From the IMG/VR virus record IMGVR_UViG_3300046787_000353, positions 64,001 to 98,455 of that record: a stretch of DNA of 34,455 bases; one strand, given 5' to 3'. Below, in pieces: positions 1 to 34,455 of this stretch. The notes below the pieces were generated by a model that was given only the letters and a program-made list of their open reading frames with translations, ran no database searches and was not told where the DNA came from. The stretch's first letter is position 1; each line of letters begins with the position of its first letter. The position numbers and the translations under genes were made by a program. The DNA is from a virus.

Positions 1-798
1 ATCACTCATCCAACTTTTTTGGAATGCTGCTCCTACAAATACACCAACCTCATCACCAACTTTAACTTGTGTTGTGAAAAGTGCTTCCCCACTACCATCC
101 AATGGTAATACTGCAATAGGTTGTTGTGACCAATCAATCGTACCATCTGTTTTCAATCTCATCAATTGAACACTGTGGTCGGTGATTGTAGTATATGTTG
201 ATGGGAATAAAACTCTAACTTTAAATTGAGATGTATTACCAGTTACACCTGCTATTGTAGACCAACCGCCACCATATATAGTTCCAACATTTGCACCATC
301 TGTATTAGTACCCGTTGCTAAATCTATTTTGAATATATTACTATAAGAGTTTTGGTCTTTTAAGATATACTTTTGAGTTGCAACCAACCCATCGATAGGA
401 GCATCCGTTCTCTGAACAGTCAATTGACCAACATTCCAATCTGGGTTTTGGGTATAGTTCCAAGGGGTCATACCATACTGAACATTCAAATCATTATCAC
501 TAGCTCCACCATTAAATGTGAATTTATAATTATTCCAACTTGTATAGAATGTTTGAACCGATGAACCTTGATTGAATGTAGTAGATACATACGCTAATGC
601 TTTGTTATTATATTGGTATCTAAACCAAAAATAACGAGGATTAACTACAGTCTGTCCTTTTGTTAGATTGTATTTTACTGTGATTGTATCACCAACTTTT
701 AATCCAGTCGCAGGTGTTAGTGATTGTGCAATAGTTAATTGTCCATAAGATGTTAGAGATATTAAAAATATCCCCATCAACATAATTAATTTTTTCAT
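1..798 (-). CDS. Secreted protein, N-terminal 266 residues (runs off left edge)
   Basis: An open frame of 266 codons runs without a stop from an ATG at 798 to the first base of the window, so the C-terminus is missing. It begins with a classic signal peptide (MKK, a hydrophobic stretch, then SLTSYGQ), so the product should be exported. The mature part is rich in Thr, Asn, Trp and Tyr. Its first segment (VGDTITVKYNLTKG) resembles an extracellular beta-sandwich, but I do not recognise a family. The start is supported by an AGGAG stretch just upstream and by a 4-base ATGA overlap with the stop of the preceding gene, which suggests coupled translation. A secreted protein with a Bacteroidota-style leader is unusual cargo for a phage. 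It could act on the host surface or could be a leaderless virion protein with a misread start. That it is coding is fairly sure; its role is unknown. Confidence 0.75.
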   Translation of the reverse strand, partial: MKKLIMLMGIFLISLTSYGQLTIAQSLTPATGLKVGDTITVKYNLTKGQTVVNPRYFWFRYQYNNKALAYVSTTFNQGSSVQTFYTSWNNYKFTFNGGASDNDLNVQYGMTPWNYTQNPDWNVGQLTVQRTDAPIDGLVATQKYILKDQNSYSNIFKIDLATGTNTDGANVGTIYGGGWSTIAGVTGNTSQFKVRVLFPSTYTTITDHSVQLMRLKTDGTIDWSQQPIAVLPLDGSGEALFTTQVKVGDEVGVFVGAAFQKSWMSD

Positions 799-1448
799 TT
801 TTCTCCTAATAGTTTAGTGATAAGTTTATCAGAACCTTTTTTAAGTGCATTACTCAATGAAGTTTGATTAAACTTACCACCCTCATCTACTATGAGAGTT
901 GACATTGAGATTTCAGATGAACTTTCTTCAACTATAACCTCTTTGTCTTTCTTGCCATCCTTATAGAGTGTTCCTCTTAAACGGATAACAACTTCCTCCT
1001 CGTTTGAGTGGAATACTGATATATTCTTTTTCGTAGTTAAAACATCTAAATAGATGATATCTACTTTCAATCGATGCGTAGAAGATGGAGCTAAATCCAA
1101 TCCTCTTTCTTGTAGATACTCTTCTAAGATGTTTTTAACACCGAATTCTAAATTTCTATTTCCTGCTAATTTTCCAATCTTAACTTGATTGGTTACACTT
1201 TCAACCCAAATATGGTCATCGGCATCATACATAATGTTACCAGGCGTATTTTTATATCTACCATCGAACTTATTATCAAACCAATCTACTATTTGTTGAG
1301 TAATCTCGGTTTGCTCGGTGAAGTGTAGATACACCATCGTTAATTGGAAAGATAGTGCTAATACTACCCATACACATACAAAGTATGCGAACCCTTGTAG
1401 GAGTAAATCTCCTAAATTTGAACTTAATTGAAGAACTTTTGCTTTCAT
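795..1448 (-). CDS. Membrane-anchored protein of unknown function, 217 aa
   Basis: The protein has one clear hydrophobic segment at about residues 18-42 (LLLQGFAYFVCVWVVLALSF), followed by a soluble domain of about 170 residues with alternating charged and beta-like stretches. This fits a single-pass inner-membrane protein with an exported or cytoplasmic domain; the orientation is not clear. The C-terminal half (RLKVDIIYLDV, then EEVVIRLRGTLYKDGKK) loosely resembles small envelope lipoprotein domains, but there is no lipobox and I do not assign a family. Its stop overlaps the start of the secreted protein by 4 bases, so the two are probably made together, perhaps as partners in the envelope. 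An ORF in another frame upstream (to 1482) is a shadow. Confidence 0.7.
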   Translation of the reverse strand: MKAKVLQLSSNLGDLLLQGFAYFVCVWVVLALSFQLTMVYLHFTEQTEITQQIVDWFDNKFDGRYKNTPGNIMYDADDHIWVESVTNQVKIGKLAGNRNLEFGVKNILEEYLQERGLDLAPSSTHRLKVDIIYLDVLTTKKNISVFHSNEEEVVIRLRGTLYKDGKKDKEVIVEESSSEISMSTLIVDEGGKFNQTSLSNALKKGSDKLITKLLGEK

Positions 1449-1530
1449 AAATGATTATACCTTTACTTGTTAATATAACCATTTATTTAGTATAAATATA
1501 AACTTATACTCGAAACCCAAAATATTTTTA

Positions 1531-2616
1531 TTAGTTGCTCAAAGGTGCCTTTATAGTAGGATGTGATTGATAATTATGCATTTCTATATCATCGATTTCG
1601 TAATGTGCAATATCATCAACTTTGCTATCTAAAATTTTTAGTGTAGGCAAGTCGTATGCTTTTCTATCAATTTGTTCTTTTGCTTGTTCAATATGATTTG
1701 AATACAAATGTACATCTCCGAGATTTCCAATCAGTTCGTCTGTAATCATACCCACTTCTCTTGCGATAATCTCTAATAGTAATCCGTAGGATGCAATGTT
1801 GAAAGGTAATCCCAAAAACGTATCTACACTTCGTTGATTCCACATTAGAGAGATTGCTCTTTTAGGGACTGGGTATAATTCATCTATTTCTTGATGGTCA
1901 CCTCTATAAAAATCCGATGGTTCAAATACACTATAAGTTTTAGATGCTAAATCCAAACGCTCTTCAACACTCAACTCTCTTGTATATAATTGAAATCCAT
2001 AATGACAAGGTGGAAGAACCATTTGGCCTAATTCTCCAACATTCCAAGCATTGACCATTAATCGTCTTGAGTCTGGATTTGTTTTAAGGTCGTTAATTAG
2101 GTTTTGGATTTGGTCTATATACATTGAACCTGCTTCGTATATAGTTTCACCATCTTCTGTTTTTAATGTAGTTTCAATTCCTTTACCCACTCTCCAACTT
2201 CTCCATTGTGCACCATAAATTGGTCCTAACTCACCATGTTTGCCAGCGAACCCTTCTAAGTTTTTAATTCTATCAATGAATGTTTCCATAGTTGGCATTT
2301 CATAACCCTTACCTTGCCAATAATCTTCGAAACTCTTTTGATAATTTTTATACGCATCACCATTCCAAATATTACATCCATTATTAACCAAATATTTGAT
2401 GTTAGTATCTCCACGTAGAAACCATAACAACTCTGTTACGATTGTTTTAAATGGCATTTTCTTAGTTGTAAGTAATGGAAACCCTTGTTTCATATTGTGG
2501 CGAATCTGCCTACCAAATACCGAAATCGTACCAGTCCCAGTTCTATCTGATTTAGTAACCCCATTATCTAATATATCTTGTAGTAAGTCCTGATATTTTT
2601 TATCGATTGTATTCAT
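1531..2616 (-). CDS. thyA: Thymidylate synthase (ThyA type) with internal insertion
   Basis: Converts dUMP to dTMP using methylene-tetrahydrofolate, supplying thymidine for phage DNA synthesis. Visible motifs are DRTGTGT (residues 24-30), the catalytic cysteine in LPPCHYGFQ (Cys204), QRSVDTFLGLPFNIASY (261-277, including the dUMP-binding Asn) and GDVHLYSNH (300-308), so the active site looks intact. The protein is 361 aa against about 264 in E. coli. Extra segments lie at about 93-128 and between the catalytic Cys and the QRSVD motif (about 212-256, acidic). I chose the ATG at 2616 over an in-frame TTG at 2625 because the ATG overlaps the stop of a small upstream ORF as ATGA. The gene follows two small membrane-protein ORFs behind the promoter at 2919-2950. 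Family assignment is secure; what the insertion does is unknown. Confidence 0.95.
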   Translation of the reverse strand: MNTIDKKYQDLLQDILDNGVTKSDRTGTGTISVFGRQIRHNMKQGFPLLTTKKMPFKTIVTELLWFLRGDTNIKYLVNNGCNIWNGDAYKNYQKSFEDYWQGKGYEMPTMETFIDRIKNLEGFAGKHGELGPIYGAQWRSWRVGKGIETTLKTEDGETIYEAGSMYIDQIQNLINDLKTNPDSRRLMVNAWNVGELGQMVLPPCHYGFQLYTRELSVEERLDLASKTYSVFEPSDFYRGDHQEIDELYPVPKRAISLMWNQRSVDTFLGLPFNIASYGLLLEIIAREVGMITDELIGNLGDVHLYSNHIEQAKEQIDRKAYDLPTLKILDSKVDDIAHYEIDDIEMHNYQSHPTIKAPLSN

Positions 2617-2699
2617 AAGTCCCAAATTGATTTTTTCTTTCTTTTAAATTTATTAAAAACTAAACTAATTACGAATATTATTCCCTTTATAATTTTCAC
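2613..2699 (-). CDS. Possible 28-aa membrane peptide upstream of thyA
   Basis: A GTG-initiated ORF of 28 codons, with GGAGAG 5-6 bases upstream of the GTG. The peptide has a hydrophobic N-terminal half (IIKGIIFVISLVF) and a strongly basic tail (NKFKRKKKS), the layout of a small single-pass membrane peptide with a positive inside tail. Its TGA stop overlaps the ATG of thyA by 4 bases, the same coupling seen between larger genes here. It fills an otherwise empty 85-base gap. It could instead be a leader region with no product; length alone gives no support, so confidence is moderate. Confidence 0.4.
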   Translation of the reverse strand: MKIIKGIIFVISLVFNKFKRKKKSIWDL

Positions 2700-2701
2700 A
2701 A

Positions 2702-2890
2702 TTACTCTCCGCCATTTAATGCAGATTTCACCAATTCGTTTAGAGGTAGTAAAATACAATACACACCAACTGCTTCTAAAAAGTTTAAATCCGGTAAATT
2801 GGGTAATAAGATTGTAAGGTATGATATTGCTAATCCAATAAGAGTTGTCATAAACAATACATTAATGGCTATTTTAAATTTATTTTGCAT
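2702..2890 (-). CDS. Small membrane protein with two hydrophobic segments, 62 aa
   Basis: The first gene behind the promoter at 2919-2950. The peptide has a basic N-terminus (MQNKFK), a hydrophobic segment at about 7-29, a short loop (PNLPDLN) and a second segment at about 37-55, then a short polar tail. This layout and size match class II holins and other small phage membrane proteins. The endolysin gene lies just upstream, across a terminator. No sequence family is recognised, so a holin role is an inference from size, topology and position only. It could also be an inner-membrane protein involved in superinfection exclusion or have no link to lysis. Confidence 0.65.
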   Translation of the reverse strand: MQNKFKIAINVLFMTTLIGLAISYLTILLPNLPDLNFLEAVGVYCILLPLNELVKSALNGGE

Positions 2891-2918
2891 GTTTTATTTA
2901 TTTAGTTATATTATTATG

Positions 2919-2950
2919 TAAATATAATAAAAAATTGTTACAATACCAAA
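2919..2950 (-). promoter_or_regulatory. Bacteroidota-type promoter upstream of the 62-aa gene
   Basis: On the minus strand, TTTG (2947-2950), a 20-base spacer, then TATATTTA (2919-2926). This matches the Bacteroidota -33 TTTG / -7 TAnnTTTG pattern except for the last base of the -7 box. The -33 box directly follows the T-tract of the endolysin terminator. Confidence 0.65.
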
Positions 2951-2951
2951 T

Positions 2952-2982
2952 AAAAAAGGGATAACTTTCGTTACCCCCTTTT
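2952..2982 (-). terminator. Rho-independent terminator after the endolysin
   Basis: On the minus strand a 13-pair stem (AAAAGGGGGTAAC with GTTATCCCTTTT, two G-U wobbles) closes a GAAA tetraloop and runs into a T-tract. It starts 4 bases after the endolysin stop. The wobbles pair only in minus-strand RNA, so it is built for leftward transcription. Confidence 0.85.
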
Positions 2983-2985
2983 AAA

Positions 2986-3831
2986 TTATGCTAATAAATG
3001 ATAATATTCTTTGAAATGTTTGATACGGTCTGGTAACCCAATCGTACCACCATTTACTCTTTTTGTGATTTTAGTTACAACTACATCACTTGCTCCTTCA
3101 TCTGCAATTTTGTGTAATCCATTTTTAGAAAAGAACCATGCAGCCGATGCTAATGCATATTTGGATGCTACTAAATCTGGGGTTGATGGAATATCTACAC
3201 CAATTGATTTACCAAATGCGGTATAATTATCTCTTCCCGTTAATTGGATATATCCTCTACCTCTGAATTTGTAGCCATCTCCACTTGCTTCACTTCCGTT
3301 ACCCATTCTATTTGAGTAAACTTTGTTTGCAATCTTTTGTGGGTTTCTATTATATGGTGCAGCAGCTGCTTCGGTTGGAAAGTATTTTCTAAATATACCA
3401 TTCAATCCTTTTGCGGAATAGTTTAGGTTTTCTTGTGTTAAACGGAAACCACCACTCTCATGTCCACATTGTGCTAAAAAGTGTGCAACTCTCAATGGAG
3501 TATTAATTCCAAATTTAGAAGCAACTTCTGGTATTGAATCTATTACAACTTGTGGAACGTGTCCTACAAGTTTATTTAATTTTAATCCCGCAACTTGTGG
3601 CGCAGGTGTTGATGGTTGTGCTACAACTGGAGCTACTGCTGGAGTCGATTCCCCCATTATCTTAGCCCATGTAGCAGGTCCAACTATACCATCAGCAGTT
3701 AAACCATTTTTTGCTTGCCAAGCCTTAACGGCTTCCTCCGTTTTTGGTCCGAAGTTTCCAATTGGTTCAACTCCCAATTTGGATTGTAATTTTTTAACAT
3801 TATCGTTAAAATCTCCTTTTTTAAGTAGCAT
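2986..3831 (-). CDS. Endolysin: peptidoglycan-binding domain plus GH19 chitinase/lysozyme-like domain
   Basis: Cuts host cell-wall glycan at the end of infection. Residues about 4-58 form a PG_binding_1 domain (NVKKLQSKLG, then FGPKTEEAVKAWQ, then DGIVGPATW). A Pro/Ala-rich linker (61-80) leads to a GH19-type catalytic domain from about 85 to the end. In it, CGHESGGF carries the likely catalytic Glu125, followed by YSNRMGNG and YKFRGRGYIQLTGR, a hallmark of phage and bacterial GH19 lysozymes. There is no signal peptide, so release should depend on a holin. It is the last gene of the unit that begins with groEL and is followed at once by a strong terminator. Length (281 aa) is normal for this two-domain type. 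Confidence 0.92.
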   Translation of the reverse strand: MLLKKGDFNDNVKKLQSKLGVEPIGNFGPKTEEAVKAWQAKNGLTADGIVGPATWAKIMGESTPAVAPVVAQPSTPAPQVAGLKLNKLVGHVPQVVIDSIPEVASKFGINTPLRVAHFLAQCGHESGGFRLTQENLNYSAKGLNGIFRKYFPTEAAAAPYNRNPQKIANKVYSNRMGNGSEASGDGYKFRGRGYIQLTGRDNYTAFGKSIGVDIPSTPDLVASKYALASAAWFFSKNGLHKIADEGASDVVVTKITKRVNGGTIGLPDRIKHFKEYYHLLA

Positions 3832-3843
3832 ATCTGTATAAGT

Positions 3844-4614
3844 TTAGTATTTGTTAACAATCTTGTAATCTACAATAGATATTGGTTTAACTACTATTTC
3901 ATTCCATAAAAATGTTTTATCATTCTTACACTCTTCCCAATCACGACATAAATTATTTTCATTGTCAGGATATGAGAAACGAAATAGATTAGCGGCACGA
4001 TTGCCTCTATCTGTAACCAAAGTCTTTGCATCCGATTGAAACGCTGCTACTAACTTACCTTTTAATTTAACCAACACATTACTTTCAGGTCTAAAGAATT
4101 TCTTAGCCTGTGTTGTAAATGTAGATACTGAAAATTGGAATCCTTGTTGGATTGAATCTTCAATATTTTTTAATCCTTGTGGAGATGTCCAATGAAGTGT
4201 TTCAACTTCAATATTATTTCCACCGTATGTTTCTTTTGTGAACCTCTCATCTAATAGGATATATGGTTCTATTGCACTTCTTGAATAAAAGAATGCAATC
4301 TTATCATCATCAATATTTACAATGTATCTTTCAAATTCATCTTTTAATCCCCACACTCTATGGTTTACAAAATCTTCTATGAAATCCAATACTTGCTTTT
4401 TAGTATAGTCATCATATTGTTCAGTTTCAACATATAGTTGATAGCCGAAGTATTTATTGATTAACCCAACTAAAGTTGCGTTATCATCGATTACTCCACC
4501 ACGAGTATCATAGCCTTGCTTTTCTAATTTTAGAAACTCATTAGCAATTTGTTCCCATTCTGAAATAGTATGGAAAGATGCTTCCGGCTTATAATATCCT
4601 CTTACTGCGTACAT
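3844..4614 (-). CDS. Phage protein of unknown function, possible ADP-ribosyltransferase-like fold
   Basis: A 256-aa soluble protein. The middle part reads LHWTSPQGLKNIEDSI...GFQFSVSTFT, then VLVKLKGKLVAAFQSDAKTLVTDRGNRA. The pattern 'H-x-T-S ... L..I ... G ... S.FT ... KLKGK ... D..T..D.G.R' resembles proteins I associate with aquatic T4-like phages and loosely recalls the ADP-ribosyltransferase fold (LYHGTS...I...GF). The N-terminus has an Arg in a beta-like context (YAVRGYY). I cannot identify a full R-S-E or H-Y-E triad, so an enzyme role is only a suggestion. It starts 3 bases after the ParB-like 395-aa gene, so the two are probably co-expressed. Confidence 0.7.
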   Translation of the reverse strand: MYAVRGYYKPEASFHTISEWEQIANEFLKLEKQGYDTRGGVIDDNATLVGLINKYFGYQLYVETEQYDDYTKKQVLDFIEDFVNHRVWGLKDEFERYIVNIDDDKIAFFYSRSAIEPYILLDERFTKETYGGNNIEVETLHWTSPQGLKNIEDSIQQGFQFSVSTFTTQAKKFFRPESNVLVKLKGKLVAAFQSDAKTLVTDRGNRAANLFRFSYPDNENNLCRDWEECKNDKTFLWNEIVVKPISIVDYKIVNKY

Positions 4615-4617
4615 AGT

Positions 4618-5805
4618 TTATCCTTTTGCACCCGTATCGGCTGCTTTTGCTTTAATACCAATTGCTTCTGCAAATGCGTTTGAACGTTTTACCAATGGGA
4701 TAATAGGTTCATCTATCACTCTAATATTCATTGGTATTTGATTTTTAGGGTGTGCTGCATTATATGCTACAACCGCTGCCCATCTATGATGACCGTCTAA
4801 TACATATCCATCATTGGAAACGTATATAGGTGCGGCTATTTTAGGATGATTTGGATTCTCTTCTAATGCTTTACTCATCCCAGCAACTTTAACTCCTACA
4901 AGCTCACTTTGTGTTGCTTTTAAACGGTCTGGCGGAACTGAATATGGTTTCGATACTCCAATACCCTGCTTCTCCAACATTTGCTTAAAGAACTCTTCCG
5001 TATCGGCTTCACCACTTTTATCTTTTGGTAACTTATCAGCCGGAGAACCTGGTTCAGGTGTTCCTTTGAATTGTGGCATATCCTCACGAGGAATGCCTTT
5101 GTTACCATCACAATATAAGTTAGTACCTGGAATTGATACTTGGCAAAGATTGAAATTAGGAGCTTGTTCTCCTTTTTCTTTTGCTTGATTTCCCAATTCA
5201 GCCAACTTATCAATTATAGTAGAGATTTGTTGTCTTTCGATAGGTGTTACTTGTGAAAGTGGTTTATTTGAAAAATCTCCTCCAGGCATTAAATCCTTCA
5301 ATTTTGGCATATCGCCATCCTTTTTGTTTTGGGAGTATTTATCAATTATTTGTTGTGCGTATTTATTTCCTGGTTTACCAACAACAGCAGTCATTAAATC
5401 CATAGGTTTTAATTTTTTGGATTTTAAATCAGCTATCACTTTTGATAAATTCACATTATTTTCATCCGCCCAACCTGCTACCGCTTGAGTTCTTAAACCC
5501 GTTTTACTTGCAATTGCGTTAACAGTTGCCATTCCATCGGATTTCTTTTCAGCTGATGATGTGAAATCACCACCTGCTAATTTTTGTCCAGGTTTAATCG
5601 GAGCAGTATTTTGTGGAGTTTGACTTGGTTGCGGTTCTAATTTTGGCAATACACCATTATTGGATGCCTTAGCTTTTTCAATTTCAGCTGGAGTTGGTTT
5701 GTCGTGTTTAGATGGGTCATAATTCTGAACCACATAGACATTACCTGTCTTTCTATTCTTAACAATCTGCTCTTCCTCCTTTAATAGTGATTTTAATTTT
5801 ATCAT
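4618..5805 (-). CDS. Phage protein with C-terminal ParB/sulfiredoxin-like domain
   Basis: A 395-aa protein. Its C-terminal part (about 322-375) reads IYVSNDGYVLDGHHRWAAVVAY; DGHHRW (337-342) is the signature of the ParB/Srx-like nuclease fold. Upstream lie a Pro-rich linker (about 50-75), two GGDF-containing segments (78-81 and 176-179), which are probably linkers rather than a cyclase, and a segment with two cysteines (Cys221, Cys232) ending in GIPREDMPQ. The N-terminus, MIKLKSLLKEE, is a short amphipathic helix followed by an L-x-E site. T4 capsid-targeting leaders of internal head proteins have a similar form, so packaging into the head is a possible but unproven role. The start overlaps the stop of the 44-aa basic gene by 4 bases. 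Confidence 0.75.
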   Translation of the reverse strand: MIKLKSLLKEEEQIVKNRKTGNVYVVQNYDPSKHDKPTPAEIEKAKASNNGVLPKLEPQPSQTPQNTAPIKPGQKLAGGDFTSSAEKKSDGMATVNAIASKTGLRTQAVAGWADENNVNLSKVIADLKSKKLKPMDLMTAVVGKPGNKYAQQIIDKYSQNKKDGDMPKLKDLMPGGDFSNKPLSQVTPIERQQISTIIDKLAELGNQAKEKGEQAPNFNLCQVSIPGTNLYCDGNKGIPREDMPQFKGTPEPGSPADKLPKDKSGEADTEEFFKQMLEKQGIGVSKPYSVPPDRLKATQSELVGVKVAGMSKALEENPNHPKIAAPIYVSNDGYVLDGHHRWAAVVAYNAAHPKNQIPMNIRVIDEPIIPLVKRSNAFAEAIGIKAKAADTGAKG

Positions 5806-5936
5806 CTTAATCTACCTTGTCCTCTGTATTTTTTTGGTTTTTCTTCTTTTGGTCCGTAGCTTTTTTTCAATTTGCCACTTTTACGTTTTCCGAATTGAAC
5901 CTTTTGCGAATTACTCGCACCTTTTGCTTTTGCCAT
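5802..5936 (-). CDS. Very basic 44-aa protein
   Basis: An ATG-started ORF of 44 codons: MAKAKGASNSQKVQFGKRK and onward, with roughly a third Lys/Arg and almost no acidic residues apart from one EE pair, ending GQGRLR. Such composition suggests binding to nucleic acid or to an acidic partner, and no fold is expected. The stop overlaps the start of the 395-aa gene as ATGA, which supports it being a real translated gene. It lies between that gene and another Lys-rich small protein. Family unknown. Confidence 0.65.
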   Translation of the reverse strand: MAKAKGASNSQKVQFGKRKSGKLKKSYGPKEEKPKKYRGQGRLR

Positions 5937-5963
5937 TTTGTTATTCTCTTACTTTAACGTTTA

Positions 5964-6188
5964 TTACTTTGTAGATTTCTTAGCTTTAGGTTTGGAAACT
6001 TTTGCTTCCATTTTTGCTACTGCTTCTTTTGCATCTGCCTTTACTTTCTTAGCTTTTACAACTTCAGCTTTTACCTTCAATGCTACTTCCGGTGCTTTTT
6101 CTTCTACTTCCGTAACAAATGATTCAACTTGCTTTTCAATTGCATCTGCTTTGGCGAAAAGACTTTTTAAGAATGAAAATAATCTCAT
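5964..6188 (-). CDS. Ala/Lys/Glu-rich small protein with histone-like tail, 74 aa
   Basis: Residues 1-20 (MRLFSFLKSLFAKADAIEKQ) form an amphipathic helix. The rest is low-complexity Ala/Lys/Glu/Val, with a C-terminal tail (KADAKEAVAKMEAKVSKPKA, then KKSTK) like the tails of bacterial histone H1-like proteins. A DNA-binding or condensing role is an inference from composition only; a coiled-coil scaffold or a membrane-surface helix would also fit. A 51-base AT-rich gap separates it from the ferredoxin gene. It holds weak TATATTTA matches without a clear TTTG at the right distance, so I do not call a promoter there. Confidence 0.6.
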   Translation of the reverse strand: MRLFSFLKSLFAKADAIEKQVESFVTEVEEKAPEVALKVKAEVVKAKKVKADAKEAVAKMEAKVSKPKAKKSTK

Positions 6189-6239
6189 TGATTTGTGTTT
6201 TAAGTTAACGATTTATTTTAAATATAAATATAAAAAATT

Positions 6240-6548
6240 TTATTTAAACTCATAACCATAAAATTCATAATTTTTATGAACCGATACGATATCGCCCATA
6301 GAAATTGCTTCCTCTTCATCTCTGTAAATGGCATCAACAGGACATTCGGGAATACAAGCACCACAATTGATGCATTCATCTGGGTTTATGTATAATTGTT
6401 TATCGAATAATTCATGTGGTTGCATAGTATGTACCTCCACACCTCTACCATCAATTGAAATAGGCCCATTGATACAATCTACTGGACAAACGGATACACA
6501 TCCCGTATCCACACATCCCACACAACTTTGTCCGATTATAAAACTCAT
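6240..6548 (-). CDS. 7Fe (3Fe-4S/4Fe-4S) ferredoxin, FdxA-like
   Basis: A low-potential electron carrier in the cytoplasm. The cysteine pattern is Cys9, 12, 17, 21, 25 (CVGCVDTGCVSVCPVDC) and Cys59, 62, 65, 69 (CINCGACIPECPVDAI). That is the spacing of FdxA/ferredoxin I, with one [3Fe-4S] and one [4Fe-4S] cluster. A longer loop (about residues 26-56) separates the two halves than in standard FdxA. At 102 aa it is about the usual length. Its start overlaps the nucleotidyltransferase stop by 4 bases, so it is embedded in the phage operon and not a stray insertion. Its redox partner is unknown; nothing nearby is an obvious client. Family assignment is strong. Confidence 0.9.
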   Translation of the reverse strand: MSFIIGQSCVGCVDTGCVSVCPVDCINGPISIDGRGVEVHTMQPHELFDKQLYINPDECINCGACIPECPVDAIYRDEEEAISMGDIVSVHKNYEFYGYEFK

Positions 6549-6973
6549 AATTTATTTTTTAATGTTGATGATGATTGGATTTTATCTCCCAATCCATCTA
6601 CTAATTTGATATCTAGCTCTTCGCATATATCAGTTTCTAATATGGTACTACCAAATTGGTCACCACCATTTGTGAATATATAATTATCTGCTTTTAAGAA
6701 TTTGTGGATGAACCCAATGGTTCTTGAAACATCTCTATCTGTATCGATTGATATAAATGTATAATCCACACATCCCAATGCATCAATTATAATTTTCCTT
6801 TCACTTTCAGATTGGAAAGGAGTTGAACCTTTAAGGTCAACTTGAATGTCGTTATTAATGATAACAGCAAGTTTGTTACCCAATTCTTTACTACGCTGGA
6901 GATATTCGATATGTCCTTTGTGTAATGGATTAAAGTAACCACTTGCTATTACTAATGTTTTAATCTTCGCCAT
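6545..6973 (-). CDS. HxGH nucleotidyltransferase (TagD/HldE-C type)
   Basis: Likely transfers a nucleotide to a phosphorylated sugar or polyol. The cytidylyltransferase fold is shown by SGYFNPLHKGHIEYL (residues 11-25, with His18-x-Gly-His21) and by the late SSSTLK motif (134-139), which corresponds to the ISST/K loop. The length (142 aa) matches TagD (glycerol-3-P cytidylyltransferase) and the C-terminal domain of HldE (heptose-1-P adenylyltransferase). The phage also encodes a heptose-kinase-like GHMP protein at 13373-14404, so heptose-1-P is an attractive substrate, but that is inference. The start overlaps the 82-aa gene by 14 bases. Confidence 0.85.
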   Translation of the reverse strand: MAKIKTLVIASGYFNPLHKGHIEYLQRSKELGNKLAVIINNDIQVDLKGSTPFQSESERKIIIDALGCVDYTFISIDTDRDVSRTIGFIHKFLKADNYIFTNGGDQFGSTILETDICEELDIKLVDGLGDKIQSSSTLKNKL

Positions 6974-7208
6974 ATAATGAGAATCTCTTTACAGGTATTT
7001 CTATTTCCTCTTGTACTACGATTTCAACTGTTCCCTTTCTGGCATCAATATAAAATTGGGTATCCCCAAATGCTTGATACCACGCTTCGAGTGCATCGGT
7101 TAAAGATGGGTACGTTGCATTGGATGAACCATTTACAAATACCCATCTATCTCCCGGCGGAACTCTTTTAAGAACTAATTGTTTTTCTTCTTTAAGTTCC
7201 GTTCCCAT
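6960..7208 (-). CDS. Uncharacterised 82-aa protein
   Basis: A small soluble protein with no recognised motif. The sequence reads MGTELKEEKQLVLKRVPPGD, then WVFVNGSSNATYPSLTDALE, then AWYQAFGDTQFYIDAR and a beta-like acidic end. The 'sequence plus Asp/Ala-Leu helix' pattern (SLTDALEAWYQAFG) suggests a compact alpha/beta domain. It starts one base after the DUF4494-like gene and overlaps the nucleotidyltransferase, so it is part of the groEL operon. Nothing supports a function. Confidence 0.6.
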   Translation of the reverse strand: MGTELKEEKQLVLKRVPPGDRWVFVNGSSNATYPSLTDALEAWYQAFGDTQFYIDARKGTVEIVVQEEIEIPVKRFSLYGED

Positions 7209-7209
7209 A

Positions 7210-7416
7210 TTAGAATACTTCGATTATGTTTGTTTCAGAAACTTTAATTACTTCGTACTCCAACTTAACTGCTTCTGCTACGAATTTCTTAACCATCTTA
7301 GCTTCTGCTTCCGTTACCGATAACGCATCTACTAAATAGTTTTCTTTTTGTTTTTTAATTTTTCCTTTAGCATCTTCTACTTCGATTGCTACACATACTG
7401 CATAAAACTTAGCCAT
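7210..7416 (-). CDS. DUF4494-like small protein
   Basis: A 68-aa protein with the pattern FYAVCVAIEVED..GKIKKQKENYLVDALSVTEAEAKM. The 'YLVDALSxTEAEA' block is what I associate with DUF4494, a small family common in Bacteroidota and their phages; its function is unknown. The sequence looks like two beta strands followed by a helix. It comes 36 bases after groEL, with no terminator between them. The assignment rests on recalled family resemblance and was not checked by a search. Confidence 0.65.
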   Translation of the reverse strand: MAKFYAVCVAIEVEDAKGKIKKQKENYLVDALSVTEAEAKMVKKFVAEAVKLEYEVIKVSETNIIEVF

Positions 7417-7452
7417 AACTTTTCTTTTTTTGTTTATTATTTATTTAATTAA

Positions 7453-9075
<1,623 letters not shown>

Positions 9076-9096
9076 TTAATTATATTTTTGTTTCCA

Positions 9097-9128
9097 CAAA
9101 TATACGAATAATATTTCATTATACCAAA
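9097..9128 (-). promoter_or_regulatory. groEL: Bacteroidota-type promoter for groEL
   Basis: On the minus strand, TTTG (9125-9128), a 20-base spacer, then TATATTTG (9097-9104), a full match to -33 TTTG / -7 TAnnTTTG, 25 bases before the groEL ATG. The -33 box begins just after the T-tract of the receptor gene's terminator. I saw no CIRCE-type heat-shock inverted repeat between it and the start. Confidence 0.8.
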
Positions 9129-9131
9129 TAA

Positions 9132-9160
9132 AAATGGGAGAAATTTTCGTTCTCCCATTT
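9132..9160 (-). terminator. Rho-independent terminator after the TonB-dependent receptor
   Basis: A perfect 11-bp stem (AAATGGGAGAA / TTCTCCCATTT) with a 7-base loop, T-rich on both sides, 15 bases after the receptor stop. The perfect stem could also work in the other direction. Confidence 0.85.
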
Positions 9161-9175
9161 AATTTTTTTATTTGA

Positions 9176-12100
9176 TTATCTACCAAATGTATATCGAATA
9201 CCTAATTGGGCACTCCACACATCGAATACCGATGAGTTATACTGATGGCTATCTCTAGCCAATACCGTAGAACCATCTACTAATCGTTGAGTTTGTAATC
9301 TGTAAGTTGGAACATTGTTTACATCTCTACTTACAAAGTTTAACAATTGCGGTGCAGTTGCTCTTTGAGAAACACCAAATGTATTATCAACCATATTACC
9401 AAAGTTAAGAATATCTGCTCTGATTTGGAATGAGTTTCTCTTTCCACCAATCTTAATAAAGATATCTTGTGCTACTGATAAATCAAATCTGTGTAAGTAA
9501 GGTAACAATCCACCATTTCTTTCAGCGTATTGTCCTCTACGAGTCGATAAGTATGGGTCTTGGTCTATGAATTTATCAAATGCCGCTTGTTGCTCACCTT
9601 CGGTATAAGTTTTACCACCAGCCGTTAAACTTGCGAATTTAATATCTGAACCTTTTAATGGAATGAAGATTAAATCATTGTTACTTACTCTATCACCATT
9701 TAAGTCACCCGCTACGATGTAAGAGTATGGGTTAGCTTGTTGCCCTACATATCCTAATGTAATTGTAGTTGCTCCACCCAATCCTTTTCCATATTCAATT
9801 CTATATCCTAATAAACCTACAAATCTGTTTTTTACAAATCCATCTGCCAATGATAATCCTAAATCATTATTACCATTAACTGATAATGCTGATTGCCAAG
9901 AACCACTAGCAATTGAACCGGCACTCATATAATCTTTTGAATTAGCCGTTGTCCAAGCGATTGAACCCCATAAACCTTTTTGAACAGGCTTTTCTAATTT
10001 TAATGTCAATGATTCGTGAAATGCACCATCTCTATTTGTAAGAACTGCTGCTCTACTTACGTTGTTGTTAATTCTTACAGTTACATCACTACCACCAAAA
10101 CGAGGTCTATTATCTACACCACCCAAAGTTCCAACTGGATTCTGTAAGTTAGCTTCGTAGTAATGAACTGCGTTAAGTGATTTGTTATAAAGATATTCAG
10201 CACTTGCTACCAATCCAAAGAATGGTAGTTTCTGGTCTACTGCTAAATTCGTTTTCCAAACTTGTGGGAATTTGTAGTTAGGGTCAGTTAATGCCAAATC
10301 AAATGTAGAAGGTAATGTTGGTGTAGAAGGAATGAAGTATTTGTTAGGGTCTGCGGTGAAACCATATTGAGCTGCCGCTGAACCACTCACATCTATAAAT
10401 CCCGTCAACACACCATTGTTACCAATTTGATTAGATAAGAATACATACGGAGGTCTACCAGTGAATACACCCGTTCCACCTCTAAATTGAGTCGTACCTT
10501 GTCCTTTTAAATCGTAATTAAAACCTAAACGTGGTTCAAAAAGAACTTGTGTTTTTGGCATTACAGCCGTATTTAATCTTTCACCATTTGCGAAAGTCAT
10601 TGCTGATACCGCTGGATTTTCTAATGCTGTATTTTCAAATCCAATAACATTTGCTCTAACACCAAATGTTAATTTCAAATCTTCGGTTGCGTTATATTCA
10701 TCTTGTAAATATAAATCTAATCTATCCGATTTCAAAGTTTGCATTGGTTCAATTGCGCCAGGCAATGCCGAATAACGGAATTGGAAACGAGCTGGTGCGA
10801 ATGTAGATGGTCTACCACCATTTGCTAATGATTGATTAGCTGCTGTGTAGAAATCTGCTAAACTATTGAAAATGTAAACACCATTAGATGCGGGGAAAAA
10901 TAAGTTGTTAGATTGATACTTTTGATAGTTAAACCCACCAACTAATGTATGTTTATCTAAATATTTAGTTACGTTATTCGTAATATTAAATGTAGTATAA
11001 TCTAATTTATTTCCAGGTGTGAATGGGTCAAATCCTACTGATGTAAGAGTTGTTGCTCCTTCTTTGATATCAATTGTTGGAAACAATGGAGATAAATACC
11101 CTCTGTTTTCAATTTGTTTATCATAAGAAACAATTAAGTTATTATGTAATGTATTTGAAAACTTAGAGTTTAATTCCAATACAGCCGAACGAGTATTATC
11201 CATAATGGTATAACCACTATTTTGGAAACTCATTGCGTTGATGTTTTGAGTTCTATTACCAAAACCTGCCGATTGTGAATTTGAAATATTGATTTGTGCT
11301 TCCGAATCATGGTAAACGTAACGACCCGTTAACTTATGTTTATCATTAATATTCCAATCCATACGAACTAAGAATTTGTCCGATTTGTTTGTATTAGAAT
11401 ATCCTTCAAATGGACCTGTTTCATATCCGAATTCATTTTTCATAAAGTTCGAAAGGTCAGTCAATTGTTGGAAAGTTGGTCTACTTACTTGTGAACCTGG
11501 CAATGGTGAACCCGTTGATGTCCAAGTTGTACCTGGTTCAGTTCTTTCAATACCTTCGTAGTTACCAAAAATAAATAATTTGTTCTTAATGATTGGTGCG
11601 CCTAAACGGATACCTTTAACTTTCTCATCAAATTTAGATGGAGTAATTGTAGTTCCATTTGCGTTATTACCAACGTAGGTAGAACTATTATCTCTTTGTG
11701 TTTGATATACAGAACCTTCAATTTCATTTGTTCCACTACGTGTTACTGCGTTGATACCTGCTCCCGTAAATCCACTTTGACGAATATCGAACGGTGCAAC
11801 ATTCACTTGCAATTGTTCAATGGCATCTAATGAAATAGCACTTGCTCCAGTTCTACCACCCGCTTGTGCCGATGAACCTAAACCGAAGTTGTTATTAAAT
11901 TGAGAACCATCAATTGTAAAGTTGTTCAAACGAGAATCTTGTGCTCCAAATGAGCTACCATTACCGAATGGGTTGTATTTCGTAATACCATCGATAGTTC
12001 TTGCTCCTGTAATTGGAATAGTGGTCAACTCTCTTCTACTGAATTGTTGAGATGCCCCAGTTCTTTGTTTTGAAATTAAACCATTTCTATTAGATGTTAC

Positions 12101-12451
12101 AACTACTTCTTTTAAATTAGTAGCTTCATCAACTAAAAAGAAATTAATATTAGTAGTAATACCCAATTGAGTAGCTACATCTTTAACTTCATCTTTTTTG
12201 TATCCCACATAAGTGGTTGATAATACATAAGGTCCTCCTACTCTAACTGCCGGTAGAATATAATTACCATTTTTGTTGGTAGAAGTTGAATACTTCGTAC
12301 CTGTTGGAGTGTGTACTGCTTGGACTGTTGCTCCAACCAATACTTCATTTTTCTCATTCTTTACAATACCTGAAATTGAGGATGAGGTAACTTGTCCAAA
12401 TCCCACAAAAGTAGATACCGAAAGGAGAAGCGATAGAATCACTTTTTTCAT
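9176..12451 (-). CDS. TonB-dependent outer-membrane receptor, Oar-like
   Basis: A 1091-aa outer-membrane protein. It has a signal peptide (MKKVILSLLLSVSTFVGFG, cleaved near residue 20) and a carboxypeptidase-regulatory-like beta domain at about 22-110 (SISGIVKNEKNEVLVGATVQ). A plug region at about 120-250 contains LNNFTIDGSQFNNNFGLG and GAGINAVTRSGTNEIEGSVY. A long barrel follows, ending in IRYTFGR with the aromatic-rich C-terminus expected for barrel insertion. The plug motifs fit Oar-like receptors of Bacteroidota and myxobacteria. Family members take up large substrates or serve adhesion; the ligand here is unknown. It has its own terminator, and the gene upstream also ends in one, so it should have its own promoter, but I see no clear one in the 80-base gap. 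A phage-borne receptor of this size is unusual. Confidence 0.93.
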   Translation of the reverse strand: MKKVILSLLLSVSTFVGFGQVTSSSISGIVKNEKNEVLVGATVQAVHTPTGTKYSTSTNKNGNYILPAVRVGGPYVLSTTYVGYKKDEVKDVATQLGITTNINFFLVDEATNLKEVVVTSNRNGLISKQRTGASQQFSRRELTTIPITGARTIDGITKYNPFGNGSSFGAQDSRLNNFTIDGSQFNNNFGLGSSAQAGGRTGASAISLDAIEQLQVNVAPFDIRQSGFTGAGINAVTRSGTNEIEGSVYQTQRDNSSTYVGNNANGTTITPSKFDEKVKGIRLGAPIIKNKLFIFGNYEGIERTEPGTTWTSTGSPLPGSQVSRPTFQQLTDLSNFMKNEFGYETGPFEGYSNTNKSDKFLVRMDWNINDKHKLTGRYVYHDSEAQINISNSQSAGFGNRTQNINAMSFQNSGYTIMDNTRSAVLELNSKFSNTLHNNLIVSYDKQIENRGYLSPLFPTIDIKEGATTLTSVGFDPFTPGNKLDYTTFNITNNVTKYLDKHTLVGGFNYQKYQSNNLFFPASNGVYIFNSLADFYTAANQSLANGGRPSTFAPARFQFRYSALPGAIEPMQTLKSDRLDLYLQDEYNATEDLKLTFGVRANVIGFENTALENPAVSAMTFANGERLNTAVMPKTQVLFEPRLGFNYDLKGQGTTQFRGGTGVFTGRPPYVFLSNQIGNNGVLTGFIDVSGSAAAQYGFTADPNKYFIPSTPTLPSTFDLALTDPNYKFPQVWKTNLAVDQKLPFFGLVASAEYLYNKSLNAVHYYEANLQNPVGTLGGVDNRPRFGGSDVTVRINNNVSRAAVLTNRDGAFHESLTLKLEKPVQKGLWGSIAWTTANSKDYMSAGSIASGSWQSALSVNGNNDLGLSLADGFVKNRFVGLLGYRIEYGKGLGGATTITLGYVGQQANPYSYIVAGDLNGDRVSNNDLIFIPLKGSDIKFASLTAGGKTYTEGEQQAAFDKFIDQDPYLSTRRGQYAERNGGLLPYLHRFDLSVAQDIFIKIGGKRNSFQIRADILNFGNMVDNTFGVSQRATAPQLLNFVSRDVNNVPTYRLQTQRLVDGSTVLARDSHQYNSSVFDVWSAQLGIRYTFGR

Positions 12452-12497
12452 ACTTGTTTTTGTTTTGTTAAAAAAATTGTTTAATTGTTTAATAAAA

Positions 12498-12525
12498 AAA
12501 GGGATACATAATCATGCATCCCTTT
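12498..12525 (-). terminator. Rho-independent terminator after the Hc1-like gene
   Basis: A minus-strand 12-pair stem (AAAGGGATGCAT / ATGTATCCCTTT, one G-U) with a GATT loop and a following T-tract, 7 bases after the stop of the 57-aa gene. In plus-strand RNA the wobble becomes an A-C mismatch, so the direction is leftward. Confidence 0.8.
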
Positions 12526-12532
12526 TAGGGTA

Positions 12533-12706
12533 TTAAGCCTTACCTTCTTCGGTAGAAGCTTTTCTGTAATCTGTGATTAATTTCTTAACCTCACCGATTG
12601 CTTTTCTGGCATTAGCCTGCGATTTCTTAGTTGTTCCATTGTGTTGTTGTACAAAATCAGCAAATAATACTTCCATTTGCTCGAACAATTCCTGCTTTTT
12701 ACTCAT
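12533..12706 (-). CDS. Small Hc1/histone H1-like protein, 57 aa
   Basis: A short ATG-started ORF with its own promoter and terminator. It is helical and basic: KQELFEQMEVLFADFVQQHN, then KKSQANARKAIGEVKKL and ITDYRKASTEEGKA. The layout (helix, short Asn/Gly/Thr turn, then ARKAIGEVKKL..YRK) resembles the Hc1-like small proteins of Bacteroidota (family form: DFEKFYDKGN..AGTRVRKGMQDLKNLAQEIR). Those proteins are thought to bind DNA. The resemblance is by recall only. A compact monocistronic unit suggests a protein needed in large amounts, in keeping with a chromatin-like role. Confidence 0.7.
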   Translation of the reverse strand: MSKKQELFEQMEVLFADFVQQHNGTTKKSQANARKAIGEVKKLITDYRKASTEEGKA

Positions 12707-12734
12707 AATTCTAATTTTTAATTTTTAATTTAAA

Positions 12735-12766
12735 CAAATATAAGGAAACTTTTTTACATTTCCAAA
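12735..12766 (-). promoter_or_regulatory. Bacteroidota-type promoter for the 57-aa gene
   Basis: On the minus strand, TTTG (12763-12766), a 20-base spacer, then TATATTTG (12735-12742), a full match to the -33/-7 pattern, 28 bases before the ATG. The -33 box abuts the stop codon of the 66-aa gene. Confidence 0.8.
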
Positions 12767-12967
12767 TTATCTTCCTCTTCTTCTACGAAGTTCTGCCTCT
12801 TTTAAATATTCGGCAGTATATTTATTTTCTACTGAAATCGGTCCATTGGGATTTTTTTTCAAATCATATTTCCAAATTGATGTGCACCCCTCTTCTTCGA
12901 ATATGTATTCAAATTTTGTAGGTTTTACCGATTTACTATTATTTTCTTTAGTATTCTTTATTGCCAT
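12767..12967 (-). CDS. Uncharacterised 66-aa protein
   Basis: A small charged protein (MAIKNTKENNSKSVKPTKFE, then YIFEEEGCTSIWKYDLKKNP and an Arg-rich end ELRRRRGR). I chose the ATG at 12967, which overlaps the cupin gene by 20 bases. A frame extension up to 13018 would overlap it by 71 bases and adds residues that look unrelated. No family recognised. It is the second gene of the cupin unit. Confidence 0.6.
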   Translation of the reverse strand: MAIKNTKENNSKSVKPTKFEYIFEEEGCTSIWKYDLKKNPNGPISVENKYTAEYLKEAELRRRRGR

Positions 12968-13337
12968 GTTCCAAATCTTCCCAAGTATTTTTATAAATTC
13001 TATATGAATCCGAATCAAAATGTTCGGTACTCACTTCGAAAATAGTTGCGTTATCATCCAATGCAATAAGTTTATGCGGTGAACCTCTTTCGATATACAC
13101 TACATCCCCTTCTTTCAATGTCGTATAATTGCGTTTACCATTTTCTGTATCAATCCAATCATATTGAAATTCGCCACTCTGAACATACCACGTTTCATTT
13201 TTAATCATGTGATAGTGCATAGAGAAGTGATTTCCTGCTTTTGTAAATACTAAAAGTTTTCCACAATATTGAGAATCGTTATGAATCCACAACTCATATC
13301 CCCACGTTTTCTCTACTCTTCTAGGTTGTAATATCAT
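12948..13337 (-). CDS. Cupin, sugar-isomerase type (mannose-6-P isomerase-like)
   Basis: A 129-aa single-domain cupin. The N-terminal VEKTWGYELWI is typical of type II phosphomannose isomerase domains. Metal-ligand candidates are the two His of FSMHYHMIKNETWYV plus the following Glu, and the His of GSPHKL. The family includes mannose-6-P isomerases and sugar-modifying cupins such as those that make dTDP- or GDP-sugars; the exact substrate cannot be read from the sequence. It has its own promoter and sits next to the GHMP sugar kinase, so it probably works in the same sugar pathway. Confidence 0.8.
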   Translation of the reverse strand: MILQPRRVEKTWGYELWIHNDSQYCGKLLVFTKAGNHFSMHYHMIKNETWYVQSGEFQYDWIDTENGKRNYTTLKEGDVVYIERGSPHKLIALDDNATIFEVSTEHFDSDSYRIYKNTWEDLEHGNKEY

Positions 13338-13357
13338 TCTTATTAATTTATATTATA

Positions 13358-13389
13358 CAAATATACATAAAATTATCCAATTTGCCAAG
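13358..13389 (-). promoter_or_regulatory. Bacteroidota-type promoter for the cupin gene
   Basis: On the minus strand, CTTG (13386-13389), a 20-base spacer, then TATATTTG (13358-13365): a full -7 box and a 3-of-4 -33 box. The -33 part lies within the last codons of the GHMP kinase gene, so there is no room for a terminator between them. Confidence 0.7.
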
Positions 13390-14404
13390 TTCTTAGCCCA
13401 AATTTATTAAAAGTAAATGGCTGATTGTATCCTATGTTCAATTTATCTAACTCCTTTATCACATTATACTTCGTATTATCGGGACAATAAAAGAATACAA
13501 ACCCACCACCACCGGCTCCACTTATCTTACCACCAGTTGCACCGGCATTAATAGCAGTATCATACATTTGTTGTATTTCAGGTGTAGTGATTCCATTTGC
13601 CAATAAACTTTTTTGTAAAAACCCAGCTGATAGATGTTCTCCCAATTCATTAATTTTACCTCTAAGTAAACAATCCTTCACCAACTTAGCCCTTTCAGCT
13701 ATCCAATGTAAAGATGTCATCGAAGTTTGGTTATCATCTTCTATATTTTTAACTTGCTGGTCTAACACATCTGAACTCCTTCTAGTAAAGTTTGTAAAAT
13801 ACAATACAATGTTATTCTCCAATTCATCTTGTACCTTATCCTTTATTCTTAATGGATTTACGATAACATCATCTCCTTTGAATTCCATAAAGTTCCATCC
13901 ACCAAACGCTGCGGCATATTGGTCTTGTTTACCACCACTTTCTCCCAATTCAACTCGTTCTATTTGAACTGCCATATCGGCAATATCATACTCGCCCAAT
14001 GGTAAGTTGAATAATTCCTGATAAACTCCGATTAAAGAAACTATTAAAGTGGATGATGTACCCAATCCACTCCCAGTAGGTACATCTTGATATGTAACTA
14101 TATCATAACCAATAGGTTGTAACTTAAAACGTTTGAATATGTGATTATGGGTTGCTTTAAACAACTTTAATCCATAAGAACAATCTAACTCATTTGAGAA
14201 TGAATGCTGCTCTCTTTCATCCTTATTTACCCATTCAAACGTAATGTTAGTATCATCTCTTAATTGTAGAGATGTATGAGTAAATAAACGTATTGTAGTA
14301 TTGATTACTGCTCCGGTATGATTTTTAGTGTAAGATGGAATATCAGTTCCCCCACCACCAAAACTAATCCTGAATGGGACTTTGCTCCTGTATATCTTCT
14401 TCAT
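13373..14404 (-). CDS. GHMP sugar kinase, D-glycero-D-manno-heptose 7-phosphate kinase-like
   Basis: Phosphorylates a sugar-phosphate at C1. GHMP motifs are SKVPFRISFGGGGTD (7-21), the ATP loop PTGSGLGTSST (109-119) and the C-terminal GATGGKISGAGGGGF (288-302). The N-terminal 'FRISFGGGGTD' block, the GGKQDQYAAAFGG block (157-169) and the length of 343 aa match HddA and related heptose kinases (fucose kinases look similar). It is the last gene of the long glycan operon, which should supply an activated sugar for the glycosyltransferases. A nucleotidyltransferase (6545-6973) and a HAD phosphatase (16218-16883) could complete the path; no GmhA isomerase is in the window. The start overlaps the HNH-like gene by 41 bases. 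Confidence 0.88.
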   Translation of the reverse strand: MKKIYRSKVPFRISFGGGGTDIPSYTKNHTGAVINTTIRLFTHTSLQLRDDTNITFEWVNKDEREQHSFSNELDCSYGLKLFKATHNHIFKRFKLQPIGYDIVTYQDVPTGSGLGTSSTLIVSLIGVYQELFNLPLGEYDIADMAVQIERVELGESGGKQDQYAAAFGGWNFMEFKGDDVIVNPLRIKDKVQDELENNIVLYFTNFTRRSSDVLDQQVKNIEDDNQTSMTSLHWIAERAKLVKDCLLRGKINELGEHLSAGFLQKSLLANGITTPEIQQMYDTAINAGATGGKISGAGGGGFVFFYCPDNTKYNVIKELDKLNIGYNQPFTFNKFGLRTWQIG

Positions 14405-14951
14405 CTGGTATTCCGTTTTCTGCTATCCAATTTTTAACATTTCTTTCACCAACTAATAGAAAGAAACAATTATAACAAAGTGCTCTAATGTTTTCTAATT
14501 TTCTATTATTAAGATTACCATCTAAAAAATCAATCAACAATGGCATTTTACCATCTGTGATACGTTCTTCGTTAAATCCACAACTACAACATACTTTTGG
14601 TAAATACCCACTATCAAATAATTTGTTTTTGAATTTGAATAAAGGATACTTTAAATGCTTTCCAGCAATTAAATCATCAATGTGATATTTTTTGTTTTTG
14701 ATTTTTTTGGCACGTTCGATGCCAATACCATACGGATTTTTTAAATCCTCAAAGATACCATATAATTTAGCATATTTCTTATATGTGTTATATGAAATAC
14801 CTAATTTTCTAGCTGCTTCAAACGCAGAACGTGATGTAGATTGTGCATCTTTGATTTGAGATTCTAATATAGGTTTAGCGCCTAATCCTCTCTTTGTTCC
14901 TCTCGGAATAATGTTGGGGAAGAACCCTTCATTTTCATTTTCGTTTTCCAT
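14364..14951 (-). CDS. HNH-like protein with degenerate metal site and N-terminal helix-turn-helix-like segment
   Basis: A 195-aa protein. After an Asn/Glu-rich start (MENENENEG, a short tandem codon repeat), residues about 34-66 (SQIKDAQSTSRSAFEAARKLG, then ISYNTYKKYAKLYG) look like a helix-turn-helix. The C-terminal half has CCSCGF, then LIDFLDGNLNNRKLENIRALCYNC. This is the HNH scaffold with two Cys pairs, but the usual first His is replaced (LIDF for L-x-HH), so catalysis may be lost or altered. Phage HNH-like proteins with this form occur widely as free-standing homing-type nucleases or DNA-binding proteins. The overlap of 41 bases with the sugar kinase is the largest between accepted genes here. 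Confidence 0.75.
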   Translation of the reverse strand: MENENENEGFFPNIIPRGTKRGLGAKPILESQIKDAQSTSRSAFEAARKLGISYNTYKKYAKLYGIFEDLKNPYGIGIERAKKIKNKKYHIDDLIAGKHLKYPLFKFKNKLFDSGYLPKVCCSCGFNEERITDGKMPLLIDFLDGNLNNRKLENIRALCYNCFFLLVGERNVKNWIAENGIPDEEDIQEQSPIQD

Positions 14952-14985
14952 ACCAATAACTATTTAGTTTATAGGTATAAGTATA

Positions 14986-15768
14986 TCAAATTAGTTTTAA
15001 AGGATAGATTTTGGATAAATATTTTAAAATAATTTCTGCAATTTTAATATTTCCCTCTATACCAGCGTGCCCATCCGATTTAATTCCAAGTTCATCCGAA
15101 ATAGTAAGGCCTGATTCCATAAACCACATATACATCTGTCTACCTTCAAACCAAACAAAATCAAAATTATTTTTATAATTAACTGAATTTAAAAACACTT
15201 GAAATCCGGCATTATCAATTATTATAAATTTTATATTTTGCATTTGCATAAATGAGAGTAGTCCTAAAAAATTATTCATACTCTTCTTTATTTCAATATC
15301 GGTATTTGTAAAATTATAAAATGAAGAAACTAAATCAGTATGAACTTTTTTCATATCCGATTTATCATTGCCACTAGCTATATCGGTTAAATCATCATCT
15401 GGAAATTTTATTGTTCCCCAAGTTACATTAATAAATCTATCCAATTTGTTTGAATAGATTTCATCTCTCCACCCCGGTGGAATTTCTAACATAAATAATG
15501 TATCTTTTAAATCAACTTGATTATCGTAGATATATTGGTAAGTTCTTCTAATTATCCTATTCAATGAACCGCCTGATTGTGAATCGTTGTGAATATTTAT
15601 GTTTAGCTTCTTTGCCACCACATTTGGATATGCATAATCTATATGATTTTCAATATCGATATTGAGTATATCTTTGTATTGCTGTCTAACATTTTCATAG
15701 TTGAATCCACCGGCACAACTAAAACTACATCCATTTGCGTATATTTTATTAAAAATAGGAGCTATCAT
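14986..15768 (-). CDS. SGNH/GDSL-type hydrolase, 260 aa
   Basis: Probably removes or transfers an acyl group on a carbohydrate. Block I is NGCSFS (12-17) with the likely nucleophile Ser15. SQSGGSLNRIIRR fits the Gly/Asn blocks, and DGHAGIEGNIKIAEII near the C-terminus supplies the Asp-x-His pair. No signal peptide is present. Its start overlaps the APS-kinase-like gene by 4 bases. It is one of three SGNH-like proteins in the window; with the glycosyltransferases nearby, glycan O-acylation or deacylation is the likeliest role. Confidence 0.75.
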   Translation of the reverse strand: MIAPIFNKIYANGCSFSCAGGFNYENVRQQYKDILNIDIENHIDYAYPNVVAKKLNINIHNDSQSGGSLNRIIRRTYQYIYDNQVDLKDTLFMLEIPPGWRDEIYSNKLDRFINVTWGTIKFPDDDLTDIASGNDKSDMKKVHTDLVSSFYNFTNTDIEIKKSMNNFLGLLSFMQMQNIKFIIIDNAGFQVFLNSVNYKNNFDFVWFEGRQMYMWFMESGLTISDELGIKSDGHAGIEGNIKIAEIILKYLSKIYPLKLI

Positions 15769-16214
15769 AGTATTAATTTAACCAATGTTGAAAATGTGGT
15801 ATCTGGATTAGAAGATGTATCTAAATTAACAAAAAATTCGGTAGGTGGTTCGTAATCTAATGCAAAGAAGTTTTCTCTACCTCTAATTTTTTTAGTATGG
15901 CAGTAGATTTCTGTAACATTGCATTCGGATTTAAAATTATTACGGAGTTCTTTGTAAGGTGCTACCAATGATATTACAACATCATTACCATTGTTATCTA
16001 AGAATTTAGCTATATCAAATGCTTTCTGAATATTTTTCTCCCTACCTTCTTTTGAGTAATCGGTATTTGGGAATAATTCTCTCAATTGGTCACCATCGAT
16101 ATGGAATACAGATTTTCTCCAATTTTTCTTATCAGTTTGTAACCATATTTGTAACTTCTTAGCCATAGTAGTCTTTCCACTACCAGGTTGACCTGTAAAA
16201 AGGTAAATTGCCAT
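15765..16214 (-). CDS. P-loop kinase resembling adenylylsulfate (APS) kinase
   Basis: A 149-aa P-loop protein: Walker A GQPGSGKTT (8-16), then HIDGDQLRELF (38-48) and the block REKNIQKAFDIAKFL, followed by VISLVAPYKELRNNF. These follow the order in CysC (DGDxxR, then R.ENI.R...A, then ISP...R). It is shorter than typical CysC (about 200 aa) and the end (EPPTEFFVNLDTS) still matches the family. If active it would make PAPS, possibly for sulfating glycans. The adjacent HAD phosphatase offers another reading: the pair could be a split version of the T4 polynucleotide kinase/phosphatase. I favour APS-kinase-like from the sequence. Confidence 0.75.
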   Translation of the reverse strand: MAIYLFTGQPGSGKTTMAKKLQIWLQTDKKNWRKSVFHIDGDQLRELFPNTDYSKEGREKNIQKAFDIAKFLDNNGNDVVISLVAPYKELRNNFKSECNVTEIYCHTKKIRGRENFFALDYEPPTEFFVNLDTSSNPDTTFSTLVKLIL

Positions 16215-16217
16215 AAC

Positions 16218-16883
16218 TTATTTTTTTGGTATCAACGATTTTAGTTTGTTTATGTTTGTTGATTTTGGTGCCTTTGGTACATCGTGCTGAACGTGTCTTA
16301 CTTTCAATGATATCTTTGGATATTTCTTTTCCAATGCCTTAACGGCTTGTACATTTTTATTAGAATCATCAATAAAGAACACATCGTTTGCTCCAGCTTT
16401 GATTTTATCTTCAATCCAATCTGCTTTCTTTTGTGGGTCGGAATCGGCTAATGCCACTACATATATGTTCTTCAAACCAATATCAGATAAATAATCCTTA
16501 ACCGGCTTATATGCTGCTCTTGCAGTCAATATGTAGATATCAGAGCCACCAACTCTTACGATATTTTTAAGTAATCTTGTAACTCCTTTTATTTCCTGTG
16601 GTTGGTTTACTTTTTGGAAATCCGAAAAGTCAAATTCATCTCCACTCTTTGGTTCATACACCGCGTATTCACCGGGAGTCAATTTTAGCTTTTTACCATT
16701 AGATTGAGTAACGTATATATGTGATACGGTCTGAACCAATGTATCATCAAAATCAAATACTCTAATTTTCTTTTCACCGGCTTCTTGCAATGGATTAAAT
16801 GCGAAAGCGTTCATATTGGAATATACTTTTCCAAATTCAACTTTCATTCCATTCCACATCCCAGATGTAAAGTTATTAACCAT
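16218..16883 (-). CDS. HAD-superfamily phosphatase
   Basis: A 221-aa HAD phosphohydrolase: motif I FDFDDTLV (Asp44, Asp46), motif II YILTARA (Thr120), a Lys at about 152-153 and motif IV FFIDDSNKN (Asp172, Asp173). The first 36 residues are an extra N-terminal segment. Similar HADs with 'LTARA...DSDPQKK..W' are common in T4-like phages, sometimes annotated as polynucleotide 3'-phosphatases. Two roles are possible: sugar-phosphate phosphatase (GmhB-like step in heptose activation) or nucleic acid end repair with the neighbouring P-loop kinase. Nothing in the sequence decides between them. Confidence 0.8.
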   Translation of the reverse strand: MVNNFTSGMWNGMKVEFGKVYSNMNAFAFNPLQEAGEKKIRVFDFDDTLVQTVSHIYVTQSNGKKLKLTPGEYAVYEPKSGDEFDFSDFQKVNQPQEIKGVTRLLKNIVRVGGSDIYILTARAAYKPVKDYLSDIGLKNIYVVALADSDPQKKADWIEDKIKAGANDVFFIDDSNKNVQAVKALEKKYPKISLKVRHVQHDVPKAPKSTNINKLKSLIPKK

Positions 16884-17199
16884 TTAATAATGCTTTTTTT
16901 GCTTTCGGTAGTGCTTTTTCTAACTTATCATTTTCTTTTGTAAGAAACTCTACTTTAACACTCAATGCTGCCACTTCTCTAGTCAATGCCAACACCATAT
17001 CTCTTAATGTATCCTTTTCTCTACCAGCTTCAACTAATAAGGCTTCTAATTTAGCGATACGGTCTTTGCAATCGTGTCGAATAAATTCATCATCTTTTTC
17101 TTTTCTTTGAGCTCTTTTCTCATAGTAACGAAATGCGGATGCTCCTCCTAACACAGTTATTGCTGTTATCATTACCGAATACATATTTTCCATATCCAC
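16876..17199 (-). CDS. Membrane-anchored coiled-coil protein, 107 aa
   Basis: A short hydrophobic N-terminus (YSVMITAITVLGGASAF, residues about 7-23) and then a long charged region with heptad-like spacing (DRIAKLEALLVEAGREKDTL, then VAALSVKVEFLTKENDKLEK). This suggests one membrane segment and a coiled coil. An i-spanin or a scaffold would fit; no family is recognised. The start is uncertain: GTG at 17199, which shares a base with the previous stop (TAGTG), or ATG at 17193. Confidence 0.6.
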   Translation of the reverse strand: MDMENMYSVMITAITVLGGASAFRYYEKRAQRKEKDDEFIRHDCKDRIAKLEALLVEAGREKDTLRDMVLALTREVAALSVKVEFLTKENDKLEKALPKAKKALLNG

Positions 17200-17603
17200 T
17201 ATTTTAATTTAGGTTCTCTTTCGCCATCGTTGCCATCCATAGCATCGTGTACTGAATTTAGGTTTTCCAAAGCGACTGTAAGTTGTGAATACATCCAAGA
17301 ATCCAACTCCTGTCCTTCTTTCATTCGAGTTTCAATCATATTCGCATAATCAGCGATTCTTTCCAAATTACCCATAGCCATTTCTTTCAAACCGGCTAAA
17401 GTTTCTTCGGGAGAGTTTTCATCACCTTCGTTCATTTTTTGTTTAAGTAGTTCAGTCATTTTATTAAATACCTGCTCTCCTCCATTTTCTCCAAAACGAT
17501 ATGCTCCGCCCAATTTCTCGTAAACTCTGATTTTCTTTTTCATCGGAATATCTTTCTCGTTTACAGCTTTCCAAATAGTTGGATGAGTTATTTCAAATTT
17601 CAT
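17199..17603 (-). CDS. Uncharacterised helical protein, 134 aa
   Basis: A soluble, mostly helical protein. The N-terminus MKFEITHPTIWKAVNEKDIP looks like a small structured patch, followed by charged helices. Near the C-terminus it reads MIETRMKEGQELDSWMYSQL, then TVALENLNSVHDAM. That 'LDSWMYSQLTVA..NLNSV' pattern recalls C-terminal segments of many aquatic T4-like phage proteins, which usually read 'L..W.Q.KIT.A..Y...V'. Function unknown. Its start overlaps the SGNH gene upstream by 4 bases. Confidence 0.65.
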   Translation of the reverse strand: MKFEITHPTIWKAVNEKDIPMKKKIRVYEKLGGAYRFGENGGEQVFNKMTELLKQKMNEGDENSPEETLAGLKEMAMGNLERIADYANMIETRMKEGQELDSWMYSQLTVALENLNSVHDAMDGNDGEREPKLK

Positions 17604-18283
17604 ATTAATTTTTTAGTATATTTTAATGGTTTACCCATGATTACATCATATAAATATTGAAAAAAAAATTCATGGCCGATTTTATTCAAATGTTTATCAG
17701 AATTAGTTACCCAAAATGATGAATTATTTTCAATTATCTCGTCCATTAAGCTATATCTACCATTAAATGTAATCATATTGGATTTATATTTCTTAGCAAA
17801 TTGCTCATTAAATTGGCTATATGCATATCTTTCAGTAGCGCTATCCAATTCAGCATCCAATGACCATATATAAAATTTTACATTTCTATTAGTTAAATAA
17901 TGTGCTATAAATTCAAATTTAATTAAATCCTGTCTGATATATTCATCCATATCCAATGATTTGAATTCAAAGAAAGTATTTTCTATTGTATTGAATCTAC
18001 TATCATCTCCTAAATGTATTGTAGTATTTTTAAAATGGTCTAATATTCTGTGATAGAATCCAATTCCAACTATTACAATATCACCATCTGTTATGGTTTC
18101 ATATTCTTTAAAAAATTTGTTTATAATTTCACCATTACAGCAACCAATCAATGAATGATTGATTAAATTCAATTCTAATTTTTTGGATAATAGCTCTGGC
18201 CAACTTTCTTCTATCTTAACCGAACCATCTGTGGTGAAATGTGTTGAAAACGAATCACCAAAAATAATCAAATTATTGTTCAT
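17600..18283 (-). CDS. SGNH/GDSL-type hydrolase, 227 aa
   Basis: Block I is IIFGDSFS (6-13), with the nucleophile Ser in GDS. The C-terminal NSDKHLNKIGHEFF has the Asp-x-x-His pair followed by the 'N..G' that is usual for this superfamily. IVGIGFYHR in the middle fits block III. It lacks a signal peptide, so it should act in the cytoplasm on a precursor or on virion glycans. It sits directly after a glycosyltransferase gene (1-base gap), so an acyl modification of the same glycan is the likely role. Confidence 0.78.
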   Translation of the reverse strand: MNNNLIIFGDSFSTHFTTDGSVKIEESWPELLSKKLELNLINHSLIGCCNGEIINKFFKEYETITDGDIVIVGIGFYHRILDHFKNTTIHLGDDSRFNTIENTFFEFKSLDMDEYIRQDLIKFEFIAHYLTNRNVKFYIWSLDAELDSATERYAYSQFNEQFAKKYKSNMITFNGRYSLMDEIIENNSSFWVTNSDKHLNKIGHEFFFQYLYDVIMGKPLKYTKKLI

Positions 18284-18284
18284 T

Positions 18285-19181
18285 TTAATTAATTTTATCT
18301 AACTCCGATTGAAATGCTTTATGAGCAATTTGTTTAAATTCTTCTTTCCTATCAATACGGCTTAATACTGAATCATAGTAAGTTCTATCTCTATATGCGT
18401 AGTTCTCACATACCACATAGTTCTTTAACTTAAATTGATAAATATTAGAATTTTTCTGATTTAGTTTTTCAATTCCCCACATTATAAATGTATCCTCTAC
18501 TCCATAATGCCCTAATGCTTCTGGCAATGGAACACTATCCAATAGTGCTTTTGATAAACAATTAAACCAACCACCGCCAAATTTAGTTTTAGGTTGCCCA
18601 AATATATCATTTGAAACTACTTCCACCTCAACATTACCAACTTCACCCGAATCTACGAATGGGTTATTTGTTTTACAATAATCCAATTGCTTATTCAAAT
18701 AATTTTGATTAACCAAACAATCCCAAGTGCTATCCCAATATCTAACTATTTCAGGTGAAATTATGTATTGATTGATATTATTTTCTTCAATCATATCAAT
18801 ACTACTCTCCATATAGTGTAAAACCTTATCATCAAAACATATATCAGTATCTAACCATATAAAATGAGTTGCATCTTTACATTCTAAATGGGCAAATCTT
18901 CTATGTGATACGCATCCCATAATATCATCCCTCATTTGAAACGTAGATTTACTAGCCCAATTTGTTAATGATTTTAATGCATAAAATTTATCAATAAAAA
19001 ATTGTTTAGTCAATTTGGAGTTCTCCCAATCAATTAAATAATCGGATGTTGATAGTGATATGTAAAATTCATAATTACTACCATTAACATATTTAGATGT
19101 TTTGTTTAAGTCTACCAACAACTTTTCCAAATCATCTATTTCGTGGGGTAAAATGAATACCGTTAATACTATTTTTTTCAT
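18285..19181 (-). CDS. Glycosyltransferase candidate, GT-A type with DTD motif, 298 aa
   Basis: Transfers a sugar from a nucleotide donor. A Rossmann-like start (KKIVLTVFI) is followed by the metal-binding motif FIWLDTDICF (Asp111, Asp113). Farther on, KFGGGWFNCLSKALLDSVPL and GHYGVEDTFIMWG are the acceptor-side motif seen in GT2-like enzymes (the 'ED' pair of the base). The donor and acceptor are unknown. Its stop region overlaps the next gene's start (19178-19181) by 4 bases in the same operon. Confidence 0.75.
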   Translation of the reverse strand: MKKIVLTVFILPHEIDDLEKLLVDLNKTSKYVNGSNYEFYISLSTSDYLIDWENSKLTKQFFIDKFYALKSLTNWASKSTFQMRDDIMGCVSHRRFAHLECKDATHFIWLDTDICFDDKVLHYMESSIDMIEENNINQYIISPEIVRYWDSTWDCLVNQNYLNKQLDYCKTNNPFVDSGEVGNVEVEVVSNDIFGQPKTKFGGGWFNCLSKALLDSVPLPEALGHYGVEDTFIMWGIEKLNQKNSNIYQFKLKNYVVCENYAYRDRTYYDSVLSRIDRKEEFKQIAHKAFQSELDKIN

Positions 19182-19936
19182 TTATATAATTTTTTTGTAA
19201 CTAAATTATTTAATTCTTCGTTTCTATCATATTGATGAACCAAAACGTATGGCGTATCACCATTCATTATTAAATCATTTTCGATTTTTAAATTCTGCGT
19301 AGTAGTTCCAACTTGCAATGCAAAATCTGAACTAATAGATATCTTATCTCGTATAAGTTGATTATGTATAATAAAGTTAAACGAACTTTGGTCGGTAAAA
19401 TGTCTTATATCACCTGATTGCGATACTAACCAATTTAACATTAGTAATTCTTTAACTGCTTTACACTTCCCAGCTATTACACCAACGTTTCCAATTGTGT
19501 TGGGTTTAATCCAATCCCAAAACATCGGTCCATATCCTTCGTGAATATTTTTATGTCCCCATGGCTCATTCTCGTATGTCACACATTCGGATGCGCAAAT
19601 GATTTCTGTTTTAAGATTTTCTGCCAACCAATCCGATGGATTTAATTGCCACACAATATCTCTAACATCCGTTGTGATAATATGATTCCACGTTCTATCG
19701 GTTGTATTTAAAAAATACCACATATCAATTAATCTTCTCATGTGAGGGTGTCCTTCCAATTCGGCACCATAACACTCCCATCCAAATGAAGAAAGATATT
19801 CTATTGTTTCATTTGGTATGTTATAACATATCATCACTTTATCACCACTAAACCCTGATTTGTTTAATGATTCAACATATATTTTAATCTTTTCTGGCAA
19901 ATAATTTGCTATTGCTGATATAACTAAGTCTTTCAT
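19178..19936 (-). CDS. Glycosyltransferase candidate with DVRD motif, 252 aa
   Basis: A GT-A-like protein. HIITTDVRDIVWQLNPSDWL carries the likely metal-binding Asp residues (Asp90 to Asp93) at the end of a beta strand, and GNVGVIAGKCKAVKELL resembles the region that follows the donor site. HVQ-like ends (YVLVHQYDR) fit a GT. I place the start at the ATG at 19936, which shares a base with the previous stop (TAATG). A longer form from a TTG at 19957 would overlap the previous gene by 22 bases. Substrates unknown. Confidence 0.72.
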   Translation of the reverse strand: MKDLVISAIANYLPEKIKIYVESLNKSGFSGDKVMICYNIPNETIEYLSSFGWECYGAELEGHPHMRRLIDMWYFLNTTDRTWNHIITTDVRDIVWQLNPSDWLAENLKTEIICASECVTYENEPWGHKNIHEGYGPMFWDWIKPNTIGNVGVIAGKCKAVKELLMLNWLVSQSGDIRHFTDQSSFNFIIHNQLIRDKISISSDFALQVGTTTQNLKIENDLIMNGDTPYVLVHQYDRNEELNNLVTKKLYK

Positions 19937-20682
19937 TATCTTCCGTATTTTTGCCAATCGTTATGTTTGAATAATCCCTCACCGTGTGCAACTCCTATAT
20001 TTTGTTGTTGAGCCCACCATTTAGATATGTTACCTTCCAAATCGATACCATCTCCGGCAAATTGTTTAACGGTATCTAAATAAAATTGTTTCTTATACAT
20101 AGTTGGATTATTAGTCCAATTGCCCCATCGAGAAGTTGTTACGAAGTAATCTCCCAAATACTGTATCTTATCGGGAAATTCAATTGAAGGGTCTAACCAA
20201 TGTAGTGAATCTAAAAGATGTGGCGAAGTGCATCCAATCTCATCATCATAATAATTCAATTCATTACCCTTGTGTCTAAATGAAAAATGTGGATGACCAG
20301 GTTGATTACGATGTCTATATCTAACGGCATCATATCCATTAACATCCAACATCTGAATACCCGTAAGTAATCTATCATAGGTAGTTTCTCTACTTTCAAT
20401 CAAATTCCAATCATGCTCTAATACCAATACATTATCAGTTTGTGCATTTTCAGTCAATCTAAGAAATGCTTTACCTATACCAATATTACTCTGTAATGCT
20501 ATAAAATCCAATCCAAAATGTCTTGCGATTTCTACATCTTGCATCGATGCTTCTTGAAACAGAATTGTAACATCATTTACAATATCAAATAATCCATTTT
20601 GGTGATAGGTAGTTAGTGTATCTACTAATACTTGCCCACTATTCCAAGCTAATATTCCAATACTAATTGGTAGTTTGTCCAT
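19936..20682 (-). CDS. Family 2-like glycosyltransferase, 248 aa
   Basis: The N-terminus (PISIGILAWNSGQVLVDTLT) is the classic GT2 opening. NIGIGKAF (about 66-73) and VLVLEHDWNL (86-93, Glu89-His-Asp91) fit the nucleotide-binding and DXD-like positions. The motif is EHD rather than DXD, a variant found in some phage GTs. Its start overlaps the next upstream gene (stop at 20663) by 20 bases. It belongs to the long glycan operon; the sugar is unknown. Confidence 0.78.
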   Translation of the reverse strand: MDKLPISIGILAWNSGQVLVDTLTTYHQNGLFDIVNDVTILFQEASMQDVEIARHFGLDFIALQSNIGIGKAFLRLTENAQTDNVLVLEHDWNLIESRETTYDRLLTGIQMLDVNGYDAVRYRHRNQPGHPHFSFRHKGNELNYYDDEIGCTSPHLLDSLHWLDPSIEFPDKIQYLGDYFVTTSRWGNWTNNPTMYKKQFYLDTVKQFAGDGIDLEGNISKWWAQQQNIGVAHGEGLFKHNDWQKYGR

Positions 20683-21310
20683 TTCTTAAATAATTTATAA
20701 AGTTTATTTGGTCTTGCTTCTTAACCTCATCCCATTGAGTTTCATCGGAAGTCGTGCTCATTTCAGTTTCTACTTTGAAATTTCTTAAAATTCCCTTTGG
20801 TGCGGGATTTACATCTTTAATGAAGTTATCACCATACCATATTTTAATGTTTTCTGGAATATTAATCCAATCTGATTTATGAAACATAATCATACATCCC
20901 CATCCCCAATCATTTACACCAGGTTGCCATTTATCTATATACGGCCCTTTGGTATCATCTATTGGATTTTTATAATTACCCTCACCCATTCCAATAATTC
21001 CAAATTCAGAAAATACTTCCGTATTTATTAAACCAAATATATTTGGGTCAAAGTTTATATCATCATTCAATAGAGCTATATGAGTGTTTCTAGCCAATTC
21101 AATTCCCCAATTCCATGCAGGATTTACATAGATGTTTTTACCAAATGAAACATGTCTAACTTTTTCTACTTTCCCATCCAATACATCTGTCAATTGATTA
21201 TTTATTACAATAATCTCATCTACATACTCACACTCATTTAAATCTGAAAGTAATTTTTTAGTTCTGTCTGATTTCCAAAGTGTTGGAATTACTATTGTAT
21301 ATTTATCCAT
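20663..21310 (-). CDS. Family 2-like glycosyltransferase, 215 aa
   Basis: Opens with YTIVIPTLWKSDRTKKLLSD and DEIIVINNQLT, the GT2 form. IALLNDDINF has Asn82-Asp83-Asp84 at the metal site, and WNWGIELARN before it fits the usual GT2 layout. YIDKW/DWGWGCMIMFHKSDW follows, where acceptor-binding residues normally lie. It overlaps the next gene by 20 bases and its own start overlaps the GT-B-type gene by 8 bases. Confidence 0.8.
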   Translation of the reverse strand: MDKYTIVIPTLWKSDRTKKLLSDLNECEYVDEIIVINNQLTDVLDGKVEKVRHVSFGKNIYVNPAWNWGIELARNTHIALLNDDINFDPNIFGLINTEVFSEFGIIGMGEGNYKNPIDDTKGPYIDKWQPGVNDWGWGCMIMFHKSDWINIPENIKIWYGDNFIKDVNPAPKGILRNFKVETEMSTTSDETQWDEVKKQDQINFINYLRNGQTTN

Positions 21311-22169
21311 TTATTTTATATTTTTCAAATTCACCAATTAACGTATCTACGACTTGTATTTGAGTATAATTGTGTAATACTTTTATCATACCATTATGAG
21401 CAATCCTTTCTCTTTCCTCTTCATTTTCATTGTAGTAGTTCATCTTCTCTATACAATCAAACATATCATTGTAGAAAACTATTTCCTCACCTTCTTTGAA
21501 TATAGATTGTAATTCGGTTGTAGTATTCAATCTATCAGTCAACACTAATTTACCACAAGCCATTCCTTCGAATATTCTACGAGTTATTTCACCCCATCTA
21601 CTATTCTGAATAACCATCAAACCACTATTCAAAAATTCAGTATGTTCTTTTGGCCCCATACCATTTTTATTACCAACGACACCTTCTGCCCATCTTGTGA
21701 GATAATCTAAAAAATCAGAACTACCTTGCCCACGTGTAGTAACTGCTACATACTTCGGCTCAATATTCATTGGATATTGAACTGCCGTATCGGCAAAGTG
21801 GTTTATCCACATAGCATTAATACCTCTTTTAATATATTCTTTACAACTTTCGGATGCGGGTGTGATTGTTAAATGGAATCGATTTGCTTTAGGATAGTTT
21901 CTTTCAAAATTTTGAGGGTCATCTCCACTTTCTTGTATCCAAAATGCAGGAACTAAATCTTTGTTTAAATATTGTGAATCAAATCTACCCCAATCCATAA
22001 ACAATACAATATCGGTTTGTGGTTTGGAATCTATCCAATTTCTTAAGTCTGAATCGTTTGTTTTTACAATTTGGGTTTCCCACCCTCTTTCTTTAAATTC
22101 GTTTACTAATGCCAATGGAGTAGACCACTCTTCGCCATCTTTGTAATCGTATATGAATGTTATTTTCAT
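21303..22169 (-). CDS. GT-B-type glycosyltransferase, 288 aa
   Basis: A GT-B enzyme of the 'Glyco_trans_1_2'/CgeB-like type: N-terminal Rossmann part (KITFIYDYKDGEEW), then GLMVIQNSRWGEITRRIFEG MACGKLVLTDRL, with the Glu pair (Glu194, Glu201) that binds the donor. FKEGEEIVFY follows as in the family. At 288 aa it is shorter than full GT4 enzymes. Its start overlaps the preceding gene by 4 bases. Confidence 0.8.
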   Translation of the reverse strand: MKITFIYDYKDGEEWSTPLALVNEFKERGWETQIVKTNDSDLRNWIDSKPQTDIVLFMDWGRFDSQYLNKDLVPAFWIQESGDDPQNFERNYPKANRFHLTITPASESCKEYIKRGINAMWINHFADTAVQYPMNIEPKYVAVTTRGQGSSDFLDYLTRWAEGVVGNKNGMGPKEHTEFLNSGLMVIQNSRWGEITRRIFEGMACGKLVLTDRLNTTTELQSIFKEGEEIVFYNDMFDCIEKMNYYNENEEERERIAHNGMIKVLHNYTQIQVVDTLIGEFEKYKING

Positions 22170-22825
22170 TTTGCGTATTCGTTTCTTTTAAAATTTACCA
22201 AATAATGATTTAGATTTTCTAAATTATATGGTGAGTATGGTTGCCAATCTTCTCCGTTTTGAATAAAATCCGTTTCTGCTTTTGTTCTACTTTTACGAAT
22301 ATTCTCTAACTTTAAAGTCTTAGCATACTTACCAGTCATCCACCAAAAATTACCAGAATATATTCTCCAATTTGCAATCGATGTAAATAATACACCATAG
22401 GTATTAAACTTGCTTCGTTTAAAAATATCAAATACATTTTGTACTTTTTCTATATTAAAGTAATTCATCAATCTTCTCCAAGATTCAATATTATCGTAAG
22501 CAGGTGTATCTATTTTAGATGCCCCCTTTGTATGAAGATACAAAATATAATCGGAATCTCCAAATTTTTGTATATCTTTTTCTATCAAATCTAACGTAAC
22601 AAATTCGTGTCCATTGCTCTGTATATCTCTCACTTTCCAATTTGGATTATCATATCTATTCAATTTTTTTAACATCCAATCAATTGACATGTTATCTTTT
22701 CCAATTGAAATTCCCACATTTAGAATATATGGAAAATTAAAATGAGCCTCTATCAATGATAGTTGCTCATTTATTATAGATTCAACACCTTCTACCGCAT
22801 ATATGTGATAATAGATGTGAACCAT
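22166..22825 (-). CDS. Glycosyltransferase-like protein with LHTKG motif, 219 aa
   Basis: The middle reads YILYLHTKGAS (93-103) followed by ESWRRLMNYF, then GVLFTS and SGNFWWMTGKYAKTL. 'LHTKG...SWR' and 'GNFWW' are what I know from RgpF-like and capsular polysaccharide glycosyltransferases. I set the start at the ATG at 22825, which shares a base with the previous stop (TAATG); a longer frame to 22891 lies inside the upstream gene and is rejected. Confidence 0.7.
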   Translation of the reverse strand: MVHIYYHIYAVEGVESIINEQLSLIEAHFNFPYILNVGISIGKDNMSIDWMLKKLNRYDNPNWKVRDIQSNGHEFVTLDLIEKDIQKFGDSDYILYLHTKGASKIDTPAYDNIESWRRLMNYFNIEKVQNVFDIFKRSKFNTYGVLFTSIANWRIYSGNFWWMTGKYAKTLKLENIRKSRTKAETDFIQNGEDWQPYSPYNLENLNHYLVNFKRNEYAK

Positions 22826-23448
22826 TATATAGTATCGTAATAATTGTTTTGTCGTTCTTGTCTTTCGATTGTCTTTGGATGCTGAATACAATATACCTCT
22901 TCTAATGGTAAATTCGTATAACTTTCAAATCCTACAATTCTCTCATGCACTTTACCACTCCATCCAATTTTATCGGAATTTTTGTAAATACGAGTTTGTA
23001 CATCTGGAAAGTTTACCCATCCGTTTTCGTTCACACTCCATCCCCATTTTTGAATATGAGCTTGGGTTAATCCTTCAACGGTATTGATACGTGGAACTAA
23101 GATAAGTTCTTTATCTGCGTTATTATCCAATATATCTTCTAAATTATGAATTAAATCATTCGATAAGAATTCATCCGCATCTAATTGGAATATCCATTCA
23201 CCTTTACATTGTGAATTTAATAAGTTCTTCCATTGTGCAAAATCTCCAGCAAATTCAGATTCTATAACAGTGATTTTATCGGCATTTGCTTGTAGTTCCA
23301 AATATTCGATTAATTCAGTCTGAGCTTTAGGTGTATCCAATAAAACTACAACCTCTGAATTTTCTCCTTTGTAGTTTAATAACTGATTGATTAGTCGTAA
23401 TGTTTCATCATATTCATTACATACTGTAATTGCGTAACTAATTTTCAT
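22825..23448 (-). CDS. Family 2 glycosyltransferase (WaaE-like), 207 aa
   Basis: ISYAITVCNEYDETLRLI opens like WaaE/SunS-type GT2 enzymes; GEWIFQLDADEFL (83-95, Asp90-Ala-Asp92-Glu93) is a canonical DXD with the trailing Glu. RIYKNSDKIGWSGKVHERI and the EEVYCIQHPKTIERQERQNN end are also typical of this subgroup. Heptose-linked LPS core glucosyltransferases belong to it, but the donor here is unknown. The start overlaps a small 50-aa gene by 11 bases. Confidence 0.85.
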   Translation of the reverse strand: MKISYAITVCNEYDETLRLINQLLNYKGENSEVVVLLDTPKAQTELIEYLELQANADKITVIESEFAGDFAQWKNLLNSQCKGEWIFQLDADEFLSNDLIHNLEDILDNNADKELILVPRINTVEGLTQAHIQKWGWSVNENGWVNFPDVQTRIYKNSDKIGWSGKVHERIVGFESYTNLPLEEVYCIQHPKTIERQERQNNYYDTI

Positions 23449-23590
23449 CTATTTCTAATTTAATTGTAGGAACATCATTTACTTGCTCCAATATTTCTTT
23501 AAGTTCATCCCATTGCTTCGGTGAAATATTATAATGATGTACCCCCATTGCGAATCCTTTCAACCAAATAACAAATTCTTGTGATGTCAT
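23438..23590 (-). CDS. Small 50-aa protein between glycosyltransferase genes
   Basis: An ATG ORF of 50 codons (MTSQEFVIWLKGFAMGVHHY, then NISPKQWDELKEILEQVNDV). The 'S..EF..WLKGF..G..........QW..LK..L..V' layout is a helical pattern I recall from small phage proteins; no function known. It fills a gap that would otherwise have no gene and overlaps the GT2 gene by 11 bases. Confidence 0.65.
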   Translation of the reverse strand: MTSQEFVIWLKGFAMGVHHYNISPKQWDELKEILEQVNDVPTIKLEIDEN

Positions 23591-23597
23591 AATGTAA

Positions 23598-23729
23598 CTA
23601 TTTATTTTTCTTTTTTAATTTTTGGATTTCTTTTTGAGTCTGAATCCGTTCTAACTGCGTAAGTTCATCGCATTTCCAACACCACTCTTTGTCGGTAGTA
23701 TCCCAATTATGTCTTTCGCATTTAGCCAT
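23598..23729 (-). CDS. Small 43-aa putative zinc-binding protein
   Basis: An ATG ORF of 43 codons (MAKCERHNWDTTDKEWCWKC, then DELTQLERIQTQKEIQKLKK). Cys4, His7, Cys17 and Cys20 form a CxxH...CxxC set that could hold zinc, followed by a basic helix. It starts three bases after the 144-aa gene's stop. Likely real given the spacing; role unknown. Confidence 0.65.
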   Translation of the reverse strand: MAKCERHNWDTTDKEWCWKCDELTQLERIQTQKEIQKLKKKNK

Positions 23730-23732
23730 AAC

Positions 23733-24167
23733 CTATTTTTTATGTGGAGGAGTTAGTTCCTCAATATCCATATTTAATTTGATTATTCTCCCCAATCCAC
23801 TCATCTTATAAGTTCTATAAGCATCATTTGTGATTACCGGTACTTTTGCTACAACCGATTGGTAGAATTTCTTAGCACCACCTTTTATTTGTAAAGAATT
23901 TTCATCCTCATCTACAAACTTACCAAAGAATTTTTTAATCAAATCAGGTCTAACATTACTAACCTTTACAGCATGAACTACATCTTTAGCTTTGGATACA
24001 AATAATGTATAGATGATGGGAGCGGTTGTTTCCGTAAACTTACCCTTCGTGCCATCTACATAATCATATTCTTTGATTAAATAGAAATTACCCCTAACCA
24101 TTTGATTAGGAGTAATTGCATGTTTCTCATCTATATACTTACCGTATACTCTATTATATGTTATCAT
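23733..24167 (-). CDS. Phage protein of unknown function, 144 aa
   Basis: A soluble alpha/beta protein: MITYNRVYGKYIDEKHAITP, then NQMVRGNFYLIKEYDYVDGT, TETTAPIIYTLFVSKAKDVV and AYRTYKMSGLGRIIKLNMDI. I have a recollection of this form in aquatic T4-like phages but no named function. It overlaps the GT4-like gene by 14 bases, within the glycan operon. It has no Cys, no membrane segment and no visible enzyme motif. Confidence 0.65.
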   Translation of the reverse strand: MITYNRVYGKYIDEKHAITPNQMVRGNFYLIKEYDYVDGTKGKFTETTAPIIYTLFVSKAKDVVHAVKVSNVRPDLIKKFFGKFVDEDENSLQIKGGAKKFYQSVVAKVPVITNDAYRTYKMSGLGRIIKLNMDIEELTPPHKK

Positions 24168-25434
24168 TTTTACTTAACATTTTCAATTTAGGTAACTGTA
24201 GTTGTTGAAACTTTGGTTGAGTTTTAGTATAAATACTATACTGATTTAAAATAGAATCAAACCCTTCGGTCATTTTTGATAAACTGAAATTTGCTAAGTT
24301 GTGTTTTCCTAATTTAGATGATTCGTTCTTATATTTATTATAATTCTTATAAACATCTTTGATTATAGGTAATGCTTTGGAAACATTTACATTGAACCAT
24401 TTAGCTTCTTTTAATAAAAATTGGTCAGCTGCCGATTCGTGTACTGCTTTCAATTCTCCTTCTAATAATACAGCCCCTTCTTTTAAGAAATCCAAATGCC
24501 CACTCCAATTAGAAACAATTACAGGCTTACCCGTCAAACTGAATTCTAATAAAGGTCTACCAAATCCTTCACCTTTTGTAAAGTTTAACATTGCTTTTAC
24601 CTTTGGATGTTCATATAATCCATTCATTTGAGATGGAGTTAAATCACCATGTAATAGATAAATTGGAACTGATTTATAATCGTTGCCCAATACTTCTCTG
24701 ATTTTCTTAATAGTGGCTTCTCTATCTAATACACTAAATCCAGCCGAAGATGTTTTTAAAACCAATGCAGGTTTTACTTTTTCATTCTTAAAAGCCATTG
24801 CGAATGTCTTAATCATCATTCCCACATTCTTTCTATCTTCACCCAAATCACCTCTTAGCCAATGTCCTACGAATAAGAATGCAAAATCTTCTTTGATTGA
24901 ATCCAATTCAGTTACATGTACCACTACATCAGTTCCGAAATCAAGTTCATCAAATCCTTCAAAGAGAACCTCTATCGGTTTTTGAATTTTATGCTGTGCA
25001 ATCAATTGTCCACTATTTCTATCCTGCTCATTATAAACAGAATCTACTAAACTCTTTTTAGAATGTTCGGATGGAACGATTAATAAATCCATTCTATTAC
25101 ATCCATGTACCCAATCCAATGCACAATGTGTCGTTTCAATTGCGGCAGTGATACCAATGTTGTAGTGCCCCAATGGTTGAAATTCATTTGGTACTGTGAC
25201 CTGAATGTAGATATCTGGCTTACTTTCTATTTTTGGTATAATACTATTAACTACCCATTTATGAAATTCGTTATCGTAATTAAGAGCATCCATTGGAGTT
25301 TGTCCCCAACGTGTACTAATTACTTTAATTTCGAATTTATCTAATTTATATAGTGAATGTAATAAGTCCCTAGCGTGGTCACCATATCCACTTCTCGTTG
25401 CTACCGGTCCTTGAAATACTAATGTCGGTTTCAT
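24154..25434 (-). CDS. GT4-type glycosyltransferase, 426 aa
   Basis: A full-length GT-B enzyme of the GT4 group. GPVATRSGYGDHARDLLHSL is the N-terminal glycine-rich loop of the family. FLFVGHWLRGDLGEDRKNVG opens the C-terminal domain, and the E-x7-E motif is GEGFGRPLLEFSLTGKPVI (Glu289, Glu297). It starts one base after the second GT4-like gene. Two adjacent full-length GT4 enzymes plus several small GT2 enzymes suggest that the glycan has several linkages. Donor unknown. Confidence 0.87.
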   Translation of the reverse strand: MKPTLVFQGPVATRSGYGDHARDLLHSLYKLDKFEIKVISTRWGQTPMDALNYDNEFHKWVVNSIIPKIESKPDIYIQVTVPNEFQPLGHYNIGITAAIETTHCALDWVHGCNRMDLLIVPSEHSKKSLVDSVYNEQDRNSGQLIAQHKIQKPIEVLFEGFDELDFGTDVVVHVTELDSIKEDFAFLFVGHWLRGDLGEDRKNVGMMIKTFAMAFKNEKVKPALVLKTSSAGFSVLDREATIKKIREVLGNDYKSVPIYLLHGDLTPSQMNGLYEHPKVKAMLNFTKGEGFGRPLLEFSLTGKPVIVSNWSGHLDFLKEGAVLLEGELKAVHESAADQFLLKEAKWFNVNVSKALPIIKDVYKNYNKYKNESSKLGKHNLANFSLSKMTEGFDSILNQYSIYTKTQPKFQQLQLPKLKMLSKNDNI

Positions 25435-25435
25435 A

Positions 25436-26818
25436 TTATAACTCTATTAACTTAAATTTTTGTTTTGGTTTCCAATTTGCGAAAGCTCCTTCCATACCAT
25501 CTACTAATGATTGGCACATAGCCTCTCTACTTAGTAATCCATCGCCTAACATCCATTTTCTACCTTTTTCACCTGCTATATCTCTATCTTCTTTTGGAGT
25601 TAAATACCATTCCATAATAAGTGGCGAAATATCTTCGAAATCAACTCTATCATCAAAAATATATGGAGTAGGAACTGAACCTGTTGTTGAACGTACTGGC
25701 CAAATTGGTTTAACCCAATCTCCCCATACTACACCGGCTTTTTTATGCTTATCATGCAATGAACCAATTTCAACATAATCTTCAGCGGTTAATAATTTAC
25801 CCGTTGCGATATCTCTGAATCCACATTGGTCTTGCATACCACCCGTTACATTTACAATGATTGGAGTTCCAGCCATTACCGATTCTGCGGTTGCTAATCC
25901 AAATCCTTCATTTGATGCCACATTGATTGTAACATCTCCAATGTTATAAAGATAATTCAATTCGGTTTCAGTATAACGATTTGGTGCAAATATCACATTA
26001 GTTTCAGGTGAACAACAATGTGCAATTGTAGTTGGTAAGTCTGTACCATGCTCTTGAATAGGTTCGGTGTGCATTAATAAACAAACCTTATCTCTTTTTT
26101 CCGGAGCAAGCGCGGCAACAAACTTATCAAATGCTAATATAACATCGATTGGTTGTTTTCTACGAATGTTTCTATTATTCCAATATAAAACAAATTCATA
26201 TTCTTTTTCTCCAAAGATACTTTTTTTGAATTCTTGCGGAACATCTACTTTTTTGTATAGGTCTGAATTAATACCATGTGGTACATAGCTTACTTGCCAA
26301 TCAGCAGGTGGTGTCCAATGTGATTCCTTATCCCACCCCCAAACTCTCTTAGTAATACCATAGGTTTGTTTTGAGATACATCCAATCCAATCACAACTTT
26401 CATAATAATTTCTATTATATTTTGGGTCTGGCAAATCATCCCAAATGTGATAAAAGAATAACGGAACTGATTGTCTAATTTCGTGTTCAATCTCATATAA
26501 CCAAATCCAATATCTTGGGTCTGTAAAGTGTAAGATTGCATCCGGCTTCTCAATCATTAATAATTGCCTAATTATATCAGCGTTTCCATACCCATCTGAT
26601 GGGTAGATTTTCACATTTGCATCCGATACGCCCGTTTGAGCACGAACATCATCGTTTAAATCTAAAACCTTACCTGCTTCTGGATGTTTGATTGCTGCCC
26701 CCAATTGAACCCAATCGTATTTGTCAACTGTTCCCATAACCAATTGTTTGGAAACGTTAGCGATACCACTCGCCATTCGTAAATCATCTGATAATAACAG
26801 AATCTTCTTTTTTGCCAT
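25436..26818 (-). CDS. GT4-type glycosyltransferase, 460 aa
   Basis: KILLLSDDLRMASGIANVSK is the start of GT4-like enzymes with their glycine/serine loop. EFVLYWNNRNIRRKQPIDVI marks the entry into the second domain and NEGFGLATAESVMAGTPIIV holds the E-x7-E pair (Glu304, Glu312). ILHFTDPRYWIWLYEIE and YHIWDDLPDPKYN are features of the acceptor side. It is the first large enzyme of the glycan operon, after the small 65-aa gene. Function as a sugar transferase is secure; the sugar is unknown. Confidence 0.87.
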   Translation of the reverse strand: MAKKKILLLSDDLRMASGIANVSKQLVMGTVDKYDWVQLGAAIKHPEAGKVLDLNDDVRAQTGVSDANVKIYPSDGYGNADIIRQLLMIEKPDAILHFTDPRYWIWLYEIEHEIRQSVPLFFYHIWDDLPDPKYNRNYYESCDWIGCISKQTYGITKRVWGWDKESHWTPPADWQVSYVPHGINSDLYKKVDVPQEFKKSIFGEKEYEFVLYWNNRNIRRKQPIDVILAFDKFVAALAPEKRDKVCLLMHTEPIQEHGTDLPTTIAHCCSPETNVIFAPNRYTETELNYLYNIGDVTINVASNEGFGLATAESVMAGTPIIVNVTGGMQDQCGFRDIATGKLLTAEDYVEIGSLHDKHKKAGVVWGDWVKPIWPVRSTTGSVPTPYIFDDRVDFEDISPLIMEWYLTPKEDRDIAGEKGRKWMLGDGLLSREAMCQSLVDGMEGAFANWKPKQKFKLIEL

Positions 26819-26833
26819 AACTGTTTTGTTCTC

Positions 26834-27031
26834 TTAAAATTGTGAACCACTAGTTTGTAATATAGTGTATTCATTTAATTGTTTTCTAAATCCTTCATTT
26901 TTGGTATAAAGGTCTAAAGTTCTATTAACAAGTCTTTGAAAGTTTAACCCACCTTGTATGGTTACCATTTTAAATTCCTCATCATATAACTCCTTTATAA
27001 CTTTAACCGTAGTTAATTTTAAATTTGCCAT
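26834..27031 (-). CDS. Small protein resembling a ribbon-helix-helix regulator, 65 aa
   Basis: MANLKLTTVKVIKELYDEEF, then GGLNFQRLVNRTLDLYTKNE. The form 'short basic strand (KLTTVKV), helix, turn, helix with NRTLDLY' resembles ribbon-helix-helix DNA-binding proteins of phages. An imperfect inverted repeat lies just upstream (27041-27064) and would be a plausible site if the protein controls its own operon. The assignment is from pattern only. It sits between the nuclease gene and the first GT4 gene. Confidence 0.6.
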   Translation of the reverse strand: MANLKLTTVKVIKELYDEEFKMVTIQGGLNFQRLVNRTLDLYTKNEGFRKQLNEYTILQTSGSQF

Positions 27032-27040
27032 AATAGTTTA

Positions 27041-27064
27041 TTGTATATATACATATATATAACA
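27041..27064. repeat. Imperfect inverted repeat upstream of the 65-aa gene
   Basis: TTGTATATATAC-ATATATAT-AACAA: arms TTGT...ACAA around an alternating AT core. It sits in the 37-base gap between the nuclease stop (27069) and the 65-aa start. It has no T-tract, so a terminator is unlikely; an operator for a small DNA-binding protein is a guess. AT alternation alone can give such a repeat by chance. Confidence 0.35.
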
Positions 27065-27068
27065 AAAA

Positions 27069-27932
27069 TTATTTTCCATCACAAATTCCTCGTTGTTTAA
27101 ATTCACACCAATCACATAGCTTTGATGGTCGTTTTGGATATTCCACATCGGTTCTATACGAACCATCTTCATTAAATACACTATCTACGAATTCGGTAAA
27201 TCCTTTCCATGCTTTATTCATAGATGGTTTACCGCTCGCAGGAACGTGTCTACTAATACGTGGGATATGGAAATCAGCCGTTTCCGATACTTTACGTTTT
27301 AGAATCATAAATTCAACATCAATCATATCAGGTGAAATACCTAATAATTCTGCGTAGAATTTTTTATATAATAAAATTTGTGAATTTTTAACCGGGTCGG
27401 TTTTCTGATATTTACCCCATCCTCTAGTGGATGTTTTGAAATCGGTAATACGATATCTACCAGTCGATTTGTTTCTAACAATAAAGTCAATAAATCCTAA
27501 AAAAGATACATTCTCACCTATCTTAGTATTGATAACTTGCTCAATTGCAACTAACTCATCATCTTTTAAAGAAAAAAAGTTGTTGAAATTTTTAGATTTC
27601 TGAAAGTAGTCTAAAATTAGATACCCATCTTCTAAAAACTCCACCAACTCTTCTTTAGAACATATCGGGTTTTGCCCATCGTTTGATTCCTTAATAAAGA
27701 ATTCTCTCATTTTTTCTTTAAGAAATTCTTTTGTATTCATATTCTTATCAGCTTGTGATTTGGATATGGTAAGACATCTACTTAGATACTCTTGTAAGGT
27801 TTCGTGCATCGCAGAACCAAACACCGAATGTATATTAGACGATGAATCTCTCAACTCATCTATGTAACTAAATTTGTATTGTTGTGGACAACTACTCCAC
27901 ATACTATATTGGGAAAATGAAACTCTAGCCAT
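27069..27932 (-). CDS. PD-(D/E)XK nuclease, RecB/Cas4-like with possible Fe-S cluster
   Basis: A 287-aa single-domain nuclease. GSAMHETLQ (39-47, His43), GFIDFIVRN (146-154, Asp149) and RITDFKTS (161-168, Asp164 and Lys166) are the PD-(D/E)XK motifs, with Gln185 in QILLYKKFYAE as the QxxxY-type motif. Cys15 (SSCPQQYKF) and Cys273, Cys276, Cys284 (CDWCEFKQRGIC) have the spacing of the Fe-S cluster in AddB and Cas4-like nucleases. It likely processes DNA ends in recombination or repair. It is the first gene behind the promoter at 27950-27981 and heads the glycan operon rather than the replisome unit. Confidence 0.87.
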   Translation of the reverse strand: MARVSFSQYSMWSSCPQQYKFSYIDELRDSSSNIHSVFGSAMHETLQEYLSRCLTISKSQADKNMNTKEFLKEKMREFFIKESNDGQNPICSKEELVEFLEDGYLILDYFQKSKNFNNFFSLKDDELVAIEQVINTKIGENVSFLGFIDFIVRNKSTGRYRITDFKTSTRGWGKYQKTDPVKNSQILLYKKFYAELLGISPDMIDVEFMILKRKVSETADFHIPRISRHVPASGKPSMNKAWKGFTEFVDSVFNEDGSYRTDVEYPKRPSKLCDWCEFKQRGICDGK

Positions 27933-27949
27933 TACTTATATTGTTTATA

Positions 27950-27981
27950 CAAATATACAACTTTTATTTCATTATTCCAAA
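27950..27981 (-). promoter_or_regulatory. Bacteroidota-type promoter for the nuclease/glycan operon
   Basis: On the minus strand, TTTG (27978-27981), a 20-base spacer, then TATATTTG (27950-27957), a full match to the -33/-7 pattern, 17 bases before the ATG. No terminator lies between it and the end of the clamp-loader gene. It may start a transcript running 14.5 kb to 13373. Confidence 0.78.
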
Positions 27982-27983
27982 TA

Positions 27984-28436
27984 TTATATCTTTAATTTTA
28001 ACTTTGTAATTTGCTTTTTGTCAATTCCGTATTTCTCCGAAATGTACTTCAAATTCTCTCTGCCTTCTCTGGTTGCATATAATACTTCCAAATAGTCGTG
28101 TGCTTGTCTTTCTGAACAACTATATTCTTTTTGAAGTAATTCCACGATAAATGCTTCATACTTTTCGGCAGATTTACCTTTCATATATTTCAGAAAATAC
28201 CTACCTTTTGGAATAACATTGATATACAACTTATACATATCCTTCGGTTCAAGTGTTTGAGTCAAAGGTAGTATAGTTGCAATCAATTCAACCCAATCAG
28301 GGTTCATCGAAAGAAAACGATTAATCATAAAATTACTCCACGTTTTCTTATCTTCTTCCGATAGTTTTTCATAATACTTCGGGTCTTGCTCGTTGGTTAT
28401 AGCCTTTATGTGGTCAAATAACGTTTTACCAGCCAT
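27984..28436 (-). CDS. Clamp-loader small subunit (gp62-like)
   Basis: Partner of the clamp-loader ATPase in loading the sliding clamp. The helical sequence FDHIKAITNEQDPKYYEKLS, then TWSNFMINRFLSMNPDWVEL and YKLYINVIPKGRYFLKYMK is what I know from gp62-like proteins of T4-like phages. At 150 aa it is shorter than T4 gp62 (187 aa). Order after the gp44-like gene (with a small zinc-ribbon gene between) agrees with the T4 arrangement of gp44 then gp62. It is the last gene of the replisome unit. Confidence 0.85.
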   Translation of the reverse strand: MAGKTLFDHIKAITNEQDPKYYEKLSEEDKKTWSNFMINRFLSMNPDWVELIATILPLTQTLEPKDMYKLYINVIPKGRYFLKYMKGKSAEKYEAFIVELLQKEYSCSERQAHDYLEVLYATREGRENLKYISEKYGIDKKQITKLKLKI

Positions 28437-28437
28437 A

Positions 28438-28680
28438 TTATTCTATTGTTGGAGTTTTAACTTCTCTTAATTCAAGAGGTAATAACTCTTGTAGTGGTTT
28501 TCCACAAGCCGTACATAAGTACATTTCAATTGGAATAATTGTATCCTGTGGGTTTCCAGTCATTATCTTACTTAATTTTTTGAATCTATAACCTGGCATA
28601 AATGTATTATTACCACAATCACAATTCATATCCCTTGCATCTTTTAAATTAATACCTGCCGGTAATCCTTGTCCTTCCAT
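28438..28680 (-). CDS. Zinc-ribbon-like phage protein, 80 aa
   Basis: Four cysteines in two pairs, Cys20/Cys22 (CDC) and Cys56/Cys59 (CTAC), with a middle of MPGYRFKKLSKIMTGNPQDT and then PIEMYLCTACGKPL. A zinc ribbon is likely. It lies between the two clamp-loader genes, its start sharing a base with the stop of the large subunit (TAATG). Position suggests a role in replication or late transcription; no function is known to me. Confidence 0.72.
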   Translation of the reverse strand: MEGQGLPAGINLKDARDMNCDCGNNTFMPGYRFKKLSKIMTGNPQDTIIPIEMYLCTACGKPLQELLPLELREVKTPTIE

Positions 28681-29627
28681 TATCTTATGATATTTATAAG
28701 TTGAATTAATAATGATGCGAATACTATTTCCTTATCAACAACCAATGCATCTTTTGATTGTGCTTCAGCGATTGCTAAAATGATATTTGCTGTGTTACCA
28801 CCTGCGTAATCATCTACTTTATCGTATAAGAAAGTGTACATCTCTGTATAATCAGTCATCTGATTATCTAATACCATTTGTCTTGTTTTCAAATATAGAT
28901 TTCTCTTATCATCATTACCTTTAAGTGCTTCCACTAATTTGGTTTTGAAATCTGATTCAATCATAATTGCTTTATCCACTTTCAATTCTCCCTTATTCGA
29001 TTGTAATTGACAGGTATTTAAAATTCTGCGGATATCTGGGTAATATGTACTTACGATTTCAGCTACATTTTTTAAATCGTATGTAATCTTTTCAGTATCC
29101 AAAATCTTAGCTACTTGCATTGCTACATCCTTTTTCGTTGGAGGTGTGATTGCAAATGATTGACATCTACTTTGAATTGGGTCAATGATTTTTTCAATGT
29201 AGTTACACGTTAAAATGAATCTACAATGCTTACTAAACGTTTCCATTAAGTTACGCAAGATTGCCTGTGCATTTGGAGTCATATAATCAAACTCATCCAA
29301 AATTACAACCTTAAATCCAGCAAAACCTACCGATGATGCGAATCCTTTTACTTTGTTACGAACTGTATCAACGTTGTTTTCATCCGATGCGTTAATAATC
29401 ATAAAATCACATTTGATTGTGTTTACGATTAATTTAGCAAGTGTGGTTTTACCTGTCCCAGCTTTTCCATATAACAATAGATGTGGGATATCGTTACTAT
29501 CCAAATATTGCTGAATAGTTTCTTTGATGGTTTCGTTACCAACATAGTCAGCTAAAGTTTGTGGGCGGTATTTCTCCACCCACAAGCTATGCTCTTTTGT
29601 ATTAATGTTATTTGCGAAAAAGCTCAT
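28680..29627 (-). CDS. Clamp-loader large subunit, AAA+ ATPase (gp44-like)
   Basis: ATP-driven loader for the sliding clamp. Walker A GKAGTGKTT (54-62), Walker B VVILDEFDYM (107-116), sensor 1 ILTCNY (138-143) and the Arg finger SRC (153-155) are all present. The N-terminal WVEKYRPQTLADYVGNE is the RFC/gp44 signature. At 315 aa it matches T4 gp44 (319 aa). It precedes the zinc-ribbon and gp62-like genes and follows the MazG-like gene by 2 bases. Confidence 0.95.
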   Translation of the reverse strand: MSFFANNINTKEHSLWVEKYRPQTLADYVGNETIKETIQQYLDSNDIPHLLLYGKAGTGKTTLAKLIVNTIKCDFMIINASDENNVDTVRNKVKGFASSVGFAGFKVVILDEFDYMTPNAQAILRNLMETFSKHCRFILTCNYIEKIIDPIQSRCQSFAITPPTKKDVAMQVAKILDTEKITYDLKNVAEIVSTYYPDIRRILNTCQLQSNKGELKVDKAIMIESDFKTKLVEALKGNDDKRNLYLKTRQMVLDNQMTDYTEMYTFLYDKVDDYAGGNTANIILAIAEAQSKDALVVDKEIVFASLLIQLINIIR

Positions 29628-29629
29628 AA

Positions 29630-29929
29630 TTAATTTTTAATGAATACTCCATTTTCGGTTTTACCCGTTCTGTCTTTAATCTCATTCCAAGCTGCTTCTA
29701 AACAATCAACAGGTTCTAAGCCTAATTGTTTTGCTAAGATAATAAGTGTTACAAATGAATCACCAATACCATCTTTGATTTCAGCTTCTTTGTTTTTCAA
29801 CAATGCTCCAGATGTTTCACCTACCTCTTCCATTACTTTTAGTAATTGTTTAGGTGCATTTTCTTTTTTTAAGATGTTTTTATCATCTGCCCATTGGCTT
29901 ACGTTTTCGATTAAATTGTCAAATGTCAT
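29630..29929 (-). CDS. MazG-like NTP pyrophosphohydrolase, 99 aa
   Basis: Likely hydrolyses nucleoside triphosphates. KVMEEVGETSGAL, then EIKDGIGDSFVTLI gives the ExxE...ExxD metal-binding pattern of the all-alpha NTP pyrophosphatase family. It sits inside the replisome operon, so dNTP pool or ppGpp control during phage DNA synthesis is a natural role. Small phage MazG-like proteins of this size are common. The family assignment is good; substrate unknown. Confidence 0.85.
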   Translation of the reverse strand: MTFDNLIENVSQWADDKNILKKENAPKQLLKVMEEVGETSGALLKNKEAEIKDGIGDSFVTLIILAKQLGLEPVDCLEAAWNEIKDRTGKTENGVFIKN

Positions 29930-29930
29930 A

Positions 29931-30236
29931 TTATTTTTTTTGTTCTGCTCTTAATTTTTTAGTTTCTTCTGTGATTTCTCGTGGGAAGATTCTAAATGCC
30001 ATTCCGTTTTGAGTAAAGTTCATTCCTTCCGATTTTACTGGCTTCAATTCAAATGTAAGGTTTCCAGGTTCTTCACCTTCTGCCGACCATCCAAATACTA
30101 CCGGCTCATTATCAAAGAATTGAAAACACCATTCGGCATCTTTCAATGGTTCTTCGGGTGTAGTTGGTAGAACCGACCCATTTGCCGATTCTAAATTTAT
30201 TTCTTCGTTTGCTGCGAATCCGTTATCTTCTATCAT
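29931..30236 (-). CDS. Uncharacterised 101-aa protein in the replisome operon
   Basis: An acidic protein with a low-complexity first part (about 1-32) and a beta-like second part (DAEWCFQFFDNEPVVFGWSA, then NLTFELKPVKSEGMNFTQNG). It sits 6 bases after the clamp gene and 1 base before the MazG-like gene. No family recognised; position links it to DNA replication. Confidence 0.65.
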   Translation of the reverse strand: MIEDNGFAANEEINLESANGSVLPTTPEEPLKDAEWCFQFFDNEPVVFGWSAEGEEPGNLTFELKPVKSEGMNFTQNGMAFRIFPREITEETKKLRAEQKK

Positions 30237-30242
30237 AATTTA

Positions 30243-30956
30243 TTAGTTTGAGATTTCCACTAAATAATAACGACAATTGAACTCATCAATTTTGAAATTG
30301 ATTGTAGCCAATCCATCTGGCGATACACTCAATTTAGCCGATGTAGCCTCTTTGTTAGCCGTTAAGATTTCTTTTAAATATTTTGCTGAAAATGAAATTG
30401 GTTTTACATCACCTGTGAATCCTTTGATTGCTGTGAATGTAACTCTATTTGTTGAGATTGTAGAGTAACCAATTGCAAGTTTTAAATCACCACCTTCTGG
30501 GAAGATTGTAAATGTATCGATATCACTCAATGCTCCCTTTGCTTTGATGAACTTGTCAATCATAGAAGAAGTCATCTCAATATCAATATTGAAATCAGGT
30601 AATTGTTTCAAATCAGGTACAACCGGAATTACACCTAAATCTGCTAATTGATACGAAGTTTCAGTATCATCCGATGCTAATTTCAATACGGTAGCTTTAT
30701 CACCAGCCATATCTACTTTTAAACTTAAATCGTTATCTAAAATTCCTACCAAATTCTTTAATAAAGAAGTTGTGTAAATACCAATGTTGAATGGGGTTGA
30801 TGTAAATCCATCAAAATCCACTTCACCTAACATCGTTTTGTCATCGGAAATAAATCTAACTGATAATTTAGTTCCTTCTGCGTTCCATGCTACTGATTCA
30901 ATTACTCCACCTAATGAGTATTTCTGAATGAAGCGTAATAAATGTTGCTTGTTCAT
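30243..30956 (-). CDS. Sliding clamp (gp45-like)
   Basis: Trimeric processivity ring for the phage polymerase. At 237 aa it is close to T4 gp45 (228 aa). It has weak sequence signature but the expected two-domain alternating pattern: FIQKYSLGGVIESVAWNAEG, then NIGIYTTSLLKNLVGILDND, SYQLADLGVIP and FSAKYLKEILTANKEATSAK. Position as the first gene of a unit holding both clamp-loader subunits supports it. The promoter is at 30996-31027. Confidence 0.88.
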   Translation of the reverse strand: MNKQHLLRFIQKYSLGGVIESVAWNAEGTKLSVRFISDDKTMLGEVDFDGFTSTPFNIGIYTTSLLKNLVGILDNDLSLKVDMAGDKATVLKLASDDTETSYQLADLGVIPVVPDLKQLPDFNIDIEMTSSMIDKFIKAKGALSDIDTFTIFPEGGDLKLAIGYSTISTNRVTFTAIKGFTGDVKPISFSAKYLKEILTANKEATSAKLSVSPDGLATINFKIDEFNCRYYLVEISN

Positions 30957-30995
30957 ACTTTTTTTTTGTTTGTTTAAAATTTAATTATTGTTCTA

Positions 30996-31027
30996 CAAAT
31001 ATACTATAAATTTTTCAAAATACCAAC
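30996..31027 (-). promoter_or_regulatory. Bacteroidota-type promoter for the sliding-clamp operon
   Basis: On the minus strand, GTTG (31024-31027), a 20-base spacer, then TATATTTG (30996-31003): full -7 box and 3-of-4 -33 box, 39 bases before the ATG. It overlaps the end of the SGNH gene, so there is no room for a terminator. Confidence 0.7.
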
Positions 31028-31762
31028 TGTTTTTAGATATTTGTGTAAATTTTGTGCATATTCTTTGTTTTCATCCGATGTGGCATGCTCATGTACATCT
31101 GAATATTGTTTATAATCTCCATCGAATCGGTTATCATCGGTGTATTCGGTATTAACGAATGTACCATTCCAGATAAATGGGATATTTTTGTTTTTTAAAT
31201 AATTGGAAATCAGTAAATGATTTTTTAACCAATTGATGTAATCATCTTCGGGGTTTGATACTGAACTTAGCATTTCAAATTCACGCATACCATCCGAATG
31301 TTCTTTATAATATCCCCAAGGATTTAAAGCGAATGGTTCAATTCCACCATCGGATTTGTAATATTCTCTACGAGATGGATATGTGTACATTACTAAAACT
31401 AAATTCGGAGTAACCTTATCCACAAACGTTAGAATTGTTCTAGCTATATAGTCATTACTTCTACCACTATACCCAAAATTCAAATCCACACTATTTGGAA
31501 TGGATTTAGATAAGTGATACGGCCAAGTCCCATCATCGGAAACGCCTATCCCTTCGGTATGCGAACACCCAACACTCATTATTTTGAATCCATTTTTTAA
31601 AAACGAATCACCTCTGAAACCTAATTCATTATAAGTGTAGGTATTCTCCGAACTATTATCCGAACCAGAGCCTTGGAATCTTCTTCCAACTCTCTCTTTC
31701 AGTTTCCATCTGAATGATGTTACATCAAATGTTATAGGTTTCCAAAATTTTAATCCTTTCAT
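31004..31762 (-). CDS. SGNH-type hydrolase-like protein, 252 aa
   Basis: YNELGFRGDSF (44-54) followed by IMSVGCSHTEGIG (61-73, Ser67 as nucleophile) is a form typical of phage SGNH proteins. A His-rich C-terminal region (DVHEHATSDENKEYA) may supply Asp/His. It is located directly after the DNA polymerase (stop and start share a base, TAATG), away from the glycan operon. Cytoplasmic, no signal peptide. Its substrate is unknown; glycan acyl groups are the usual target of the superfamily. Confidence 0.7.
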   Translation of the reverse strand: MKGLKFWKPITFDVTSFRWKLKERVGRRFQGSGSDNSSENTYTYNELGFRGDSFLKNGFKIMSVGCSHTEGIGVSDDGTWPYHLSKSIPNSVDLNFGYSGRSNDYIARTILTFVDKVTPNLVLVMYTYPSRREYYKSDGGIEPFALNPWGYYKEHSDGMREFEMLSSVSNPEDDYINWLKNHLLISNYLKNKNIPFIWNGTFVNTEYTDDNRFDGDYKQYSDVHEHATSDENKEYAQNLHKYLKTVGILKNL

Positions 31763-34323
31763 TAGAATGCGAAAAACTTTTTAGCTGTTTTAGTATCGTT
31801 TGATGCTTTCTCCCATTTCAATGCGTTATAGAAATCATTTACTTTATTTTCCAACTCTGCTTTATAAATCATATCTCTATCAACATATTGCTCTACGAAA
31901 TCCATAATCTCTTTCGGGTCATTATAATCCTTAAATGCCACAGTATCTAATCCCAATGGATTTGTTTTAAGATATACCCATTTTACTTTATCTCCATCTC
32001 TAATCGGTTCGTTCTTAAACGGGCAATCAAAGAATTTCAATAATCGATTATAGGTAATACCAGCTTTGACGTGTGCAGGAGTTCCTTTCTCAAAAGATGC
32101 GATTGATTCTCCACCATCTTTTCTCCAAGTACCTTTATCATACTTACTCAACTCCTTAATTGCCCCACCCTTTGCTATGGTTCTCACCGGCAATGATGGC
32201 ATACTATTTTTGAATTCCAATAACTTCTTATCAACATAATCATTATCTTTACCCATAAGGATATCTTTCAACATACCACTCATTTGGTCCTGAAATGCTT
32301 TTGGAAATGATGAGCGAACTACATCTAATCCTTTAACATCTAACTTATCACATGGGATACCATTTTTCATAATCATCCATTGTGCGTATCGTTTCTTTGC
32401 TACCCAAAATCCTGCTTTACTGATATATTCTTTTTTGATTTCAAATCTATGTTTCTCTTTTGGAATATAGAAGAATCTTTCTGCTAACATATCATAGAAA
32501 GTATTCAAAAATGTTTGAGTTTCTTCAGCGATGGTGTTCACTTCGGTTGCCATTCTCTTCTCATCAAACTCTTTATAATTTGGATAACGATGTTTTACCA
32601 ATGGCTCAGCCATCATATAGATAGAATCCGTATCGATATACACATTATAATCTATTTTAGTACCCAACTCCTTCCAATATTTGATGTTAGCCATTTCAGC
32701 AGTTTTTTTAATTACTACTTGCCCTGTCAATGTTACTGCTTCTGCATTATCCACATCATAGAATCGGAATGCAGGTAAACCTAACACACCATACATTGAG
32801 TTCAAAAGAATCTTTTGTACTAACTGACGTTTAGCATAGAATTCATATTTTTCAGTATCACCTGCTTCACCAAATTGTTTTTCTAACTTTCTGAACTCCA
32901 CACGTTTATCAAACCAATTGTTAAGAATATCTGCGATTAGACCGGGTTTATCTTGTGTATAAAGAACTCCATTTGCCGCAATACCCAAATTACTATCTTT
33001 GATAACTTCCTTCAATTCCTGACTAGTATATGAGTACTCATCGCCATCCTTACCAACGACCTTATAAGTTTTGTCAGCTCCTCTAATGTTTTCTTCGGCA
33101 TCCCAACCTTCAACCTTACCCACTTTAGTTTCTGGCGAAATATTAAGTGTCATAATGATTGATGGATATAGGGAGGTTAAATCCAAATCATAAATCCAAT
33201 CATACTTACCAACGATAGGTTCTTTAACGTATGCTCCAATGAATTTCTCCTGATTGTTATCCTTCAATGCTTGCATTCTTTCTCTCCTATCTTTTGGTTT
33301 ATTAGTTGCTATTAAACCTTTTGTTTTAAGATATCCTAAACAAGCACCTTCCAACCACTTCGATGAATAAATGTAATCTTCATACGGAACGAATCCCGCA
33401 TGACAAACTGCTCTACATAATTCAATAAATTGTAATTTATTATCCATTGCTACAACCAATTCCACATCGGTAATGTTATACTCAATGAATTTCTCTAAAT
33501 CTGTTTCGAACAAATCATCCAAACTTCCTTCGTACTCCAACTTACCTCTACCCAATTCTTTAGTAGCGATGTAGTTTAATGTATAAGATGCTTCCAATGT
33601 ATAAGTGTAGGTTTTGTATAGATTGATATAATCCAAAATACTTACACCACCAAAACTGAACTTCTCTCTGTATGGCGACCAGAATGCTTCTCCAATACGA
33701 GATAACCTCTTAGCATGTCCTTCTCCACACACATTTTTAATACGATTGTAAATGTATGGAATATCAAAGAAGTCGATGTTCCATCCAGTTAAGATAGTTG
33801 GGTCAACCCCCTGATAATAGTTAAGGAATGCAAGTAATAGATTTTTCTCATTGTTGAAAATGTGAACCTTTACTTCCCTACCATCTTTACTAAATTCTTT
33901 AGCGTTGTTTTTGATTTTATTGGCTTTATCCAATACAAACACTTCGTAGATTTTTGAAACCGAATCCGTAGATGCGATTGCTGTAATCTCATTTTGTGCT
34001 TCTTTTGTGTTTGGTAATCCACTAATCATTTCAACCTCAATATCGAAAGTAAGGACTGTGTGTCCTTTTGATGGTAAATCATTATCATACATATCCACCA
34101 ACACTCTCGTTGTTTCAGGGATATCCGATTCAAATAAATCATCGGCATCTTCCTTTTCCCACTTTGAAATACGGGTCAATTTATCTCCATACATTGATAG
34201 ATGTTGACCGTATGGGTCTTTCTTATATGCATACTTTCGGTATGGCATTGTAGAATATCCCGTTGTATCATCCCATAGGTGAATTAAATTCTTACTTCGT
34301 TCGTAATAAATGTTTTGATACAT
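31762..34323 (-). CDS. Family B DNA polymerase (gp43-like)
   Basis: Replicative polymerase with proofreading. Exonuclease motifs: Exo I TFDIEVEM (Asp94, Glu96), Exo II GWNIDFFDIPY (Asp187) and Exo III YNITDVELV (Asp286). Polymerase motifs: A DLTSLYPSII (Asp381), B KILLNSMYG (504-512) and C VYIDTDSIY (Asp564, Asp566). At 853 aa it is close to T4 gp43 (898 aa), and 'DLTSLYPSII..LNISPET' is nearly the T4 sequence. All catalytic residues are present. The start is an ATG one base after the stop of an upstream gene. Confidence 0.97.
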   Translation of the reverse strand: MYQNIYYERSKNLIHLWDDTTGYSTMPYRKYAYKKDPYGQHLSMYGDKLTRISKWEKEDADDLFESDIPETTRVLVDMYDNDLPSKGHTVLTFDIEVEMISGLPNTKEAQNEITAIASTDSVSKIYEVFVLDKANKIKNNAKEFSKDGREVKVHIFNNEKNLLLAFLNYYQGVDPTILTGWNIDFFDIPYIYNRIKNVCGEGHAKRLSRIGEAFWSPYREKFSFGGVSILDYINLYKTYTYTLEASYTLNYIATKELGRGKLEYEGSLDDLFETDLEKFIEYNITDVELVVAMDNKLQFIELCRAVCHAGFVPYEDYIYSSKWLEGACLGYLKTKGLIATNKPKDRRERMQALKDNNQEKFIGAYVKEPIVGKYDWIYDLDLTSLYPSIIMTLNISPETKVGKVEGWDAEENIRGADKTYKVVGKDGDEYSYTSQELKEVIKDSNLGIAANGVLYTQDKPGLIADILNNWFDKRVEFRKLEKQFGEAGDTEKYEFYAKRQLVQKILLNSMYGVLGLPAFRFYDVDNAEAVTLTGQVVIKKTAEMANIKYWKELGTKIDYNVYIDTDSIYMMAEPLVKHRYPNYKEFDEKRMATEVNTIAEETQTFLNTFYDMLAERFFYIPKEKHRFEIKKEYISKAGFWVAKKRYAQWMIMKNGIPCDKLDVKGLDVVRSSFPKAFQDQMSGMLKDILMGKDNDYVDKKLLEFKNSMPSLPVRTIAKGGAIKELSKYDKGTWRKDGGESIASFEKGTPAHVKAGITYNRLLKFFDCPFKNEPIRDGDKVKWVYLKTNPLGLDTVAFKDYNDPKEIMDFVEQYVDRDMIYKAELENKVNDFYNALKWEKASNDTKTAKKFFAF

Positions 34324-34324
34324 A

Positions 34325-34455
34325 CTATGCTCTTAATTTTTCGTTTAATATTTTAATCATTCTACCATCGTTTAATGATAGTTCTTTTGCTCTTTCGATA
34401 CTCTTCATAGATTGTTCTAATTTGAATTCACTATTATCTAATAATCTGTCCAAAG
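34325..34455 (-). CDS. C-terminal end of an unknown protein (partial at right edge)
   Basis: An open frame enters from the right edge and ends with TAG at 34325-34327, one base before the polymerase start. The 42 visible residues (LDRLLDNSEFKLEQSMKSIE, then RAKELSLNDGRMIKILNEKL) are charged and helical. Too short to assign. Tight spacing suggests co-transcription with the polymerase. Confidence 0.6.
   Translation of the reverse strand, partial: LDRLLDNSEFKLEQSMKSIERAKELSLNDGRMIKILNEKLRA

Follow-up and report, generated by a model that had tools for sequence, protein, structure and literature searches.

Phage glycan clusters have so far been described mainly from cyanophages, and have usually been interpreted as serving modification of the host surface. 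P-SSM2-type cyanophages carry a 15-gene glycan cluster (PMC7824862), and Synechococcus phage SynMITS9220M01 also has a glycan cluster. For the moraphages, which are jumbo phages of freshwater Bacteroidota, the published account reports four core orthogroups as glycosyltransferases (GTs), without committing to a function for them (PMC12619734). Chloroviruses, which are eukaryotic viruses, glycosylate their major capsid protein in the cytoplasm and build a glycan with a conserved core (PMC7826918). Large phage glycan clusters and core GT families are thus already known. New here are an ordered core with an exchangeable cassette, seen throughout a large freshwater group as well as in cultured phages, and a co-inherited pair of precursor genes.

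The window, i.e. the whole stretch of DNA analysed (34,455 nucleotides), comprises bases 64001-98455 of a 98,455-base IMG/VR virus record (IMGVR_UViG_3300046787_000353) that is probably a phage genome fragment. The glycan genes are flanked by genes for a family-B DNA polymerase, a clamp loader, a PD-(D/E)XK exonuclease, an endolysin and GroEL, and because of these neighbouring replication, endolysin and GroEL genes the phage is considered T4-like. A large lake-water phage of Bacteroidota is indicated as the source. This host is predicted from promoter-like TTTG-N-TANNTTTG sites, from homologues in Flavobacterium phage immuto and from the Chitinophagaceae relatives of an outer-membrane protein. 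Positions 13373-26818 form a co-directional, densely packed run on the minus strand with nine GT candidates (Table 1). Genes overlap by ATGA or TAATG at 6 or more junctions and most remaining gaps are at most 3 bases; a single gap of 284 bases contains two small ORFs, of 50 and 43 aa. A sequence-only reading of this DNA had proposed such a head-to-tail run of nine GTs, and both the run and its packing were borne out. Its remark that nine is a high number for a phage holds only in part, in view of the P-SSM2-type and SynMITS9220M01 clusters and the four moraphage GT families mentioned above. It had not listed the cupin (12948) and the nucleotidylyltransferase (6545), two glycan genes outside the run, nor HNH, the coiled-coil gene, g134 and g144, which lie within the run and are non-glycan genes or lack an annotated function.

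Promoter-like TTTG-N-TANNTTTG sites are located directly 5' of exo, of a small ORF preceding the outer-membrane protein gene and of GroEL. The window holds three strong intergenic sites, none of them inside the GT run, and six strict matches against 1.8 expected. The site upstream of exo, identical in sequence in relative G005, is a candidate start of the entire transcription unit.

Table 1 Features of the glycan locus and its surroundings (positions in the window)
Feature	Position	Strand	Basis
Bacteroidota-type promoter-like site TTTG-N20-TATATTTG	27950..27981	-	17 bases upstream of exo
exo, PD-(D/E)XK exonuclease, constant upstream neighbour of GT4a	27069..27932	-	
GT4a, GT-B family-4 glycosyltransferase, core	25436..26818	-	PF00534 above cut-off
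GT4b, GT-B family-4 glycosyltransferase, core	24154..25434	-	phrog_2170 glycosyltransferase, E 2e-20
g144, conserved protein, core	23733..24167	-	no family match
GT2_DADE, GT2 glycosyltransferase, core	22825..23448	-	PF00535, 43 bits, above cut-off
g220, small probable GT-A enzyme, variable	22166..22825	-	invariant HTKGAS motif, weak fold match
GTB288, small GT-B glycosyltransferase	21303..22169	-	PF13524, E 5e-24, above cut-off
GT2_NDD, GT2-like, variable	20663..21310	-	PF00535, 22.5 bits vs 23.3 cut-off
GT_EHD, GT-A candidate	19936..20682	-	invariant LEHDW motif and context; no family above cut-off
GT_DVRD, GT-A, GT8/GT6-like fold, variable	19178..19936	-	fold search
GT_DTD, GT-A candidate	18285..19181	-	WLDTD/WLDSD metal motif and context only
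SGNH2, GDSFS/DxxH hydrolase or acyltransferase candidate, variable	17600..18283	-	motif, sub-threshold PF13472
g134, phage backbone gene, not glycan	17199..17603	-	
Coiled-coil 'hol-like' backbone gene, not glycan	16876..17199	-	phrog_2658
HAD, resembles phage polynucleotide-kinase phosphatases; backbone	16218..16883	-	phrog_415, E 3e-8
APS-kinase-like P-loop kinase, short; backbone	15765..16214	-	PF01583 above cut-off
SGNH1, GCSFS/DxxH candidate, variable	14986..15768	-	motif only
HNH endonuclease-like, backbone	14364..14951	-	phrog_10822/14736
HddA-like GHMP heptose-7-phosphate kinase	13373..14404	-	NF049969, E 1.6e-99, full model
WbuC-like cupin, possible sugar isomerase	12948..13337	-	
TonB-receptor-like outer-membrane protein, predicted barrel, phage-encoded	9176-12451		
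HldE/RfaE-domain-II-like nucleotidylyltransferase	6545..6973	-	TIGR02199, E 2e-16, below cut-off

Five of the GT candidates are supported by sequence families (three above Pfam cut-offs, one just below and one by a PHROG glycosyltransferase match), a sixth by a confident GT-A fold match, a seventh by a weak one, and the last two by motif and context. Looked at by family and by structure prediction, none of the nine is contradicted as a GT, let alone most of them. Among solved structures, GT4a is best matched by Glycosyltransferase B736L (3oy2/3oy7, E 1.6e-10), a chlorovirus GT; the homology is at the level of the GT4 family only. The fold search with GT_DVRD gave 226 PDB matches at E<=1e-3 (best 2e-7), and alternative forms at 32-38 % identity occupy its slot in relatives. 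For g220 the fold search gave weak matches to GT-A and nucleotidyltransferase folds (E 2e-3). Shallow alignments underlay both AlphaFold models (mean pLDDT 69 and 58), of which the second alone yielded significant fold matches. PDB sequence searches with the profiles of GTB288 and of the four small GTs without a family yielded no significant match. The differing families and folds support a multi-sugar pathway of unlike GTs, as had been proposed. The accompanying suggestion that the small GTs are not recent tandem copies of each other agrees with profile-profile comparisons, which linked none of them, although these alignments are too shallow to be informative.

A T4-like role, in which the GTs would attach sugars to hydroxymethylated bases in the phage DNA and the additional GTs would lengthen the chains, is very improbable. 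There is precedent for hypermodification of DNA by viral GTs (Pyle et al. 2024, cited in PMC12619734), and the GT core adjoins replication genes in the window. However, the Pfam scan found no match to the T4 AGT or BGT families in the run, and the thymidylate synthase of the window, the only such protein in the record, is a canonical ThyA with the PFNIAS motif. Furthermore, no protein of the thymidylate-synthase superfamily occurs in G001 (202 kb) and G005 (199 kb), relatives that keep the GTs, and therefore no known type of base hydroxymethylase is present there. This check covered hydroxymethylases of the thymidylate-synthase superfamily and the AGT/BGT families.

With GT4a as query, 564 stretches of viral contigs were retrieved, of which 80 were kept; as relatives were picked by GT4a similarity, the conservation of GT4a itself is inflated. 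exo lies directly 5' of GT4a, within 400 bases, in 79/79 loci, and in each of the 72 loci measured a few bases separate GT4a from GT4b. Downstream genes were counted in the 24 loci with at least 9 kb of downstream sequence. GT4b, g144, GT2_DADE and GT_EHD were each present in 24/24, GTB288 in 22, g220 in 17 and GT2_NDD in 16. GT_DVRD (at least 12/24) and GT_DTD (at least 7/24) are lower bounds because the loci stop at 10 kb; indeed, both were found in 8/8 relatives for which wider regions were examined. Judged by gene order, the cluster is a constant core (exo-GT4-GT4-g144-GT2), present in hundreds of freshwater viral contigs, followed by a variable cassette of predicted GTs and sugar-modifying enzymes. 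The variable slots of relatives hold an NDP-sugar epimerase, C- and O-type methyltransferases, a 2OG oxygenase, a hexapeptide acyltransferase, a HAD-nucleotidyltransferase fusion and extra GTs, including GT2. What is conserved, as far as these alignments go, is the slot architecture and not its exact content: two GT4 enzymes, a GT2 and g144 are kept while the predicted tips are swapped.

A search for the same gene order in other phages had been suggested, and the order was found in cultured ones as well. Flavobacterium phage immuto (Immutovirus) and 'Microcystis' phage Mel-JY01 share the exo-GT4a-GT4b-GT2 order followed by a variable sugar cassette. Their GTs are 39-55 % identical to those of the window (GT2_DADE 55 % in immuto), with 64 % over one piece of GT4a. 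The cassette of immuto differs, encoding a WecE aminotransferase, a WcaG epimerase and a methyltransferase, and the distal small GTs are not recognisably common to these phages, except for a GT2_NDD-like gene in Mel-JY01. A g144 profile search of immuto and Mel-JY01 found no homologue. Immuto has a 152-aa gene at the g144 position. It is annotated with a family-A DNA polymerase, whereas the phage of the window has a family-B enzyme. The moraphages resemble the window phage by description, being freshwater Bacteroidota phages with PolB and core GTs; the consulted sections of their account mention neither the operon and its variable cassette nor the pairing of kinase and nucleotidylyltransferase reported here (PMC12619734).

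The kinase had been described as heptose-kinase-like; it matches the HddA equivalog model NF049969 over its full length, with 334 bits, below the curated cut-off of 600. The HddA-like kinase and the HldE-like nucleotidylyltransferase are 6.4 kb apart with unrelated genes between them. Nevertheless, the nucleotidylyltransferase is present in 21/21 dereplicated contig clusters with the kinase and in 1/25 without it (Fisher P 3e-12; P 2e-8 inside the close group alone), P values that are inflated by shared ancestry. Genes that serve a single pathway are expected to be gained or lost together even when they occupy separate slots, and the pattern of these two fits this. The pairing predicts a specific activated sugar, probably of the heptose type, which can be assayed in vitro. 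The association with the cupin is weaker (counted before dereplication). Acylation of the glycan, also proposed before, is plausible: the SGNH candidates were recognised by motif (best Pfam E = 0.086; SGNH1 in a minority of relatives), and a relative has the hexapeptide acyltransferase.

It is very doubtful that the product is a soluble or secreted sugar conjugate, or a small glycosylated metabolite, with no surface being decorated. Clusters for secondary metabolites do contain the same enzyme classes, and another type of cyanophage cluster has been interpreted in this way (PMC7824862). Against this, the window showed no enzyme that would make a scaffold (PKS, NRPS, RiPP), and GTs are many while tailoring enzymes are few.

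Four genes of the run (HAD, the APS-kinase-like gene, the coiled-coil 'hol-like' gene and HNH) are also kept by relatives whose GTs of this kind went unrecognised, and are better read as phage backbone genes. Of 46 contig clusters, 44 carry HAD and 44 the APS-kinase-like gene; the latter occurs in 23 of the 25 clusters that lack the heptose kinase. HAD, APS kinase and HNH persist in a distant group (L336-L354) in which most GTs of the run are unrecognised, although this group may carry GTs too divergent to detect, some members showing a 27-29 % match to GT_DTD. The suggestion of a perhaps sulfated glycan, made from the APS-kinase-like gene, was consequently dropped: the gene occurs independently of the glycan cassette. 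Its product has the P-loop and a DGD motif and matches APS kinases in the PDB (E 5e-13), and is shorter than true APS kinases. No sulfotransferase family match was found in the run by Pfam scan, and a sulfotransferase-like protein of a relative (L106:6846-7409) gave no match in a family search. HNH as a recent homing insertion was ruled out, relatives at 51-90 % identity having it in the same position.

In the reading put forward here, tentatively and at slightly less than even confidence, a lytic T4-like phage of freshwater Bacteroidota encodes a cytosolic pathway that assembles a glycan with an invariant core and variable outer sugars, on an acceptor that is most likely a virion protein supplied by the phage itself. 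We infer an order of sugar addition in which the fixed core (GT4a, GT4b and GT2_DADE, with g144 and GT_EHD alongside) probably makes an invariant inner oligosaccharide. The exchangeable GTs and sugar-modifying enzymes would attach lineage-specific outer sugars; for one of these, of the heptose type, the HddA-like kinase and the HldE-like nucleotidylyltransferase would provide the activated form. An outer layer that differs between relatives would be expected if it is exposed to selection by the host or by competitors. No transmembrane segments were predicted in the enzymes of the run by hydropathy scan, and no flippase, polymerase, ligase or phosphoglycosyl transferase was recognised there by family and hydropathy scans, which fits a cytosolic acceptor. 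In this the predicted enzymes of the run resemble the chlorovirus machinery of virus-encoded soluble GTs with no membrane-bound steps.

The close rival is that the pathway makes or caps host O-antigen or capsule during infection and thereby alters the receptor, blocking competing phages or preventing progeny trapping; we regard this as a distinct possibility, if on balance doubtful. Such host-surface polysaccharide modification is the published interpretation of the comparable LPS/capsule clusters of P-SSM2, S-SSM7 and SynMITS9220M01. These also belong to T4-like phages, have many unlike GTs, a cupin, a sugar kinase and an HldE/tagD-type nucleotidylyltransferase, and are polymorphic between relatives (PMC7824862), as is the present cluster. 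The likeness is not complete. Cyanophage clusters carry 1-4 epimerases, while no NAD-dependent epimerase/dehydratase was recognised among the scanned genes of the window, though epimerases occur in the same slots of relatives. Their sugar kinase is of the PfkB type instead of an HddA-like GHMP kinase, and the present clusters belong to Bacteroidota phages, their GT4-GT4-GT2 core is tied in position to the exonuclease gene, and their precursor genes occupy two slots about 6 kb apart. Cytosolic GTs may also make lipid-linked O-antigen, in which case the host could provide the carrier and flippase. Furthermore, the adjoining gene for a predicted outer-membrane barrel suggests that the phage alters the host surface. 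This TonB-receptor-like protein has matches in 79 viral loci and shows no co-inheritance with the heptose kinase (P 0.76); a literature search on phage-encoded TonB receptors, with limited open-access coverage, found nothing directly relevant. On the other side, phages that presumably infect different hosts share one constant core, whereas host surface glycans are variable. A virion acceptor is given a modest edge only, because of the lack of recognised membrane steps, the constant core and the similarity of GT4a to B736L. As immuto, cultured on Flavobacterium, has the core GTs, the question of the acceptor is directly testable.

A wider and rather unlikely possibility is that this freshwater Bacteroidota phage group has chlorovirus-like cytosolic machinery for a conserved-core virion glycan with a variable tip and that some members, in addition, install the TonB-receptor-like protein in the host. 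If so, some of these phages would remodel both the virion particle and the host surface.

Among named phages, 'Microcystis' phage Mel-JY01 has the most similar polymerase (48 %). A similar promoter-like site is present 5' of its GT4 gene; with a site of this Bacteroidota type, its stated cyanobacterial host may merit a second look.

The gene adjoining the glycan region codes for an outer-membrane protein. Its product carries CarboxypepD_reg and OMP_b-brl_4 domains and a signal-peptide-like sequence at the N-terminus; a plug domain was not detected in the domain search. Relatives of this protein were found at 79 viral loci, on contigs of up to 321 kb, with gene neighbourhoods of several kinds, and bacterial copies are flanked by ordinary bacterial genes. 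In a quick tree, phages were interleaved with Chitinophagaceae bacteria, with at least three label changes. A limited search of the open-access literature found no published report of such a phage gene. Fe-S assembly proteins occupy the slot after the HNH endonuclease-like gene in relatives. Possibly, an iron-related theme adjoins the TonB-receptor-like gene.

Features of the window and of related loci
Feature	Position	Strand	Remark
TonB-dependent-receptor-like (Oar-like) outer-membrane protein, phage-encoded, 1091 aa	window 9176-12451	-	domain matches
4Fe-4S ferredoxin-like protein	window 6240-6548		
Fe-S assembly proteins, IscU-like (NifU_N) and IscA-like	L091:2587-2997, L114:18383-18706		relatives
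Bacteroidota-type promoter-like sites (three, similar), TTTGG-N19-TATATTTG	window 9097-9128, 12735-12766, 27950-27981	-	
Thymidylate synthase	window 1531-2625	-	active-site motif canonical
Sulfotransferase-like candidate, 187 aa	L106:6846-7409		relative G003, between GT4b and g144; N-terminus, by eye

The promoter-like sites lie upstream of the GroEL gene, the unit that includes the outer-membrane gene, and the exonuclease gene; relatives have counterparts of these sites. The thymidylate synthase exceeds the family model by about 90 residues and was not found among the close relatives searched. The sulfotransferase-like identity of the G003 protein is unconfirmed, because the family search gave no Pfam match.

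In 'Microcystis' phage Mel-JY01 (PP395634.1), the annotation splits the homologue of the glycosyltransferase GT4a into two neighbouring ORFs, at 83441-84013 and at 84024-84932, which suggests a frameshift or sequencing error. The relatives and promoter-like sites of Mel-JY01 resemble those of Bacteroidota phages.
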